Part shown: positions 1 through 64,000 of the stretch, one piece after another
Layout: each line of letters opens with the position of its first letter
How positions within the stretch are numbered: position 1 is the first letter of the stretch
DNA from: Bordetella sp. 02P26C-1
GTDB taxonomy: Bacteria; Pseudomonadota; Gammaproteobacteria; Burkholderiales; Burkholderiaceae_B
Direction: 5' to 3'
DNA length: 64,000 nucleotides
NCBI RefSeq assembly: GCF_009763255.1
Contig: NZ_WSJB01000006.1
Location: 1-64,000, forward strand
The notes under the pieces: model-generated
Database searches by the model: none
The model's input: only the letters and a program-made list of their open reading frames with translations
Told to the model about the DNA's origin: nothing
Position numbers and translations under genes: made by a program

Positions 1-1
1 C

Positions 2-883
2 ATGACGGCCGCATCCGCCAATGTGGCTCAGCCTGCGCCCGATACGCCCTCGGCCAAGATGCACTTGAGCCCCGTGGGACGCACGCTGCTGCCGCTGATC
101 GATGGGTTTCCGCAGGGCGCGGGGCCGGTGACGCAGGCGCAACCCTTGTTCGTCACCGCCGTGCTGTCCTTGCGCGCGCAGGCGGTCGCGGCCGCTGTGG
201 TCGAGCCCGCGGTGCGGGCAGAAGCGAGCAAGCCGGCCGCGAGCCCGGCCCCTGCCCCACCCAATGCGCCGGCGTCCATAGACAATGCGTCCGAAGCGAG
301 CTTTCTCAAGCCGCTTTCGTCCGCGCTGACTCAGGCCTTGATGGTCGTACTGAAGGGACAAATCGTTCAATCGGGTTTGTTCTATGAATCACATCTGTTA
401 AAGCAGCTACAAGCCGGCGCGGCCAAACTGACGCCCCTGGAGGATGAGCCCCAGCAGCAACGCCCCTTACCCAAAGCTGATGACCTCGAGGTACGTGAGG
501 AGTTGCGCCCGCTCGTGCGCCAGCAGCTCGACCTGCTCGCCGGCCAGCCTATTCAGTGGCAAGGACAGGTGTGGCCCGGCGCAACCATGCGGTGGGAAAT
601 TTTCGTACCGCCTCCCGAGCGCGACAACGACGCTCAAAGTCAGCCGGAAGCGGACACGGGAGATCGCGCTTGCAGCACGCGTATCGCCCTGGAATTGCCG
701 ACGCTGGGCGCGGTATCGGCCCGAATCCGAATCGCTGGCCCGCACGTCGATATTCACCTGGATGTGACCGACGAGGGCGCGATACTCGCAGAGCGTCTTT
801 CCACGCTGCGCGAAACGCTGGAATCCGCCGGAATGCGGCCGGGCGACATTACTCTTAAACGCGTGGATCATGACGACGCCTGA
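2..883 (+). CDS. FliK-like flagellar hook-length control protein (second copy)
   Basis: The 293-residue product has an Ala/Pro-rich middle (about residues 60-95) and a compact C-terminal domain from about residue 215 that resembles the FliK C-terminal export-switch domain. It overlaps the following FlhB-C-like gene by 14 bp. FliK switches the type III export gate from rod/hook to filament substrates by contacting the FlhB C-terminal domain, so the pairing fits. A second, clearer FliK lies at 7115-8542. The ATG is at base 2, so the window edge hides whether the frame opens further upstream. Confidence 0.6.
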   Translation: MTAASANVAQPAPDTPSAKMHLSPVGRTLLPLIDGFPQGAGPVTQAQPLFVTAVLSLRAQAVAAAVVEPAVRAEASKPAASPAPAPPNAPASIDNASEASFLKPLSSALTQALMVVLKGQIVQSGLFYESHLLKQLQAGAAKLTPLEDEPQQQRPLPKADDLEVREELRPLVRQQLDLLAGQPIQWQGQVWPGATMRWEIFVPPPERDNDAQSQPEADTGDRACSTRIALELPTLGAVSARIRIAGPHVDIHLDVTDEGAILAERLSTLRETLESAGMRPGDITLKRVDHDDA

Positions 884-1148
884 CCGACGAAAAGCAGTCG
901 CCCTGCAATATGAAGCGGGACAAGCCGCGCCCAAGACCATCGCCAAAGGCAATGGCGCCGTGGCCGAAAGCATCATCCGCATTGCGCGCGATAACGGCGT
1001 GTTCGTGCATCAGTCCCCGGAATTGGTCAGCTTGCTGATGCAGCTGGATCTGGACCAGCAAATACCAGAATCTCTCTATGCCGTCATCGCGGAGCTGTTG
1101 GCCTGGGTTTATGCCATCGACGCCCAGCAAGAGCGGCAGGAGGATTAG
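870..1148 (+). CDS. Free-standing FlhB C-terminal-domain protein (FlhX-like)
   Basis: The 92-residue protein matches only the cytoplasmic tail of FlhB/YscU. It begins at the segment that follows the NPTH autocleavage site in full-length FlhB (AVALQY), then shows the APKTIAKG and IPESLYAVIAELLAWVY blocks. The four FlhB membrane helices and the NPTH motif are absent. In other bacteria such stand-alone proteins can substitute for the cleaved FlhB C-terminal fragment. The start overlaps the FliK-like gene, suggesting translational coupling and a joint role in export specificity switching. A full-length flhB is not in this window. Confidence 0.8.
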   Translation: MTTPDRRKAVALQYEAGQAAPKTIAKGNGAVAESIIRIARDNGVFVHQSPELVSLLMQLDLDQQIPESLYAVIAELLAWVYAIDAQQERQED

Positions 1149-1234
1149 ACAACCGGTCTGTCCGCCAGAGCCGTCCTGGCGTGATCAACCGGGGCCATGC
1201 CAGAAGCCATGGGCGTAACGTTGGACGCGATGCC

Positions 1235-1576
1235 TTACAGCGGCATACTGGCGATCGTTTGATACGCCGACACCAGCTTGTTTCTGACCTGAACCAACGA
1301 TTGAAAGCCCAGACTGGCCTTTTGCATATCGATCATCACGTCGTTCAAGGTCACGCCGGGCGTACCCAGCTCGAAGTGGCGCGCTTGCGTCGTGGCGTGA
1401 TTCTGCGCGGCGGACACGCGTTCGACAGCCAGTTTGAATTCGGCCGCAAAGCCCGGTGCCGCGGCGCCGGTCACATCGTCAGTGCGCTGCATGGATGGCG
1501 GGCGCGGCGCGGCCATGGAGGCCACTTGATTCATCTGGGAAAGGACAGACTGGATTGAGGCGATCGGAGCAGACAT
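1235..1576 (-). CDS. fliE: Flagellar hook-basal body protein FliE
   Basis: The 113-residue product carries the FliE C-terminal pattern: LGTPGVTLNDVMIDMQKASL followed by FQSLVQVRNKLVSAYQ. FliE is the small adaptor between the MS ring and the proximal rod and is an early export substrate. The start is set at the ATG reading MSAPIASI; an upstream in-frame ATG at 1642 would add 22 residues unlike FliE. It is transcribed divergently from fliF, as in many proteobacteria. Confidence 0.95.
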   Translation of the reverse strand: MSAPIASIQSVLSQMNQVASMAAPRPPSMQRTDDVTGAAAPGFAAEFKLAVERVSAAQNHATTQARHFELGTPGVTLNDVMIDMQKASLGFQSLVQVRNKLVSAYQTIASMPL

Positions 1577-1879
1577 ATCCAATTTAGCGGTTCGGAGACA
1601 GCCTGCACTGTAATACCGGTGCGTGTTTTCCATTGCGTTCAACAGCCCGGGAAAGTGCGCCTTCTTCTAGCTTTTATCCGTTTCATCCACTCGCCGCGGC
1701 GATTTTGGCGACGGCGAGAGAAAGGCATGAAAAGGCACTAAAAAGCCGCTTTACTCCGGCCTTGGGAAATCAGACCGCCACCGCATAATGCCCGCTCACT
1801 GACCACCGCTGTGCAGTATGTCTGACCCCACCCAGAATTTGAACTCGGCCATTGGCGCCCCCGGCCGCGGGAGCGCACG
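1577..1879. promoter_or_regulatory. Divergent intergenic region between fliE and fliF
   Basis: These 303 bases must hold the promoters for fliE (reverse) and the fliF operon (forward). I could not recognise a sigma-28 or clear FlhDC box here. A 21-codon reading frame begins at ATG 1818 and ends at TGA 1881-1883, overlapping the fliF start in an ATGA arrangement. Otherwise the stretch is moderately AT-richer than its surroundings, with no visible gene. Confidence 0.5.
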
Positions 1880-3466
1880 ATGAGTCGTTTCCAGGAACTG
1901 ACTGAACGTTTTCCCGTCCTCAAGCGGGTGGCGGATCTGTCTCGGCCCGTGCAGCTGGCCGGCGCGTCGGCGTTGGTGGCCCTCGTTGTGGGCGCGGCGA
2001 TCGCGTTCAGTTCGCCTGACTATAAGGTACTGTTCTCCAACCTGGGCGATAAGGACGGAGGCGCGATCGTATCCGCCCTGGACAAGCTGCAGGTCCCGCA
2101 TCGGTTCTCGGACAACGGTGGCGCCATACTCGTGCCGGCCGATAAAGTGCATGAAGCGCGCATGAAGCTCGCCGAGCAAGGCCTGCCGCAGGGCGGCAAT
2201 GTCGGCTTCGAGCTCATGGAAAGCCCGAAGTTCGGCGCCAGCCAGTTCGCAGAGCAGGTGACTTATCAACGCGCCATCGAAGGCGAACTGGCCCGCTCAA
2301 TCGAGGCCATGACCTCGGTTGAGACGACGCGCGTGCATTTGGCGATCCCCAAGCAAACGCTCTTTGTTCGCGAACGCAAGCAGCCGACCGCGTCGGTACT
2401 GCTCACGCTGTCTCCAGGCCGTATGCTGGGCGATGGCCAAATTGCCGCCATCGCCTGGCTGGTAGCCTCGAGCGTGCCGGATCTGACGCCAGAGAATGTC
2501 TCGATCGTCGATCAAACCGGCCGCCTACTGTCGTCCAAGGCATCACTAGGAGGCTTGGGCGCCAACGAGACGCATCTGCGCTATACCAGCGAACTGGAAC
2601 AGCGCACCGCGTCGCGCGTGCTGTCGATCCTCACGCCTATCGTGGGCGCGGGCAACGTTCACACCGAGGTCAGCGCATTGTTGGACTTCAGCGTGCGCGA
2701 GCAGACGTCCGAAACCTATCGCCCCAATCAAAAGCCTGAACTCGCCGCCGTTCGCAGCGAGCAGACCAACAATTCGGCACAGCGTGGCGTGCTGCCCGCC
2801 ATGGGCGTGCCCGGCGCGTTGGCCAATGAACCGCCGCCCGCACCCGCGGCCGCTGTCGTGGCGCCGCAGAATCAGCAAAACGCGGACACGCAAGAGCGTG
2901 GGCCTAGCAGTACCAATATGAGCTCGACCGTCAATTACGAGGTCGACCGCACCATCAGCCACATCAAGGAATCCGTCGGTCAAATCAAACGCCTGTCGGT
3001 AGCCGTCGTCGTGAACTATCGCACCGACGAAGAAGGCAAGCTGCAACCGCTGGACGCCACCGAGATCGAGCAAATCCAGCATCTGGTCAAAGAAGCTATC
3101 GGTTATTCCGAGACGCGCGGCGACACGCTGAAGGTCGCGAATGTTCCGTTCAATAACGTAGAGCCCGCGCTGCCGGTTTGGAAAGACCCGTTCTATCTGG
3201 ATCTGGCTCGCACCGCCGCGCAATACCTGGCCCTGGCGCTGTTGCTGGCGTTCCTGTGGTTCAAGATCGTCAAGCCGCTCATGCGCGCTCGTGACGAGGA
3301 AATCGCCCCCTTGCCCGCGGTCGAGATCACCCCCGCGCCCGCAGAGACCCAAAAACAGATCGACTCGTATGAGGACAATCTGAACGCTATCCGCGAAATC
3401 GCCAAGCAAGATCCCCGCGCGGTCAGCATGGTGATCCGCAACTGGATCAATGACAATGATGAGTAA
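1880..3466 (+). CDS. fliF: Flagellar MS-ring protein FliF
   Basis: The 528-residue inner-membrane protein forms the MS ring that carries the rod, the export gate and the C-ring. It has a transmembrane helix near residues 26-46, the YscJ/FliF ring-building domains (SPDYKVLFSNL onward, about residues 47-220), a Pro/Ala-rich loop near 310-335, a second helix near 445-462, and a cytoplasmic FliG-binding tail. It is slightly shorter than the usual 550-570 residues, the difference being at the N-terminus. It heads the fliF-to-fliR operon and overlaps fliG. Confidence 0.97.
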   Translation: MSRFQELTERFPVLKRVADLSRPVQLAGASALVALVVGAAIAFSSPDYKVLFSNLGDKDGGAIVSALDKLQVPHRFSDNGGAILVPADKVHEARMKLAEQGLPQGGNVGFELMESPKFGASQFAEQVTYQRAIEGELARSIEAMTSVETTRVHLAIPKQTLFVRERKQPTASVLLTLSPGRMLGDGQIAAIAWLVASSVPDLTPENVSIVDQTGRLLSSKASLGGLGANETHLRYTSELEQRTASRVLSILTPIVGAGNVHTEVSALLDFSVREQTSETYRPNQKPELAAVRSEQTNNSAQRGVLPAMGVPGALANEPPPAPAAAVVAPQNQQNADTQERGPSSTNMSSTVNYEVDRTISHIKESVGQIKRLSVAVVVNYRTDEEGKLQPLDATEIEQIQHLVKEAIGYSETRGDTLKVANVPFNNVEPALPVWKDPFYLDLARTAAQYLALALLLAFLWFKIVKPLMRARDEEIAPLPAVEITPAPAETQKQIDSYEDNLNAIREIAKQDPRAVSMVIRNWINDNDE

Positions 3467-4457
3467 GTCCGACTCGCTAAGGAAAGCCGCCATTCTGATG
3501 GTGGCGCTGGGAGAAGAATGCGCGGCCGAGGTGGTCAAACATCTCAATAGCGACGAGGTGCAGCGCCTGGGCACGGCCATGGCCACCATGAAGCAAGTCA
3601 CGCGCTCGGAAGTCAATCAAGTTATGGAAGAGTTCCGTACCGACGCGGAACAGTTCCTGTCGGTGAGCCTGGGATCGGCAAGCTACATCCGCGACATCCT
3701 GACGCGCGCCATGGGGCCGGATCGCGCCGCCGGCATTCTGGAAGACATTCTGGAAAGCGGCAATGCGGTCAACGGCATCGACGCGCTCAATTCGCTGGAG
3801 CCAACCGCGATCGTGGAGCTGATCAGCGAGGAACATCCGCAGATCATCGCCACCATCCTCGTGCACCTGGACCGGGACCGCGCCTCGGGCGTGCTGACCT
3901 TGCTGTCCGAGCGTTTGCGCAACGACGTGATCCTGCGGATCGCGACCTTTGGTGGCGTGCAGCCTTCGGCCCTGTATGAGCTGACGGACGTCTTGAACGG
4001 CGTTCTCTCGGGCCAGAGCGCCAAGCGCAGCAAGCTGGGCGGTGTACGCACCGCAGCGGAGATCCTCAATGCCATGAACGGCACCGAGGAAGCCAAGGTG
4101 TTGGCCGTACTGCGCGAACGCGATGCGGAGCTGGCGCAGCGCATCCAGGACGAGATGTTCGTGTTCGACAACCTCGCCGATCTGGAAGACGCCGCGATCC
4201 AAATGATTCTGCGCGACGTGGATGGCTCCATCTGGCCCATCGCGCTCAAGGGTGCCAAGGAAGAGGTCGTCAATCGCATCCTGGGCAATATGTCCCTGCG
4301 TCAGGCGCAAATGATTCGCGAAGACCTGGCAGAACAAGGGCCGATCCGCCTGTCCATCGTCGAGGCAGAGCAGAAGAAGGTTCTGGAAGTCGCGCGCCGC
4401 CTCGCCGACGAGGGCAAGATCCTGCTGCACAGCGCGGGAGACGATTCGTATGTATAA
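3450..4457 (+). CDS. fliG: Flagellar motor switch protein FliG
   Basis: The 335-residue protein is the C-ring subunit that contacts the stator and transmits torque. It shows the conserved N-terminal SLRKAAILMVALGEE, the middle-domain EHPQ motif (SEEHPQIIATILVHL) and a C-terminal charged helix region. Three in-frame ATGs lie close together (3450, 3456, 3459), all inside the end of fliF; the last, giving MSKSDSLRK, is equally plausible. The end overlaps fliH by 8 bp. Confidence 0.97.
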   Translation: MTMMSKSDSLRKAAILMVALGEECAAEVVKHLNSDEVQRLGTAMATMKQVTRSEVNQVMEEFRTDAEQFLSVSLGSASYIRDILTRAMGPDRAAGILEDILESGNAVNGIDALNSLEPTAIVELISEEHPQIIATILVHLDRDRASGVLTLLSERLRNDVILRIATFGGVQPSALYELTDVLNGVLSGQSAKRSKLGGVRTAAEILNAMNGTEEAKVLAVLRERDAELAQRIQDEMFVFDNLADLEDAAIQMILRDVDGSIWPIALKGAKEEVVNRILGNMSLRQAQMIREDLAEQGPIRLSIVEAEQKKVLEVARRLADEGKILLHSAGDDSYV

Positions 4458-5223
4458 GCGTCCCACGCCTCTTTTTAAACCCGTCACGCCACCGCCGACC
4501 GTGTTGTCTGACCGGTCGATCGACTGGTCGCGCTGGACCATGGCGCCGATTGCGCGCCACGAGGAAGAGGCCGAACGCGCCGAGCAAGCCCGTGACCACG
4601 AGCTTGAACAGCAAGCGATCCGTCAGCGTGAGCAAGAGGATGAGCTGGCACGGCTACGCGAACAAGCTCGCCAGGAAGGCTACGCCGCCGGGCGGGAGCA
4701 AGGCCTAGCCGAGGGGCGCGAGCAAGGCCGTGCCGAGGGTCACGCCGAAGGCTATGCCGCCGGCATGGCAAGCGCTACCGATATTCAGCAGCAAACCGCG
4801 CAACAGCTGATGGCCCTGTTGGACGCAGCCCAGCAGGAAATCGTAGACCTGCGCGAGGAAATCGGCCAGTCGTTGATCGCAATGGGCGTGCGTATCGCAA
4901 GCCATATCGTCGGTGTGCAGCTGGCTGATCCGGGTCCCAGTCTGCTGGCCGCCGTGCGTCACATACTGGCCCAGCACGAAGGGTGCAACGGCACCATCAC
5001 CTTTTACCTGAACGAAGCCGACCTTGCGCTACTGCGCCCGCTCGTTCAATCCGAACAAGGCGAGATGCAGGTGCGTCTGGTTGCCGCCGCCGATTTGAGT
5101 CGCGGCGACATCAAGGCGCGTACTGCTTATGGCGATATCGACGCCACGCTGAAAACCCGCTGGGATGCCGCCATGGCGTCCATCGGGCTGCAAGCGCCCC
5201 CGCCTGCTATTGACGCCGCATGA
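4450..5223 (+). CDS. fliH: Flagellar export ATPase regulator FliH
   Basis: The 257-residue protein is the peripheral stalk-like dimer that binds and regulates the ATPase FliI. It has a Glu/Arg/Gln-rich coiled coil (about residues 38-78) followed by a run of GxxxG repeats ([17 protein letters not shown] and on), the family hallmark, then a globular C-terminal domain that binds FliI. It overlaps fliG at its start and fliI at its end, pointing to coupled translation. Confidence 0.93.
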
Positions 5224-6659
5224 TGACCGGGCAGCCAGTCAGCACCCTGGCACGTTGGCAGGCGCAGCTGAGCCTGGCGGCCGATCGCGTAGAGAAAACG
5301 CCGTTGTCCCGGGCGACCGGACGCATCACCAAGGCTACCGGCCTGATACTGGAAGCCACGGGGCTCGAACTGGCGGTCGGCGCCACCTGTAAAGTGGAGA
5401 TGGGCCCGGATCAATGGATCCTGGCCGAGGTAGTGGGTTTTCACGACGAGACGCTGTACTTGATGCCGCAAGCCAATATCGCCGGTTTGCCTAAGAAAAG
5501 CCGCGTCATGCTGGCAGATTCCGCGCTGTCGCCGCGCGTGCCCTTGCCGGACACGGATCAGCCCGCGCCCGCCTCCGCGCCCGACCGTGGACAGGCGCTG
5601 CCCGTGGGCTGGTCGCTGCTGGGCCGCGTGGTCGATGCCAATGGCAAGCCGCTGGATGGTCTGGGCCTTTTCGATCAGGCGCAGGCGGCCTCGCTTAGCG
5701 CCGAGACGATCAATCCGCTCGATCGGGCACCGATCTCCTCCGTGCTCGACGTCGGGGTACGGGCGATTAATGGTCTTTTGACGGTTGGTCTGGGCCAGCG
5801 TATGGGTCTGTTTGCAGGCTCGGGCGTGGGCAAATCGGTGTTGCTGGGCATGATGGCCCGGTATACGAAGGCCGATGTGGTGGTGGTCGGCCTGATCGGC
5901 GAACGGGGCCGCGAGGTCAAGGAGTTCATCGAACAAAACCTGGGCAAAGACGGGTTGGCCCGCTCGGTCGTCGTCGCCGCGCCCGCCGACGTGTCGCCCC
6001 TGCTGCGCCTGCAAGGCGCGGTGTATGCCACGCGCTTAGCGGAGTTTTTCCGTGACGAAGGCAAAAATGTTCTGCTCATCATGGATTCGCTTACCCGCTA
6101 CGCGATGGCGCAGCGCGAGATCGCGCTGGCGATCGGTGAGCCGCCCGCGACCAAGGGCTATCCTCCATCGGTATTCGCCAAGCTGCCCGCCCTGGTAGAG
6201 CGCACCGGGATGGGTGCGAGCGTCAACGGTCGCCCGGCGGGTTCGATTACCGCGTTCTATACCGTCCTGACCGAAGGCGACGACCAGCAGGACCCGATCG
6301 CCGATTCCGCGCGCGCCATTCTGGATGGTCATATCGTGCTGTCGCGCAGTTTGGCGGAATCGGGCCATTACCCCGCCATCGACATCGAGGCATCGATCTC
6401 GCGCGTGATGTTCGCCATCGTGCAGAAGGAACAGTTCAAACACGTCCACCGGTTCAAGCAACTGTTTTCCAGCTATCAGCGCAACCGCGATCTGGTGGCC
6501 GTGGGTGCCTACGTGCCCGGCAGCGATGCGCAGATCGACATGGCGATCGAGAAATATCCGTTCCTGGAGGCCTACCTGCGTCAGGACATCGACGAGCGGG
6601 TATCGGCCGACCAAGCCGCGCGTGAGCTGGCCAGCTTGTTTGCGGGAGTTCAACGATGA
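5220..6659 (+). CDS. fliI: Flagellum-specific ATPase FliI
   Basis: The 479-residue protein is the ATPase of the flagellar type III export apparatus, related to F1-ATPase beta. The Walker A motif is GSGVGKS at about residues 200-206. The Walker B region is [18 protein letters not shown], followed by the family signature [18 protein letters not shown]. Length is slightly above the usual 440-460 residues. It overlaps fliH and fliJ by 4 bp each. Confidence 0.98.
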
Positions 6660-7102
6660 GTCAGGCGGTACCCTTTCAGATCTTGCATGACCTGGCGCAG
6701 AAAGCCATGGATGAGGCCTTCAAGGCAATCGGCCAGGCGATGGCCCGCCAGCGCTCGGCTGAAGAACAGCTGATCAAACTGCAGGAATACCGGCACGATT
6801 ACTTGCGCAACCTGCAGCAGGCCATGCATGACGGCATCACGTCGTCCCAGTGCCAGAACACGCAGCGCTTTATCTCCACGCTGGACGACGCAATCGCCAA
6901 ACAGTCCGGCGTGCTGGGTCAGATCCAGAAGCAGGTCGCGCAGGCGCGCGAGCGCTGGATGACCGAGCGGCGCAAGGTGGCGTCGATGCAGGCGCTCATC
7001 GAGCGCGACGCGAAACGTCAAATTCTGGTGCAAGCCAAGCTCGAACAAAAAGCCAACGACGAGTATGCAGCCCGCTCGCATCGTCGCCTACAACTCGCAT
7101 AA
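6656..7102 (+). CDS. fliJ: Flagellar export chaperone-like protein FliJ
   Basis: The 148-residue protein is almost entirely predicted coiled coil, rich in Gln, Arg, Ala and Glu, with the [16 protein letters not shown] segment typical of FliJ. FliJ is the central stalk of the FliI hexamer and links ATP hydrolysis to the export gate. Identification rests on position (4-bp overlap after fliI, before fliK) and on the coiled-coil character. Confidence 0.93.
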
Positions 7103-7114
7103 CTCCACGCAACC

Positions 7115-8542
7115 ATGACCACTGTCTCTCCTCCCCTAGCGGTTGTCCCGAACGCCCCTGCGGCGTCGCCTTCGCACACGGGCAATCATGCAGATGCGAG
7201 TCACTATGGGTTTACTCAGCTCTTTGACCAATTGCGTGTACGACAAGACGATGCGAATGCCGCGCGGCAAAGCGAGCGCGGCAATGAGGACAACGCTGAG
7301 GACCCCGCTTTGACTGCCGCTGAAATCGCTGACGGCGCGGAGTTTGTAGAAGTGGCAGACGACGCCATACCCGAATTCGCGTCCGAGCAACAGGATGAAG
7401 CCGATGTCTCGGCGGCCGTCAACTTGACTGCCGTTATGGGGCCTGGTGAGGCCCAAATAGCAGGTGGACGCGAGCTACCCGCCCCTGCCACGACACTGTT
7501 GGACACGGCTCAAAGCAGGAACGCCGACGGCCGCTGGTCACCGGACGCACCGCATAAACCGGCTATCGACAACGCTCAATGGAACCTGACGACGACGGCA
7601 TCGGGCTTATCCGAGAGCGCTCTCCAAAACGCTGGCCAATCACCTTCCGCGCACCCACCTCAGACCCAGGCGCTCGCGACTGACCCGATGTCAGCCGCAT
7701 CCGAGTTGCCTCTGGGTCCGGCTGTGACCGGATTCCTTCATCAGACACAGCGAGAGCTTCGTCCTAATGAAACCCTCGCGCGTACGGTCAAAGCCGCCAA
7801 GCAGCTCGGGCGCCAACTGCCCGCCGACGGCATATCCGCCAGGGCAATCCGACAAGACCCCGACACGCCCAAACTGGATCTCCGGACGCAGAACTTTGTC
7901 AACACACTGGAAGCTTCCGTCGCGTTGAACCGGAATTTTGCGCGGAACACGGCCGCCGAGCAGAGCGCCGTCGCGCCAGCGGCCGCGTCCATGGCAAACG
8001 CGGATCTGGCCTCCGCGGCGACAGCCATGGCGAGCCAACCGGCCACGAGCAATGTCTTCGGCACGCCCTCTCAAGTCGCCTATCTTGGCGTGAACACCCC
8101 GGTGCTCCATCCCGCCTGGGCGCAAGCCATGAGCCAGCAGGTGCTCGCTTTCTTGAAAATGGACGAATCGGGCAACCAAATCGCCCAACTGCGCCTGGAT
8201 CCGCCCGAGCTTGGGCCGCTGCGAGTCGCGATCGCGATTAAGGACGGTGTCGCCACGGCGAACTTTGTCTGCGCCAACTCGGCCGTGCGCTCGGCCGTGG
8301 AGCAGGCGCTGCCCGAGCTCGCATCTCAGTTACAGGACGCAGGCCTGTCGTTGGGCCAATCCAGTGTGGGCGAACATGAGTCTCGCGAATATGCGGATGC
8401 ACAGGGATCGTCCGGCGGAGAGGCTAACGGGGCGCCTACGGACAAGCGGCCCAATGGCGTGGCAAACGCCTCCGTCGACGACCTGACGCCAACACACTCG
8501 GCCAAACGCCAGGCCCTCGGGCTGATCAATGCCTACGCCTAG
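7115..8542 (+). CDS. fliK: Flagellar hook-length control protein FliK
   Basis: The 475-residue protein is the secreted molecular ruler that measures the hook and triggers the substrate switch. Most of the protein is low-complexity Ala/Ser/Gln-rich linker. The conserved C-terminal domain holds the family core LRLDPPELGPLRVAIAIKDG (about residues 356-375), followed by AVEQALPELASQLQDAGL. The start is 12 bp after fliJ. A second FliK-like gene lies at 2-883. Confidence 0.93.
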   Translation: MTTVSPPLAVVPNAPAASPSHTGNHADASHYGFTQLFDQLRVRQDDANAARQSERGNEDNAEDPALTAAEIADGAEFVEVADDAIPEFASEQQDEADVSAAVNLTAVMGPGEAQIAGGRELPAPATTLLDTAQSRNADGRWSPDAPHKPAIDNAQWNLTTTASGLSESALQNAGQSPSAHPPQTQALATDPMSAASELPLGPAVTGFLHQTQRELRPNETLARTVKAAKQLGRQLPADGISARAIRQDPDTPKLDLRTQNFVNTLEASVALNRNFARNTAAEQSAVAPAAASMANADLASAATAMASQPATSNVFGTPSQVAYLGVNTPVLHPAWAQAMSQQVLAFLKMDESGNQIAQLRLDPPELGPLRVAIAIKDGVATANFVCANSAVRSAVEQALPELASQLQDAGLSLGQSSVGEHESREYADAQGSSGGEANGAPTDKRPNGVANASVDDLTPTHSAKRQALGLINAYA

Positions 8543-8710
8543 GGACGGCTAGCGACGACCAAGCCCGCGCTGGCAACGCGTTAGACCGCCCAGGCAAACG
8601 CCAAAGAAAGGGAGTTTTTCCGGCGTTTTTCCCGTCCATACAAATACCTGGCTTCATTCACAATGCACACCATCGAATGAAACCATTCACCTTTCCGCCA
8701 CGTTAGCCGT
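8543..8710. promoter_or_regulatory. fliK-fliL gap, probable internal promoter region
   Basis: These 168 bases separate two otherwise tightly packed halves of the operon and are much longer than the neighbouring gaps. They contain a short tandem-like repeat with TTTTTCC at 8615-8621 and again at 8626-8632, and no open gene. In enteric bacteria fliL starts its own transcription unit, so a promoter here is likely. I found no clear sigma-28 or FlhDC element. Confidence 0.35.
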
Positions 8711-9202
8711 ATGGACAAAGAGAAGAAATCAGCAGGATTTGGCAAGACACTGATGGTCGCACTGGTCGGCCTGTGCGTCGGTGCTGGTGGCTTCTGGTTC
8801 TATACGCAAAGCAACGCCAAGCCGATCGCCGCGCTGTTTGAAACCAGCGCGAAACCCGTGGAAGAGGCCGCGCCTGCCCTGCAGTACGAGCCGATCTTTC
8901 TAGACATCGATCCGTTTACCGTGACGCTACGCAATAGCATGGAGTCGCGCGTGGTCTATACCAGCATGACGCTGCGTATCGCCGACGAAAACAGCAAAAC
9001 GCGTCTGATGAAGTATTTGCCCGTGGTGCGTAGCCGCATTCTGACCGAGCTGAACAACATGGACCCCTCGGCGTTGAGCGACCGCGCCGAGCTGGACAAG
9101 CTGCGCGAGCGCATCAAAGTCACCGTGGCCGCGCCGATCTCGCCGGAACCGAATCCGCAACGTGTTGACGAGGTGCTGCTCACGTCGTTCATGGTGCAGT
9201 AA
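8711..9202 (+). CDS. fliL: Flagellar basal body-associated protein FliL
   Basis: The 163-residue single-pass inner-membrane protein has a short cytoplasmic Lys-rich N-terminus, a transmembrane helix around residues 12-31 and a periplasmic FliL domain with the FLDIDPFTVTL and RSRILTELNNM segments. FliL surrounds the stator units and supports torque at high load. It stands 3 bp before fliM. Confidence 0.95.
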   Translation: MDKEKKSAGFGKTLMVALVGLCVGAGGFWFYTQSNAKPIAALFETSAKPVEEAAPALQYEPIFLDIDPFTVTLRNSMESRVVYTSMTLRIADENSKTRLMKYLPVVRSRILTELNNMDPSALSDRAELDKLRERIKVTVAAPISPEPNPQRVDEVLLTSFMVQ

Positions 9203-9205
9203 TCC

Positions 9206-10222
9206 ATGTCGTACGAGAGTTTTCTTTCGCAGGCCGAAGTCGACGAGCTGCTGGCTACCGTCTCCGGCGATGAGCCTAAATCGGGGGACACGCCACAGAC
9301 GCCGTCGCTAGACGGCGTACGCGCCTATGACCTCAGTTCGACCGACCGCGTCGTACGCCGGCGCATGCAGACGCTGGAACTCATCAACGAACGATTCGCT
9401 CGTCGTCTGCGCCATGTGTTTCTGAACTTCATGCGCCGCAACGCCGATATCTCGGTGGGCCAGATACAGGTTCTGAAATACGCCGAGTTCGAGCGCAACC
9501 TGCCGGTGCCGAGCAACCTGAACATGGTCAAGCTCAATCCGTTGCGGGGCGTGGCGCTCTTTGCCTTCGATCCGATGCTGGTCTTTCTTATCATCGAAAG
9601 CATGTTCGGTGGCCAGGCGCGTAGCAACACCCGCGTCGAGGGCCGGGACTTCACGGCGACCGAGCAGCGCATCATCCGCCGCCTGCTCGATCACACGCTG
9701 GCCTGCTACACGCAGGCATGGGAAGGCATTTATCCGCTCGAATACGCCTATGTCCGCTCGGAAATGCACACCAAGTTCGCTAGCGTGACCAGCGCGCACG
9801 AGGTGGTCGTGGTCACGCCGATACGGATCGAATTCGGCTCCATGGGCGGATCGCTGAACGTCTGCCTGCCCTACTCGATGATCGAGCCGATCCGCGGGCT
9901 GCTGACCAATCCCTATCAGGAAAGCGGCGAAAGCTCTGCCGACTCACGCTGGTCCAAACAAATGTCGAATCAGATTCGACAAGCGCAGGTGGAGCTGGTG
10001 GCCCAATTCGCCGAGCTGAACTTATCGCTGGGGGATCTGATGCGTCTGGAAAAAGGCTCGGTCATCCCGTTTGAACTGCGTGAATCCATCACCGCCTATG
10101 TCAACGGCGTACCCGCATTGAAATGTGGCTACGGCACGTCCAACAAGCACTACGCGCTAGAGGTGCAGGAGCACCTGGAAGCCCCCTCTTTCGATTATCT
10201 GTCCGAGAACCAAGATGTCTGA
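9206..10222 (+). CDS. fliM: Flagellar motor switch protein FliM
   Basis: The 338-residue C-ring protein receives the chemotaxis signal. The N-terminal peptide LSQAEVDELLATV matches the CheY-phosphate binding motif. The middle CheC-like domain follows (YDLSSTDRVVRRRMQTLE), and the C-terminal SpoA-type domain binds FliN. The end overlaps fliN by 8 bp. Confidence 0.97.
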   Translation: MSYESFLSQAEVDELLATVSGDEPKSGDTPQTPSLDGVRAYDLSSTDRVVRRRMQTLELINERFARRLRHVFLNFMRRNADISVGQIQVLKYAEFERNLPVPSNLNMVKLNPLRGVALFAFDPMLVFLIIESMFGGQARSNTRVEGRDFTATEQRIIRRLLDHTLACYTQAWEGIYPLEYAYVRSEMHTKFASVTSAHEVVVVTPIRIEFGSMGGSLNVCLPYSMIEPIRGLLTNPYQESGESSADSRWSKQMSNQIRQAQVELVAQFAELNLSLGDLMRLEKGSVIPFELRESITAYVNGVPALKCGYGTSNKHYALEVQEHLEAPSFDYLSENQDV

Positions 10223-10709
10223 TCTCAACGAAACGCAAATCAGCGCCGACGACGTCGACGAGGCGTTCAATGGTGCCGCCGCCACGGCGAATCAGGACGC
10301 GATGAGCGAATGGGAGCAGGCATTGGCCGAGCAAGCTCAAGCGACCTTGCCGGCGGCCGCCGAGCCGGCAGCCACGGCCGTCCCGCCCGCCCAAGTCTTC
10401 AAACCCTTGGACGCGGCGGCCGGAGCCAAGCTCGGCGAAGGCTTCGACATCGATATGATTCGCGATATTCCGGTGCAGCTCAGCGTCGAGCTGGGTCGTA
10501 CCCGCGTCACGATTCGCGAGCTGCTGCAGCTGAATCAAGGCTCTGTGGTCGAACTGCAAAACCTCGCTGGCGAGCCAATGGATATCTATATCAATGGCTA
10601 CCTCGTCGCGCAAGGCGAAGTCGTGGTCGTGGGCGATAACTACGGCGTACGCCTGACCGATATCGTGACGCCTTCGGAACGCCTGTCCCGTCTGGCCGCC
10701 AAACGGTAA
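10215..10709 (+). CDS. fliN: Flagellar motor switch protein FliN
   Basis: The 164-residue protein has a conserved SpoA domain from about residue 80 (IRDIPVQLSVELGRTRVTIR, then VVVVGDNYGVRLTDI) that forms the base of the C-ring and docks FliH. The N-terminal extension is acidic and Ala-rich, making it a little longer than the roughly 137-residue enteric protein, as is usual in betaproteobacteria. It overlaps fliM. Confidence 0.95.
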   Translation: MSDLNETQISADDVDEAFNGAAATANQDAMSEWEQALAEQAQATLPAAAEPAATAVPPAQVFKPLDAAAGAKLGEGFDIDMIRDIPVQLSVELGRTRVTIRELLQLNQGSVVELQNLAGEPMDIYINGYLVAQGEVVVVGDNYGVRLTDIVTPSERLSRLAAKR

Positions 10710-10713
10710 GACG

Positions 10714-11058
10714 ATGGACTCCCTCGCGCTAGCACGCATTTTCCTAGCGCTGCTGTTTGTCGTAGCGCTGATCCTCGCCTGCGCCTGGCTCGCCCGGCGT
10801 AACGGCGTGCGCATCGCCGGAGCGCCGCACACCGCACTGACCGTAACGAACCGGGTATCGGTGGGTCCACGCGGCATGCAGGTAATGGTGGTGGAGGTCG
10901 AAAACCAGCGCCTCGTGCTGGGCGTCACGCCGGGCTCGATCAATGTGCTGCACACCTTGCCGCCACGCGCGCCTGGCGAGGCGGTACCCGTCCCGGCCAC
11001 CTCGGCCCCCGCGACGTTCCAATCCATACTTCGCAACATCTGCGGACGAAAAGCATGA
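10714..11058 (+). CDS. fliO: Flagellar biosynthesis protein FliO
   Basis: The 114-residue protein has one N-terminal transmembrane helix (about residues 5-26) followed by a small cytoplasmic domain with [20 protein letters not shown], typical of FliO. FliO assists assembly of the FliP ring in the export gate and is not part of the finished gate. It overlaps fliP by 4 bp. Confidence 0.92.
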
Positions 11059-11819
11059 GTTGCGCAAACTCTGGAAAGCACTTGGCCGCCAGCCTGCTGT
11101 TGATCGGCATGCTGATGCTGCCCACCAGCGCCATCGCCCAAGCAGCGGTGCCCGCGTTGACCATGACGCCCAACGGCAACGGCGGCGAAACCTACAGTCT
11201 GAGCATGCAAACGCTCATTCTGTTGACGTCACTCACCTTCCTGCCGGCCGCGCTGCTGATGATGACGGGTTTTACCCGGATCGTGATCGTGCTGGGTCTG
11301 TTGCGTAACGCGATCGGCACGCCCACCGCGCCGCCCAATAGCGTCCTGATTGGTCTATCGCTTTTTCTGACGTTCTTTGTCATGTCGCCGGTGATGGATC
11401 AGATCTATGAAAACGCCTATAAACCACTAAACGACGGCGCCATCACGTTCGAACAAGCGATCGAAGCGGGCGGCAAGCCTCTGCATAAATTCATGATCGA
11501 ACAGACCCGCGAGACCGATCTGCTGCTCTTTGCCGATATGGCCGGGATCACGGAGGTATCCGAGCCCGAGGCCGTCCCGATGCGCGTCTTGATTCCGGCG
11601 TTCGTCACGAGCGAGCTCAAGACGGCGTTCCAGATTGGCTTTTCGATCTTCATTCCCTTTCTCATCATCGACCTGGCCGTGGCCAGCGTGTTGATGGGCC
11701 TGGGCATGATGATGGTGCCGCCGGTGACCATCTCGCTGCCCTTTAAGCTCATGCTTTTTGTACTGGCCGATGGCTGGCATCTGTTGCTGGGTTCACTGGC
11801 ACGCAGTTTCTATCAATAA
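11055..11819 (+). CDS. fliP: Flagellar export gate protein FliP
   Basis: The 254-residue protein has a cleavable N-terminal signal sequence (about residues 10-30) and membrane segments containing the family signature [21 protein letters not shown] periplasmic loop follows and the C-terminal helices include [20 protein letters not shown]. FliP forms the pentameric core of the flagellar type III export gate with FliQ and FliR, which follow it. Confidence 0.97.
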
Positions 11820-11834
11820 ACAGGGACGATTGAA

Positions 11835-12104
11835 ATGAATTCCGCCACCGTCATGAGCATGACGTATGAGGCGATGCTGCTTGCCCTCTCGATGGCCGGG
11901 CCGCTGTTGCTCACCACCCTGGCCGTGGGTTTGATCGTCAGTATTTTCCAGGCGGCGACCCAGATCAACGAGATGACGCTGTCGTTCATTCCAAAACTGC
12001 TGGCCGTCGGTATCGTCCTGGTGTTGACCGGACCCTGGCTCATCGGCCTGATGGTCGACTATATCGAGGCGCTGTTTATTTCCATCCCCAAGATGGTCGC
12101 CTGA
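11835..12104 (+). CDS. fliQ: Flagellar export gate protein FliQ
   Basis: The 89-residue protein has two transmembrane helices forming a hairpin, and carries the FliQ/EscS family segment SIFQAATQINEMTLSFIPK between them. Four FliQ copies wrap around the FliP-FliR core of the export gate. It lies 15 bp after fliP and 10 bp before fliR. Confidence 0.97.
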   Translation: MNSATVMSMTYEAMLLALSMAGPLLLTTLAVGLIVSIFQAATQINEMTLSFIPKLLAVGIVLVLTGPWLIGLMVDYIEALFISIPKMVA

Positions 12105-12114
12105 CCGTCAGGCC

Positions 12115-12900
12115 ATGATCGAATTCAACCTGGATCAACTCTACGGCTGGATCGGTGCATTTATCTGGCCGTTTTTTCGGATCGCGGCCTTTGTGGGAAC
12201 GGCACCTGTCGTCGGTGATTCGGCGGTGCCCGTCTATGTCAAGGTGGCCTTGGCCGCGATTCTCAGTTTCGCCCTGGCCCCTCTGACAGGCGACATTCCT
12301 GTTATTCCCCTGGGCTCTCTCGCCGCCATCGGCGTGATGGTGGAGCAGATTCTGATCGGCATGGCACTGGGCCTCGTGCTGCGCTTTGTCTTCGGCGCGG
12401 TCATCATGGCCGGCGAGCTGATCGGGCTGCAGATGGGCTTATCGTTCGCCTCGTTCTTCGACCCGGCCAGCGGCGGCAATACCAGCGTGATGGCGCGCCT
12501 GCTCAACGCGTTGGCGATACTGGTGTTCATCGCCGTCAACGGGCATCTGGTCATGCTCTCTGGGCTGGGCCGCACGTTCGAGATGCTGCCAATCGCCGGG
12601 CCGCGCCTCGATTTAAACGGCATCGGTGTGGTGGTGGAGTTCAGCGTGACGTTGTTCACGATGAGCGTGGCGTTGGCATTGCCCATGGTGATCGCCCTGT
12701 TGGCGATCAATCTGGCCATGGGGATACTGAACCGCACCGCGCAGCAGCTATCCGTGTTCGCTGTCGGTTTTCCCATTACGCTCACGGTCAGCCTGCTGTT
12801 GCTGACGGTATTCCTGCCGCAGATCAATGATTTCCTGGACCGCCTGTTCCTCGATGGCTATACCGCGATGAGCGAGGTCGCCCGGGGCTTTGGACGCTGA
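12115..12900 (+). CDS. fliR: Flagellar export gate protein FliR
   Basis: The 261-residue multi-pass membrane protein completes the FliPQR gate. It shows the family segments FFRIAAFVGTAPVVGD, GELIGLQMGLSFASFFDPASG and LNRTAQQLSVFAVGFPITL. It is the last gene of the forward flagellar run. Beyond it lie convergent non-flagellar genes. Confidence 0.97.
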   Translation: MIEFNLDQLYGWIGAFIWPFFRIAAFVGTAPVVGDSAVPVYVKVALAAILSFALAPLTGDIPVIPLGSLAAIGVMVEQILIGMALGLVLRFVFGAVIMAGELIGLQMGLSFASFFDPASGGNTSVMARLLNALAILVFIAVNGHLVMLSGLGRTFEMLPIAGPRLDLNGIGVVVEFSVTLFTMSVALALPMVIALLAINLAMGILNRTAQQLSVFAVGFPITLTVSLLLLTVFLPQINDFLDRLFLDGYTAMSEVARGFGR

Positions 12901-12962
12901 AATTGACCATTGGCGCGCGCAACATAGCCCGAGACCGCTCAGTGGTCCCGGCGTAAGATGCG

Positions 12963-13448
12963 TTATGGACCGTCAAAAGACGACGACTGCGCGAATGCAG
13001 CCTTCATGTTCTCCTCGATCTGGGCCTGGGTCAGCTCTTGTCGATGGGTGGCCACTGACCACTTGTGCCCCAACGGATCCGTCAGCTGTCCGTAACGATC
13101 TCCCCAGAACATATCGGCAGGCGGCATGGTGATGGTCGCTCCGGCGGCCTGTGCTTGCGCCATCACCGCATCGACATCCTCGACATAGAGGTGCAAAAGC
13201 ACGGGCGATCCTTTTAACGCGCCCGGGCCGAGGCCGCCACACTCGGGAAATGCGTCGGCCAGCATCAGCGCGGAATCGCCGATGCGCAGGCACGCATGCG
13301 CAATGCGGCCGTCGGGGGCTTTCAGCCGCGCTAATTCCACCGCATCAAAAGCACGGACATAAAACGCGATCGCCTCGGCGGCACCCTCGCAAACCAGGTG
13401 AGGCGTCAGACTATGCATTCCTTCGGGTATGGGTTTTACGCTGGTCAT
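12963..13448 (-). CDS. VOC superfamily (glyoxalase/PhnB-like) protein
   Basis: The 161-residue protein has the paired beta-alpha-beta pattern of PhnB-like VOC proteins: TPHLVCEGAAEAIAFYVRAF near the start, GDSALMLADAFPE in the middle, LHLYVEDVDAVMAQAQAAGA and the closing DPLGHKWSVATH. These proteins often bind a metal and act on small ligands, but the substrate cannot be told here. The chosen ATG gives MTSVKPIPEG; an upstream in-frame start would add 29 atypical residues. It probably shares an operon with the DUF1428 gene 20 bp upstream. Confidence 0.85.
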   Translation of the reverse strand: MTSVKPIPEGMHSLTPHLVCEGAAEAIAFYVRAFDAVELARLKAPDGRIAHACLRIGDSALMLADAFPECGGLGPGALKGSPVLLHLYVEDVDAVMAQAQAAGATITMPPADMFWGDRYGQLTDPLGHKWSVATHRQELTQAQIEENMKAAFAQSSSFDGP

Positions 13449-13468
13449 ATCAAGCTCCGCAGGGGCAC

Positions 13469-13831
13469 TTACGCCTGGACGAGCGTACGAAATCCGCCCC
13501 AGGCCATGCGCGCCATATCCACTACATCCTTGCACTCTTCCGGGTTGAGACGCGGGTCGGCCATTACGGCGGCATTGATGCGATCGCGTTCAGCTTTTGA
13601 GGGATACACAATCCAGGCGAATATCACGACGTCGTTCTCCCCCGCCCTAGCCGCCTGAGTAAACGAAGCGAATTGCGGGTCTGCGTTCAAATCGTCGGCC
13701 ACGCACTCTCGATAATCCAGCGCGCCGTACTCCTTCCAGATATCCCCCGCGCGGCTGGCCATAGCCCGGTAAGCATCCAATTTAGCTGAGGGTATGGCAA
13801 GCAGGAAGCCGTCTACGTACTGTTCAGTCAT
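13469..13831 (-). CDS. DUF1428 family protein
   Basis: The 120-residue protein matches the DUF1428 pattern, a ferredoxin-like (dimeric alpha-beta barrel type) fold, with YVDGFLLAIPSAKLDAYR at the start, a central GALDYRECVADD and VVIFAWIVYPSKAERD, and a closing MAWGGFRTLV. Function is unknown in the family. It is transcribed ahead of the VOC gene and divergently from the AraC-type regulator, which may control both. Confidence 0.85.
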   Translation of the reverse strand: MTEQYVDGFLLAIPSAKLDAYRAMASRAGDIWKEYGALDYRECVADDLNADPQFASFTQAARAGENDVVIFAWIVYPSKAERDRINAAVMADPRLNPEECKDVVDMARMAWGGFRTLVQA

Positions 13832-13960
13832 GGCACTTTCCCAGATAGGTGACCGCTAGGCCGAAGGACCCAATGTAGTGGGAATCGCGCCCCCCGACGA
13901 CGGGGATTTGCGACATTTTTGCAGGTGGATCGCGACAGTCGCCCGCAGTATGCTGCGTGT

Positions 13961-14926
13961 ATGAAAAACGTCGCCTTTCTACTGCCTGGCGCGGCCAACA
14001 TCGCGGCGCTGGAGAACGCGCGCCAGGGCTTTATGGTCGCTAATCAGTTTCGGCAAGCACAGGGCCTCGATCCGCGGTTCGCGGTGCGACTGTTAGCGTC
14101 TACGCGCGAAGTCCGGCTGGACCAGGGGCGTATACAGATCCAGGTCGACGCCGTGCTGGAGGATGCCGGTCCGGTGGATATTTGTATCGTTCCGCCACTG
14201 CTCGCGCCCGGGCCGGAAGCGATCGCCCAAGAGGCAGCCATGATCGCGTGGCTGGCGCGGCACTACAAAAACGGCGGCGAATTAGCGTGCCTGTGCCTGG
14301 GCGCTGCCTTGCCCGCCGCCGCGGGCCTGCTGGATGGCCGTCAGGCGGTGGTGCACTGGGCGGCGCAGGCGGCCTATGCCCAGTGGTTTCCCAAGGTGCA
14401 GTGGATATGTGACCGCATCGTCAAGGAGGAACGCGGCCTGTACACCAGCGGCGGGGCATTTTCCGCCGCGCACTTGGTTCTACATCTGATCGAAAAATAT
14501 TCGGACCGCGACACCGCGATCTGGTGTGCGAAGTTCTTCCAGCTGGATTGGAGCCGCCATACCCAGTTGCCGTTTGCCGTTTTCATGGGGCACAAAGCCC
14601 ATCACGATGAGGCCGTACTGGCGGTCCAACAGCATATCGAATCGCGTTATGTCGAGAAGCTGACTGTCGACGCATTGGCGAGACGCCACGCCATGGGCCG
14701 TCGTACCCTGGAGCGACGCTTTCGTCAGGCCACGGGCACCAGCATCGTGGAGTATCTCCAGCGCACCCGCATCGAGGCCGCAAAAAAGCATCTGGAAAAT
14801 TCGCGTAAAACCGTGGCCGAAGTGATGTACGAGGTCGGGTATAACGACAGCAAGGCGTTTCGCGAGATATTTGTCAAATACTGCGGCATGTCGCCGGTGG
14901 CTTATCGCGAACGATATCTTTTATAA
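13961..14926 (+). CDS. GlxA-type AraC family regulator with DJ-1/PfpI domain
   Basis: The 321-residue regulator has an N-terminal DJ-1/PfpI-like amidotransferase domain (about residues 1-185) with the nucleophile-elbow-like LACLCLGAALPAA. A C-terminal AraC DNA-binding domain follows, with two helix-turn-helix units: LTVDALARRHAMGRRTLERR and VAEVMYEVGYNDSKAFREIF. The start giving MKNVAFLLPG begins directly at the first beta strand; the upstream in-frame ATG at 13919 would add 14 unrelated residues. It may regulate the divergent DUF1428-VOC pair. The inducer is unknown. Confidence 0.88.
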   Translation: MKNVAFLLPGAANIAALENARQGFMVANQFRQAQGLDPRFAVRLLASTREVRLDQGRIQIQVDAVLEDAGPVDICIVPPLLAPGPEAIAQEAAMIAWLARHYKNGGELACLCLGAALPAAAGLLDGRQAVVHWAAQAAYAQWFPKVQWICDRIVKEERGLYTSGGAFSAAHLVLHLIEKYSDRDTAIWCAKFFQLDWSRHTQLPFAVFMGHKAHHDEAVLAVQQHIESRYVEKLTVDALARRHAMGRRTLERRFRQATGTSIVEYLQRTRIEAAKKHLENSRKTVAEVMYEVGYNDSKAFREIFVKYCGMSPVAYRERYLL

Positions 14927-14957
14927 GCACCGGCGATGCACGGCTATAGCATGGCCG

Positions 14958-15428
14958 CTATTTGGTGGGCGGCTCCAACAATTGTTCGTTGCTGCCACCC
15001 TTGAACATCGCAGTGATGACGTGTTTGCGCATGCGCCACACGCCGTCCTGGCATTTGACGAATTCGCACTCTTCATCCGCCACCATGATGGGCGCGGCGG
15101 CTGGCAACACCGGCACGCCATCGGCGGCGTAAACACTCAAGGCCGCTTTCACCGTTGCCACATCCGGGCCGTGCAACGTCACCCGCACATTGCTCATCAG
15201 GTGGCGGATCAGGCGTGCGCCCCTGGCATTACGGAATTTGTAATAGTCCAGGATCGGCTCATGGCCTTCCCAACGATGACTCAGCATTTGATACACACAG
15301 TCTTCGGTATAGAAGTCGGCCGCTTGCATGGCATCAGTCTGGTCGATCAACCACCAGTAGTCGACAAGCCGTTCTTGGACGATATATTTTTCGACGATCT
15401 CGTTGCTGAGCTGATTACTACGTTCCAC
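14958..15428 (-). CDS. NTF2/SnoaL-like protein
   Basis: The 156-residue protein looks like a SnoaL/NTF2-type alpha+beta barrel: an N-terminal helix pair with DYWWLIDQTDAMQAADFYTE, then strands ending with MRKHVITAMFKGGS. Members include small hydrolases, isomerases and the small subunits of ring-hydroxylating dioxygenases. No oxygenase large subunit is nearby, so the role is open. The start is GTG, supported by a good ribosome site (AGAGGTG) 4-5 bp upstream. It lies 71 bp downstream of the Bug receptor gene and probably shares its transcript. Confidence 0.7.
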   Translation of the reverse strand: MERSNQLSNEIVEKYIVQERLVDYWWLIDQTDAMQAADFYTEDCVYQMLSHRWEGHEPILDYYKFRNARGARLIRHLMSNVRVTLHGPDVATVKAALSVYAADGVPVLPAAAPIMVADEECEFVKCQDGVWRMRKHVITAMFKGGSNEQLLEPPTK

Positions 15429-15499
15429 AAAACACCTCTACTGTTTGAACTTCCGGCGACACGCCGATGTACCGGCTCGGCGTGCTCACGACGGCTGAT

Positions 15500-16489
15500 T
15501 TATTGTTGCAGCACGATGTTGGAGCTTTTGGCGACCGTTCCCCACTTCTGGCGTTCAGCGTCCAGGAAACTACCGAACTCGGCGGGGCTACGTACCAGGA
15601 TCACGGCATCGGAGGCATCCATGCTGGCTTTGAACTTCGGGTTCGCGGTCCCTTCGCGAAGGGCGGCGTTCAAGCGTGCAATGACCGGCTCGGGCGTGCC
15701 CGCGGGCGCGACGATGCCATACCAAAGCGCGACGTCATAATTCTCAATACCCAGTTCCGAGGCGGTGGGAACCTCGGGCATCTTGGGCGAGCGTTGCGGC
15801 GACGTGGTCGCCAATAGCCGCACCTTGCCATCGCGCGCGAACTGCTCGCTGGTCATCAAGGTGGTCAGGATCATATCGACGCGGCCGCCCATCACGTCCA
15901 CCAGCCCGGGGCCCGTCCCTTTGTAAGGGATGTGAGTCATTTCCGTGCCGGCTTTCGAATTGAATAACTCGACGGCGAAGTGACCAGTACTCCCTGTACC
16001 CCACGAAGCATAGGACAATTGCTTGGGATTCTTTTTCGCGCGGGCAACGAACTCCGTGAGCGAAGGGGCGCCAGTTTCGCTATTGACGGTGACGAAGAGC
16101 GGGACCGACACGATCGAGCCGACCGGAGCAAAGTCCTTGTCGGCCTTGTAGCGCAGATCTTTATAGACGTTCGGGTTGATCGCCAGGGTTTCGGCGGAAG
16201 CCACCATCAGCGTATAGCCGTCAGCGGGTGCTCGGGAGACATATTCGGCGGCAATGATGCCGTTCGCGCCGGGCTTGTTCTCGACGATGACCGATTGCCC
16301 CAACACACTGCTCATTTGCTCTGCGGTCAGACGCGCCATGGAATCTGTAAAGCCGCCTGGGACGAAGGGCACGATGAGCTTGACGGGTTTTTCGGGAAAC
16401 TTCGGTTCCGGTTGCGCGGCCTTCGCGGGAAGTCCGATGGTGGTGACTGCTGCGCACAACATCCCAAGGATGAATAACGACTTTTTCAT
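15500..16489 (-). CDS. Bug/TctC-type tripartite tricarboxylate transporter receptor
   Basis: The 329-residue periplasmic binding protein has a Sec signal peptide (residues 1 to about 24, ending AKA), the Bug signature PVKLIVPFVPGGFTDSMARL, the VVENKPGAN-type loop (VIVENKPGANGI) and IPYKGTGPGLVDVMGG. Bug proteins capture small carboxylates and some amides or aromatics for a TctAB permease. No tctA or tctB lies in the window. The start has a strong ribosome site (AAGGAAAG). Confidence 0.93.
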   Translation of the reverse strand: MKKSLFILGMLCAAVTTIGLPAKAAQPEPKFPEKPVKLIVPFVPGGFTDSMARLTAEQMSSVLGQSVIVENKPGANGIIAAEYVSRAPADGYTLMVASAETLAINPNVYKDLRYKADKDFAPVGSIVSVPLFVTVNSETGAPSLTEFVARAKKNPKQLSYASWGTGSTGHFAVELFNSKAGTEMTHIPYKGTGPGLVDVMGGRVDMILTTLMTSEQFARDGKVRLLATTSPQRSPKMPEVPTASELGIENYDVALWYGIVAPAGTPEPVIARLNAALREGTANPKFKASMDASDAVILVRSPAEFGSFLDAERQKWGTVAKSSNIVLQQ

Positions 16490-16958
16490 ACTCCACTTTC
16501 CTTAAAGGCGTGGCCCGTCGACCTATAACGGCCACTACGTCAGAGAAACTTTGGACTGCGTTATTGCGGTGATCTGCACTGCGGCGATTCATAAACATCC
16601 CACGCCGTCAGACCTGAAAGCTGCTGAGAAAAAAATCGCTATAGTCTATCGACTAGCGATAATGAACTTCCGTTAGACGATATTTAGCTTCAAACGCATA
16701 CGTTTTGTCAATAAATTGGCGAGAGCGGGCGCGGGGCATTTGCCCTCATTGACTTTTCGTCGAAGTGAGATTTTTTACGCCCGTGCGAGGGGTGGACAGA
16801 TGTGCGTCAACCCGCAGCACGTCCAGGTATCTCAGGCGTGCTAGCCCGCCTGCGGGTTCGCGTGGCAAGGAGACAGGGGTTCAGGGAACCTATGGGTTTT
16901 TCGGGGCACTCACTTCATACCAACACGTTCGAACAACCATCCCGTCGCCACGCCATCT
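16490..16958. other. Intergenic region with AT-rich core and an imperfect palindrome
   Basis: These 469 bases lie between the reverse Bug gene and the forward gene at 16959. The core from about 16620 to 16720 is clearly AT-richer than the surroundings. It holds an inverted repeat, ATCGCTA at 16635-16641 and TAGCGAT at 16654-16660, with a 12-base interior containing a further GTC/GAC pair. This is a candidate operator for the Bug-NTF2 unit. I see no tRNA, IS end or small gene that I could support in the remainder. Confidence 0.4.
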
Positions 16959-17930
16959 ATGCCCGATAAGCAGCGCACGCTTCACACCGGCACAAGCCGA
17001 AGCGCAGTAAATGAGCACGACCACGAATTCGAAGCCTATATCGCCAGGATGCAGGCTCGGCTGCTTACTTGCGTGGGCGACAATGGCCTTTTCCAAGCTG
17101 ATACGGAAGGGCTTTACGACGCGTTTCTCATGGGATTTCCACCGGAGGATCGCCGCTATCACGACTGCAGCCTATGCCGGCGATTTTTCGAGCGCTACGG
17201 CGGCCTTGTCACCATCGACAAACAGGGTAAAACCCGCTCAGCGCTCTGGAACGTCGCGGATGCGCCAGCCCAATATCGCGAGTCGGTGCAGCAGGTGTTA
17301 AGCCTTATTCAAGAGGCAGGTGTGCGCGGACCCTTCTCCTACACCGACACATCGTGGGGCGTACCCTTGGCCGGCGGTTGGCAGCATTTCGCGTTGAACG
17401 GGCCGGACGCGCTGATTCACAAATCGACCGTACAAACCGCTAATCAACGAATGGCGACGGCGCGCCGTGACTTTCGCGTCCTGGCCGATGCCCTGCGCAT
17501 GTTTGATTCGGCTGCCGCCACACAAGCCGTGGCGCTGTTAAAGACGGATTCGCTCTACCGGGCGCAGCGAATCCTGGAAATGGCGCAGTGGTTCGCCGAT
17601 CTGCACGTCGCGCTACGGGGCGAACGCGGCAAAGTCCGCGACAACTTATTGTGGCGCGCGGTGGCCAGTGCACCGGCCTGCTTTTGCCACGTGCGAAACA
17701 CGATGCTCGGCACACTGCTCCAAGACATCGCCCATGGCATACCCTTGGACGCGGTGGCTTCGCGCTTCGCCCAAAGAATGCATCCGCTGCGCTACCAACG
17801 CCCACAATGCGCGCCAACAGAAGGAAATATCGCGCAGGCCGAAAAACTGGTGGAGAAGCTTGGCATCGCCCGATCTTTGAAACGCCGTTACGCACGACTT
17901 GAGGAGATCCGGACGTTATGGACGGAATGA
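16959..17930 (+). CDS. Unrecognised protein with H-x-C-x2-C motif, possibly C-terminally truncated
   Basis: I do not know a function for this 323-residue protein. Visible features are an N-terminal YHDCSLCRRFFERYG segment (a possible metal or redox Cys pair), a Trp-rich strand region near residues 125-150, and a C-terminal stretch rich in Arg and Gln (MHPLRYQRPQ, then GNIAQAEKLVEKLGIA). There is no signal peptide or membrane helix. The C-terminal part resembles, from memory, conserved proteins seen in phage and plasmid contexts that continue past the point where this frame stops. No ribosome site is evident before the ATG. It stands alone between the AT-rich region and the chemoreceptor gene. 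Confidence 0.6.
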   Translation: MPDKQRTLHTGTSRSAVNEHDHEFEAYIARMQARLLTCVGDNGLFQADTEGLYDAFLMGFPPEDRRYHDCSLCRRFFERYGGLVTIDKQGKTRSALWNVADAPAQYRESVQQVLSLIQEAGVRGPFSYTDTSWGVPLAGGWQHFALNGPDALIHKSTVQTANQRMATARRDFRVLADALRMFDSAAATQAVALLKTDSLYRAQRILEMAQWFADLHVALRGERGKVRDNLLWRAVASAPACFCHVRNTMLGTLLQDIAHGIPLDAVASRFAQRMHPLRYQRPQCAPTEGNIAQAEKLVEKLGIARSLKRRYARLEEIRTLWTE

Positions 17931-18025
17931 CGACGGAATATCGTCTGGACCGATGGGATTGAACGCGACTACCCTTTTGACGAGCTGCCCGGGCGATCGA
18001 CGACGAATCGTGCGCCTCTATCCGA

Positions 18026-19399
18026 TCAAAACGACTCCCACTCATCCATCGCCGCATGATTGCCAGTCACCGGGCTCATGATTTTTGCGTTGGACGGTGC
18101 CGTGGCTGATGTATCGGGCGCGCTGGTAGCTGCCGTAGCGGTTGGCGTGCGTTGTTCTTTCCGGGGGGCCGCCGAAGATGCTGCCGCCTCACGAGGGCTG
18201 CGCTTGGAGGCCTTGGTTTTCGGCTTGGCCACGGATTCGTCTTTCTCGGAACGCGACGTCGCTTGCGAGGACGCCATCGCCCCTTTGCCGCCGCCGATCA
18301 AACCCAACGCTTTATCCTTCAACAAGATCGCCTGGTTGCCCGCCTGCTGCACCAGACCCGCGTTGCGCTGCATCACGTCGTCCATCTGCGACACAGCCTG
18401 ATTGATTTGATCGATGCCGCTGGCTTGCTCGTTCGAAGCCGAGGCGATCTCGCCCATGATGGTGGTGACCTTGCCAATCGAATCCACGATATCGCTCATG
18501 GTTCGACCTGCATGTTCGACAAGCGCATGGCCGTTTTCCACTTCGTTAGTGGCCTGATCGATCAGCGTCTTGACTTCCTTGGCGGCTTGCGCGCTGCGCG
18601 AGGCCAAGTTTCTGACTTCGGATGCGACCACCGAGAATCCCTTGCCCTGCTCGCCGGCACGCGCTGCCTCTACCGCGGCATTCAAGGCCAGGATGTTGGT
18701 CTGGAACGCGATGCGATCGATGACGGACACGATTTCCGAGACCTTGCGCGAATGGGTGCTGATGCCATCCATAGTCTGAACGACCTCTTTCATGACTTCG
18801 CCGCCCTTTTGCGCGACTTCCGACGCGCTACGCGCCAGGACATCGGCCTCGCGGGCGTTGTCGGCGGTCTGCGTCACCGTGCTGGATAGCTCCTGCATGC
18901 TGGCGGCGGTCTGTTGCAAAGCAGAGGCTTGATCTTGCGCACGCGATCCCAGATCGATGGTGTGCTGAACGATGTTGTCCGACTGCGTGGCAATCTCGCC
19001 CAAGGCGGCTCGCCATTGCTCGAGCGCACGGGTGTGCGCTTGGGCCAGTTCGTTCACGCTTTCCTGCAAGCTAACCCAGTTTGCCGTGGGCTCTTGTCCG
19101 CCATGCTTGCTGGTTGCCTGCAGCGGTTCGAGCAACGCGGCATGCAGCCGCTTTAATGGAACAAGAAAGGCCTGCCTGAGATAACAGGCCAGGCCGGCCG
19201 AGGCCAGCACGATGAACGCAATGGAAAGGCCGACATACCATGCCGCGCGCGCCTGCGCGTCGTTAGCCGCAGCAGCTGTTCCCGCGTCGGCGACCGTTGC
19301 GCCTTCCTGCCCGAGTAAACCGGCGAACGCCACTAACAGCACGAAACCACTGGCAAGAAAGGCCGCCACCACGACCGCAATACTTTTACGCACTGACAT
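18026..19399 (-). CDS. Methyl-accepting chemotaxis protein with minimal periplasmic part
   Basis: The 457-residue chemoreceptor has two transmembrane helices (about residues 5-27 and 54-76) separated by only some 26 periplasmic residues, so there is no ligand-binding domain of normal size. The cytoplasmic signalling hairpin is intact, with the tip [20 protein letters not shown]. The C-terminus ends in EWESF, like the CheR/CheB docking pentapeptide of Tar and Tsr, after a Lys/Ser/Ala-rich flexible tail. It starts 8 bp after the flgL stop (a GTG at 19408 would overlap that stop), so it is probably co-transcribed with flgKL from the sigma-28 promoter. Confidence 0.93.
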
Positions 19400-19407
19400 A
19401 GGAACCA

Positions 19408-20646
19408 CTAGCGATTAATGAGGAACATGCTGAGGGATTGAATCTTCTTGAATGCGAGCGACGCGGCCTCCAGGCCGGAGCGACGCATTTCCAGATTCAT
19501 CGTCGAGGTGTACAGATCCAGATCCTGCAGGCGTGACAGCTCGCTGGCATAGCCCAGCCCGCGTTGCTCGCCGCTGGCATCGAGCATCTCGATCTCGCTC
19601 AATCGGGCGCCCAGGGACGAGCGGACGGTGAGTACGGCGTTGTAGTTCGCGTTGATGCGCGCTGACGACTCGGACATGACGTTGCGCAGGTTGGCTGCCG
19701 CCACCGGATCTCCCGATGTCGGCGTGGCCAGCGCGGCGGCGAGTTTGTCCAGCGTATCGAAGATGTTTACGTCCTCGCCCTGAACGGACCGGACCTCGAA
19801 GCGATCGCCATCGGCCGGATCACCCGCCAACTGCACCTCCATGCCACCCGGCAGGGTGAGTCGCGTGGCACCCGCGTCGTACGCCGTGGGCCCGAAGGGG
19901 CCATCGACGAGCTCGCCCGCCTTATTGAATACGGTGATCGTATGCTGTGCGGGTTCGCCGGCGAACTCGATCACAAAGTCCATGCCCACGTTCGCCCCGT
20001 TGGGATCGGTGATTACTGCGTCGGCAATATGCGCGGTCCCACGATTCGCACTGGCAGCCGAGGTGATATAGGTACGATCGCCGGGTGAAGCCGTCATGAA
20101 GAGGGTTTTGCCATCGTCGGCCGTACTGACCTGCCGGGTCTGATCGATCTGAACCAGACGTTTGCCCTGATCGCCTTGCCATTGCACTTGGCCACTGCTG
20201 CTGGCATTAAAAGGCACGCGGGTGCCTTGATAGCCCGAAAACAGGTACTGCCCGTTGCCATCGGTGGCATTGGCCAATGCCAACATATTCTCTTTGAGGT
20301 TGCTGAAGACGGACGCGAGCGTCTCGCGGTCAGCGTCGGACATCGTGCCGTTACCGGCCTCGGTCAGCCGAGTCTTGATTTCCACCATCAGGTCCGTGAC
20401 GGCATTCAAGGTGTTTTCTTCCAGCGCCAGGTTTTGGCTGGCCACCACGCGGTTATCGGCCAGACGCTCGTTCAGCGACTTGGATTGCGAAACATTGATC
20501 GCCTGTGCCGCTGCCAGCGGGTCATCGGCCGGCGTGACCATGCGGCGTCCGGAGCTGATTTGCTGATAGACTTGCAACAGCTGCGTCTGCTGTTTGCCAA
20601 TGGCGTTGATCCCGGACTGATAAAACTGATTGGTGCTGATACGCAT
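19408..20646 (-). CDS. flgL: Flagellar hook-filament junction protein FlgL (HAP3)
   Basis: The 412-residue protein has the flagellin-like N-terminal helix ([20 protein letters not shown], then [18 protein letters not shown]) and a C-terminal coiled-coil end ([17 protein letters not shown]). FlgL adapts the hook-FlgK junction to the filament. The gene follows flgK by 39 bp and precedes the chemoreceptor gene. Confidence 0.96.
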
Positions 20647-20685
20647 GGTGAATGCCTACTCTTGTATCGATTTGGCCGGAGCGCG

Positions 20686-22332
20686 TTAAGCGCGGATGCC
20701 GATCAACGTGTCAAACAGCGAAGCGCTGATTTCGATCAGCTTGGAAGCGGCCACATATTGTTCTTGAAACCGGTCGAGGTTCACGTATTCCTCATCGAGA
20801 TTGACGCCCGACACGGCTTGCTGCGCCGAGTAAGACTGCTCGATCAAGGCGGCCTGAGCCTTGGCTTCGGCGCTATTCTGTTGCGTATGAACGGCGACCT
20901 TGTTGACGATCTGCGAGTACGACTCGTTGAAGTTCATCGTGCCCCCGCCCAGGATTTTGGCGGTCTGTAACGCTGCCAAAACGAGCATGTTGTCGCCGTT
21001 GGCCGAGCCGCCTTCGAGCGAGGCGGCCGCGAACTGGTCGGGAGTGGCGAGGGCCACTTGAAGCTTGCCCCCGGCGTCACGCGTGGGCATAAGCTTCCAG
21101 CTGTCGCCCGCCAAGGGGGCACCACCGACTGAAACCGTCATGCCATCGATCTGCGCGTTATCGAGCGACGCGCCGAAAAGTACCTGCACATCGTCGGGTT
21201 GACGCGTCACGCGGAAATTGGCGCCATCGAATTTAATGTCGTAGTCCGAAGCGCGTAAATCGCCAGCGCCATCCGGATTAATGGAGGCGGTCAGTTGGCC
21301 AGTACCGCGGTTTTGCGCATTGGCAACCTGATCGGGCTGGCCGAACAGAAACATCGGCGTCCCAGGCTTACCCGTTAAATCCAGACCCTGAATCTGCTGG
21401 GCATTCATGGCAAGCGCAAGGCCCGTTGCCAGCTGCCCCAGCTGGCGTTGCACAGCATCGAGATTCTCGTCGCGATAGGTCAGCAGTCCCGCCAGCGAGC
21501 CGCCCTGGATCAAGCCTGCGTCCAACTCGATCAGCGCCTCGCCGTTGCCTGCTGGCACGCTGACGTAGACCGACATGTTGCGCGGGTCTGCGTCCGACGG
21601 CTTCGCGGTCAAGCCATAGGCATCGGCACCGGACACCACCAGCTGGCCGTTGCCGATGGTCAGGGTGTATTGACCGTTGTGCTCGAGCACATTGACCCTG
21701 GCCAACAGATTCAGGTCGGCGACCTCTTGATCGCGCTGATCGAGCAAATCGTTCGGCACCTGGCCAGTTGAACCTTTCGCGATCTCGATCTGCTTGTTCA
21801 GCTCGGCCACGCGATGCAGATGCGAATTAATCTGCGTCACGACGGTCTGGACCTGGCCATTCACATCGTTGCGCTGATTATTCAGAAAGGTGTTCATCTC
21901 ATTGAACTGACCCACCATGCTCTGCGTGCGGCCCAATAACTCTTGGCGTGCCGCCGGATCGGCGGGCGTGCTCGCCACGGCCTGAATCCCGTCGAAAAAC
22001 TTCTGCATGGCGGGCGAGATGCCAACCGTGTTGTCCGCGATCAGATTGTTGATCTGACCGACTTGATTGCCATAAGCCGCCAGCATTGCGCCCTTGCTCT
22101 GCGCGCTGACAAACTGGTTGCTCAAAAATGTGTCATACGACCGACGTACCGTATCGATCTGCACGCCGCGTCCGAGAAAGCCACCGCCCGTTGCCGTCGC
22201 GCCCGCCGTCGAGACAATGACCGACTGGCGGCTATATCCCGGCGTATTGGCGTTGTTGATGTTATGCCCGGCCGTGATCAGGCGAGCACGCGCGGCGTTC
22301 ATGGTGGACAAGCCAAGTTGGGACAGGTTCAT
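20686..22332 (-). CDS. flgK: Flagellar hook-associated protein FlgK (HAP1)
   Basis: The 548-residue protein shows the rod/hook N-terminal motif ITAGHNINNANTPGYSRQSV and the FlgK C-terminal end (VNLDEEYVNLDRFQEQYVAA). It forms the first hook-filament junction ring. The start giving MNLSQLGLSTM is the canonical one; the longer frame upstream would add 18 residues. The gene is preceded by a consensus sigma-28 promoter. Confidence 0.97.
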   Translation of the reverse strand: MNLSQLGLSTMNAARARLITAGHNINNANTPGYSRQSVIVSTAGATATGGGFLGRGVQIDTVRRSYDTFLSNQFVSAQSKGAMLAAYGNQVGQINNLIADNTVGISPAMQKFFDGIQAVASTPADPAARQELLGRTQSMVGQFNEMNTFLNNQRNDVNGQVQTVVTQINSHLHRVAELNKQIEIAKGSTGQVPNDLLDQRDQEVADLNLLARVNVLEHNGQYTLTIGNGQLVVSGADAYGLTAKPSDADPRNMSVYVSVPAGNGEALIELDAGLIQGGSLAGLLTYRDENLDAVQRQLGQLATGLALAMNAQQIQGLDLTGKPGTPMFLFGQPDQVANAQNRGTGQLTASINPDGAGDLRASDYDIKFDGANFRVTRQPDDVQVLFGASLDNAQIDGMTVSVGGAPLAGDSWKLMPTRDAGGKLQVALATPDQFAAASLEGGSANGDNMLVLAALQTAKILGGGTMNFNESYSQIVNKVAVHTQQNSAEAKAQAALIEQSYSAQQAVSGVNLDEEYVNLDRFQEQYVAASKLIEISASLFDTLIGIRA

Positions 22333-22398
22333 GGTTTTCTCTATACGTCTGGGGGGCATGCCAGCCGCTGAGGAGACGGCCGACACACCTACTACTCT

Positions 22399-22425
22399 TT
22401 ATCGGCACCGATCCGGAAAACTTTA
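22399..22425 (-). promoter_or_regulatory. Sigma-28 (FliA) promoter of flgK
   Basis: Read on the reverse strand, TAAA (22425-22422) is followed by exactly 15 bases and then GCCGATAA (22406-22399). This is a full match to the flagellar sigma-28 consensus TAAA-N15-GCCGATAA. It lies 67 bp upstream of the flgK ATG and makes flgK-flgL-chemoreceptor a late-class transcription unit. Confidence 0.92.
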
Positions 22426-22441
22426 GCCAGACCGCATGCGT

Positions 22442-23452
22442 TTATTGTGTCGGCTTGAAATACGCCATGATTCCGATGAGCTTTTCAGCATATTGGGGGT
22501 CTGTGGCGTAACCGGCTTTCTGCACCTCGATGGCCGCACGCTGCGCATTCGGTGCTTGTTTTACGGCTTCGTAGCGCGGGTTTTCGGTGAGCAGCCGTGC
22601 GTAGTCGTGCAAGGACTCTTCATACGAGTCATAGGCCCGGAAAGGCTGCACGACTTTGCGCGGTACGCCATCGACAAACTCGGTGGTCGTGACATGCACG
22701 ACCTTGCCATTCCAATTGCCGGTGGCCTTGATGCCAAAGAGGTTATGGCTAGGTTGGCCGTTTTCGCTGCGTATCTCGCGTTGGCCCCAGCCGGATTCCA
22801 GCGCCGCCTGACTGAGAATCAACTCGGTGTGAATACCACTTTTCTGTGCCACTGCGGCCGCGGCGTCGCCCATTCTGCGTACAAAGGCCGAGACCTTGTC
22901 CGCCGCGTCTTGTACCGGTTCGATCCGAGAGACGATGCGCTTGGCCGTGCTGACCGTTTTTTGTACGCCGTTTTCCAATAGATCGAGCAACTCCGAAATC
23001 GAGCCCGCCACATTGGGGCCATCCAGCGGCATACTGGATCGATGCTGCGGCAACCGAGTCGATTTGCCTACGACGGGGTCAACGGGCTTGGATTCGCCTG
23101 ACGCCTGCGGCTTGTTGACGTTCATCAGCTCGACGAGCGCGGCGGATAACCCCATGCCTTGGCCCGACGCCAGTTCCAGGGCCATTTGCTCGTCGCCCAT
23201 GCTCTGGATCATCTTGGTCTGATCGCTATTCCACAGGCCGCTATCTAGGCTACTTTGCCTAGCTTGCTTTAGCAGCTGTTGGATGAATAGCGCCTCGAAC
23301 TGCCGAGCGACCGCCAGCTCGCTCTCTTTGCTGTTGGCGGAGGGATCGTCGGACAGACCTTTCTTGATCTTATCCAACGTGCTCGTGTCAAAGACAAAGG
23401 ACGCGCCCCTGCCCGCAGTGCCAGGGCGTGGCGTGTAAGGCGTGAAAGACAT
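22442..23452 (-). CDS. flgJ: Flagellar rod cap / peptidoglycan hydrolase FlgJ
   Basis: The 336-residue bifunctional protein has an N-terminal rod-capping domain (ARQFEALFIQQLLKQAR, about residues 48-64) and a C-terminal glucosaminidase domain (about residues 190-336). The latter carries ILSQAALESGWGQREI with the catalytic Glu, and HNLFGIKATGNWNG. It punctures the cell wall for the growing rod. The gene is 15 bp downstream of flgI. Confidence 0.96.
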   Translation of the reverse strand: MSFTPYTPRPGTAGRGASFVFDTSTLDKIKKGLSDDPSANSKESELAVARQFEALFIQQLLKQARQSSLDSGLWNSDQTKMIQSMGDEQMALELASGQGMGLSAALVELMNVNKPQASGESKPVDPVVGKSTRLPQHRSSMPLDGPNVAGSISELLDLLENGVQKTVSTAKRIVSRIEPVQDAADKVSAFVRRMGDAAAAVAQKSGIHTELILSQAALESGWGQREIRSENGQPSHNLFGIKATGNWNGKVVHVTTTEFVDGVPRKVVQPFRAYDSYEESLHDYARLLTENPRYEAVKQAPNAQRAAIEVQKAGYATDPQYAEKLIGIMAYFKPTQ

Positions 23453-23467
23453 ACGACGAAAACTCGC

Positions 23468-24598
23468 TTAGATAATTTCGAGATCAGCGCGCAGCGATCC
23501 GGCGCTCTTTAGCGACTGCAGGATCGAGAGCAATTCCTGCGGAGAAGCCCCCAGCGAATTGAGCGCCTTGATCACATCGGTGAGTTTGACACTGGTTTTG
23601 ACTTCCTTGAGCTTGCCGGGTTGCGATTCCATGCCGATACGCGTGGTGGGCGCCACCACCGTCTGGCCGCCGCCAAAGGGCGTGTCGGGTTGAGATACGG
23701 CCACGCTCTGATCGATGACCACGGACAGGCTGCCGTAGGCGACCGCCGCCTGATCCAGCGTGACGGTCTGATTCATCACCACCGAACCCGTGCGCGCATT
23801 GATAATGACCTTGGCGCGTGCTGCCGCGCGTTTGACATCGATGTTCTGCAAGCGGGCCAGGAATGCCCCTTGGTTTTGCGCGTCGCGCGGCGCCCGCACC
23901 TCGATCACGCGACCATTGGCCGCCATGGCGGTATTGGGTCCCATCGCGACATTGATGGCATGAACGGCGTTCTCCAGCGTGCCGAAGTCGGTATCGTTCA
24001 GCTCCAGGCGGATGATGCCGTCCCGGTTGACCTGAGTGGGAACGGTGCGTTCGACCACCGCGCCATTGGAGATGATCCCCCCATTTAGCTGGTTGACCTG
24101 CACGCTGGAGCCACCGGCTTGCGCGCCGGCGCCACCCACCAGAATGTTGCCTTGCGCGAGCGCATACACCTGATTGTCGGCCCCCTTTAAAGGCGTCATC
24201 AGCAGCGTGCCGCCGCGCAGGCTCTTGGCGTTGCCCATGGAGGACACCACCACGTCGATATTTTGACCGGGCTGTGCGAAGGCCGGCAATTGGGCGGTCA
24301 CCATCACGGCAGCCACGTTCTTGAGCTGCATATTGGTGCCCTGTGGCAGCGTCACGCCCAGCTGCGAAAGCATATTGGTCAGACTCTGCTGGGTAAACGG
24401 CGTCTGGCGCACCTGATCGCCACTGCCATCCAGGCCAACCACCAGGCCATAGCCGACCAACGGATTGTCGCGCACGCCCTGGATGCTGGCCAGGTCCTTT
24501 AGCCGTTCGGCATAGGCGGAGGGCGCGCCCAATAACGCGAGCCCCGCGATCAAGGCGACAGCGATCCGCATGACTCGATTCGGTTGCGATGCAATCAT
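23468..24598 (-). CDS. flgI: Flagellar P-ring protein FlgI
   Basis: The 376-residue periplasmic protein begins with a signal peptide ending in SAYA, followed by the highly conserved [20 protein letters not shown] and [20 protein letters not shown]. FlgI forms the bushing ring in the peptidoglycan layer. An alternative start at [10 protein letters not shown] (24571) gives a more typical signal peptide length. It is 12 bp downstream of flgH. Confidence 0.97.
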
Positions 24599-24610
24599 GG
24601 CCCTGTGCCT

Positions 24611-25300
24611 TTAGAACGGAGAAATATTCAGGAAAAAGCGCTGCAGCCAACCCATTTCCTGGACCTCGGCCATGGTGCCTTTGCTGCGGTACTCGATCCG
24701 CGCATCGGCGACCTGCGTAGACAGCACCGTATTCGAGCCGGTAATCGAACGCGGATCCACCACACCCGAAAAACGCACATATTCGCTGCCGCGATTAATC
24801 GCCATTTCCTTATTGCCGGCAATCTGCAGATTGCCGTTGGACAATACGGCGATCACCGTCGTCGTGATGGTGCCGCTGAAGTTATTCGCCGCGCTGGACG
24901 ATCCCTTGCCTTGGTAGTCGTTATCGCCCGACATCTCGAAGGACTGATCCGGGCCCATGCCAGGCGGGAAGAACTTCGGCACGGCGTCTAAGCCTAGCGA
25001 TGCGCTGCCGTCGCGATTGGTCGAGGTCGAGACGTTCTTGGCCGCATTGGTTTTTTCCTGGATCACCACGGTCACCACATCGCCGACGTTGCGCGGGCGA
25101 CGATCCTCGAACAGGGGGAAATTACCGTAAGACGTGGGCTGAAAAATCGAACCGTTGGGCTCGCTTTGCGCCGCGAGCGCTTGCGGCGACGGAGGCGCGG
25201 CCGTCAACGGCCCGGTGACGACAGGTTCTGGCGGCACCAGTGCGCAGCCGCTTACGATAAGACATGCGCCAAGGACCAGAAAGCTGACGAGACGGTTCAT
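24611..25300 (-). CDS. flgH: Flagellar L-ring lipoprotein FlgH
   Basis: The 229-residue outer-membrane lipoprotein has a signal peptide with lipobox IVSGC (Cys19) and the FlgH core segments RPRNVGDVVTVVIQEKTNA and NGNLQIAGNKEMAINRGSEY. It builds the outer-membrane bushing of the basal body. The start is the ATG giving MNRLVSFLV; the open frame upstream is not lipoprotein-like. It is normally co-transcribed behind flgG, but here flgG lies 13.5 kb upstream, beyond a block of unrelated genes. Confidence 0.97.
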   Translation of the reverse strand: MNRLVSFLVLGACLIVSGCALVPPEPVVTGPLTAAPPSPQALAAQSEPNGSIFQPTSYGNFPLFEDRRPRNVGDVVTVVIQEKTNAAKNVSTSTNRDGSASLGLDAVPKFFPPGMGPDQSFEMSGDNDYQGKGSSSAANNFSGTITTTVIAVLSNGNLQIAGNKEMAINRGSEYVRFSGVVDPRSITGSNTVLSTQVADARIEYRSKGTMAEVQEMGWLQRFFLNISPF

Positions 25301-25446
25301 TCCAGATCGAGAACAAAGCTTGGGGAGGTAACGATTGTAGAAATCGCCCCCGCTCTGTGATCCGATGAACAAGGCCGCAAAAGGCCGGTAGTTTACGGTT
25401 CTAACCGGTAAGCGCGGCCTCGCAGGTGGCCGGACCGCGCGTGGAC
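25301..25446. other. Left junction of the island: flgH leader region
   Basis: These 146 bases separate flgH from the stop of the IclR gene, which is on the same strand. They must contain the new promoter for flgHIJ or rely on read-through from the iclR-type gene. The stretch holds the GC-rich repeat pair GCGCGG at 25413-25418 and CCGCGC at 25436-25441, which could form a stem after the regulator gene. I see no att-like repeat, tRNA or transposon end. Confidence 0.4.
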
Positions 25447-26202
25447 TTATCGGCTGATGGCGCGTGCGGCCTCGACCACCAAGGGCCCCAATTCCGCCCG
25501 CGCGCGCTCGAGCGTCCAACGCAGTTTGGGTACGGAAATATTGATCGACGCGATGGGTTCGCCGTCCTGCCCCTTGATCGCGGCGGCGACGTTGATATCG
25601 CCCACATAGAAGGCTTCGTCGGCGTAGGCGTAAAGGTCCGCTCGCGCTTGCTGAATCAGCCCGCGCAGATCATCAACACTCATGCCTGGCTGCACTTCCG
25701 TATGGGTAGCCGCCAGCGCAGCCAGCTTTTCCTCGAGCACCGCGCCAGACAAGGCGGACCAGATCGCGCGGCCCGAGGCGGTGGCATGACACGGCAGCCG
25801 CGTGCCCACCGGCATATACAGCGGAATGGTTTTGGCGGGCGCGACCCGCATAACAAACACCATATGATTGCAGTTGTCAGGCACCGACAGGTTCACCACC
25901 TCTCCGCAAGCCTGGTTCAACTGATGCATCACGGAATGCGCTTGCTGCAGCAAGGCCCCGGATCGCAAATAGCTATAGCCCAAGCCCACGGCCTTGACGC
26001 TGACACGATATCGCTTGGTCTGCGGATCCTTCGCCAGATACCCCGCATGCTCGAGCGTATAAGCAACGCGCTGTGCCGAGCCAAGCGTGATGCCCGCGAC
26101 GTTCGCGATTTCTTGCAACCCTAGCGTTTCGTAATCGCGAAAGCACTCTAGTACCGACAAACCTTTTTCTAACGACTGGATAAGCAGAGCTGGATTCGCC
26201 AT
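25447..26202 (-). CDS. IclR family transcriptional regulator
   Basis: The 251-residue protein has an N-terminal winged helix-turn-helix (LGLQEIANVAGITLGSAQRV, about residues 27-46) and the IclR effector domain with LPCHATASGRAIWSAL and the terminal AAIKGQDGEPIASINISVP. It is divergent from the FAD oxidoreductase operon at 26288, with 85 bp between start codons, so that operon is its probable target. Whether it represses or activates is not visible. Confidence 0.93.
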   Translation of the reverse strand: MANPALLIQSLEKGLSVLECFRDYETLGLQEIANVAGITLGSAQRVAYTLEHAGYLAKDPQTKRYRVSVKAVGLGYSYLRSGALLQQAHSVMHQLNQACGEVVNLSVPDNCNHMVFVMRVAPAKTIPLYMPVGTRLPCHATASGRAIWSALSGAVLEEKLAALAATHTEVQPGMSVDDLRGLIQQARADLYAYADEAFYVGDINVAAAIKGQDGEPIASINISVPKLRWTLERARAELGPLVVEAARAISR

Positions 26203-26248
26203 GGGTCAATTCCTAATTGCGCTACGCAGCACTATACAGGTATAAATA

Positions 26249-26275
26249 TATCGAATAACAAATTAATTTATCGAA
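26249..26275. promoter_or_regulatory. Candidate regulator site: TATCGAA direct repeat
   Basis: The intergenic space between the IclR gene and the FAD oxidoreductase gene has TATCGAA at 26249-26255 and again at 26269-26275. The copies are 20 bp apart start to start, about two helical turns, in an AT-rich background just upstream of the 26288 ATG. This is a plausible binding site for the divergent IclR protein, by position only. Confidence 0.35.
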
Positions 26276-26287
26276 GAGCGATAGTTC

Positions 26288-27562
26288 ATGTCAAATTTTC
26301 GGGCACCGGAACAGCTTCCGTCCTCGGTCGAAGTAGCCATTATCGGCGGCGGGATCATAGGCGTGTGCACTGCCTACGCACTGGCCAAGGAAGGTCTGCG
26401 GGTAGCGCTGTTCGAAAAGGGCCGCATAGGCGCCGAGCAGTCATCGCGCAATTGGGGCTGGGTGCGAACACTAGGCCGTGACCCGGTCGAGGTGCCGCTG
26501 GCCATGCGCGCCAAGCAACTGTGGCAAGACATCCAGGCACAGAAAGATGTCGGCTTTCGTACAACCGGGATGTTGTATCTGCAAGAGACCGACGCCGATA
26601 TGCAGCAGCACTATCGCTGGCTGCAGAGTGTGCGCCAATATGGAGTGGAGGCTAGCCTGATCGAGGCTCCCGCGCTGTTCTCGCTGATCCCCGCCTCGCC
26701 GCGCGGCTGGTCTGGCGCGATGTACAGCGCGTCTGACGGCGTGGCCGAGCCCACTGTGGCCGCGCAGCGCATCGCAGAACTCGCTCAAGACGCCGGTGCC
26801 CTCATCTTCGAGAACTGCGCCGTGCGGGGGATCGAACAAAGCGGCGGCAAACTCAGCGCCATCGTCACCGAGCACGGAGTCGTCGCGGCTCCGTCCGCCT
26901 TGCTCGCAGGGGGAGCCTGGTCACGGCTCTTCTGCGGCAATATGGACGTCGAGTTCCCACAACTCAAAGTCCGCGGGTCGGTGTTACGCACCACCGCACT
27001 GCCCGAGGGCCCCACGGCCGCGATCAACGGCAAGAACTTCACTTGCCGCAAGCGCAGCGACGGGGGCTACACCATTTCCCAATTCGCGGCGTCGATGGCG
27101 GATCTGGTCCCGGACAATTTCCGTCTGATGGGGCATTTCCTGCAGACCTGGCTGCGCAATCGCGATTTTGTCCGGCTGCGTATTGGCAAGCGGTTCTTCG
27201 AAGAGCTCGCCACCCCTCGTCGCTTTGCGCTAGACCAGGTGAGCCCTTTCGAGAAAACACGAATTCTGGACCCTAAGCCTTCGAAATTGGGGCTTAAGCA
27301 AGCTTGGCGCAATGCCACACAGGCGTTTCCCATCCTAGGCCAAGCGCAGATCGCACAATCCTGGGCGGGATATATGGATGTCACGCCGGACGCATTGCCT
27401 GTCATGTCTGCCGTGGACACCGTACCCGGTTTCTACCTCGCCTCGGGCTTTTCCGGTCACGGATTCGGCATTGGCCCGGCTGTCGGGGAGGTCATGAAAG
27501 ACCTGATCATGGGCAATCGGCCCGACATCGATATGGGCGCATTCCGCCTGGGCCGCTTTTAA
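26288..27562 (+). CDS. FAD-dependent oxidoreductase, DAO family
   Basis: The 424-residue flavoprotein has an N-terminal Rossmann dinucleotide-binding motif (IIGGGIIGVCTAYALAKEG, about residues 18-36) and the DAO-family C-terminal FAD contact region ASGFSGHGFGIGPAVGEVM. The SSRNWGWVR segment resembles the flavin-covering loop of sarcosine/D-amino-acid oxidoreductases. It probably deaminates or demethylates an amino or N-methyl compound; the substrate is unknown. It starts an operon with the M19 and Bug genes. Confidence 0.85.
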   Translation: MSNFRAPEQLPSSVEVAIIGGGIIGVCTAYALAKEGLRVALFEKGRIGAEQSSRNWGWVRTLGRDPVEVPLAMRAKQLWQDIQAQKDVGFRTTGMLYLQETDADMQQHYRWLQSVRQYGVEASLIEAPALFSLIPASPRGWSGAMYSASDGVAEPTVAAQRIAELAQDAGALIFENCAVRGIEQSGGKLSAIVTEHGVVAAPSALLAGGAWSRLFCGNMDVEFPQLKVRGSVLRTTALPEGPTAAINGKNFTCRKRSDGGYTISQFAASMADLVPDNFRLMGHFLQTWLRNRDFVRLRIGKRFFEELATPRRFALDQVSPFEKTRILDPKPSKLGLKQAWRNATQAFPILGQAQIAQSWAGYMDVTPDALPVMSAVDTVPGFYLASGFSGHGFGIGPAVGEVMKDLIMGNRPDIDMGAFRLGRF

Positions 27563-27613
27563 TCAATCTACTGTCGGGGACCATCCCCCCGTCTGCATAG
27601 CAGGAGTATTTTT

Positions 27614-28639
27614 ATGACCGCATCATCCGAAGCCTTGCACCGTAATTCCGTTGTCATCGACGGCCTGGTTTTCTTCAGCGATGGCGACACTCGCGACATG
27701 TTGGCCGGTGGCGTCAGCGCAATCAACCTCACCGTGACTGAAATGAGCGCCGGCTTTGAAGAGGCGTTGCGCGATGCCGTGACCTGGCGCGAGCGCGCGT
27801 TGGATCCTTCCAGCTCCTGGGTGCTGGTCGAACAAACCGAGGACATCGTACGCGCCAAGCAAGAGGGCAAGCTGGGGCTCATCATGGGCTGGCAAAACGC
27901 CAAGCCGCTGGGCGACCAGATCGATCGCGTCAAACTATTCCATACCCTGGGTCTGCGCGTCATTCAGCTGACCTACAACGAGGCCAACCTGATCGGCGAC
28001 GGTTGCCTGGAAAAGCGCAACGCGGGCCTGTCCATGCTGGGCATCGAAATGGTGAAAGAAATGAATCGCGTCGGTATCGCGATCGATCTGAGCCATTGTG
28101 CACCGCAAACCTGCCTGGATGCCGCGCAACATAGCACCAAGCCCGTGTTGCTCACGCATGCCAACGCCAACGCCATCATCGTGCGCCCGCGCAACAAATC
28201 CGACGATGTGATCCGCGCCGTGGCCGATACCGGCGGCGTGATTGGTTGCAGCATCCACGCCTATCTGCTCTGGCGCGGCAAGGCCGGTCAGCGTCCGACC
28301 ATGGAAGACTTCGTCGCCAACATCAAGCACATCGGCAATCTGGTCGGCTATGAGCACGTCGGCATCGGCACCGATTATCCGTCTGTCGAAACGTACGAAG
28401 CCGTGCGTCACGTCATGGTCATGTCGCGCACCAAGTACGCTGCCTCGGGCGGCGACTTCTCCAGCGCGTTTGGCGATGTGATGGAAGCGCGCTATCCCGT
28501 AGAAATCCCCACCCCCGCTCAGTTCCCCCGCATTACCGAAGCGTTGGAACAAGCCGGCTTGACCGCTGGCCAGATCGAAGGCGTGCTCGGAGGCAACTTC
28601 CAGCGCGCATTCAACGACATCTGGTCGGTTGCGAAATAG
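27614..28639 (+). CDS. M19 (membrane dipeptidase)-like protein with degenerate metal site
   Basis: The 341-residue protein has the TIM-barrel layout of renal dipeptidases: VIDG at the start, GLIMGWQNA, QLTYNEANLIGDGC, AIDLSHCA, LLTHANA and GIGTDYPS. Compared with human DPEP1 as I recall it, ligands His20 and Asp22 are Leu18 and Phe20 here, and the bridging Glu125 is Gln in GWQNA. The two His of the second site (DLSH, LTHA) remain. A Pseudomonas M19-like protein of the glycine-betaine catabolic cluster shows similar losses, so this may be a distinct subfamily, not an ordinary dipeptidase. Start has AGGAG upstream. A paralogue lies at 33093-34118. Confidence 0.85.
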   Translation: MTASSEALHRNSVVIDGLVFFSDGDTRDMLAGGVSAINLTVTEMSAGFEEALRDAVTWRERALDPSSSWVLVEQTEDIVRAKQEGKLGLIMGWQNAKPLGDQIDRVKLFHTLGLRVIQLTYNEANLIGDGCLEKRNAGLSMLGIEMVKEMNRVGIAIDLSHCAPQTCLDAAQHSTKPVLLTHANANAIIVRPRNKSDDVIRAVADTGGVIGCSIHAYLLWRGKAGQRPTMEDFVANIKHIGNLVGYEHVGIGTDYPSVETYEAVRHVMVMSRTKYAASGGDFSSAFGDVMEARYPVEIPTPAQFPRITEALEQAGLTAGQIEGVLGGNFQRAFNDIWSVAK

Positions 28640-28666
28640 TCAGCACAGCAACCCCAAGAGGAATGT

Positions 28667-29641
28667 ATGAAGCTGTTATCGAAGTGCCTTGCTAGTGTGA
28701 TCGCCGTCTCGGCCTTGTTTGCCGCGGCCCCTGCCGCTGCGGATGACAAATACCCGAACCGCCCGATACGATTGATCGTGCCGTATAACGCCGGCGGTTC
28801 CACCGATATGGTGGCACGCCGTCTGGCCGAGCTCTCGGAACCCATCCTCGGCCAAACCATCATCGTGGAAAACCGTGGCGGCGCAGGCGCGACGCTCAGC
28901 TCCAAGGCGATGGTTGGCGCCAAGCCCGATGGCTATACATTGGGCGTGATCCTCAGCCCGACGCTGCGCATGCCGCACATCGCGGATGTGGGCTACGACC
29001 CGTTGAAGGACTTCACTTACATCGTGGCGCTGGCTGGCTACACCGTGGGTGCGGCCGTCTTGGCGGACTCGCCGTTCAAGACCTTCTCGGATCTGGTGGA
29101 GTACGCCAAAGCCAATCCCGAAAAGATCACCTACGGTACCGCGAGCGTGGGCAGTTTCTCCAACGTGATGATGGAAGAAACCGCCTCGCGTCACGGCATC
29201 AAATGGCGGCACATCCCCTTCAAGGGCGAATCCGAAGTGATCCCGGCGGTCGTGGGAGGTTTCCTCGACGTGTATGCGGGCTCGACCACGGTATTGCCCA
29301 TGGTCAACTCCGGCAAGATGCGCATGCTGGTGACCTGGGGCGCCAAGCGTGCGCCGCAGTTCCCCGACACACCCACGCTGGAAGAAGTCGACGGTACGCC
29401 GCCGATCTTTGCTCCCATGGGCATCATCGGCCCCAAGGGCATGGACCCCGCGGTCGTCAAAAAACTGCATGATGTGTTCAAGCAGGTCGCTGACACCCAA
29501 GCGTTCAAGGACGCGTTGTTTCAGTTCGGCATGCAAGAGAACTACATGAACACCGAGGACTACGCTAAGTACGCCGGCGAGCAGTTTGCGCTGGAAGGCG
29601 AGATCGTCAAGAAGCTAGGCTTGGCGGAAAACAAGAAGTAA
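28667..29641 (+). CDS. Bug/TctC-type periplasmic receptor
   Basis: The 324-residue receptor has a signal peptide (ending PAAA), the signature RPIRLIVPYNAGGSTDMVARR and the IIVENRGGAGA loop, then GKMRMLVTWGAKRAPQFPDTP. It lies 27 bp after the M19-like gene with a good ribosome site (AGAGGA), so it probably binds the substrate of the neighbouring oxidoreductase and M19 enzymes. No cognate TctAB permease is encoded nearby. Confidence 0.93.
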   Translation: MKLLSKCLASVIAVSALFAAAPAAADDKYPNRPIRLIVPYNAGGSTDMVARRLAELSEPILGQTIIVENRGGAGATLSSKAMVGAKPDGYTLGVILSPTLRMPHIADVGYDPLKDFTYIVALAGYTVGAAVLADSPFKTFSDLVEYAKANPEKITYGTASVGSFSNVMMEETASRHGIKWRHIPFKGESEVIPAVVGGFLDVYAGSTTVLPMVNSGKMRMLVTWGAKRAPQFPDTPTLEEVDGTPPIFAPMGIIGPKGMDPAVVKKLHDVFKQVADTQAFKDALFQFGMQENYMNTEDYAKYAGEQFALEGEIVKKLGLAENKK

Positions 29642-29653
29642 CCCGTGGGCTAA

Positions 29654-29695
29654 GGGAGAGTTCTGCTCTGCTGCGCAGGCGCCGGACTCTCTCCC
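29654..29695 (+). terminator. Possible stem-loop after the Bug gene
   Basis: GGGAGAG at 29654-29660 and CTCTCCC at 29689-29695 can pair across a 28-base loop, 13 bp after the Bug stop. No T-run follows, so a Rho-independent terminator is doubtful. It may instead stabilise the upstream mRNA or mark an operon boundary before the next oxidoreductase gene. Confidence 0.3.
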
Positions 29696-29769
29696 CCGAT
29701 GCGGACATCACCGCAGCGCGTCTGCGGGGATTGCCCGATAACTCAGTTTTTACACCGCGCGATGTGGGT

Positions 29770-31017
29770 ATGAGCGAAGCCTTACGAGTTGGAGTGATTG
29801 GCGCGGGCATCGTCGGGCTTTCGACCGCGCTATGGTTGCAGCGTGCCGGCATTCGGCAAGTCACGCTGATCGACCGTGCGGCCCCAGGCAGTGGCACGTC
29901 TTTCGGCAACGCCGGCGTATTCGCGGAGTTCTCGCGCGTGCCGTACACGAGCTGGAAGCAGCTCAAACAACTGCCCTTCGCATTGCGCGACAAAACAAGC
30001 CCCATCGCCGTGCGGCGCAACTACTTGCCCAACCTATGGCGCTACGCCACCGAGTTTGCCAGGGCCTGTACACCATCGCGGTTCGAGGCGGGCTGTGTCG
30101 CGCTGACTCAACTGCAGCAGACGGCATCGGACGACACCTATACGCTGGTGACGATGACAGGGGCTACTTCACTCGTGCGCGACGATGGGGTGCTCTCGCT
30201 CAGTTCGAGCGCCGAAGGACTCGAACGAGCGCTCGCGGGCCATATAGGCCTGCGCGAGCGCCTGGGCGCGCACGCCATGCGCTTGAATGCGGCGGACGCA
30301 GCGGCCATGGAGCCGGGCATCGGCCCCTTTCATGCGGGTGGCGTCTACTACCCAGATGCTCGCTTTACGCTAGACCCGCATGCCCTTTGTGTCCATTACG
30401 CCGAGCACTTCGTCAGCCAGGGCGGCCAATTTTTGCAAGCGCAAATCCATACCATCAATGCGTCTCGCGATAGCTGCTCGCTCATGGCCGACGGAAGGTC
30501 GCATGCATTTGACCATGTGATCGTGTGCGCCGGCGTCGAGGGCGCGCGGTTATCCGCCGGCTTGGGGTGTCGACTACCTCTCGTTAGCGAACGCGGCTAC
30601 CACTTGATGCTCGACGGTGCCACCGTGCAGCTCAACCGACCGGTAGCATGGTTGGAGAAATCGGTATACCTCACGCCCATGCGCGGTGGTATCCGCGCGG
30701 CCGGCATTGCGGAATTTGCCTCGCCCGATGAGCCTCCAAATGAGGATTTGTACACGCTATTGGAAAACGATGTCGCCACCATGTTGGGCAAGCGCGTGAA
30801 GGTCTTGTCCAAATGGATAGGCGCTCGTCCCTCCACGCCCGATTCGCTCCCCATCATGGGGCGCGTGCCCGGCCAACCCGCCGTTACACTGGCGCTGGGG
30901 CATGGTCACCTGGGTTTGACCTTTGCCGCCGTCACGGGGCGCATGGTCGCGGAAAGCGTGGTAGCGGGACGGGATACCGTTGAGATGCGACCATTCACGC
31001 CTGCCCGATTCTCCTGA
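29770..31017 (+). CDS. FAD-dependent oxidoreductase, D-amino-acid dehydrogenase (DadA)-like
   Basis: The 415-residue flavoprotein has the Rossmann motif VIGAGIVGLSTALWLQRAG near the N-terminus, then TSFGNAGVF, which resembles the DadA FAD-binding loop. The C-terminal part has SLPIMGRVPGQPAVTLALGHGHLGLT, typical of DadA-like enzymes. It would oxidise an amino acid or related amine to a keto compound and pass electrons to the respiratory chain. The ATG giving MSEALRVGVIGAG is preferred over an upstream TTG. It is about 130 bp behind the Bug gene and 89 bp ahead of a LysR gene. Confidence 0.85.
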   Translation: MSEALRVGVIGAGIVGLSTALWLQRAGIRQVTLIDRAAPGSGTSFGNAGVFAEFSRVPYTSWKQLKQLPFALRDKTSPIAVRRNYLPNLWRYATEFARACTPSRFEAGCVALTQLQQTASDDTYTLVTMTGATSLVRDDGVLSLSSSAEGLERALAGHIGLRERLGAHAMRLNAADAAAMEPGIGPFHAGGVYYPDARFTLDPHALCVHYAEHFVSQGGQFLQAQIHTINASRDSCSLMADGRSHAFDHVIVCAGVEGARLSAGLGCRLPLVSERGYHLMLDGATVQLNRPVAWLEKSVYLTPMRGGIRAAGIAEFASPDEPPNEDLYTLLENDVATMLGKRVKVLSKWIGARPSTPDSLPIMGRVPGQPAVTLALGHGHLGLTFAAVTGRMVAESVVAGRDTVEMRPFTPARFS

Positions 31018-31106
31018 TGGCGGTGTCGTTTGGCGTCTAGCTTTAGCGTTGCGCGGCGTCAGGTCAAAGTTGTAGCGGGCGGACGTAGATTTTCAATCAA
31101 TGTGTC

Positions 31107-32030
31107 ATGAATCTGAACTTACTGAAGGTTTTCGATGCCGTGATGCAGGAGCGCAACGTCACCCGCGCGGCCGAACGCCTATGCATTTCACAATCGGCCG
31201 TGAGCAACGCCTTGGCCAAACTCCGCGCCGAGTTCAAGGATGAACTTTTCGTACGGCACCTGGGCGGTGTCGCGCCCACCGCGCGTGCCGAACTGATATG
31301 GCCGAATCTTCGGGCAGCGATACGCGAAGTCAACCGTATCCGTTTGCACAACGATTTTGATCCCAGATTGTCCTCGGCAACCTTCCGGATCGCGGCTTCC
31401 GATTACGCGCATCATTTTCTGCTGGCGCCGTTTATCAAGTACCTTCTACGCGAAGCCCCTCACGTCTCGCTTAGCCTCTGTCCCTATGCGATGGACCGCC
31501 TTGAGGAAATGCTACGTGAAGGCGAAATAGATGTGGCCGCAGGAATACTGCCCAATATCCCGGAAGAATTCCCCAACATGGTCATCGAAGTCATCCCGTA
31601 TGTATGCGTGATGCGCAAAGACCATCCGCTGGCGCAAAAGCCCATGACCGTGGAGGCATTTTCGACAGCCAAGCACCTGCGCATCAGTGTATCGGCTAGC
31701 GGCACCAGCGCCATCGAAGGGCATCTGGAAGGCTACGGCATACGCAGGCAAATCGCATTGACCTTGAATCAGATCAGCATCGCGCCTCGCATCGTCTCGG
31801 AAACCGATTTGCTGGCGCTGTTGCCGCGCAAATTGGTGGAGAACAGCCGCTACTCCGACAGGCTCCACGTCACCGAGACGCCGGTACCGATCCCCGGCAA
31901 TCAAGTGAAGCTGGTGTGGCATCGTCGTAACGATGATGTCCCGCCACACCGTTGGCTGCGTCATAGCTTGGTACGGTGCGTGAAGAACGGGACCACGCAT
32001 GAGAAAACCGAGCCGACCGGGTTGATGTGA
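31107..32030 (+). CDS. LysR family transcriptional regulator
   Basis: The 307-residue regulator has the N-terminal LysR helix-turn-helix (NLLKVFDAVMQERNVTRAAE, then LCISQSAVSNALAKLR) and a periplasmic-binding-like effector domain resembling the NodD/NahR group. It is co-directional with the oxidoreductase operon and convergent with the second Bug-M19 module. Its target is not obvious, since it lacks a divergent partner. Confidence 0.92.
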   Translation: MNLNLLKVFDAVMQERNVTRAAERLCISQSAVSNALAKLRAEFKDELFVRHLGGVAPTARAELIWPNLRAAIREVNRIRLHNDFDPRLSSATFRIAASDYAHHFLLAPFIKYLLREAPHVSLSLCPYAMDRLEEMLREGEIDVAAGILPNIPEEFPNMVIEVIPYVCVMRKDHPLAQKPMTVEAFSTAKHLRISVSASGTSAIEGHLEGYGIRRQIALTLNQISIAPRIVSETDLLALLPRKLVENSRYSDRLHVTETPVPIPGNQVKLVWHRRNDDVPPHRWLRHSLVRCVKNGTTHEKTEPTGLM

Positions 32031-32083
32031 TTGGCTCCATACAGCGCGCCGCCGTGGCGCTCGGCCATGGCGACGCAGCTGCG

Positions 32084-33070
32084 TTACTGCTTACCCAAAA
32101 ACGACCAGCCCTCAATTTCCGAGTTGATGAGATCCACGAACTCTTGCGGTGGTCCGCCGGCGGCCATGACGCCGCGCTTGCGCAGCGTTTCGCGCACGTC
32201 TTCCGATGCCATAACCTCGCGAGCCGCCTTTGCGATTTTTTCCTTAACCGCGTCCGGCGTGGCCGCCGGGGCCAGAATGCCGAACCAGGTTCCCCGCACG
32301 AAGTCTGGCATGCCGCTTTCGTCGAAGGTCGGGATCTCTGGAGCGATCTCGGAGCGTTCCGGCGTTGCAATCGCGAGGATACGCACGCGACCCGATTGTG
32401 CAGCGACCATCGAAGCGGTGAGCGTATCGATCGTGAAATCGACGTGCCCCGCTTGCAGGTCCATCATTCCCGGACCGCTGCCCTTGTAGGGCACCTGCAG
32501 GAAATCAATATCCGCGTCGCGCTTTAAAACTTCGCTGATCAAGTGCGCGGTGGTGTTTACACCGGTAGAGGCAAAAGTCAGTTTTCCCTGTTGCTCCTTT
32601 GCCAGCGCGATGAATTCAGACAGCGTTTTAGCGGGCAACGAATCCCTGACCGTCAGAACATAGGGGACCTTCGCGATGAGCGTCAAGGGAGTGAAGTCCT
32701 TGAGCGAATCGTAGGGAAGACCTTTGTTCGTGAAACGCGTGATGGTCAACTCGGGCGAAGAGCCAAACAGAAGCTCGTAGCCGTCTGGCGTCGTACGGGC
32801 GACCTTGGCGGCACCGATGGTGCCGCTGGCGCCGCCCAGATTTTCGACCACCACACTGGTACCCAGCAGCGCTCCCATGCGTTCAGCGACAATCCGCGCG
32901 GTAATATCCGTGCTGCCCCCGGGCGGATAGGCGACGATAAGCCGAATGGGTTTAGCTGGAAAATCCGGAGACGCTTCGACCGCTGGCGACACCGCCAGAA
33001 GCGATGCGCCGATGACGGCGCCGCACACCGTTGCCAGACCGCGCCGAAAATACTTAGTAATCAAACTCAT
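32084..33070 (-). CDS. Bug/TctC-type periplasmic receptor
   Basis: The 328-residue receptor begins with a Lys/Arg-containing N-terminus and hydrophobic signal sequence (ending VEA), then KPIRLIVAYPPGGSTDITAR, VVVENLGGASGTIGA and VPYKGSGPGMMDLQAGHVD. It lies 22 bp downstream of the M19-like gene at 33093, repeating the M19-Bug pairing of 27614-29641 in the opposite orientation. The start is the ATG giving MSLITKYFRRG; the longer frame runs into the M19 gene. Confidence 0.93.
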   Translation of the reverse strand: MSLITKYFRRGLATVCGAVIGASLLAVSPAVEASPDFPAKPIRLIVAYPPGGSTDITARIVAERMGALLGTSVVVENLGGASGTIGAAKVARTTPDGYELLFGSSPELTITRFTNKGLPYDSLKDFTPLTLIAKVPYVLTVRDSLPAKTLSEFIALAKEQQGKLTFASTGVNTTAHLISEVLKRDADIDFLQVPYKGSGPGMMDLQAGHVDFTIDTLTASMVAAQSGRVRILAIATPERSEIAPEIPTFDESGMPDFVRGTWFGILAPAATPDAVKEKIAKAAREVMASEDVRETLRKRGVMAAGGPPQEFVDLINSEIEGWSFLGKQ

Positions 33071-33092
33071 GATTGCTTCCTCGGCCAGCGCG

Positions 33093-34118
33093 TTAGCCGC
33101 CCCAAATCTCGCCCAGAATCCGCAGGAAATTGCCGCCGATGATTTTCTCGACGTCGCTTTCGTTGATGCCGGCATCGAGCAGCGCGGCAGTGATGTTGCT
33201 CATCTTGCGGGCTGAGTCAAAGCCTTCGGGATATCGCGCCTTGACGGAATGGCCGAAGGCGCGCGAGAAGTCGCCGCCGCTCTTGGCGTAGAACTTCTCA
33301 CCCATTTCAATCACGTGACGCACGGCATCGTAGGAGCGCACGCTCGGATAGTCCGTGCCGATGCCGACGTGGTCATAGCCCACGAGTTTGCCCACGTGTT
33401 TAACGTTGCTGATGAAACCTTCCATGGACGGCGGACGCTGCGGATCGCCTTCCCAATTCAGGAATCCGTGTACGCTGATCCCGATCATGCCGCCAGAATT
33501 GGCCACGGCCTTGATGGCTTCATCCGACTTGTTGCGCTTGCGCGGTTGCAGCGCGGAGGCGTTGGCGTGAGTTAAAAGCACGGGCTTTTTGGAATACTTG
33601 GCGGCGTCCAAAGTCGTCTGCTCGCCACAGTGGCTCAGGTCAACGGCCACGCCGACTTCATTCATGCGCGCGATAGCTTCGATACCGAAATTGGTCAGGC
33701 CACTGTTGCGAGCCTCCAGACAGGCGTCGCCTATATAGTTGGCCTCGTTATAGGTCAGCTGCATGACGCGAACGCCAAGCGCGGCAAAAGCCTCGATCCG
33801 TTCAATCCGGTCCTCAATGGGCCGCATGCTCTGCCAACCCATGATCAGACCCACCTTCCCTTGCGCTTTCGCCGCCACGATATCGTCGGCGTTAAGCACC
33901 AGTTTCCACGGGCAGCCCGGCTGACGCAGGCGCTCCCGCCATTCGCAGACTTCGTCGAACGCGCGTTGCGGGTCGGCGCGGTAATCCGACACGGTGACGT
34001 TCGCCGCCGTAACGCCGCCCGCCAACAGGTCGCTGGCGTCGCCATCACTGAAATAAATCAGACCGTCAATAACGATGGACCGATCATGAAGCGCTTGGGA
34101 TTGTGCTGAGCTGTTCAC
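33093..34118 (-). CDS. Second M19-like protein with degenerate metal site
   Basis: The 341-residue paralogue of the 27614 gene has the same length and, by eye, about half its residues in common. It also lacks the N-terminal metal pair (VIDGLIYF: Leu20 and Tyr22 in place of His and Asp) and has Gln for the bridging Glu (GWQSM), while keeping DLSHCG and LLTHANA. It starts with GTG behind a strong ribosome site (GGAGGT). With the following Bug gene it forms a two-gene unit read toward the LysR gene. Confidence 0.85.
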   Translation of the reverse strand: MNSSAQSQALHDRSIVIDGLIYFSDGDASDLLAGGVTAANVTVSDYRADPQRAFDEVCEWRERLRQPGCPWKLVLNADDIVAAKAQGKVGLIMGWQSMRPIEDRIERIEAFAALGVRVMQLTYNEANYIGDACLEARNSGLTNFGIEAIARMNEVGVAVDLSHCGEQTTLDAAKYSKKPVLLTHANASALQPRKRNKSDEAIKAVANSGGMIGISVHGFLNWEGDPQRPPSMEGFISNVKHVGKLVGYDHVGIGTDYPSVRSYDAVRHVIEMGEKFYAKSGGDFSRAFGHSVKARYPEGFDSARKMSNITAALLDAGINESDVEKIIGGNFLRILGEIWGG

Positions 34119-34216
34119 TGAAGTACCTCCGGTTGAGGATCATCATTGAAGATGAATTCGAGGTACGGGTCCAATCACATGTGCTTGAGGCCACCATCAT
34201 TTTTTTAAATAATGCA

Positions 34217-34244
34217 GGAGGCAGGTGCTACGCCACCTGCCTCC
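34217..34244 (-). terminator. Perfect 11-bp stem-loop behind the SDR operon
   Basis: GGAGGCAGGTG (34217-34227) and CACCTGCCTCC (34234-34244) are perfectly complementary around a 6-base loop. On the reverse strand the hairpin starts 11 bases after the SDR stop and is followed by an AT-rich stretch (TGCATTATTT). This fits a terminator of the Bug-SDR-SDR transcript, with a weak U-run. It also separates that operon from the promoter of the next M19 gene. Confidence 0.65.
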
Positions 34245-34254
34245 CCGCCTGCCG

Positions 34255-35031
34255 CTACGGCATGAAGCTGCCGCCATTGATATCGAGTATCGAACCGGTC
34301 GAATAGGCTGCATCGGGCGACACGAGATACGCCACACCCGCCGCGACCTCTCGCGGCAAGCCCATACGACCGGCGGGAGTAGCGCTGGCGAGGTCTCCAT
34401 TGACCGTATCACTGACGGCCGCTGTCATGTCGGTGCGAATCCGCCCGGGAGCCACGCTATTCACGGTGACGCCGTAAGGCGCGACCTCGGCCGCGAGCAC
34501 GCGCGCGAAAGCCACCATCCCCGCCTTGGTGGCTTGATAGTGCGCGCCTGGTACATGCGTGCGCGTGCGTGCGGCTTGGCTGGCAATCATGACGATGCGC
34601 CCCCAGCCCTGTCGCTGGATCGCGGGTAAACACGTTCGGGTGACGAGAAACATGCCCGTCAGATTGACGGCGAGGACTTGTTGCCATTCGTCCAAAGGCA
34701 TGTCGATCACTTTACGCTTGGCGCCCTGGGTCTTCGGCGAGATTCCCGCATTGTTGATGAGGACCGCCAAATCGTCCCACCACTGCCCCAGTTGAACGGG
34801 CAGGCCGGCGACTGCTTGCGGGTCTGCGATGTCAATTTCCACACCCATCGCCTGATGGCCGGCGGTCTTTAGCTGCGTCGCACAGCGGTGAACCGCGTCG
34901 GCCCGATCCACGAGCACGACGCGGTAGCCGTCCTCGGCGAGACGCGTTGCGATGGCGTAGCCAATCTGGCCCGCGGCGCCAGTTATGAGCGCGACATAAG
35001 AGCGTCCCGCTGCATTCAGATGTGGCTTCAT
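34255..35031 (-). CDS. Short-chain dehydrogenase/reductase
   Basis: The 258-residue classical SDR has the cofactor motif TGAAGQIGYAIA near the N-terminus, NNAG, the active-site Ser in MIASQAA, and Tyr-x3-Lys as HYQATKAG. The C-terminus ends SILDINGGSFMP. It would oxidise or reduce a hydroxy/keto group with NAD(P). The start ATG overlaps the stop of the upstream SDR (ATGA), so the two are translationally coupled. Confidence 0.9.
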   Translation of the reverse strand: MKPHLNAAGRSYVALITGAAGQIGYAIATRLAEDGYRVVLVDRADAVHRCATQLKTAGHQAMGVEIDIADPQAVAGLPVQLGQWWDDLAVLINNAGISPKTQGAKRKVIDMPLDEWQQVLAVNLTGMFLVTRTCLPAIQRQGWGRIVMIASQAARTRTHVPGAHYQATKAGMVAFARVLAAEVAPYGVTVNSVAPGRIRTDMTAAVSDTVNGDLASATPAGRMGLPREVAAGVAYLVSPDAAYSTGSILDINGGSFMP

Positions 35032-35759
35032 AGCGGCGCGGCTCCGATGGAAAGGCCACCGCAAGCGTACAGCGTCTGACCGGTGATAAAACGCGAATCT
35101 GCGGACAGAAAAAAGGCAATCGCACCCGCGATATCTTCGGGTTGCCCAAGCCGGCGCAAGGGAATACGGCTTTCGAGCTGTTCGCGCTGTTCCGGGGTCA
35201 TCGGATTGTTATTGCGATACAGCTCGGTCTCTACGGGCCCGGGCGAGATGGTGTTCACCGTAATGCCATGCTTACCGAGTTCCAGTGCCCATGTCCGCGT
35301 AAAACCCATCAGGCCGCTCTTTGCAGCGGAATAGGCGCTGCGACGCGGCATGCCAAGCGCCGCGCGGCTGGCGATGTTGACAATTGCACCTTGGCCAGAT
35401 CGAATCATGGACGGCAGACACGCCTGTACGCATTGCAGGGGCGCGCGCACATTGATGGCGAGGATACGATCCAGTTCCGCGACCGACGTCTCCTCCAACG
35501 TGCTCGAAGTCGTCAGTCCCGCGTTATTGACGACGCTGTCAATTTCGTACGCGCGAGCTAGTTCACTTAAAGCCGCATCTGTCGCCTGGGCATCGGCGAG
35601 ATCTACGGATATAAATGTTCCTGGAAAGGCGCGATCCGGCGCCGTTCGCGCCAGACCGATCACATGATGACCGTCAGCGGCCAAACGCGTGGCGATAGAC
35701 AACCCTATGCCGCGGCTTGCACCGGTGATCAGAGTAATACGGCGAGATGTCTGCTTCAT
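35028..35759 (-). CDS. Short-chain dehydrogenase/reductase
   Basis: The 243-residue classical SDR shows TGASRGIGLSIA, VNNAGLT, the Ser in NIASRAA and the catalytic YSAAKSG, followed by TINPGP-like TISPGPVETEL. It starts 5 bp after the Bug gene and overlaps the next SDR. Together the three form a Bug-SDR-SDR operon, probably importing and oxidising one hydroxylated acid. The start giving MKQTSRR removes 16 residues of upstream open frame that overlap the Bug gene. Confidence 0.9.
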   Translation of the reverse strand: MKQTSRRITLITGASRGIGLSIATRLAADGHHVIGLARTAPDRAFPGTFISVDLADAQATDAALSELARAYEIDSVVNNAGLTTSSTLEETSVAELDRILAINVRAPLQCVQACLPSMIRSGQGAIVNIASRAALGMPRRSAYSAAKSGLMGFTRTWALELGKHGITVNTISPGPVETELYRNNNPMTPEQREQLESRIPLRRLGQPEDIAGAIAFFLSADSRFITGQTLYACGGLSIGAAPL

Positions 35760-35764
35760 CGTAG

Positions 35765-36760
35765 TCAGTCGGCCTTCGCGCCGGATTGACGCACGACGGT
35801 TGCCCATTTTTCGACATCGGCTTTGACCCGCTGCGCAAATTCGCCCGGCGGGTTGGGTTGGGGTGGCACCTGCAGGCCACGCTGCGTCAGCACATCCCGA
35901 GTCGATGCGTCTTGCAATGCAACGTTAATGGCTTTGTTCATCTTGGTGACGATGTCACTATTGGTCTGGGCTGGAGCGAACAGGCCGAACCAGGTGACGA
36001 CTGAAAAATTTGGCACCCCAGACTCGCGCAACGTTGGGATATCGGGCGCCGTGGGCCATCGATCCGGACTCGTCACGCCCAGCGCACGCAGCTTGCCGGC
36101 CTGCACATTCGGCATCACGGTAGGCATATTCTCGAAAATGGAATCCACCTGCCCACCCAGTAGCGCGGTCATGGCGGGTCCGCTGCCGTTGAACGGGACA
36201 TGCATGATGTCCGTTCCGGTTTCGATCTTGAACAGCTCGCAGGACATGTGGATGCTCGAGCCGGGGCCCGACGACCCACAAGTCAGTTTGCCGGGATTTT
36301 TCTTCGCATACTCGATGTATTCGCCGACCGTGCGCACCGGCAGATCGGGATTCACTACCAAAAGGTTTGATACCGTCCCGAATAACGCGACGGCGGAAAA
36401 GTCCTTTGCGATGTCATAGCCCGGATTCGAGTACAGCGTCCGGTTGATCGCATTCGCACCCGAGCCCACGTAAAAGGTATAGCCGTCGGAACCAGCGCGT
36501 AACACCGACACCGCACCGATGTTGCTATTGGCGCCCGGCCGGTTTTGTACCACGATGGGCTGACCGAGGTCCTCCGAGACTTTCTTGGCTATGGTGCGCG
36601 CCACGACATCGGTGGAGCCTCCAGGCGCGTAACCCACCACCCACGTGATGGGGTGACTGGGCCATTCTTGCGGGGATTGTGCGCTCGCGGTCAGGCTAAT
36701 GACACTCGCACCGATCGCCATGCACAGTTGCGGCCAGGCATAACCTCTCTTGATCTCCAT
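35765..36760 (-). CDS. Bug/TctC-type periplasmic receptor
   Basis: The 331-residue receptor has a signal peptide (ending TASA), HPITWVVGYAPGGSTDVVART, IVVQNRPGANSNIGA and VPFNGSGPAMTALLGGQ. The Trp in ITWVV replaces the usual Leu of the IRLIV strand. It heads the Bug-SDR-SDR operon. The LysR gene 212 bp upstream is co-directional and could control it. Confidence 0.92.
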   Translation of the reverse strand: MEIKRGYAWPQLCMAIGASVISLTASAQSPQEWPSHPITWVVGYAPGGSTDVVARTIAKKVSEDLGQPIVVQNRPGANSNIGAVSVLRAGSDGYTFYVGSGANAINRTLYSNPGYDIAKDFSAVALFGTVSNLLVVNPDLPVRTVGEYIEYAKKNPGKLTCGSSGPGSSIHMSCELFKIETGTDIMHVPFNGSGPAMTALLGGQVDSIFENMPTVMPNVQAGKLRALGVTSPDRWPTAPDIPTLRESGVPNFSVVTWFGLFAPAQTNSDIVTKMNKAINVALQDASTRDVLTQRGLQVPPQPNPPGEFAQRVKADVEKWATVVRQSGAKAD

Positions 36761-36972
36761 CTCGCTCTGTCTCCCGAGTTCGTCGGACCGCAGCATCCGG
36801 ATATCGACTCTAGTAGTGATAGCCGCGCGCTTCATACCGAAGCACAGCGCGCCCATTCTGCGTGGTTTTGGAGACAAAAATTTAGCATCGGCCAACAGCA
36901 GTGACCAATACAATTTCAGGCCGTGATTTCTTTGGTTTTCCTATAAATCCGCGAACTCAAGAGGAAAAACCG

Positions 36973-37866
36973 TTACTTATTCTGAAAATAACCGATGCAG
37001 AAATCGATAAATCCACGCGCGATATCATCTTGCATGGCGTGGCGGTATGCGATGCCCACCGAGAGCTGTGGGATGACCTCGGCGAACGGGCGATATTTGA
37101 CGCCGTAGAGCTTCAGATCACACTGCGACTGCGGCACAGGACAAAACCCCTGCTCCGCCGCCACCAACGCCAGAGCGGCGTGCATAGTCTTGACCTGTAG
37201 AAAATCGGCTGTCTTGACCTTATGCTTGATAAACACATCGCGAAACAGTGCACGTGTACTGCCGCTGGCATGATGGCTGGGAAAACCGATCATGCGGCGA
37301 CCGTTCAAATGTTCAAGCGAGATCTTGCGCTGCGCGGCGATCTCCCAGCGTTCGGGTAACGCTATCCAATAGGGTTCCGAGAACAGTCTCTGCACTGTGA
37401 GCATGGGATCCTGGACAGGCTCGCGCACGAAAGCGATATCGACCTCGCCAGCCAGCACCGTTGCTGTCTGATCCTGCGTCGCATGTTCGAGCAGACTCAG
37501 GCGGATATCCGGCGCCGTGCGCGCCCAAGTCGACAGGAGTTTGGGCAGGAACGTATAGGCGTAGGCGTGCAGCATTCCCACGCGTAGCGTACGCATCTTT
37601 TTCCAACGGGCGTCGCGAATGACTTCCGCGCAGCGGTCGATATCGGCGAGGATACGGCGCGCATGCGGCAGAAAGTTTTGTCCGTCCTCGGTCAGCGTGA
37701 CGCTGCGCGTGGTGCGTTGAAACAGCGACGTGCCCAGCTCGTGTTCCAACGCGCGCACATGCTCGGTCAGCGGTGGCTGGCTGATACCGAGGCGTTCGGC
37801 CGCACGGCTAAAGTGCTGTTCCTCTGCTACCGCCACGAAATAACGCAAGCGTCTCGCATCGATCAT
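36973..37866 (-). CDS. LysR family transcriptional regulator
   Basis: The 297-residue regulator has the LysR helix-turn-helix (LRYFVAVAEEQHFSRAAERL, GISQPPLTEHVRALE) and an effector domain of the BenM/CatR type. It is divergent from the TauD-type dioxygenase gene, with 114 bp between starts, the classic arrangement for a LysR regulator and its target. Confidence 0.93.
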   Translation of the reverse strand: MIDARRLRYFVAVAEEQHFSRAAERLGISQPPLTEHVRALEHELGTSLFQRTTRSVTLTEDGQNFLPHARRILADIDRCAEVIRDARWKKMRTLRVGMLHAYAYTFLPKLLSTWARTAPDIRLSLLEHATQDQTATVLAGEVDIAFVREPVQDPMLTVQRLFSEPYWIALPERWEIAAQRKISLEHLNGRRMIGFPSHHASGSTRALFRDVFIKHKVKTADFLQVKTMHAALALVAAEQGFCPVPQSQCDLKLYGVKYRPFAEVIPQLSVGIAYRHAMQDDIARGFIDFCIGYFQNK

Positions 37867-37980
37867 AGTTCGTGAAAACCTATTAATTCACCAGAAAAAC
37901 AGTATTAGACGTGCCAATTTTTTGGTAATTATACTGGCCGCTCACACCCGTTTTGGGCAAAAAGAAAGAGTGGAGTCGAC
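37867..37980. promoter_or_regulatory. LysR-dioxygenase divergent promoter region
   Basis: The AT-rich space between the two start codons contains an inverted repeat CCAA-TTTT-TTGG at 37914-37925, a LysR-type T-N-A dyad candidate, and a -10-like TATACT at 37930-37935 for the forward dioxygenase gene. Activation of the dioxygenase by the LysR protein is the simplest reading. Confidence 0.4.
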
Positions 37981-38805
37981 ATGAAAATTATCAAACTCAC
38001 TGGGACCATAGGCGCTGAAATTCACGGGGTCGACGTCTCTAAACCGCTGACGCCTGAAATGCTGGCGCAGATTCGCCAGTGCCTGCTCGATCATTGCGTG
38101 ATCTTTTTTCGGGACCAGACGCTCACCAAGGAGCAGCAGATCGCCTTTGTGCGCCAGTTCGGCGCCATCAGCAAAAGCCCGGTGTACAAGACGCTCGACA
38201 GCCATCCGGAGATCATGCCCGTGATCAAAGAGCCCACCGACCGCGACATCATCGGCGATACGTGGCATACGGATGAAACCTATCAGGAAACGCCACCCAT
38301 GGGATCGGTGCTCTACGCACGCGAGGTGCCCGCAGTCGGTGGCGACACCTTATGGTGCAACCTGTATCGCGCGTACGAGACGCTGTCTGATGGACTGAAA
38401 CAGCAACTGGAAGGAATGCGCGCCGTGCATACGAACGAATTCTTGACGGGCAATACCGCCGCGCGCAACGCGACGCGTTCGACAAAACTGCTTGAGACCG
38501 TCGGCGTGAACTATGTGGTACATCCCGTCGTACGCACGCATGATGAGACAGGCAGGAAATGCCTGTTCGTTAATCAGCCGTTCACCCATGCTTTCGAAGG
38601 CATGACACGCGCCGAAAGCCTGCCACTGTTGCAGTATCTATATGCACACGCATCCAAACCGGAAAACACTTGCCGGTTCCGCTGGCGCAAGGGCTCTATC
38701 GCATTTTGGGACAATCGCTGCACGATGCATTATGCGATCAATGACTATCCTGGACAGCGGCGGGAAATGCATCGCATCACGCTGCAGGGCACACGCCCCG
38801 TTTGA
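37981..38805 (+). CDS. TauD/TfdA family Fe(II)/2-oxoglutarate-dependent dioxygenase
   Basis: The 274-residue enzyme has the iron-binding facial triad: His and Asp in TWHTDETY (about residues 95-101) and the distal His in RCTMHYAINDY. The 2-oxoglutarate-binding Arg lies in RREMHRITLQG near the C-terminus. Family members hydroxylate sulfonates, aryloxyacids and similar compounds, releasing the C-X bond. The substrate here is unknown. It is controlled probably by the divergent LysR and is the last island gene before flgG, which it faces convergently. Confidence 0.9.
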   Translation: MKIIKLTGTIGAEIHGVDVSKPLTPEMLAQIRQCLLDHCVIFFRDQTLTKEQQIAFVRQFGAISKSPVYKTLDSHPEIMPVIKEPTDRDIIGDTWHTDETYQETPPMGSVLYAREVPAVGGDTLWCNLYRAYETLSDGLKQQLEGMRAVHTNEFLTGNTAARNATRSTKLLETVGVNYVVHPVVRTHDETGRKCLFVNQPFTHAFEGMTRAESLPLLQYLYAHASKPENTCRFRWRKGSIAFWDNRCTMHYAINDYPGQRREMHRITLQGTRPV

Positions 38806-38863
38806 ACGACGCGGTCCTGGGACGCTCGCCGCGCGTGCCAGGACACGCGCACACGAGTCATGA

Positions 38864-39652
38864 TTACAGCTGCGTCAAGCGTGCCAACATCTGATCCGAC
38901 GTCGAGATCGCCTTGCTGTTCATTTCGTACGCACGCTGCGTCGTGATCATGTTGACCAGCTCTTCGGCCACATTCACGTTCGAGCTTTCCGTGTACTGCT
39001 GCATGATCAGACCCGCGCCATCCATACCCGGTTGCAGCGCGTTTTCAGCGCCCGAAGCATCCGTTTCCAGATACAGGTTCTCGCCAAGACTCTGCAGACC
39101 TGCGGGATTCATGAACGTGGATAGCTGCAGTTGGCCCACGTTCACATTGATACCAGGCGCGCCCGGCTGCGTCACCGAAACCTGACCGTCACGCGCAATC
39201 GTGATGGACAGCGCATTGTCGGGAATGTTGATGGGCGGCTGAATAGGATATCCCCCGGCCGTCACCAACTGTCCCGTTTGGCCATCAACCTGCAGAGAGC
39301 CATTGCGCGTATAGGCAAAGGATCCGTCAGGCAACTCGACCTGCAAAAAGCCTTGACCCTGAATGGCGATGTCCAGGGAGTTCCCGGTGTTCTTCATGCC
39401 ACCTTGCGCATGAATGCGCTCGGTCGCCACCGTGCGCACGCCGGTACCCAACTGCAGACCCGTGGGCAGCATGTTGGCATCACCCACCTGGGATCCTGCC
39501 TGCCGCATGGTCTGATACATCAGATCCTCGAACATGGCGCGATTGCGCTTAAAGCCATCCGTGTTCACGTTAGCCAGGTTGTTGGAAATCACGTCCATAT
39601 TGGTCTGTTGGGCTTCCAGACCCGTTTTCGCAATGGCGAGGGCGCGCAGCAT
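38864..39652 (-). CDS. flgG: Flagellar distal rod protein FlgG
   Basis: The 262-residue protein shows the rod N-terminal motif ([20 protein letters not shown]) and the C-terminal [20 protein letters not shown]. It builds the distal rod. It is 24 bp downstream of flgF. In related flagellar operons flgH follows directly; here a convergent dioxygenase gene and 13.5 kb of other genes intervene. Confidence 0.98.
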
Positions 39653-39676
39653 GGTGGGGTACTCCTGTTAACTTGA

Positions 39677-40444
39677 TCAGCCACCCGGTGAAAGGATCGA
39701 GTTGGCTTTCTGTTCGTTTTGATTGGCGTCGGCGATCATCTTCATCTGCATCTCGAATCGACGCGCGTTCTCGATGAGACCGACCATGTTTTCGGCGGCG
39801 CTGACGTTGCTGCCTTCCAGCGCGCCACCCATGACCCGTACCTGCGGATCAGCGAGCAGAGGCGCAGCTTTACCATTGGGGCCGAGCGAGCGGAACAAGC
39901 CATCATCGCCCCGCACCAGCGTTGCCGGATCAGGATTGACGAGCTTGATCTGCGCCACGCGCTGCACGTCGCGCGGGCGCCCGCCCACGGGACGTGCGTT
40001 GATACCGCCATTGCGATCAAAGGCGATGCGTTCGCTATCGCCCAGATCGATCGGCGCGCCTTGCGCTGACAGCACCGGACGACCCGTGGCGGTGACCAGC
40101 AGCCCGTCGGCGTTTCGCTGTAGCGCGCCGGCACGCGTATAAGCCTCGCCCTCGGGCGTCTGCACCGCGAGCCATCCATCGCCCTGAATCGCAATATCCA
40201 GATTGCGACCCGTCGTCTGGATCGCGCCTTGCTCGAATTTGCTGTTGGCCGTCGCGGCCACCGACGCCACGCGCGTGGTCGTCGAGGCGTCTTGCCCAGG
40301 CAATGTGATGTGCACGGCACGGTACGCCGCCAGCTGGGCACGAAAGCCCGGCGTGCTGACGTTGGCCATGTTGTTCGACAGCGCCGCCTGATGCTCGAGC
40401 GTACGGGCCGCACCGCCGCCCGCAATGTAGATAAGCCGATCCAT
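39677..40444 (-). CDS. flgF: Flagellar proximal rod protein FlgF
   Basis: The 255-residue rod protein begins MDRLIYIAGGGAARTLEHQA with LSNNMANVSTPGFRAQ, and ends with AENMVGLIENARRFEMQMK, both FlgF hallmarks. It starts 2 bp after the flgE stop. Confidence 0.97.
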   Translation of the reverse strand: MDRLIYIAGGGAARTLEHQAALSNNMANVSTPGFRAQLAAYRAVHITLPGQDASTTTRVASVAATANSKFEQGAIQTTGRNLDIAIQGDGWLAVQTPEGEAYTRAGALQRNADGLLVTATGRPVLSAQGAPIDLGDSERIAFDRNGGINARPVGGRPRDVQRVAQIKLVNPDPATLVRGDDGLFRSLGPNGKAAPLLADPQVRVMGGALEGSNVSAAENMVGLIENARRFEMQMKMIADANQNEQKANSILSPGG

Positions 40445-40446
40445 CG

Positions 40447-41928
40447 TCAGCGCATCGTAATGAGAGTCTGCAGAACCTGATCGTGGGTCTTAATCGACTG
40501 CGCGTTGGCCTGGTAGGTGCGCTGCGCCACAATCATATTCACGAGCTCTTGGCTCATATCCACGTTGGATTCTTCGAGCGCCTGCCCCTTCAGCACGGCC
40601 AGGCCGTTGCCGCCCGGACGGCCTACCAGCACCGGACCGGACTCCGAGGTTTCAATCCACGCGTTGCCACCCACGGGTTTAAGGCCCTGCAGATTGCGGA
40701 AGTCGCCCAGTGCGACCACACCGACGATCTGCGTTTCGCCATTGGTATAGGCAGCGATCACTTCGCCCGTGGCAGCGATCGACAGCCCCGAGTATTCACC
40801 GGTGGGGTAGCCCGACTGCGTAAAGCTGGGCGTGAAACCGCCGCCAAATTGCGTCGAACCCGAGTAATCCAAACGAATCGCCAGGGGCTCGGCCGGGGCG
40901 CCGGCGAATCCGGGTGCGTTCATCACGATCGTCGTTTCGGCGGCCGAAATCATGCGGCCCGCGCTATCGAAGACCATTTGCACCGGCCCGCCGCCAGCGG
41001 GTTCATTCACGGGCAAACCGTCGAGCGTGTAGTGCACATCCCATTGGCTTTGCAGGCCCGCGGCGCCGTCGCGTTTGACGAAGTACTGCGTCAACTGGTG
41101 CGTATTGCCGAGCGAGTCATACACGGGAATCGGCAAGGAGTGGGTATAGCTTTTAGGGTCCGTCGGCGAGAACGGACGGCCGGTTTGCGCGGCGGCGTAG
41201 GCATTGTTGGGCGCGTTCGTATCAAACGAGCCCGCGATGATTTGACCGCCGGTCAGCTCGACCTGCAGGCCGTTGCCGCTCGTGTATTTGCCGTTCGCGG
41301 GCGAGCTTGTCGCATTGCCAGCGGCATCGAACCACGACAAGGTGCCGCTGCTGCTCACGCGATAATAAGCCGGCGCATCGGGCACGCCCGTGTCCACCGG
41401 CGTGAGAATCACAGCGCCCAGCTGTTCGGGAATGTCGACTTCCGAAATAATGGGAGCATTGGCATCGAAGTTGGCCTTCGTCGTTGCCTCGCTCGTGGCC
41501 CGCGGGGCGATGTTGCCCGTGGGCACGGTCAGCGCGCCCAGCGTGGTGCTGTCCGCGCCACCCACATACCCGGTCAATTGTTGACCCTGGGCGTTGACGA
41601 TATAGCCGTTTTTATCCGCAAAGAACTCGCCATTGCGTGAATACACCAACGAGCCGTCCTTCTCTTGCAAGCGGAACAAGCCCTTGGCGCCATCGATCGC
41701 GATGTCGAATTGCCCGCCGGTCACCTTCACATTGCCGACCGAGAAACGTTGATTGATGCCCGATACCTGTACGCCCAGACCCACGCGCGAGTTGGCGGCA
41801 TACACGTCGGCAAACGACGCCGAGGACGATTTAAAACCCACCGTGGCGGAGTTGGCGATATTGTTGCCGATGACGTCCAGATTCTGCGCCGCAGCGCTCA
41901 AACCCGACAGACCTTGTCCGAAACCCAT
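40447..41928 (-). CDS. flgE: Flagellar hook protein FlgE
   Basis: The 493-residue protein has the axial N-terminal motif (GLSGLSAAAQNLDVIGNNIA, then VGFKSSSASF) and the C-terminal DMSQELVNMIVAQRTYQANA. A central variable region forms the hook surface domains. It is longer than the enteric hook protein of about 400 residues, the extra length being in the variable domain. It follows flgD. Confidence 0.98.
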   Translation of the reverse strand: MGFGQGLSGLSAAAQNLDVIGNNIANSATVGFKSSSASFADVYAANSRVGLGVQVSGINQRFSVGNVKVTGGQFDIAIDGAKGLFRLQEKDGSLVYSRNGEFFADKNGYIVNAQGQQLTGYVGGADSTTLGALTVPTGNIAPRATSEATTKANFDANAPIISEVDIPEQLGAVILTPVDTGVPDAPAYYRVSSSGTLSWFDAAGNATSSPANGKYTSGNGLQVELTGGQIIAGSFDTNAPNNAYAAAQTGRPFSPTDPKSYTHSLPIPVYDSLGNTHQLTQYFVKRDGAAGLQSQWDVHYTLDGLPVNEPAGGGPVQMVFDSAGRMISAAETTIVMNAPGFAGAPAEPLAIRLDYSGSTQFGGGFTPSFTQSGYPTGEYSGLSIAATGEVIAAYTNGETQIVGVVALGDFRNLQGLKPVGGNAWIETSESGPVLVGRPGGNGLAVLKGQALEESNVDMSQELVNMIVAQRTYQANAQSIKTHDQVLQTLITMR

Positions 41929-41964
41929 GTTGTTCTCTCGTACTAGATTTGAATGATGCGTGAG

Positions 41965-42642
41965 TTACATGACCTTGCGCAGATCGCTCACGGGCACATT
42001 GCCCGCCAAGCCCAGATCCATGCGCAGACCATCCGCGGTAAAGGCGATGCTGTTGACCTGACCGTAGGTCAAGGCGCTGGCGGCTACCGCGGTGCCCGAG
42101 GTATCGCTGGCCGCGACCTGGACGGTGTAGGCGCCATCGGGGACCGCCACGCCCATGTCGTCTTTGCCGTCCCACGCCAACGACATCACGCCGACCGGCT
42201 GCGGACCGTGTTCGATCACGCGCACGACCCTGCCACTCGCATCGAGGATAGACGTCGTCACCTTGGCGGCAGGACTCATCAAATCCACGCCAAAAGGCGT
42301 CGCCACGCCCTCGCCCACTTTGACCTTTTCGCCAGGTACGAGCACGCTTTTACCGATCAACGAGGCGGTCTGCATCGACTGCGACACATCGATCTGGCCG
42401 GCCACGGCTTGCAGTGTGGCGTTCAGTTCGTTAATGCCGCTGACCGTGGACAACTGCGCCATCTGCGAGGTGACCTCGGCGTTCTCCATCGGATTCAGCG
42501 GATCCTGATTCTGCAGCTGCGTGACCAACAAGGTCAGGAACTGATCCTGCAATTGACTCGTATCGTTCGCGCTTTTCGCCGCTGCGGTCTGCGTGGCATA
42601 CAGGGAGCTGGAATTACCCTGGTTCGTAATGGCAGTGGTCAT
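41965..42642 (-). CDS. flgD: Flagellar hook capping protein FlgD
   Basis: The 225-residue scaffold protein carries the FlgD motif FLTLLVTQLQNQDPLNPMEN followed by TSQMAQLSTVSGI, then the Ig-like and tudor-like domains with WDGKDDMGVAVPDGAYTV. It caps the growing hook and is discarded afterwards. Confidence 0.97.
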   Translation of the reverse strand: MTTAITNQGNSSSLYATQTAAAKSANDTSQLQDQFLTLLVTQLQNQDPLNPMENAEVTSQMAQLSTVSGINELNATLQAVAGQIDVSQSMQTASLIGKSVLVPGEKVKVGEGVATPFGVDLMSPAAKVTTSILDASGRVVRVIEHGPQPVGVMSLAWDGKDDMGVAVPDGAYTVQVAASDTSGTAVAASALTYGQVNSIAFTADGLRMDLGLAGNVPVSDLRKVM

Positions 42643-42652
42643 GCGTATCCTT

Positions 42653-43066
42653 TTACTGGCCGATGCTCAGCGTTCGCTGAAGCAAGCTTTTAGCGGTATT
42701 AACGATTTCGACGTTGGCTTGATAGGAGCGGCTGGCAGAGATCATATTGACCGTCTCGGCCACGACGTCGACGTTCGGCAAGGTGATGTAGCCGTCTTGA
42801 TCCGCCGCAGGGTTCTTGGGGTCATACTGGCGGCGCATAGGCGCCTGGCTATCTACCACCCCGGCGACCTTGACGCCGCCGATGGGGTTCAGATGCATCG
42901 CATCGCCCAGCGGGTCAACCTGAAAGACCACCTGCTTGGCCCGATAAGGCTGGCCATCGGGACCGGCCACACTATTTGCGTTTGCAAGGTTGCTGGCCGA
43001 CACGTTCATACGTTGCGACTGTGCCGTCAGCGCGGAGCCCGCAATCTGAAAAATGCTCAAGGTCAT
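42653..43066 (-). CDS. flgC: Flagellar proximal rod protein FlgC
   Basis: The 137-residue rod protein has the N-terminal [18 protein letters not shown] with YRAKQVVFQ, and the C-terminal [20 protein letters not shown]. It sits between flgB and flgD with gaps of about 10 bp. Confidence 0.98.
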
Positions 43067-43076
43067 GAGTGGCGCC

Positions 43077-43490
43077 TTAGGTGGTGGGGCTCAACGCGCT
43101 CATCAAGCTTTGAATGCGCGCGGTCACAAACTGCAGACTGGCCTGCTGCTTCATGGTGTTATCGGCAAAGGCCATGCGTTCCACATCCATCTCGACCGTA
43201 TTGCCGTCCATGCTGACCTGGTAAGGCACGCGATACTGCGGCGCGAACTGCAGCGGGCCGGTGCCCATGCCCGGCAGATGACGATCCGAGGTCAAGGTCA
43301 GCTGCGTATTGGGCAAGGCACCATTCGCTCCGACCGCCTTTTCCAGCGCTTGCTTGAAATCCAAATCTCGGGCCTTATAGTTGGGCGTGTCCGCGTTGGC
43401 GATATTGGTCGACAACAGCTCCATACGCTGTTGCCGCAGCGCCACCGCCGTCTGTAGAAAGCTGAACTCTGAACCGAGTTTGTCTATCAC
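43077..43490 (-). CDS. flgB: Flagellar proximal rod protein FlgB
   Basis: The 137-residue rod protein shows [20 protein letters not shown] and [11 protein letters not shown], the FlgB signature. The start is GTG with a GGAG ribosome site 6-7 bp upstream. It is the first gene of flgBCDEFG and is divergent from flgA. Confidence 0.97.
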
Positions 43491-43584
43491 TGTTCACTCC
43501 AAGCCTGATCGGGTTTACAACAGCCACCAATGCTCTGCGTAAACACCATTGGCACGGTGAGGATCATAGAAGCGCGCCCCCTTT

Positions 43585-43630
43585 AACAAAGACACAAACA
43601 AGCGGCGAATTCGCGCTTATTTCCGCCATT
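43585..43630. promoter_or_regulatory. FlhDC-like box in the flgB-flgA divergent promoter
   Basis: On the reverse strand the sequence AATGGCGGAAATAAGCG (43630-43614) closely fits the enteric FlhD4C2 half-site pattern AAyGs-N2/3-AAATArCG. Facing it on the forward strand, across a short central GAATTC, is a weaker partner with AAACAAGCG at 43596-43604. This geometry matches FlhDC boxes, and the position between flgA and flgBCDEFG is where the master regulator binds in enterics. flhDC itself is not in the window. Confidence 0.55.
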
Positions 43631-43662
43631 GGCCCGATTCGGCACAGCCGTACACTGCACGC

Positions 43663-44403
43663 ATGACATCCCGACCCCGTAACCATTTTCTGCATGACTT
43701 CGCGCGCGTCGTGCTGGTGGCTGCCGCGCTGGTATTCGGTTTCACGTCGAGACCCGCCGTGGCGCAGTCCGGCGCCAATGCGCTGAGCCAGGCGATTGCC
43801 GATCAGGTAGAACAGTATTTGTTCGAAGCCGCCGCCCAGCAATACGAGGGCGAACCCATCATCCACGTCACGCCGCCGGCTGCCCCTCAGTCTTTAGCGG
43901 GGTGCGATGCGTATCACGTGTATATGCCCCCGGGACGCAAGATCCGGTCTGACACCACCGTCGCGGTGCGCTGCCAACATAGCGACGCCGCGCCTGTCTA
44001 TGTCAGAGCCAAGGTCGAGATCCACGGTACGTATTACGTCGCGGCCCAGACACTGGGCGTCAATCAGGCCATCACTGCGGACATGCTGGATGCGCGGACC
44101 GGCGATTTGCTGCGCATGCCCGATCACGCCTTGACCACGCCCGATCAGCTGGTCGGACGCGTCACCACGCACCGGATTCAGGTGGGAAAGCCCGTACGCA
44201 TGAGCGCCACGCGTAGCGCACAGGCAATCCGGCGCGGCGAGACCGTCAAAATCGAAGTACGCGGACCCGGCCTTCATGTTACAAACCAGGGCGAAGCCCT
44301 TACCACCGCGGATATCGGAGGCACCATTGAGGTCAAAATCCCCAATGGCAAGCTCATCCAGGGCGTGGTGAGCGACGCCGGGACCGTGGTTGTCACTTTC
44401 TGA
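43663..44403 (+). CDS. flgA: Flagellar P-ring assembly chaperone FlgA
   Basis: The 246-residue periplasmic protein has an N-terminal signal sequence (HDFARVVLVAAALVFGF, cleaved near AVA-QS) and a C-terminal SAF/beta-clip domain (about residues 115-246) with the conserved RVTTHRIQVGKPVR. It assists polymerisation of FlgI. It is divergent from flgB and precedes flgM. Confidence 0.93.
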   Translation: MTSRPRNHFLHDFARVVLVAAALVFGFTSRPAVAQSGANALSQAIADQVEQYLFEAAAQQYEGEPIIHVTPPAAPQSLAGCDAYHVYMPPGRKIRSDTTVAVRCQHSDAAPVYVRAKVEIHGTYYVAAQTLGVNQAITADMLDARTGDLLRMPDHALTTPDQLVGRVTTHRIQVGKPVRMSATRSAQAIRRGETVKIEVRGPGLHVTNQGEALTTADIGGTIEVKIPNGKLIQGVVSDAGTVVVTF

Positions 44404-44413
44404 GCGTCTGGGC

Positions 44414-44440
44414 TAAATTTTCCGGCTTTCATGCCGTAAA
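44414..44440 (+). promoter_or_regulatory. Sigma-28 (FliA) promoter of flgM
   Basis: TAAA at 44414-44417, exactly 15 bases, then GCCGTAAA at 44433-44440, one base from the sigma-28 consensus GCCGATAA. It lies 30 bp upstream of the flgM ATG. Auto-regulated late transcription of flgM-flgN by the sigma factor that FlgM inhibits is the known enteric logic. Confidence 0.85.
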
Positions 44441-44470
44441 AGTATCGACACACCTCTCCTCGAGACCAAC

Positions 44471-44743
44471 ATGAATGTGAAGCAACTGTCCGCTCTGGGT
44501 TACGCCACCGCCGCTGGCGTGGTCAAGCCGGTCGCCCAGACCGCTGGCGACAATGTGCCCGCACAGCCCAAGAGTATGCAGGTCGCCCTCTCCGCCGGTT
44601 CGCAGGCCCTGAGCGAAGGCGACAACGACGTGAACATGGAACGCGTCCAGGCCATCCGCCAGGCGCTTGCCGACGGTACGCTCAAAATCAACCCGGAACG
44701 CATCGCCGAAGGCTTGATCAATAGCGCCAAAGATCTTTTGTAA
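44471..44743 (+). CDS. flgM: Anti-sigma-28 factor FlgM
   Basis: The 90-residue protein has a disordered N-terminal half and a C-terminal sigma-28-binding segment (VNMERVQAIRQALADGTLKI, then NPERIAEGLI), the FlgM hallmark. It holds FliA inactive until the hook is complete and FlgM is exported. Confidence 0.95.
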   Translation: MNVKQLSALGYATAAGVVKPVAQTAGDNVPAQPKSMQVALSAGSQALSEGDNDVNMERVQAIRQALADGTLKINPERIAEGLINSAKDLL

Positions 44744-44797
44744 TCCGCTTGTTGCCCGAGGTCATCCGACCGCGCGCGACGCCGGAAATTGACCACC

Positions 44798-45256
44798 ATG
44801 ACCGAACATTTGACTCAACTCCATCAGCTTCTGTCGCGCGAGCAGGAAGAAACCGACGCCTTTGTCGCCGTCCTGGAGCAAGAAGCGCAGATACTGACCT
44901 CGGGTGCCGATCCACAGGCCCTGGCGGATGTGACGCAGTCAAAATGGTACCGGGCCAATGCGCTCAATACCCTGTGCGTACAGCGCCAGGCGCTGCTGGA
45001 CACCATGAATCCAGCGACCGACATGGACACCTTGGCGGCCAAGCACCCCGACATCGGCGCAGTGTGGAACGAATTAAAACCGTCTTTCGAACGCGCCCGC
45101 GAACTCAATGCCTCTAACGGCGTCGTGATCGAGCATTTGAGGAAAAGCACCGAAGAGGCCATGGCTGTCCTGCGCGCAGCCAGCGGTCAGGCGACGGTGT
45201 ACACGGCGAATGGGCGCCCCACCGCGGCGTCGACCAGGGTATTGGCGACCCGATAA
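44798..45256 (+). CDS. flgN: Flagellar chaperone FlgN
   Basis: The 152-residue helical protein matches FlgN: an N-terminal helix with LHQLLSREQEETDAFVAVLE and a C-terminal helical hairpin rich in Glu and Arg. FlgN is the export chaperone for FlgK and FlgL, encoded in this window. The ATG giving MTEHLTQL is preferred; an in-frame TTG at 44789 would add three residues. Confidence 0.9.
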   Translation: MTEHLTQLHQLLSREQEETDAFVAVLEQEAQILTSGADPQALADVTQSKWYRANALNTLCVQRQALLDTMNPATDMDTLAAKHPDIGAVWNELKPSFERARELNASNGVVIEHLRKSTEEAMAVLRAASGQATVYTANGRPTAASTRVLATR

Positions 45257-45354
45257 CGACTCACTGAAGTCGGCCCCCGGATTTCTACCGAACAGCGTCC
45301 GGAGCTCAGGCGCGGTTCAGCTAATGACTGCCTGAACGGGAAATTCACCCCCCA

Positions 45355-45360
45355 TATAAT
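45355..45360 (+). promoter_or_regulatory. Perfect -10 box (TATAAT) upstream of the MscS gene
   Basis: TATAAT lies about 60 bp before the TTG start of the channel gene. The -35 region at 17 bp is poor (CTGAAC at 45332-45337). It implies that the channel gene has its own housekeeping promoter and is not simply part of the flgAMN transcript. Confidence 0.5.
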
Positions 45361-45420
45361 GCGCGCTACGTAATTCACGCAGGACACCGGGTCTGAGCTC
45401 GCACCTGGAAGGGGAAAGTT

Positions 45421-46437
45421 TTGGAAGATCACGCGTTACTCGTCAAATACCTGATTGGCGCGGGAGCATTAGCGGCTTGTTTCGTAGCGGCAGCCGCCCT
45501 CATGCTGATGAAGCGCCGCAAACGCGGCTGGTCGCGCAGCATCATCGTGCACATGGTCGAATTGGGCGTGCTCTTTTGCGCCATCGCGGTCATGCGTCAG
45601 TACAGCCTGATGGCCATTTCCGACTACGGGCTGAAATGGATCACCCCGCGCATGGTTGACCTGGCGGCAGTCGCCGCCGCAGCAGGGACATTCCTGCATT
45701 CTTTATCCATGCTGATCAATCGGCTGGAAAAGATACAGATCAACAAGGGCAGAAACCCGACTTCGACGCGCATGCTCGCCCGGGTGATGAAGTTCATCGC
45801 CTTCATCGTCATGCTGCTGTTCTTTGGCGAGCATTTTGGCCTGAGCATGTCCGGCCTGCTGGCGTTTGGCGGTATCGGCGGCATTGCGATCGGTATGGCC
45901 AGCAAGGACATCCTGAGCAATGTGTTCTCCGGCACCATGCTGTACTTCGACCGCCAATTCAGTATCGGCGACTGGATCCGTTCGCCGGACCGCAATATCG
46001 AGGGCACCGTGGTCGAAATCGGCTGGCGTCTGACGAAGATCATGACGTTCGACAACCGGCCGCTCTACGTCCCGAACTCGCTGTTTTCCTCGATCAGCGT
46101 CGAGAATCCCGGGCGCATGGTGAACCGCCGGATCAATACAGAGATCGGGCTACGCTATGAAGACGCCGGCAAGATAAGAGGGATCGTCGACGATATCCGG
46201 CAGATGCTGGCGCAACATCCGGATATCGATCACACACAGACGACGCTGGTGTACTTCAATGCGTTCGCCGATTCGTCCTTGAACCTCATGGTTTACTGCT
46301 TCACCAAGACGACCAAGTGGGCGGAATGGTTGGGGATTCAGCAGGAGATCTATTTGTCGATCATCGATATCGTGCAGAAACACGGGGCCGACTTTGCTTT
46401 CCCGACTCAGACGGTTTATCTGGAAAAAAACGCTTGA
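45421..46437 (+). CDS. Small-conductance mechanosensitive channel, YnaI-like (MscS family)
   Basis: The 338-residue membrane protein has four or five transmembrane helices and the MscS pore/beta-domain region: [20 protein letters not shown], then [20 protein letters not shown]. The segment [20 protein letters not shown] and the following [11 protein letters not shown] closely resemble E. coli YnaI. Such channels release solutes under hypo-osmotic stress. The start is TTG with a strong AGGGGA ribosome site 6 bp upstream. It is not a flagellar protein despite its position after flgN. Confidence 0.93.
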
Positions 46438-46505
46438 GCGGTATTTAGCTCCCGCGGCGTGAACGTCTGGTGGCCGGCGGGGGACAGCGTACCGTGCGAC
46501 CCGGC

Positions 46506-46530
46506 CGCCTGCGCTCACAGGGCGCAGGCG
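46506..46530. terminator. Strong GC hairpin between convergent genes
   Basis: CGCCTGCGC (46506-46514) pairs perfectly with GCGCAGGCG (46522-46530) across a 7-base loop. It lies between the ends of the convergent channel and Bug genes, as expected for a bidirectional terminator, but neither side has a T-run. Confidence 0.45.
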
Positions 46531-46557
46531 CACGTTCGACGGCACACTCAGGCACCG

Positions 46558-47553
46558 TTAACTCTCAATCGTGATGCCAGCCTCCTTAATAAGACGCGCC
46601 CATTTCTGCTGCTCTGCGGCGATGTACTCGCGAGCCTGCTCCACCGAACCTCCCATCGCGGTGCTGCCCTCGGCCGTAAACATGGCGGCCGTCGACGGAA
46701 GGCGCAACACTTTCTCCACCACGTCGTTGATCTGCACAACGACTTCCTCGGGAGTACCGGCAGGCGCGATTAACACTTTCCAGTCAACGGCGGAAAAACC
46801 GTCGTAACCGGATTCCGCGACAGTAGGCACTTCAGGCAGGATCGAGAGGCGCTCGGGCGAAGTCACAGCCAGTGCTCTGAGCAGGTTTCCTCTGAGCATT
46901 TCTTGTGCAGCCTGCGGGGTGGCGAACATATAGTCCGTGTTGCCTCCCATCAGGTCGTTCAGAGCAGGCGCCGCGCCACGGTACGGCACGTTTAGCACTT
47001 CGAATCCGGCCTGGTTCGAGAGTAATTCCCCGGCCATGTGTCCCACAGTACCCATACCCGCCAACGCTTGCTTGAGCGATCCGGGTTTTGCCTTGGCTTC
47101 CTTGATAAGGTCGTCCAGCGTATGCCAACGCGCGTCGCTCTTGACCACCAGTACCACGGGCACGGAGGCGACGAGTGCGATCGGGGCGAAGTCTGTTTTC
47201 GCGTCGAACGGCATGGTGGGCATCATGGCCGGGTTAATCGCCAGATTAGAGGTTTGCCCCATGCCTATCATGAAACCGTCGGGCGTTGCCTTGGCGACCG
47301 TGTTCATGCCGATATTGCCGGCCGCACCGGGCCGGTTTTCCACGATGACTGACCAACCGGCTGCATCGCCCATTTTCGCGGCGATGGCGCGGGACACCGT
47401 GTCGGTGCCGCCTCCCGGCGTGTACGGTACGATCAAGCGTATGGGACGGCCGTTGGGAAAAGCACTACTGGACGCGACCGCACGAGAGAACAGCGGCGAC
47501 ACGCCAGCGCCCAAGGCAACGCCCAGAAAGCCGCGTCGGGAAATCGAAGTCAT
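46558..47553 (-). CDS. Bug/TctC-type periplasmic receptor with Tat-like signal
   Basis: The 331-residue receptor begins SRRGFLGVALGAG, a twin-arginine signal, unlike the Sec signals of the other Bug proteins here. The mature part has RPIRLIVPYTPGGGTDTVSR, VIVENRPGAAGNIG and VPYRGAAPALNDLMGG. The start overlaps the end of the CoA-transferase gene, so it is translated with the CoA-transferase and lyase and probably imports their acid substrate. Confidence 0.93.
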   Translation of the reverse strand: MTSISRRGFLGVALGAGVSPLFSRAVASSSAFPNGRPIRLIVPYTPGGGTDTVSRAIAAKMGDAAGWSVIVENRPGAAGNIGMNTVAKATPDGFMIGMGQTSNLAINPAMMPTMPFDAKTDFAPIALVASVPVVLVVKSDARWHTLDDLIKEAKAKPGSLKQALAGMGTVGHMAGELLSNQAGFEVLNVPYRGAAPALNDLMGGNTDYMFATPQAAQEMLRGNLLRALAVTSPERLSILPEVPTVAESGYDGFSAVDWKVLIAPAGTPEEVVVQINDVVEKVLRLPSTAAMFTAEGSTAMGGSVEQAREYIAAEQQKWARLIKEAGITIES

Positions 47554-48752
47554 GATGTAGAGTCTCCTTCAGTGATGTGCTTGGCTTTTAATGCGCCAAT
47601 TTCGTGTTGGTCATAGCCCACACCGCGCAACAACTCCTCGGTGTGTTCGCCTATGCCGGGAGGTTGCAGCCGTACGGGCAGCTGCGCCCCGCCTAATGTG
47701 ACCGGGGTTAAGGGCACCAGGGCCTCACGCCCGTCCGGCAGTCGGATGGGAGCCAGCCCGCCGGTGGCGATCAAATGGGGATCATCGAATAGTTGCTCGG
47801 GACGCGTGATCGGAGCGAAAGGCAGCCCCTCGCGTTCGAATACCGCGCTAAGTTCCGCCGCCGAGAACTGCGCCAGGTGTTCGCGCAATGCGGGCAGCAG
47901 CCACGAGCGCGCTTGCACGCGGTCATTATTTGTTGCCAGGCGAGGGTCGTGACGCAATTGCGCTAAGTCGAAAGCCCGGCAAAAAATGTCCCATTGCTTG
48001 TCGCTCACCACGGCGAGAAAGATCTGCTCTGAGTCTTTGACGGTGAAGACGTCGTAAATCGCCCAGGCGGAGATGCGCGATGGCATCGGTGCAGCGGCCT
48101 TTCCCGTGACGGCATACTGCATCATATGCTGGCCCACCAAGAACACATTGTTCTCGAAAAGCGAGGTTTGTACTTGGGTCCCTTCTCCCGTCTTTTCGCG
48201 CTGAGCCAAGGCGGCCATCACGCCCATCGCGCCGAACATGCCGCCCATGATGTCGTTAACGCTGGTGCCCGCGCGCAAGGGGTCGCCGGGGCGCCCGGTC
48301 ATGTAGGCCAAGCCCCCCATCATCTGAACGACTTCATCTAGTGCCGTACGGTTCTCGTAGGGGCCGGGAAGAAAGCCTTTATGGCTGACATAGATAAGCC
48401 GGGGGTTACGCGCCTTAAGCGCGTCATAGCCCAAGCCAAGTTTTTCCATGACGCCAGATTTGAAGTTCTCGCTGACCACATCTGCGGTATCGATCAGCCG
48501 CAATGCAGCTTGCAGACCCTCGGGCTGCTTCAGATCCAGCACAATGCTTTTCTTGTTGCGGTTGAACATGGGGAAAAAGCCGGACCCCGAACCCAAGAGT
48601 CGACGCGTGCTATCGCCGCCCATGGGTTCGACTTTGATCACCTCAGCCCCAAGGTCAGCCAGCAGCATCCCACAGGTGGGCCCCATCACCATATGTGTGA
48701 ATTCGATAACGCGGATCCCTTCATAGGGCAGCGGACCGTATGTATTTGTCAT
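47550..48752 (-). CDS. Family III CoA-transferase (CaiB/BaiF type)
   Basis: The 400-residue enzyme has the family features IRVIEFTHMVMGPTCGMLLA with LGAEVIKVEP at the N-terminus. The catalytic Asp is likely in GTSVNDIMGGMFGAMG (about residue 167). The C-terminal part has PPGIGEHTEELLRGVGY. It would transfer CoA to a carboxylic acid as the activating step. It lies between the lyase and Bug genes and overlaps the latter by 4 bp. Confidence 0.93.
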   Translation of the reverse strand: MTNTYGPLPYEGIRVIEFTHMVMGPTCGMLLADLGAEVIKVEPMGGDSTRRLLGSGSGFFPMFNRNKKSIVLDLKQPEGLQAALRLIDTADVVSENFKSGVMEKLGLGYDALKARNPRLIYVSHKGFLPGPYENRTALDEVVQMMGGLAYMTGRPGDPLRAGTSVNDIMGGMFGAMGVMAALAQREKTGEGTQVQTSLFENNVFLVGQHMMQYAVTGKAAAPMPSRISAWAIYDVFTVKDSEQIFLAVVSDKQWDIFCRAFDLAQLRHDPRLATNNDRVQARSWLLPALREHLAQFSAAELSAVFEREGLPFAPITRPEQLFDDPHLIATGGLAPIRLPDGREALVPLTPVTLGGAQLPVRLQPPGIGEHTEELLRGVGYDQHEIGALKAKHITEGDSTS

Positions 48753-48773
48753 GTTGCGAATAACAGTTCGGAT

Positions 48774-49727
48774 TTAGTGATCGGTCCCGGCCAAGGCCGT
48801 TTCGGCTGCAAACCCTTTAGGCATACCGGCCTCAGGCGTCATGCCATACAGCTGTTCGCCCGGCAACCCAGCAGCGAGCGGCGCGCGGGCGGCGATGAGC
48901 CTGTCCAGATCGATGCCGGTGCGCACACCCATGGCTTCGAACATGAATACGAGGTCCTCAGTCACGACATTTCCCGACGCGCCTGGCGCATAGGGGCAGC
49001 CTCCCAGCCCACCCAAAGAACTGTCGAAAGTGCGCACACCCACGTCCCACGCCGCCAGACAGTTGGCCAGGCCGAGCCCACGGGTGTTGTGCATGTGAGC
49101 CGCGCCCGCGTGGCTGCCGATTTCGCTCTGGAGCCTTTGGAATAAACGACGTACTTGGGCGGGGTTAGCATAGCCCACTGTGTCGGACAGGCCGGACTCG
49201 TCCGCACCGGCGGCGATGCACATCGCGGCAAGACGGATAACGTCGTCCTCCGGCACCTCGCCTTGCATTGTGCATCCGAAGGCTGTGGAGATACCCGCCT
49301 CGATTTTCACTGCCGGGGCGATCTCATTGCGCAGTTCCACGATTGCACGGACCTCCTCCACCATTTCCTCCGGTGTTTTCCGCACGTTGGCCAAGCAGTG
49401 AGCGCGGCTAGCCGAGACCGGCATCGTGAGCTTGTGCACTCCGGCCTGCAACGCCGCTTGGGCCCCGCGCAGGTTCGGCACCAACGCCATCACCGTCACG
49501 CCCGGGTGCGACAACGCATGTCGCACGACGTCACCCGCATCGGCCATCTGCGGTAGCAGGCGTGCCGGAACAAAGGACGCCACCTCGATTTCCCGCATAC
49601 CCGCCGCGACCAACGCATCGATCCAACGACACTTGTCCTCTGTGGACATAATGGTTTTGACGGACTGCAGCCCATCGCGGGGGCCGACCTCACTGATCAA
49701 CACATCGTGTTGAGGGGCAATACTCAT
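48774..49727 (-). CDS. Hydroxymethylglutaryl-CoA lyase family protein
   Basis: The 317-residue TIM-barrel enzyme has the metal/substrate motif SEVGPRDGLQSVK at the start, the metal-binding His pair in AAHMHNTRGLGLAN and the lyase signature LGGLGGCPYAPGASGNVVTE with the catalytic Cys. It cleaves a 3-hydroxy-3-methyl-acyl-CoA, forming acetyl-CoA or pyruvate and a ketone or acid. With the CoA-transferase the unit looks like activate-then-cleave catabolism of a branched hydroxy-dicarboxylate such as a citramalate-like acid. Whether the true substrate is HMG-CoA is open. Confidence 0.92.
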   Translation of the reverse strand: MSIAPQHDVLISEVGPRDGLQSVKTIMSTEDKCRWIDALVAAGMREIEVASFVPARLLPQMADAGDVVRHALSHPGVTVMALVPNLRGAQAALQAGVHKLTMPVSASRAHCLANVRKTPEEMVEEVRAIVELRNEIAPAVKIEAGISTAFGCTMQGEVPEDDVIRLAAMCIAAGADESGLSDTVGYANPAQVRRLFQRLQSEIGSHAGAAHMHNTRGLGLANCLAAWDVGVRTFDSSLGGLGGCPYAPGASGNVVTEDLVFMFEAMGVRTGIDLDRLIAARAPLAAGLPGEQLYGMTPEAGMPKGFAAETALAGTDH

Positions 49728-49743
49728 CTGGACTGTCTCCGTT

Positions 49744-49770
49744 CTATAAGATAGAATATGATTCTTATAG
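49744..49770. promoter_or_regulatory. Nested inverted repeat, candidate IclR operator
   Basis: CTATAAG (49744-49750) and CTTATAG (49764-49770) form an inverted repeat enclosing a second perfect one, AGAAT-ATG-ATTCT (49753-49765, sharing edge bases). It sits 17 bp upstream of the lyase start and in the AT-rich space before the divergent IclR gene, the expected site for its product. Confidence 0.5.
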
Positions 49771-49836
49771 TTGGAACAATGATAAAGCCGCCAGCCGGCT
49801 TGTCAAGTTTCGATCCACTCCATACTGGACGTTGTC

Positions 49837-50565
49837 ATGCCTCGCAAAGCCGCAACCCCCTCTCTGGCCGACACCGATGCCGCACAAGGTGGCGTGGCCG
49901 CAGTGGATCGCGCGCTCTCGCTCATGGCGGTCTTTCAGCCGGGGGACATTGCGCTCTCGCTGGGCGACTTTGCCGAGCGAACCAAGCTCTACAAGAGCAC
50001 GGCGTTGCGCTTGCTGGCCTCACTGGAACATGGCGGATGGGTACAGCGGCTAGACGACGGTCGCTACGCCCTCGGCGGAGAAATCGCCAGGCTCAACGCC
50101 ATCTATGCCGCATCGTTCTCGTTGGAAAAAGTGGTCGTGCCCGTCTTGCGTGAACTCGTCGCCGCCACCGGCGAAAGCGCGGCCTATCATGTCAGGCAGG
50201 GTGATGATCGTCTTTGTCTATATCGTGTCGATTCGCCACACCCGGTGCGGGATCACATCCGCGCGGGTGACCTGTTGCCCCTGACTCGGGGTAGCGGGGG
50301 TCGGATCTTGACGGCGTATGATCCCGTGCTGGGATTTGCCGATGGCCCGGATAAAGACTTGTACCAGCGCATCCGCGCAGATGGCTACTTCACGGCGGTG
50401 GGCGACAGGCTGACCGAGGTGGCGGGTATCTCTGCGCCGGTATTCTTCGCATCTGGTACGTTAGCAGCGGCTGTGACGCTGACCGCGCCGGCTCATCGAT
50501 TCGACACCAAGCATCTGGATGCGGTACTACGCGCCGCCAAGCGCCTTAGCAAGGTAGTCGGCTAA
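49837..50565 (+). CDS. IclR family transcriptional regulator
   Basis: The 242-residue protein has a winged helix-turn-helix near residues 42-75 (LGDFAERTKLYKSTALRLLA) and the IclR effector domain with LPLTRGSGGRILTAYDP. It is divergent from the lyase-CoA-transferase-Bug operon and is its probable regulator. The following 198 bases to 50763 show no gene or clear terminator. Confidence 0.93.
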   Translation: MPRKAATPSLADTDAAQGGVAAVDRALSLMAVFQPGDIALSLGDFAERTKLYKSTALRLLASLEHGGWVQRLDDGRYALGGEIARLNAIYAASFSLEKVVVPVLRELVAATGESAAYHVRQGDDRLCLYRVDSPHPVRDHIRAGDLLPLTRGSGGRILTAYDPVLGFADGPDKDLYQRIRADGYFTAVGDRLTEVAGISAPVFFASGTLAAAVTLTAPAHRFDTKHLDAVLRAAKRLSKVVG

Positions 50566-50763
50566 GGATAAATGCTCAGGTGGCTGCGGACTTGGCCCCA
50601 CACGGCCAGCGCCATCCATTTCCGCATGTTGTCGCGGCCATGGCTAACGCTAAAGCCAGGTGAGACTAACAAAGGAAGCGGTAGCGATTCATATCAACTC
50701 GCTGCCTCTTCAGTTGCAGGCGCCATCGCGGGACTGTCGCTTTGACGCCTTATACATCCTGCT

Positions 50764-52200
50764 TTACGCAAAACGCGCAGGAATGCGCTTATGCCAAGGC
50801 GCCGCGCGCTCCAACTCGGCAGACAAACGCAATACCAAGTCGTCACGACCAAATTGGCCCATGATCTGCACGCCGACCGGCACGCTTTCCGACGTCCAAT
50901 GAATCGGCACACTGGCAGCCGGCTGACCGCTCGCATTCATCACGGCCGAGAAAGTCGCGTACTTGGCAACCTTTTCCCGGAAATCGATGAACTTGCCCTG
51001 CATGGCCAGATAGCCCAGCTTGACCGGCAGTTGGCACAGCATCGGCGACAGGATCAGATCGTACTGATCGATATCGGATTGCAGTACCCGGCCCACGTGA
51101 TGGAAGCAATTGATCGCCTCAACATACTGCTCCGCCGTCATGGCGCGACCCAGTTCGTAGCCGTCCAACATGGCGGGCTCGAGGTCATCTTCGCGCAGCG
51201 AGCGCTTGAGGCCGGCCAGCTTTGCATTGGTGGATGCCACGATATTGGCAGCCAGCACATTGACGTGACTGCGAACGAATTGCCCATAGTCCAACGCGGG
51301 CGGCTTCGCATCGATTACCTCGTGACCCAGCTCCCTGCACAGCTGGGCAGCGTATCGCACGCCATCCAGGCACTCCTGCGCGACCGGGATACCATCCCAG
51401 GCCTCGGTCCATACGGCTATGCGCAAAGGCTTGCGCTTGGCCTCCATCACGACCGACAGCAATCGCTGTTCAGGGTCCGTGCTGTCGTACGGCGCGCCTA
51501 GTTCGCGGCCGATGGTGGCGTCCATGGCGGCCGCAGTGTCGCGCACGGTCCAGGAGAGCACGCCATCCGTGCCCATGCCGCCCCAGATTTCGCCCTTGGT
51601 CGGCCCCGTGGGGATGCGGCCTCGCGTCGCCTTGAATCCATAGACACCGCAGCAAGCGGCTGGAATACGGATCGAGCCGCCACCGTCACTGCCATGCGCC
51701 AACGGCACAATTCGCGAAGCGACCGCAACGGCGGCGCCGCCACTGGAGCCCCCGGTGGAACGAGTCGCGTCCCATGGGTTGATCGTAGGGCCTTGGTTGG
51801 CCAGGGCCTCGGTGGTGGGTGCCATACAAAACTCGGGCACCGTGGTACGAGCAAACGGTATCAGGCCCGCCGCTTCGAAGCGCTGCGTCAGCGTCGCGTC
51901 AAAACTGAACTTCGTATCGGTAAATAGCTTGGACCCTAAGCTCATGGGCAAGCGTTTGGAGGCCAGGCTCGAATCCTTGAGCAGGAACGGGATGCCTTGG
52001 AACACGCCTTCGTGCTTCCAGTCGGCGGCCCATTGACGCGCTTCGTCATAGCGCTCGTAGCGAATGGCGTTCAGCTCCACCCCGCGCGAACTGGCAAGCG
52101 AAATCGCATGCTCCATCAGTTCGCTCGAGGTCACTTCCTTTTTCTGTAGCAAATCCGCGAGGGCCAGGCCGTCGAGTTTCTGATATTCGTTTTCCGTCAT
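50764..52200 (-). CDS. Amidase signature family hydrolase, NylA-like
   Basis: The 478-residue enzyme has the amidase Ser-cisSer-Lys triad: Lys75 (PFLLKDSS), Ser152 (GGSSGG) and Ser176 (GSDGGGSIRIPA). The 24-residue spacing of the two serines is that of the family. Overall features (ISLASSRGVELNAIRYERYD, TEALANQGPTINPWD) resemble 6-aminohexanoate-cyclic-dimer hydrolase-type amidases. It is the last gene of the P450 gene run, 22 bp after the IclR gene, and probably hydrolyses an amide formed in that pathway. Confidence 0.88.
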   Translation of the reverse strand: MTENEYQKLDGLALADLLQKKEVTSSELMEHAISLASSRGVELNAIRYERYDEARQWAADWKHEGVFQGIPFLLKDSSLASKRLPMSLGSKLFTDTKFSFDATLTQRFEAAGLIPFARTTVPEFCMAPTTEALANQGPTINPWDATRSTGGSSGGAAVAVASRIVPLAHGSDGGGSIRIPAACCGVYGFKATRGRIPTGPTKGEIWGGMGTDGVLSWTVRDTAAAMDATIGRELGAPYDSTDPEQRLLSVVMEAKRKPLRIAVWTEAWDGIPVAQECLDGVRYAAQLCRELGHEVIDAKPPALDYGQFVRSHVNVLAANIVASTNAKLAGLKRSLREDDLEPAMLDGYELGRAMTAEQYVEAINCFHHVGRVLQSDIDQYDLILSPMLCQLPVKLGYLAMQGKFIDFREKVAKYATFSAVMNASGQPAASVPIHWTSESVPVGVQIMGQFGRDDLVLRLSAELERAAPWHKRIPARFA

Positions 52201-52222
52201 GTTGTATCCTTTTATCCGCCCA

Positions 52223-53029
52223 TCAGCGATGCGCGTTCCATTGACTCAAGGCACGTGCCGCCTCGATGGCCAATGGGCTGTAACGTTTACAAAATTCCTC
52301 AACGGTCCACTCGCTGAGCGAACCCGCTATATGAATCGCGCCGACCGGCATGCCGTTGTGTTCGCGAATGGCGGCCGCAAGCACCACCTCTCCGAGCAAG
52401 GTCTCTTCTTGCTGAAAGGAATAGCCGTCGCGACGCGCCTCGCGCACTTTCTCCCAAATCTGCTCGGGCTCGGTCAGCGTCTTGGGCGTGACCATGGTCA
52501 ATGGCAGGCTATCGGCAATGATTTGCTCGACCACTTCGTCGGGAAGTACCGCCATGCAGGCTCGCCCACCGGTGGAAGTGCAAGCGGGCATGCGCCGTCC
52601 CGACAGCGTGGCGTAAAAACGCTCGTTTCTACTTTGGGTTCGGGCCGCGTAGACCATCGTCAGATTGTCGTGCTGGGCATCGAACAGACTCAGGTCGACG
52701 CGCTCGTTCGTCGTACGCCGGAGATCCGCGAGAATCGGCATGGCCTTTTCAATGAGAGGATTGGATCTCAGGTAGTCAAAAGACCGGTCCAGCAACACCC
52801 GCCCCAGCGTAAAACTGCCGCGCTCGGTCTGCTCGAGGTAGCCGCGGCTGGCCAGCGTCTGACAAATGCGCTGCGCGGCGCTTTTGTTGACGCCCGCGGC
52901 AGACGCGATCTCGCTCAGTGACTTGATATCGGGCCTTTCCGCAAAAGCTTCCAAGACGTCCAAGGCTCGGGATACCGATTGCAGCAACAACCGTTCGTCG
53001 ATAGGGGGAAAGCGGTGCTTGATGCCCAT
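52223..53029 (-). CDS. IclR family transcriptional regulator within the P450 gene run
   Basis: The 268-residue regulator has a winged helix-turn-helix (SLSEIASAAGVNKSAAQRIC) and an IclR effector domain with GGRACMAVLPDEVVEQII. It is transcribed with the catabolic genes, between ferredoxin and amidase, and not divergently as IclR genes usually are. It is the only regulator in the P450 region inside this window and so the leading candidate to bind the 23-bp palindromes at 62775 and 62949. The start giving MGIKHRF is preferred; a longer frame adds 10 residues. Confidence 0.9.
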   Translation of the reverse strand: MGIKHRFPPIDERLLLQSVSRALDVLEAFAERPDIKSLSEIASAAGVNKSAAQRICQTLASRGYLEQTERGSFTLGRVLLDRSFDYLRSNPLIEKAMPILADLRRTTNERVDLSLFDAQHDNLTMVYAARTQSRNERFYATLSGRRMPACTSTGGRACMAVLPDEVVEQIIADSLPLTMVTPKTLTEPEQIWEKVREARRDGYSFQQEETLLGEVVLAAAIREHNGMPVGAIHIAGSLSEWTVEEFCKRYSPLAIEAARALSQWNAHR

Positions 53030-53072
53030 AGCTAATGATCTTCCAGATGGCCCTTGCAAATTGTCGGGCGCA

Positions 53073-53396
53073 TCAGAGCTGACTCGCGGGCAATGTGACC
53101 GTCAAACCGTCCAGCGCATCCGACATCTCAATCTGGCAGCATAAGCGACTATTGGGTTGGCGTTCGCACGCCGTAGCGTCCAACATATCGTTTTCCAGCT
53201 CCGACACGGGTGGCAGCTTGTCGGCCCAGGCTTCGTCTACATAGACGTGACAGGTGGCGCAGGCCAGCGACCCGCCACACTCGCCCAGGATGCCCTTTAC
53301 GTGCCCATCCAGCGCGGCGAACATCATGCTGTCGCCGTTCTTAGCCTCGATTTCGGTCTGGCCGCCATCGGCGGAGATAAAGGTGATTTTCGGCAT
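53073..53396 (-). CDS. [2Fe-2S] ferredoxin, putidaredoxin type
   Basis: The 107-residue protein has the vertebrate-type/putidaredoxin cluster ligands Cys40, Cys46, Cys49 (GECGGSLACATCHVY) and Cys87 (SRLCCQI). Such ferredoxins shuttle electrons from a FAD reductase to bacterial class I P450s. It lies 29 bp downstream of one P450, and a matching reductase gene begins at 62984, so the electron chain is complete within the locus. Confidence 0.96.
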   Translation of the reverse strand: MPKITFISADGGQTEIEAKNGDSMMFAALDGHVKGILGECGGSLACATCHVYVDEAWADKLPPVSELENDMLDATACERQPNSRLCCQIEMSDALDGLTVTLPASQL

Positions 53397-53425
53397 ATTG
53401 ATACGTATCTACGATGGAAATTAGG

Positions 53426-54646
53426 TCAGGCCGCCTTGAGGCGCAGCGGTAGGGACTTCAGGCTGCGCAGCACATTGTTGATGCGCCGCACGGGGGGGCC
53501 TTCCAGGCGGATTTCGGACACGCACTTGATGATCTCGCTCAAGATGCATTCACCTTCCAGGCGCGCGATCATTTGACCGATGCACATGTGAATCCCATTG
53601 CCCAAGGCGACGTGGCCCAAAGTGGAACGGGTCAGATCGTAGTCATCCGGTCTGTCCCAGAAATCCGGATCGCGGTTGGCCGCGCCCAGGAACATCATGA
53701 CCTTGCGATCGTTGGGGATCAGGGTGCCGTCCACCACGACATCACGCATGGTCAAGCGGCCCACGGTCTGAATGGGCGTTTCCAAGCGCATGGCCTCTTC
53801 CAACGCGGGACGGACGCGCTCGGGCTCCTGGCGCAGCAAGGCATATTGATCCGGGTTCTGGGCCAGATACCACAGCGCCCCGGAAATGGCGCTACTGGTG
53901 GTGTCCAAGCCACCGCGCAAGAATGAACGGACCAGCAATGGCGCCAGTTCGGGCTCTAGTTCGCCTGCATCGACGGCCTGGTATAGACGATCGCCAAAGC
54001 CGCCGGGCAAGAGGTTCTCGCGCCGCATCATCGCGTCATGCCAGGGCATGATTTTGTCAGCCTGTTTCTGAGTCGCCTCGTAACGCGCGTTGCGCGGTCC
54101 CTGGGCATCGAAATTCAGCGATCCAAGCAAAAACAGATTCTCGCGGGTCTCAGGCGTGACAGGCAGGCCCAACGCGGGGGGAAACGTCGTGGAGATATAG
54201 GTTTCCGAGATATCGACCACACCGTCGACGTACTCTTGTTGCAGCACGGTATCGACGAGCTTTTCGGCTTCCTTGACGAACACTTCGCGCCAGGATCGAA
54301 TCAACTGCGGCGACATGGCTTTCTGCATCGCGGAGCGCACGTAGCTATGTCGCGGCGGGTCGACTTCAACGATCGCGCTGGGCGGGCGCCAGGCGCCCGG
54401 TTTGCGGATATCCGCCACGCCCGAGCCACCGGTTGACGAAAAAGTTTGCCAGTCCTTCAGGGCCGGCTGCACGTCGCGATGGCGCGCCATCACGTACATG
54501 TCGTACTTGGGCAGGAAAGCCACCGGCCCGGCGCGACGCATCTCGGCAAAGGTCTCGAACGGAGACTCCAGCACCGCCTCGTCATAGGGATCGATGTCCA
54601 GCACAGGCGCTTGCCTGAACGCTTCCGTCGTCATGGTACCGCTCAT
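53426..54646 (-). CDS. Cytochrome P450, CYP199-like
   Basis: The 406-residue soluble P450 has the I-helix oxygen-activation motif GGLDTT, the ExxR motif in EAMRLE and the heme loop GNGIHMCIGQ with ligand Cys355. The C-terminal region (ARLEGECILSE, then INNVLRSLKSLPL) resembles the CYP199A enzymes that O-demethylate or hydroxylate para-substituted benzoates; this is from memory of that family. A paralogue lies at 56301. The start has an AAGGAA ribosome site; it follows the hydrolase gene by 9 bp. Confidence 0.93.
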   Translation of the reverse strand: MSGTMTTEAFRQAPVLDIDPYDEAVLESPFETFAEMRRAGPVAFLPKYDMYVMARHRDVQPALKDWQTFSSTGGSGVADIRKPGAWRPPSAIVEVDPPRHSYVRSAMQKAMSPQLIRSWREVFVKEAEKLVDTVLQQEYVDGVVDISETYISTTFPPALGLPVTPETRENLFLLGSLNFDAQGPRNARYEATQKQADKIMPWHDAMMRRENLLPGGFGDRLYQAVDAGELEPELAPLLVRSFLRGGLDTTSSAISGALWYLAQNPDQYALLRQEPERVRPALEEAMRLETPIQTVGRLTMRDVVVDGTLIPNDRKVMMFLGAANRDPDFWDRPDDYDLTRSTLGHVALGNGIHMCIGQMIARLEGECILSEIIKCVSEIRLEGPPVRRINNVLRSLKSLPLRLKAA

Positions 54647-54655
54647 GGTGATTCC

Positions 54656-55486
54656 TTACTGATTCTCGTGCGCCGCCGACCAGGCCTCGGCGATTTCCTG
54701 TCCCGTGGCAAACCAGACACCGGGGAACGTTTTGATGTACTGGATCATTTCGCGCAGCAAGGCGAGACGACTGGGACGACCCGTGATTTGCGGGTGCATG
54801 ACCAGGTCGTATAGACCGCCCCACTGATAGATCTCCCGGAACTCGGCCTTGAAGATCTCGCCCACATGGCTGTTGGAGCAAATCGTGCGAGGGCTCTTGA
54901 CGGAGAAAAGCATGTAAGGCGCATCGTCCAGGCTCCAGTGCCAGGGCAGTTCGATCACCCCTTTGCTGCCGTCGGGCATGATGTGACGATACGGATTGAC
55001 ACTGTCCATCAATGACGTGTCATAGAGAAAGTTGTGCTTCTTGAGGAGTTCGAAAAGCAGGGGGCTGACCTCGCCGGCCGGGGAACGATAGCCCTTCGGC
55101 ACTACGCCCACGGTGCGTTTGAGCGCCTCGAGGCCTTTTTCCATCTCTTCGATCTCGGCGTCGGCATTGGCATCCGACCAGCGGTGGGAATAGCTGTGAT
55201 GCCCGACTTCATGACCGCCCTTGAGAATCAGCTCCACCTTATCGGTATGGTTTTCAGCCGTCCACCCGGGCACATAGAAAGAAGCCTTGACGTCCTCTTC
55301 GTATAGCAGTTCGCAGATCTTGGGCACGCCTACTTTGGCTCCGTAAGAGCCTTGGCTCAGAATGCCAGGACGATTGACGTTGGCTGGATCGCGCGAGGTC
55401 CAAAGGGTTTCCGCATCGAAATCGAACGTCAGCATCACGGCGCAGCGCGCGCCGTTCGGCCATTTGACACTCATATCGTGTTTCAT
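54656..55486 (-). CDS. NodB-fold polysaccharide deacetylase / PuuE-like hydrolase
   Basis: The 276-residue protein has NodB homology motifs: TFDFDAETLW with the catalytic Asp pair, the zinc-binding His-x3-His in GHHSYSHRW, and GYRSPAGE. There is no signal peptide, so it is cytoplasmic and unlikely to act on cell-wall polysaccharide. Cytoplasmic members of this fold include PuuE allantoinase and cyclic-imide hydrolases, which open ring amides. In this P450 locus a ring-opening C-N hydrolase is a reasonable inference. The start giving MKHDMSVKW has a GGGAG ribosome site. Confidence 0.85.
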   Translation of the reverse strand: MKHDMSVKWPNGARCAVMLTFDFDAETLWTSRDPANVNRPGILSQGSYGAKVGVPKICELLYEEDVKASFYVPGWTAENHTDKVELILKGGHEVGHHSYSHRWSDANADAEIEEMEKGLEALKRTVGVVPKGYRSPAGEVSPLLFELLKKHNFLYDTSLMDSVNPYRHIMPDGSKGVIELPWHWSLDDAPYMLFSVKSPRTICSNSHVGEIFKAEFREIYQWGGLYDLVMHPQITGRPSRLALLREMIQYIKTFPGVWFATGQEIAEAWSAAHENQ

Positions 55487-55524
55487 GGTGTTTACTCCCA
55501 CTCACATGACGTCTTGGTCATGAA

Positions 55525-56283
55525 TCAGTAATTAGGGGTGTAGCGGGCGGCCAGATAGCCACCATCAACGGGTAACGTCACGCCACACACAAAAGAGGCA
55601 TCCTCAGAGGCCAGGAAGGCAATCACGGCAGCCTGCTCTTCGGGCTGACACACCCGGCCCATCGGGGTCGAGTCCACCATCAGCTTCACATAGCTGGGAT
55701 TTTGCAAGTGGCCCGCCGTCATCGGGGTCACCACCACGCCCGGCGCGATGGCGTTGACCCGTATGCCCAGATGAGCGACCTCGCTCGTCAACTGCTGCGT
55801 GAACTGCGTCACGCCCGCCTTGGCCACCGCATAGGCCGTGGTACCCGGATAACCCACCATGCCGAAAATCGATGACAGGTTCACAATACTGCCGCCCGGC
55901 TGAGGCAGGTGCGGCAGCACAGCGCGCGTGATGCGCAGCAGAGAAATCAAATTGATATCGATGATGCGCGACAGGCTTTCGTCATCCGACTTCAGCAGGT
56001 GCTTTGAACCCCCTACCCCGGCATTATTGACGAGGACATCGATCCGGCCGGCATGCGCGAGCGCGGCCTCGACGATTGTGTCGCCCGCCCCGGGCAATGC
56101 CACGTCGAGCACCAGCCCCTGCCCGCCGACGCTCTTGGCGGTCTCCAGCACTTCCGGCAGCAGGTCAACCAACAGGACCTTCGCCCCCTCATCGGCAAAA
56201 CGCTTGGCCGTCGCCGCACCGATACCGCGCGCGGCTCCGGTGACGATGACGGATTTGCCCTCGAATCTATGCATGGTGGACAT
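55525..56283 (-). CDS. Short-chain dehydrogenase/reductase
   Basis: The 252-residue classical SDR shows TGAARGIGAATA, VNNAGVGG, the active-site Ser in NLSSIFG and the catalytic YAVAKAG, ending GVTLPVDGGYLA. It probably oxidises a hydroxyl made by the neighbouring P450s. Several in-frame ATGs exist; the one giving MSTMHRFEGK is chosen because GGAG lies 6-7 bp before it. An ATG at 56304 would overlap the P450 stop. Confidence 0.9.
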   Translation of the reverse strand: MSTMHRFEGKSVIVTGAARGIGAATAKRFADEGAKVLLVDLLPEVLETAKSVGGQGLVLDVALPGAGDTIVEAALAHAGRIDVLVNNAGVGGSKHLLKSDDESLSRIIDINLISLLRITRAVLPHLPQPGGSIVNLSSIFGMVGYPGTTAYAVAKAGVTQFTQQLTSEVAHLGIRVNAIAPGVVVTPMTAGHLQNPSYVKLMVDSTPMGRVCQPEEQAAVIAFLASEDASFVCGVTLPVDGGYLAARYTPNY

Positions 56284-56300
56284 AACGCGCTCCGTAATAG

Positions 56301-57506
56301 TCATGCCGACAGCGTCAAAGGCAAGGTCTTGAGGGTACGCAGGGCATTGTTCAGGCGCGGCTCTGCCGGCGCTCGCAGCGTGAGCTTGCTCGCGCGCTTG
56401 ATCAGCGCCTTCAGCACGCATTCGCCTTCCTGGCGCGCGATCATCTGACCAATGCACATGTGCACGCCGTGACCCAACGCCAGATGCCCGACCGGGTTGC
56501 GCTGGATGTCGAACTCGTCTGGACGCTCCCAGAATTCCGGGTCGCGATTGGCCGCGCCCAACTGCAGCATGACCTTTTTATCTGCTGGAATCAGCACGCC
56601 ATCGACCACGACATCACGCATGGTGAGACGATAGGCCGTCTGTGAGGGCGTTTCCATGCGCATGGCTTCGTCTAGCGCGGGACGCGCCAGCGCCGGGTCC
56701 GCGCGCAACTGTTCGTACTGCGAGGGATCCTTCGCCAGATACCACAACACCGCGGAGATCATGCTGATTGTCGTGTCCAGGCCGCCGCGCAAGAATGACC
56801 GGATCAGCAGCGGCGCCAGCTCGGGTGCCATCTTGCCTTCATCCGCGGCCTCGAAGATCTTGATGCCAAACCCACCGGGCAACATCGCATCACGCTGCAT
56901 GCTGGCCTGCGCCCACTCTTTGATCGCTTCCGCACGTTTCTCCGTGGCCAAATACCGCGCGTTACGCGGTCCCTGACTATCGAAGTTCAGCTGCCCCATC
57001 AAATTCCAGTTTTCACGCAGGTTCGGGGTTTGCTTAATTCCCATGGCCTTGGGAAACGCCGTCGACACATACGCCTCGGCCAGGTCATGCACGCCATCGA
57101 TGGTCTGCTTTTCCATCAGCGCGTCGAGAAGCTTTTCCGCCTCTTCCTCGAACGTCTCATGCCAGCTGCGAACGACCTGCGGCGAGAGAATGCGCTGCAT
57201 CACCGTGCGTACCTGGGTATGCTCTGGCGGATCCGCGTCACCAATGGGGCTGCGCGCGCGCCATGTGTCGGGCTTACGCACATCCGTCAAGCCAATGCCA
57301 CCGGAGGACGAAAAGTCTTGCCAGTTTTTCATGGCCTCCTTGACGTTACGGTACCGGCCGATGGCGTAGACGTCATACTGCTTCAGGTAGACGGCGGGCG
57401 CCTGACGAAGCTGCGCAAACATCTCGAAGGGCGATGCAAGCACACTGTCTTCATAGGGGTCGATGTCGAGCTCAGGCGCGGCGGCCGCTGTGGCGATGTC
57501 GTTCAC
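56301..57506 (-). CDS. Cytochrome P450, CYP199-like (paralogue)
   Basis: The 401-residue P450 has GGLDTT in the I-helix, ExxR in DEAMRME and the heme loop GHGVHMCIGQ with ligand Cys351. It is clearly paralogous to the 53426 gene along its whole length, including the FSSSGGIGLTDVRKP-type N-terminal region. The start is GTG, overlapping the stop of the upstream SDR by 3-4 bp, so translation is coupled. Two related P450s sharing one ferredoxin suggest two successive or alternative oxidations. Confidence 0.93.
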   Translation of the reverse strand: MNDIATAAAAPELDIDPYEDSVLASPFEMFAQLRQAPAVYLKQYDVYAIGRYRNVKEAMKNWQDFSSSGGIGLTDVRKPDTWRARSPIGDADPPEHTQVRTVMQRILSPQVVRSWHETFEEEAEKLLDALMEKQTIDGVHDLAEAYVSTAFPKAMGIKQTPNLRENWNLMGQLNFDSQGPRNARYLATEKRAEAIKEWAQASMQRDAMLPGGFGIKIFEAADEGKMAPELAPLLIRSFLRGGLDTTISMISAVLWYLAKDPSQYEQLRADPALARPALDEAMRMETPSQTAYRLTMRDVVVDGVLIPADKKVMLQLGAANRDPEFWERPDEFDIQRNPVGHLALGHGVHMCIGQMIARQEGECVLKALIKRASKLTLRAPAEPRLNNALRTLKTLPLTLSA

Positions 57507-58273
57507 GCTTTAAGACCCCCGTCGACCGGCATGGTCACGCCCGTGGTGTAGCTGGCGGCGTCGCTCAGGAAATACAACACGGCGTCGCCGATCTCATCGG
57601 CCAGACCAAAGCGGCCCATGGGAATGCGGGTGCGGAATTGATCGACGGTCGGCGGTGCGGCTCCTCCCATTTGAGAGGCCACCACGAACATCTCCTGTGC
57701 CATGGGCGTATCGATGGTGCCCGGGCAGACGCAGTTCACGCGTATGCCTTCGTGCGCGTGATTCAATGCGAGGCTGCGTGCGAGCATGGTCACCGCGCCC
57801 TTGGAGGCCGAATAAGCCGCCAGGAACTTCGATCCGCCCAGACCCGCGGTCGAGGACATCAAGACGATGGAGCCCTTGCCCAATTCCCGCATCTGCGGCA
57901 CCAGGGCTTTAACGGCCAGCCAGGAACCCTTGACGTTCACGTCGAAAAGCTTGTCCCACTCTTCTTCCGTGTAGTCAACCGCCATCTTCGGAATGCCATT
58001 GATACCGGCCGAGGTCACCAGGAACTCGGCCGGGCCGAGCGCCTCGCGTGACGCCGCGGCGGCCGCGTTGACGTCAGCCGACGAGGACGCATCGCCGACA
58101 TACGACACGGAACCGGGACACTGTGCCTGCACGTCCTGCAAACCCTTGGCGTCCCGGTCGAACAGCATCAAGCGCGCGCCTTCGCGCGCCAGCTTTAATG
58201 CCGTTGCCTTGCCCAGACCCGATGCCGCACCCGTAACAAAAGCCACCCGCCCTGCGAATCTCTGCTCAGACAT
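57503..58273 (-). CDS. Short-chain dehydrogenase/reductase
   Basis: The 256-residue SDR has TGAASGLGKATA, TSAGINGIP in place of the usual NNAG, the Ser in LMSSTAG and the catalytic YSASKGA, ending TMPVDGGLKA. It overlaps the ABC ATPase gene by 8 bp and the P450 by 4 bp. The start giving MSEQRFAGR lies behind GAGGAAAAGAGC. Confidence 0.9.
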   Translation of the reverse strand: MSEQRFAGRVAFVTGAASGLGKATALKLAREGARLMLFDRDAKGLQDVQAQCPGSVSYVGDASSSADVNAAAAASREALGPAEFLVTSAGINGIPKMAVDYTEEEWDKLFDVNVKGSWLAVKALVPQMRELGKGSIVLMSSTAGLGGSKFLAAYSASKGAVTMLARSLALNHAHEGIRVNCVCPGTIDTPMAQEMFVVASQMGGAAPPTVDQFRTRIPMGRFGLADEIGDAVLYFLSDAASYTTGVTMPVDGGLKA

Positions 58274-58985
58274 GCTCTTTTCCTCCAAGGTAGAACTCCC
58301 GCAACTCGTCCATGGCGATGCCCTCGCCGACTTCCCGTTGATAAGCAATGCGGCCGCCACGGATCACGTAGATGTGGTCGGCAATGTCCAGCGCCATCCC
58401 CACGTTCTGCTCGACTAGCAGCAGGGTCAGGCCGAGTTCGCGCAGATTCAGGATCGCTTCGGCGATTTCCTCGACCACTTTGGGAGCCAGCGCAGCGGAC
58501 GGTTCGTCCAACAGCAGCATCGTGGGGCGCGACATCAACGAGCGGCCAATCGCAAGCATCTGACGTTCACCGCCCGACAGCATGGCGGCAGGCACTTTGC
58601 GCCGCTCGCGCAGACGCTTGAAACGTTGATAGACTGATTCGATATCCTCGGCGATACCTACCCGGTCCTTGCGGCGGTGGTAGGCGCCCATGAGCAGGTT
58701 TTCTTCCACGCTCATTTCGCCGAATACTTCTTTACCCTGCGGCACGAGCGACAAGCCCATGGCCGAGCGGCGTTCGACAGGCACATCGTTGATGGGCCGA
58801 CCATCAAAAACGATTTCGCCCTCTTGCGGAGACACAATCCCCACGATGCTCTTTAGCGTGGTGGATTTGCCGGTGCCGTTGCCGCCCAGCAGCGCGACCA
58901 AACCGCCCTTGGGCACTTCCAACGTCACGCCATGAAGGATGCGCGTGCGGCCGTAGCCCGCGATGATATTGTTAAGCCTTAGCAC
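58266..58985 (-). CDS. Branched-chain-type ABC transporter ATP-binding protein (LivF-like)
   Basis: The 239-residue ATPase has Walker A GGNGTGKST, signature LSGGERQ and Walker B MLLLDEPSAAL, in LivF order and length. A GTG start at 58985, reading VLRLNNIIAGYG, is chosen because it has a GGAAG ribosome site and gives a normal LivF N-terminus; the ATG at 59054 would add 23 atypical residues inside livG. It pairs with the LivG-like ATPase to energise import. Confidence 0.92.
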   Translation of the reverse strand: MLRLNNIIAGYGRTRILHGVTLEVPKGGLVALLGGNGTGKSTTLKSIVGIVSPQEGEIVFDGRPINDVPVERRSAMGLSLVPQGKEVFGEMSVEENLLMGAYHRRKDRVGIAEDIESVYQRFKRLRERRKVPAAMLSGGERQMLAIGRSLMSRPTMLLLDEPSAALAPKVVEEIAEAILNLRELGLTLLLVEQNVGMALDIADHIYVIRGGRIAYQREVGEGIAMDELREFYLGGKEHV

Positions 58986-59763
58986 GTCGCTTCCACCCCG
59001 AACCGATATAAGCCTCAACCACGACCGGATCGTTGACCACAACCTCCGGTTCACCTTGAGCGATCATTTCGCCACTGTCCAAGACCGCAACACGGTCGCA
59101 CAGCTCTCGCACCACGCGCATGTCGTGCTCGACCAGCAAGATGCTCATGCCGAACTCATCGCGCATGCGACGGATGATGGTAATGAGACGATCCACATTA
59201 GGAGGAGACAACCCAGCGGCTGGCTCGTCCAACAAAAACAGCTTGGGTTCGCTAATGAGCCCACGCGCCAACTCCACCATGCGTTGCTGTCCAATGGACA
59301 GCGCCGTGGCCGGACGCTGGGCGAATTTCTCCAGCTCGAACCAAGCCAATAATTCACGCGCCTTGGCGCGCACCTGGTCTTCTTCCTGTTTGGCCTTCGG
59401 GTTGCCCGCGATGCTATCCAGCGTGCTGGAATTCATCGAAATATGACGCGCCAACAACAGATTGTCCTCGACGCTCAGGGAGCCAAACAGACGGATCATC
59501 TGAAAGCTGCGCGACATGCCAAGGCGGGCACGCTGATAGGGCGGCAGCGCGGTGACGTCCTGACCACAAAAGGTGAACGAACCGCCATTGACCTGCAATT
59601 CCCCCGTGATCAGGTTGACCATGGTGGATTTGCCCGAGCCATTCGGCCCGATCAGGCCGACGATCTCTCCCGAGTTAACCGTCAGGCTGGCGTCCTTGAC
59701 CGCGACTACCCCACCGAAACGGCGATGGATGTTTTTCGCCTGGAGAATGACATTGCTGCTCAT
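58972..59763 (-). CDS. Branched-chain-type ABC transporter ATP-binding protein (LivG-like)
   Basis: The 263-residue ATPase has Walker A GPNGSGKST, the LivG-type insert around residues 100-130, a signature region TALSIGQQRMVELARGL and Walker B LFLLDEPAAGLSPP. The signature reads LSIGQ where most ABC proteins have LSGGQ, with Ile for the first Gly, a variant seen in some LivG proteins. It overlaps the permease gene by 4 bp. Confidence 0.93.
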   Translation of the reverse strand: MSSNVILQAKNIHRRFGGVVAVKDASLTVNSGEIVGLIGPNGSGKSTMVNLITGELQVNGGSFTFCGQDVTALPPYQRARLGMSRSFQMIRLFGSLSVEDNLLLARHISMNSSTLDSIAGNPKAKQEEDQVRAKARELLAWFELEKFAQRPATALSIGQQRMVELARGLISEPKLFLLDEPAAGLSPPNVDRLITIIRRMRDEFGMSILLVEHDMRVVRELCDRVAVLDSGEMIAQGEPEVVVNDPVVVEAYIGSGWKRRAKA

Positions 59764-60713
59764 GCCTGGGCCTCCTTCATTTCACGCAGCTTGCGCGCGC
59801 GGCCGGCAATACCCTCGGGCAAAAGCGCAATGGCCAACACCAAGATGATCCCGAAGAACAACATACGATAGCGGGCATAGTCACCCAACATCTCTGGTAG
59901 CAGCGTCAGCAGCACCGCCCCCAATATGGGGCCGTAGAAAGAGCCGCGACCGCCCACGATCATCATGGCAACTGCCGTGCAAGAGATCCAGATCGTGTAG
60001 TCATCAGGGGTGATGTTGCCCATGTAATGGGCCATCATCACGCCTGCCGCACCGGCGAAAGACGCCGACGCCACAAACGCCGTGAGCTTGGCGCGCGTCG
60101 TGTTCAAGCCGATGGCGCTGGCCAGCACTTCATCATCGCGCACCGCGACCCATTCGCGTCCCAGCCGCGAATTCACCAGGCGCGCGGCGATAAAAACGAG
60201 AATCACGGTGAAGACCAGGATCATCCAGTAATTGGATCTGAGATCGCTGACGGTAAAGAAGGTGTGCCCGAAAAGGCCGACATCTCCTACCGGAGGCACG
60301 GCCAGACCGTTTTGCCCGCCCGTAAACGAGGTCCATTGCACCAGACCGAGATACACGATGGTCTGAAACGCAATGGTCACGATGGCCAGGAAGTGCCCTT
60401 TAAGCCGCAAGGCCGGGATGCCCAGCAACAAGCCGCACAGGCCGGTGAGGATGATGCCCGCGGGCAGATGCACCCAAAATCCCGTGTGCAGGTCCCGGGC
60501 CATGATGCCGGCGGTGTAGGCGCCAATCCCGAAGAACGCGCCTTGAGCGAACGAGAACTGCCCGCAAAAGCCCGTCACCAGGTTCAGACCCGTCGTCAGG
60601 ATGACGTAGATCAGCATCAATAGCAGCACCGCCACGATGTAGCTGCCGGAGGTCAAGGCGGGCGCTAGCGCCAGCAACGCGACCACAATCGCGAGAGAGA
60701 GGTTCTTTTTCAT
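59760..60713 (-). CDS. Branched-chain-type ABC transporter permease (LivM-like)
   Basis: The 317-residue multi-pass permease shows the LivM segments GLNLVTGFCGQFSFAQGAFF with GIGAYTAG, RDDEVLASAIGLNTTRAKLT and MMIVGGRGSFYGPILGA. It forms the translocation path with the LivH-like protein. Both ends overlap neighbours by 4 bp. Confidence 0.94.
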   Translation of the reverse strand: MKKNLSLAIVVALLALAPALTSGSYIVAVLLLMLIYVILTTGLNLVTGFCGQFSFAQGAFFGIGAYTAGIMARDLHTGFWVHLPAGIILTGLCGLLLGIPALRLKGHFLAIVTIAFQTIVYLGLVQWTSFTGGQNGLAVPPVGDVGLFGHTFFTVSDLRSNYWMILVFTVILVFIAARLVNSRLGREWVAVRDDEVLASAIGLNTTRAKLTAFVASASFAGAAGVMMAHYMGNITPDDYTIWISCTAVAMMIVGGRGSFYGPILGAVLLTLLPEMLGDYARYRMLFFGIILVLAIALLPEGIAGRARKLREMKEAQA

Positions 60714-61582
60714 GAGCGTTGAAACGTTTTGCCGAACAGACCCTGCGGACGCACCAGCAAGACAGCGATGACAATCACAAAGCCGACGATGTCGCGAAGC
60801 CCGTTGCCCAGATAGGCCGAGGTCAGCGATTCGATGACGCCCAATAGCAGACCGGCCGCTGCGGCACCGGCCACATTACCCATACCGCCCAAGATGACAA
60901 CGGTGAAGGCCTTGAGAACAATCATGTTGCCGATGATGGGATAGACCATGTAGACCGACGACATGAGGAAACCCGCCACGCCGGCCAGCAACGCCGCCAC
61001 GATAAAGGCGATGATTGCGACCCGGCGCACCTGGACGCCACACAGACTGGCCACCGTGGCGTGTTGCGCCATGGCGCGCAGGCTGCGGCCGGTCCAGGTA
61101 TAACGCAGCACCGCATACAGCAGGGCAATCAGCAACACCATGGCAATCGGGATCAGCACCTGCTGTAGCGGCAAGTACACCGGGCCCATCTCCACGCCGA
61201 TGGTCGAGAACTCGGTTTGCAGCATCATCGGTGTAGGCCCAAAGGCCAAAAGCGCAGAGTTCTGCAACACCACGGCCAAGCCAAAGGACGCGATAATCGA
61301 ACTCGTGGCGTCGCGATCCTTGAGCATCTTGTGAAGCAGGCCTTCCGCGCCAATACCCAAGATGATGGCAACCATTAGCACGCCACCCAGGGCAGCCCAG
61401 ATAGGCCAGCCAAAGTTAGTCACCAGAATCAAACCGGTATACGCGCCCAGCATATAGAACTCGCCATGCGCGAAGTTCACCACATGCAAGATGCCGAAGA
61501 TCAGGGTCAAGCCAACGGCCACCAACACGTAGTTGCTGCCATTGACGATCCCGTTAGCCAGGTATTGCAGTAACAGATCCAC
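60710..61582 (-). CDS. Branched-chain-type ABC transporter permease (LivH-like)
   Basis: The 290-residue permease shows LivH features: YVLVAVGLTLIFGILHVVNF followed by AHGEFYMLGAY, RAMAQHATVASLCGVQVRRV and VVILGGMGNVAGAAAAGL. It is 21 bp downstream of the binding-protein gene and overlaps the LivM-like gene. Confidence 0.94.
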   Translation of the reverse strand: MDLLLQYLANGIVNGSNYVLVAVGLTLIFGILHVVNFAHGEFYMLGAYTGLILVTNFGWPIWAALGGVLMVAIILGIGAEGLLHKMLKDRDATSSIIASFGLAVVLQNSALLAFGPTPMMLQTEFSTIGVEMGPVYLPLQQVLIPIAMVLLIALLYAVLRYTWTGRSLRAMAQHATVASLCGVQVRRVAIIAFIVAALLAGVAGFLMSSVYMVYPIIGNMIVLKAFTVVILGGMGNVAGAAAAGLLLGVIESLTSAYLGNGLRDIVGFVIVIAVLLVRPQGLFGKTFQRS

Positions 61583-61603
61583 GATCCCTTTCGCCTTGTC
61601 AGA

Positions 61604-62752
61604 TCAATTGAGAACGCGCTTGCCGTTCTTGATGACGGCAATGAAGTAGGGATAGTCCACACTTCCTTTTTCATCGAATGCGGCCGTCGTGCCTTCAGGA
61701 CCCAGACCGATCTTGAAGTCCTTCATACCGCTCATCAGCATCTTCTGAATGGCCTCGCCGTCCGGTTTCCCAACACGGCGCAGGGCTTCCAGACCTACCG
61801 CGGTGTGGAAATAACCCAGCGTATTGAGCATGCCCGGCTCGTAGCCATAGGCCTTGACGAACCGCTCGCCAAACTCACGGCCCACTTGGTTGGGTGTGGA
61901 GATTTCGTAGGCGGTCGCCACCGCGAAGCCTTCGGAAGCCGGGCCTGCCAACTTGATGAAGTCATCACTGAGCATGGAGCCCGAGCCCACGAATTGCGTG
62001 CGCAAGCCCACCGATGCTGCCTGACGCACAATGGTCGCGCCGTCAGCGGCCCAGCCGGCGATATAGACCACATCAGGCTTGAGGGTACGGATGCGGGTCA
62101 GGATGCTAGAGAAGTCCTGATCGCCGATGTTGAAAGACTCATTGGCCACGATCTTGCCGCCAGCGCCTTCCACCACGGTGATCGTTTGTTTGGCCAGGTC
62201 CTGCCCATAGCTGGTCGTATCGTGCAGGATCGCGACTTTTTTACCGTTGAACTTCTCGACGATCGCCATGGCTGTGTCGTAGCCCTGACCCTTGCTGTCG
62301 GCAAAGGCGCGGAAGAACCAGGGATCGCCCGGCGTGTTGTTATCGGTCGCCACGTGGCTGGTCGAGCCGCCCGACAACATGGGCACCTTGAGTTCCTTGG
62401 CGACCTTCATCGCGGCAACCACGACAGCCGAGGCATAGGTGCCAACGATAAAGGGCACTTTCTCTCGCTCGACCAATTTGCGTACCGCGGTCGCGCCCTT
62501 GGCGGTGTTGCTTTCGTCGTCTTCGACAGCGAGTTCGATTTTGCGTCCCAGCACGCCGCCTGCGGCGTTCGCTTCGGCCACGGCGAGCTGTACGCCCTTG
62601 AAGACCTGATTGCCCTCGATGGAACCATTACCCGAAAGGGGCAGCATGACGCCAATGCGAATCGGCGCGGCATCTTGCGCCATGACCAGCGTGGGCAGAG
62701 CGAGACTGGCACCCAGCATTCCTAGAATCTGACGACGGGAAAAATTCGACAT
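61604..62752 (-). CDS. ABC transporter periplasmic substrate-binding protein (LivK-like)
   Basis: The 382-residue binding protein has an N-terminal SRRQILGMLG twin-arginine-like signal, then RIGVMLPLSGNGSIEGNQVF and KGVQLAVAEANAAGGVLGRK of the leucine/amide-binding Peripla_BP_6 fold. Relatives bind amino acids, amides and aromatic acids. It is the first gene of the long P450 gene run. The start giving MSNFSRRQ has an AAGGGGG ribosome site; an upstream in-frame ATG at 62791 lies inside the palindromic site. Confidence 0.93.
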   Translation of the reverse strand: MSNFSRRQILGMLGASLALPTLVMAQDAAPIRIGVMLPLSGNGSIEGNQVFKGVQLAVAEANAAGGVLGRKIELAVEDDESNTAKGATAVRKLVEREKVPFIVGTYASAVVVAAMKVAKELKVPMLSGGSTSHVATDNNTPGDPWFFRAFADSKGQGYDTAMAIVEKFNGKKVAILHDTTSYGQDLAKQTITVVEGAGGKIVANESFNIGDQDFSSILTRIRTLKPDVVYIAGWAADGATIVRQAASVGLRTQFVGSGSMLSDDFIKLAGPASEGFAVATAYEISTPNQVGREFGERFVKAYGYEPGMLNTLGYFHTAVGLEALRRVGKPDGEAIQKMLMSGMKDFKIGLGPEGTTAAFDEKGSVDYPYFIAVIKNGKRVLN

Positions 62753-62774
62753 CACTACCCCCTTAAAAAATAAA

Positions 62775-62797
62775 GTCGTATTTATTGGCAATACGAC
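62775..62797. promoter_or_regulatory. 23-bp palindrome, copy 1 (operator-like), over the importer promoter
   Basis: Arms GTCGTATT (62775-62782) and AATACGAC (62790-62797) are perfect inverted repeats with a 7-base centre. A reverse-strand -10-like TATAAA lies at 62807-62802, which would place the transcription start inside this palindrome. The site is 23 bp upstream of the LivK-like ATG. A lone half-site TCGTATT is at 62820-62826. The geometry suggests repression. Confidence 0.8.
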
Positions 62798-62903
62798 AAC
62801 ATTTATATGATGGCCAGTATCGTATTAAGTCGTCACCATCACAGTTAGGAAAATCCCTTAATTTCAACTAATTAGTGGAAAACCCCAGGAGGGTTAAACC
62901 TCT

Positions 62904-62909
62904 TTGACA
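62904..62909 (+). promoter_or_regulatory. Perfect -35 box (TTGACA) ahead of the reductase gene
   Basis: TTGACA stands 40 bp before the second palindrome on the forward strand. At 17 bp spacing the -10 region (GAGCAT at 62927-62932) is poor, so the promoter may be weak or need help. A start near 62940 would put palindrome copy 2 just downstream. Confidence 0.4.
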
Positions 62910-62948
62910 AACTCAGAAACTTAAGTGAGCATTTTGAATATCGAAACA

Positions 62949-62971
62949 GTCGTATTGATCGACAATACGAC
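62949..62971. promoter_or_regulatory. 23-bp palindrome, copy 2 (operator-like), ahead of the reductase gene
   Basis: Arms GTCGTATTG (62949-62957) and CAATACGAC (62963-62971) are perfect inverted repeats with a 5-base centre. The copy agrees with copy 1 at 20 of 23 positions and ends 12 bp before the reductase ATG. One palindrome at each end of the divergent promoter region implies joint control of both transcripts by one dimeric regulator. Confidence 0.8.
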
Positions 62972-62983
62972 CCATTAGTGATC

Positions 62984-64000
62984 ATGCATAAAAATATTCT
63001 TATCGTCGGCGGCGGACATGCCGCCTCTCAACTTTGCGGCAGCCTGCTTGAAGGCGGCTATACCGGTGCGCTGACACTGATTAGTGAAGAGGCGTGCCTG
63101 CCCTATCACCGCCCTCCGCTTTCCAAGGCGTATTTATCCGAGGACAAAGTGGGCCCGCCGCTACTGCGCCCAGCCTCCGCATATGGTCACGCGCAGATCC
63201 TGTTGAATACACGCGTCACCGCCATCGACCGAACTCAACGCGAAGTGACGCTCAGCACCGGGGAACGTCTGCCCTACGATGCGCTGGTGCTGGCAACCGG
63301 CACGCGCGCGCGCAAGCTGCCGGATCTGCCCGACACGCTGGACAATGTCCACTATCTGCGTACCCATGCGGACGCGGAGCGCTTGCGCGACGCCTTCACC
63401 AAGGCATCGTCGCTGACCGTGCTGGGTGGCGGATTCATCGGGCTGGAAATTGCGGCCACTGGGGCCAAGCTGGGCAAACGCGTCGAAGTGTTTGAAAATG
63501 CACAGCGCTTGCTCGCGCGCGCGGTTTCGCCAGAGATCTCCGAAACCGTGGCAGAGAACCTGGTGCAAGCCGGCGTCGCGCTGAACCTGGACTGCGGACC
63601 GGTCACGTTCGACGTGGCCGATCAGCGCGTCACCGCCCTGAATACGGTCAAACAACAGCACCCGGTGGAACTCTTGGTCGTTGGGATTGGCGCTGTCCCC
63701 GAAGTCTCGCTGGCCCAGGCGATCGGCCTGACCTGCGAAAACGGGATCCGCGTGGACTCGCACATGCGCACAGAAGATCCGGCGATTTTTGCCATCGGCG
63801 ACTGTGCGCATTTCCCGTATGCCGCATGGAATCGCCCCATGCGCCTGGAGTCGGTGCAAAACGCCAACGACCAAGCTCGCACCTTGGCGGCAGTACTGCT
63901 GGACCAGGACCCGCAACCGTACGCGGCCCTGCCCTGGTTCTGGTCGGATCAGGGCAGCTTGCGGCTGCAGATCGCCGGACTCATGCCCGCACAGGGAGAA
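62984..64000 (+). CDS. Ferredoxin reductase, putidaredoxin/rhodocoxin reductase type (partial, runs off window)
   Basis: The frame is open from ATG 62984 to the window end (339 codons; family members have about 400-420). It has two Rossmann motifs: ILIVGGGHAASQLCGSL for FAD and LTVLGGGFIGLEIAATGAKL for NADH. The segment YHRPPLSKAYL and the FAD-binding DPAIFAIGDCAHFP are typical of oxygenase-coupled ferredoxin reductases. It would reduce the [2Fe-2S] ferredoxin at 53073 and so drive both P450s. It is divergent from the importer-P450 gene run. Confidence 0.93.
   Translation, partial: MHKNILIVGGGHAASQLCGSLLEGGYTGALTLISEEACLPYHRPPLSKAYLSEDKVGPPLLRPASAYGHAQILLNTRVTAIDRTQREVTLSTGERLPYDALVLATGTRARKLPDLPDTLDNVHYLRTHADAERLRDAFTKASSLTVLGGGFIGLEIAATGAKLGKRVEVFENAQRLLARAVSPEISETVAENLVQAGVALNLDCGPVTFDVADQRVTALNTVKQQHPVELLVVGIGAVPEVSLAQAIGLTCENGIRVDSHMRTEDPAIFAIGDCAHFPYAAWNRPMRLESVQNANDQARTLAAVLLDQDPQPYAALPWFWSDQGSLRLQIAGLMPAQGE

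Follow-up and report, generated by a model that had tools for sequence, protein, structure and literature searches.

We conclude that the locus in Bordetella sp. 02P26C-1 probably imports and degrades an amide-containing acid. For the full combination, i.e. that the genes form one unit, that the substrate is an acid and that it is catabolised by amide hydrolysis, we consider the chances to be even. The comparison with relatives defines a catabolic module in 19 loci, whose P450 clade keeps the carboxylate anchor of CYP199A and swaps the distal pocket. This P450 is related to a known lignin-acid P450 but remodelled, and the clade provides a natural experiment in P450 substrate switching. With a common operator and exchangeable hydrolases, the substrate class can be tested with few proteins.

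Gene content and layout

The window is the whole stretch of 64,000 nucleotides that we analysed. The sequence-only reading had described thirteen reverse-strand genes, separated by overlaps or by gaps below 45 bp, and a divergent reductase. Gene calls and Pfam bore out their positions, order and families; the genes lie back to back with a maximum gap of 29 bp and several overlapping junctions. The divergent gene, on the forward strand (62978..64000), encodes FdR, a FAD-dependent ferredoxin reductase (HcaD/AndAa-like; PF07992 and PF14759) of 404 aa, which crosses the window edge and ends at contig base 64192. All other genes are on the reverse strand. The importer consists of the periplasmic binding protein LivK (61604..62752; PF13458), the permeases LivH (60710..61582) and LivM (59760..60713; both PF02653) and the ATPases LivG (58972..59763; PF00005, PF12399) and LivF (58266..58985; PF00005). 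The longest open reading frame of LivK begins at 62791, and the ATG at 62752, the start given earlier, is most likely the correct one. Then follow the short-chain dehydrogenase SDR1 (57503..58273; PF13561; longest frame from 58360), the second CYP199-like P450, P450B (56301..57506; PF00067), a further short-chain dehydrogenase, SDR2 (55525..56283; PF13561; longest frame from 56457), and CE4, a NodB/PuuE-like hydrolase of the polysaccharide deacetylase family (54656..55501; PF01522). The remaining genes encode the CYP199-like P450A (53426..54646), a [2Fe-2S] ferredoxin, Fdx, recognised by PF00111 and its cysteine motif (53073..53396), an IclR-family regulator (52223..53059; codon-trained calling places its start at 53029) and an amidase-signature hydrolase (50764..52200; PF01425). 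The starts of LivF (longest frame from 59054; start from codon-trained calling), SDR1 and SDR2 were our choice, so the overlaps at these genes are approximate.

The P450 ExxR and cysteine loop, the ferredoxin cysteines, the SDR YxxxK and the amidase GGSSGG are intact in the window proteins. YxxxK occurs in 23/23 and 24/24 SDR rows; a poorly drawn pattern for the SDR1 glycine motif matched 8/23 rows. The adjacent HMGL/CoA-transferase/TctC/IclR block (46558-50565) was considered as a lower pathway. Against 13 of the stretches analysed it gave only matches of 27-38%, to common families and all in locus L031, and it is outside the unit.

Conservation of the locus

We found 19 loci with the P450, in Bordetella, Hyphomicrobiales and Oceanicella. 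L034 and L035, both close relatives (protein identity 65-87%), keep the entire gene order and 16 further loci keep part of it, so the arrangement is not due to chance. Among 397 Hyphomicrobiales genomes the P450 clade was present in 14 and the CE4 hydrolase in 18; all 14 were among the 18, each at a locus, compared to 0.6 expected if the two were independent (14 × 18/397). Judged by gene content, the comparison shows a constant core of SDR1-SDR2-CE4, mostly with the LivKHMGF importer, and the P450 clade only together with the SDR-SDR-CE4 core in the genomes searched. The gene set is shared with distant soil bacteria. A passage in PMC9148083 counts Bordetella among the genera with no or fewer P450s. 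The genes of the relatives were taken from codon-trained calling, and some domain-scanned ORFs in high-G+C loci are spurious.

The sequence-only reading had suggested a search for co-occurrence of all thirteen genes and had named independent variation of the importer or the hydrolases relative to the P450s as evidence against a single pathway. Co-occurrence held for the core, whose order is conserved, with CE4 at the locus in 14/14 Hyphomicrobiales genomes that have the P450, and failed for the importer, Fdx, P450B and the final hydrolase. The adverse evidence was likewise encountered in part. SDR1 was found in 19/19 P450 loci, but the importer was absent from the analysed stretch in 5/19, a second P450 was present in 3/19 and the ferredoxin in 9/19. 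Furthermore, L041, L042 and L045 carry the SDR-SDR-CE4 core with no P450 within the 28 kb analysed, and the final hydrolase is exchanged: of the 19 P450 loci, 5 have the amidase and 4 a D-succinylase-like acylase; no locus has both, and we observed neither in the other 10. Seven of the loci with neither belong to one lineage and carry a TPP enzyme instead; the one of these seven that was scanned is acetolactate-synthase-like. In L089 a 30% amidase match lies ∼11 kb from its P450.

Regulator and palindromes

The gap between LivK and FdR has an operator-like palindrome at each end, where 0.03 would be expected in the window. On the FdR side (62949..62971) GTCGTATTG-N5-CAATACGAC is perfect (0 mismatches), and on the LivK side (62775..62797) the pattern search returned it with one mismatch. 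These are the only sites of this pattern in the genome with at most two mismatches; the reversed-arm pattern CAATACGAC-N4-GTCGTATTG has no site in the locus. A 16-bp form of the motif was present in the promoters of 21/24 testable loci (29 loci in all), but most of these loci had also served to refine it; the unseen ones were L042, L044, L098, L099 and L101 (2 positive, 3 negative). The longer spaced palindrome lies inside the locus in 5/12 genomes and not in the other 7. Since the palindrome stands at both ends of the gap, the reductase probably responds to the same switch as the importer and the enzymes. The IclR protein, a member of its family by PF01614 and PF09339, is presumed to be the reader of the palindromes, and the locus is probably controlled by it. 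Its best NCBIfam match was the PcaR/PcaU/PobR model TIGR02431, with 147.2 bits well below the cut-off of 284.75. An importer, a class I P450 chain and an IclR regulator had been suggested to form one unit, and the locus behaves as such.

Substrate binding residues

LivK has a signal-like, RR-containing N terminus and belongs to the branched-chain amino acid binding protein family (PF13458, 251.5 bits). At the position of LivJ Glu226, which we take to be the acidic residue that binds the amino group of the ligand, all 16 LivK rows (15 genes; rows below 45% identity, e.g. L044, were left out) have Gly, and no acidic residue is present.

P450 families are conventionally defined by at least 40% identity to a member. 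With 43.3% (P450A) and 41.0% (P450B) identity to CYP199A4 (chain 7tnf) both proteins fall into CYP199. The Arg and two Ser residues that bind the carboxylate are kept: we observed R92 and S95 in 18/18 and S244 in 19/19 covered rows of 21, and R243 is also kept. The hydrophobic aromatic pocket of CYP199A (Leu98, Phe182, Phe185, Ala248, Phe298) is not: F182 is kept, whereas L98, F185, A248 and F298 are replaced in all covered locus rows and retained in 17/17 controls. The changes F185Q, S247R and A248G occurred together in 19/19 covered locus sequences compared to 0/17 controls. P450B, found only in three Bordetella loci, has 98G, 295S and 298A in its pocket. In the tree the locus P450s split from the controls with a support of 100/100, a separation to be read with a long-branch warning. 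According to passages in PMC11854964 and PMC11530827, Phe185 and Ala248 line the aromatic pocket in CYP199As. The remodelled pocket weakens the earlier proposal of a methoxy- or alkyl-bearing substrate. The retained P450 anchor, the changed pocket and the missing acidic residue of LivK together point to a substrate that is probably a carboxylic acid, but not an alpha-amino acid or a simple methoxybenzoate.

Hydrolases

In the CE4 alignment D27, D29, H102 and H106 are invariant (29/29 rows); the acidic residues and two His, which we assume to be the metal-site motif, are thus present. Two poorly drawn patterns matched fewer rows (His motif 9/29, C-terminal motif 7/29). The score against the PuuE allantoinase model TIGR03212 was 74.7 bits, far below the cut-off of 424.6, and the nearest solved structure, 3rxz, is named only polysaccharide deacetylase. 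An AlphaFold2 model from 7 sequences was poor (mean pLDDT 53). Most CE4 enzymes are deacetylases, so that ring opening is just one option for this protein. In L097, L099, L101 and L044, which have a CE4 relative and no nearby P450, hydantoinase B is 2-12 kb away from the CE4 gene. Hydantoinase B had no match in any P450 locus stretch searched, nor in the searched stretches of L041, L042, L045, L096, L098 and L100, which are also CE4 loci with no P450 nearby. Hydantoinase genes are common, with 4-13 per genome in six genomes.

The amidase belongs to the amidase signature family (PF01425, 277.9 bits). GGSSGG is present in 6/8 rows overall and missing in the second copy of L045 and in L098 (35-37% identical). 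The closest solved relative is NylA (PDB 3a2p, best E 2.5e-66). For the penicillin-acylase-family enzyme that replaces the amidase elsewhere it is the D-succinylase 7eby (E 1.4e-218). The acylase motif GSNNW was found in 6/6 rows, two of which are the same gene; another, poorly drawn acylase pattern matched 0/5.

Proposed pathway and alternatives

Our best guess from these proteins is that an acid is taken up and oxidised and that a cyclic and then an open amide are hydrolysed. The ligand of LivK would be a carboxylic acid that has no free alpha-amino group. P450A, joined by P450B in some Bordetella, would receive electrons from the reductase and the ferredoxin and would grip the carboxylate as CYP199A4 grips benzoate, in a pocket made polar by Q185 and R247. 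It may then hydroxylate the far end of the substrate, most likely adjacent to a ring nitrogen. The SDRs would convert the hydroxyl to a carbonyl, and thereby a lactam to an imide-like ring that the metal-dependent CE4 could open. The amidase, or elsewhere the D-succinylase-like acylase, would cleave the amide that is left, releasing a carboxylate together with an amine or amino acid. We propose the lactam-to-imide route, whose chemistry is inferred, only tentatively; conceivable substrates would be N-substituted pyrrolidones or acids resembling pyroglutamate or hydantoin. Should ring opening be true, the catabolic functions of CE4 enzymes would extend further than deacetylation and allantoin.

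A possible though doubtful alternative is that CE4 deacylates an open N-acyl compound in the ordinary way, with the P450 and SDRs trimming a side chain, the amidase or acylase taking a second acyl group and no ring being opened. The PF01522 matches are mainly to deacetylases, and the exchange of amidase and acylase suggests N-acyl substrates, as the D-succinylase nearest to the acylase is used on N-succinyl amino acids (a passage in PMC7431475). However, some CE4 relatives with no P450 nearby lie near hydantoinase A/B genes, the closest solved relative of the amidase hydrolyses a cyclic amide and two separate deacylases would be needed in one pathway. An ordinary CYP199A route, in which para-substituted benzoates are O-demethylated or hydroxylated and the remaining genes serve the side chains, is improbable. 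It would agree with the family identity of both P450s, the identical carboxylate anchor, the class I partners and the below-cut-off PcaR/PobR-type match of the regulator, but every covered locus row has other residues in place of Phe185, Ala248 and Phe298. Among the locus proteins scanned we recognised no gene for aromatic ring cleavage, and CE4 and the amide hydrolases would be left unexplained.

P450s, SDRs and amidases, all found here, occur in biosynthesis too. We nevertheless regard it as highly unlikely that the locus makes or tailors a secondary metabolite: the operon starts with a complete ABC importer, an IclR regulator lies within it and the locus proteins scanned include no assembly-line, ligase or exporter gene. 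That the genes are loosely assembled neighbours with no common function would fit the variable importer, ferredoxin, reductase, P450B and last hydrolase, but is very hard to reconcile with CE4 standing at the locus in every Hyphomicrobiales genome that has the P450, with the common palindrome and with the same gene order across distant lineages.

We return to the degradation of an amide-containing acid. The sequence-only reading knew of no described pathway with this enzyme set, and we likewise found none in the open-licence literature. Our most specific proposal, which we hold with considerable reserve, is an undescribed aerobic pathway. A CYP199-derived P450, retuned by an added I-helix arginine for an acid whose other end is also polar or charged, would oxidise a carboxylated lactam; the two SDRs would yield the imide, CE4 would open it and the amidase or an unrelated Ntn acylase would finish. 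The locus has probably moved between proteobacteria. In this proposal one IclR operator would have travelled with the genes between alpha- and betaproteobacteria, and the P450 may have been doubled in some Bordetella for two related substrates or two successive steps.

Comparison with known systems

According to passages in PMC12746152, the lumichrome operon of Nocardioides simplex is alike in that a P450 oxidises a nitrogen heterocycle and serial amide hydrolysis follows. It differs in having a single-chain P450, a xanthine oxidase and Rieske and extradiol dioxygenases, none of which is among the 14 locus proteins. Because xanthine oxidase, Rieske and extradiol genes are missing, we rejected riboflavin/lumichrome catabolism. 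PuuE allantoinase and the CE4 deacetylases share the CE4/NodB-type family with the locus CE4, and a GRP.R segment is common to it and PuuE, whereas the locus CE4 has a second His where PuuE shows a gap. The two chains of NylA, the 6-aminohexanoate-cyclic-dimer hydrolase, are the sole solved structures with E <1e-45 to the locus amidase, but no nylon-type neighbours were recognised at the locus. The D-succinylase of Cupriavidus resembles the acylase of other loci, including its GSNNW motif; the window locus has no such enzyme. The CYP199A systems (CYP199A2/A4 of Rhodopseudomonas palustris, PbdA/PbdB of Rhodococcus jostii RHA1) share 41-43% identity (CYP199A4), the carboxylate-binding residues, intact P450 motifs and adjoining ferredoxin and reductase genes with the locus. 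In contrast, the locus P450s form a separate clade with F185Q, S247R, A248G, F298V/A and L98V/G, and are set among CE4, SDRs and an amide hydrolase.

Gene content of the locus and its surroundings

The locus consists of thirteen genes on the reverse strand, running from 62752 to 50764 in the order LivK, LivH, LivM, LivG, LivF (an ABC importer), SDR1, P450B, SDR2, CE4, P450A, ferredoxin, IclR and amidase, plus a divergent ferredoxin reductase that starts at 62978 and ends at contig base 64192. SDR1 and SDR2 are short-chain dehydrogenases, CE4 is a NodB/PuuE-like hydrolase and IclR is a regulator. The sequence-only reading had listed these genes correctly and in this order. Intergenic gaps within the locus are at most 29 bp, and P450A and P450B share 59% identity. 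The G+C content of the locus (59.8%) does not differ from that of the rest of the window (60.1%).

Past the reductase and beyond the window we found the flagellar genes FlhA and FlhB (contig C38, 64239-67528). The opposite flank also carries flagellar genes, namely FliF, a FliI-type ATPase, FliK, a Flagellin_N protein, FlgK, FlgI and FlgE (1880-24598 and 40447-41928). The catabolic locus is flanked at either end by flagellar genes, which are interrupted by non-flagellar stretches. Directly adjoining it is a small, catabolic-looking block (46558-50565) with an HMGL-like lyase, a class III CoA-transferase, a TctC receptor and a divergent IclR gene, which was not kept with the locus in the related stretches compared. 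A further stretch of amino-compound catabolism at 26288-36913 contains two DAO-type FAD oxidoreductases, an M19 dipeptidase and a TctC receptor.

Distribution across genomes

The window's genome belongs to the same genus as G015 and G171, and three of the nine genomes of this genus, the window's counted, carry the CE4 gene. In the family sample a P450 of at least 59% identity was present in 4 of 200 genomes, again counting the window's, and 15 further genomes had CYP199-like genes of 42-46% identity. Across the phylum sample CE4 was detected at E 1e-85 in 2 of 398 genomes, one of them the window's own. The order of Oceanicella yielded two CE4-positive genomes out of 292. P450A matched 1086 plasmid records, none at 60% identity or more, the best among the matches listed reaching 44%. 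A single scan of named genomes, which picks up close relatives only, gave 7 loci out of 16 candidate stretches.

In Hyphomicrobiales, the order of Microvirga, CE4 was found in 18 of 397 genomes. The P450 clade occurred in 14 of the 397, all 14 among those 18 and all 14 genes at the locus; as these genomes are mutually related, the count does not translate into a probability. The P450 clade was seen only in CE4 genomes, yet CE4 occurs without it in four (G607, G657, G694 and G738), so it is the P450 that accompanies the module, not the module that accompanies the P450.

Constant and variable parts

We compared 19 loci with a P450: the window, L034-L036 (Bordetella), L037/L084 (one Hyphomicrobiales MAG), L038 (Pinisolibacter), L039 (Oceanicella), L040 (Microvirga brassicacearum), L085-L091, L092/L109 and L093-L095. 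SDR1, SDR2 and CE4 are present in all 19, with SDR2 displaced in L039. IclR was found in 18 (none seen in L095) and the reductase in 16 (missing in L038, L039 and L095). We conclude that the locus is a real, conserved catabolic unit. The fixed gene set proposed from the sequence was too strong a claim, as the complete Liv importer is present in 14 loci (not found in the fetched stretches of L085 and L088-L091), the ferredoxin in 9, the amidase in 5 and P450B in 3.

Four loci encode a penicillin-acylase-family enzyme, and ten have neither this nor the amidase. L107, the flank of L089, contains an amidase match (30%) ∼11 kb from the P450. A penicillin-acylase-family gene, 42% identical, also lies away from the locus in the window's genome (C3, 328035-330398). 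In seven of the ten loci a TPP enzyme follows CE4; these are 94-98% identical to the L086 copy and thus represent one lineage. In L085-L088 the TPP enzyme is followed by a biuret-hydrolase-like isochorismatase and by a membrane-type protein that has no Pfam match. DAO-type (Pfam) genes, which we take to resemble sarcosine oxidase subunits, are divergent from the P450 in L088, L089 and L091.

No P450 was seen in the fetched stretches of Roseomonas L041, Sulfitobacter L042 and Neorhizobium L045, nor in those of the more distant Agrobacterium L044 and L096-L101; the search for the P450 extended to whole genomes for members of the 397-genome Hyphomicrobiales sample. An OYE-type (old-yellow-enzyme) flavoenzyme was detected in L036 (B. 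hinzii, 1763-2995), L037 (13305-14417) and L042, the last with no P450 within its 28 kb.

Substrate pocket and phylogeny of the P450s

In published work, the residues positioned around the substrate carboxylate are Arg92, Ser95 and Ser244, and those around the ring are Leu98, Phe182, Phe185 and Ala248 (PMC11854964); the equivalent pocket of PbdA includes a further Phe (PMC11530827), which we assign to position 298 by offset. We aligned 21 locus P450s, three of them incomplete, leaving out the G809 copy. The carboxylate anchors were invariant wherever covered. All 19 covered locus P450s have Gln, Arg and Gly at positions 185, 247 and 248; all 17 controls, CYP199-like P450s of the same family, have Phe, Ser and Ala. 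Position 247 presumably faces the substrate pocket. With this pocket, the methoxy-aromatic substrate hinted at earlier is unlikely. P450B additionally shows 98G, 295S and 298A, and Thr252 is replaced by Ser in L093-L095.

The locus P450s separated from the controls at 100/100, a split that carries a long-branch warning. The P450 and CE4 of B. hinzii clustered with alphaproteobacterial sequences; support was moderate (85/84 and 90/83), and the grouping points to transfer.

Palindromes in the promoter region

The gap between LivK and the reductase contains GTCGTATTG-N5-CAATACGAC twice: the copy at 62949-62971 is perfect, that at 62775-62797 has a single mismatch. By chance, 0.03 sites would be expected per window, and none of 100 shuffles had two sites. 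Genome-wide these are the only sites at up to 2 mismatches; two extra sites appeared at 3 mismatches and none for the reversed control. Among 12 genomes scanned the palindrome lies within the locus in five (the window's, G015, G171, G603 and G734) and is missing there in the other seven, of which three lack any site and four have sites only outside the locus. A single occurrence of the reversed control was found, in G600.

Of 29 loci, 24 had a testable promoter region and five had none; 21 of the 24 contained a related 16-bp form, CRATACGRYCGTATYG, and for each positive no more than 1 of 200 block shuffles did as well. L044, which has a GntR regulator, L098 and L099 were negative. Because most of the tested loci had served to refine the consensus, L042 and L101 alone count as clean positives. 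IclR may be the protein that binds these palindromes, and the genes of the locus are probably co-regulated. Mid-gap, at 62862-62881, lies a near-perfect palindrome, TTTCAACTAATTAGTGGAAA, that differs from the operator motif.

Ligand and hydrolases

In all 16 rows compared (15 genes), LivK has Gly at the position occupied by Glu226 in LivJ and by Asp in Atu2422, which makes a ligand with a free alpha-amino group unlikely. In L099, L097 and L101 the distance between CE4 and a hydantoinase B gene is ∼2, 5 and 9 kb, respectively, and in L044 it is ∼12 kb; the remaining stretches searched, P450 loci included, gave no match. Six of the genomes checked hold 4-13 copies each. We consider the chances about even that the unit acts on an amide-bearing acid, and a lactam-imide route as such less likely than not.

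The nearest solved relative of the window amidase is NylA and that of the acylase in other loci is D-succinylase; by eye, this acylase showed no signal-like N terminus. D27, D29, H102 and H106 are kept in all 29 CE4 sequences. PuuE has a gap in the alignment at the second His, whereas the CE4 of the locus has that His, and its score against the PuuE model is far below the cut-off.
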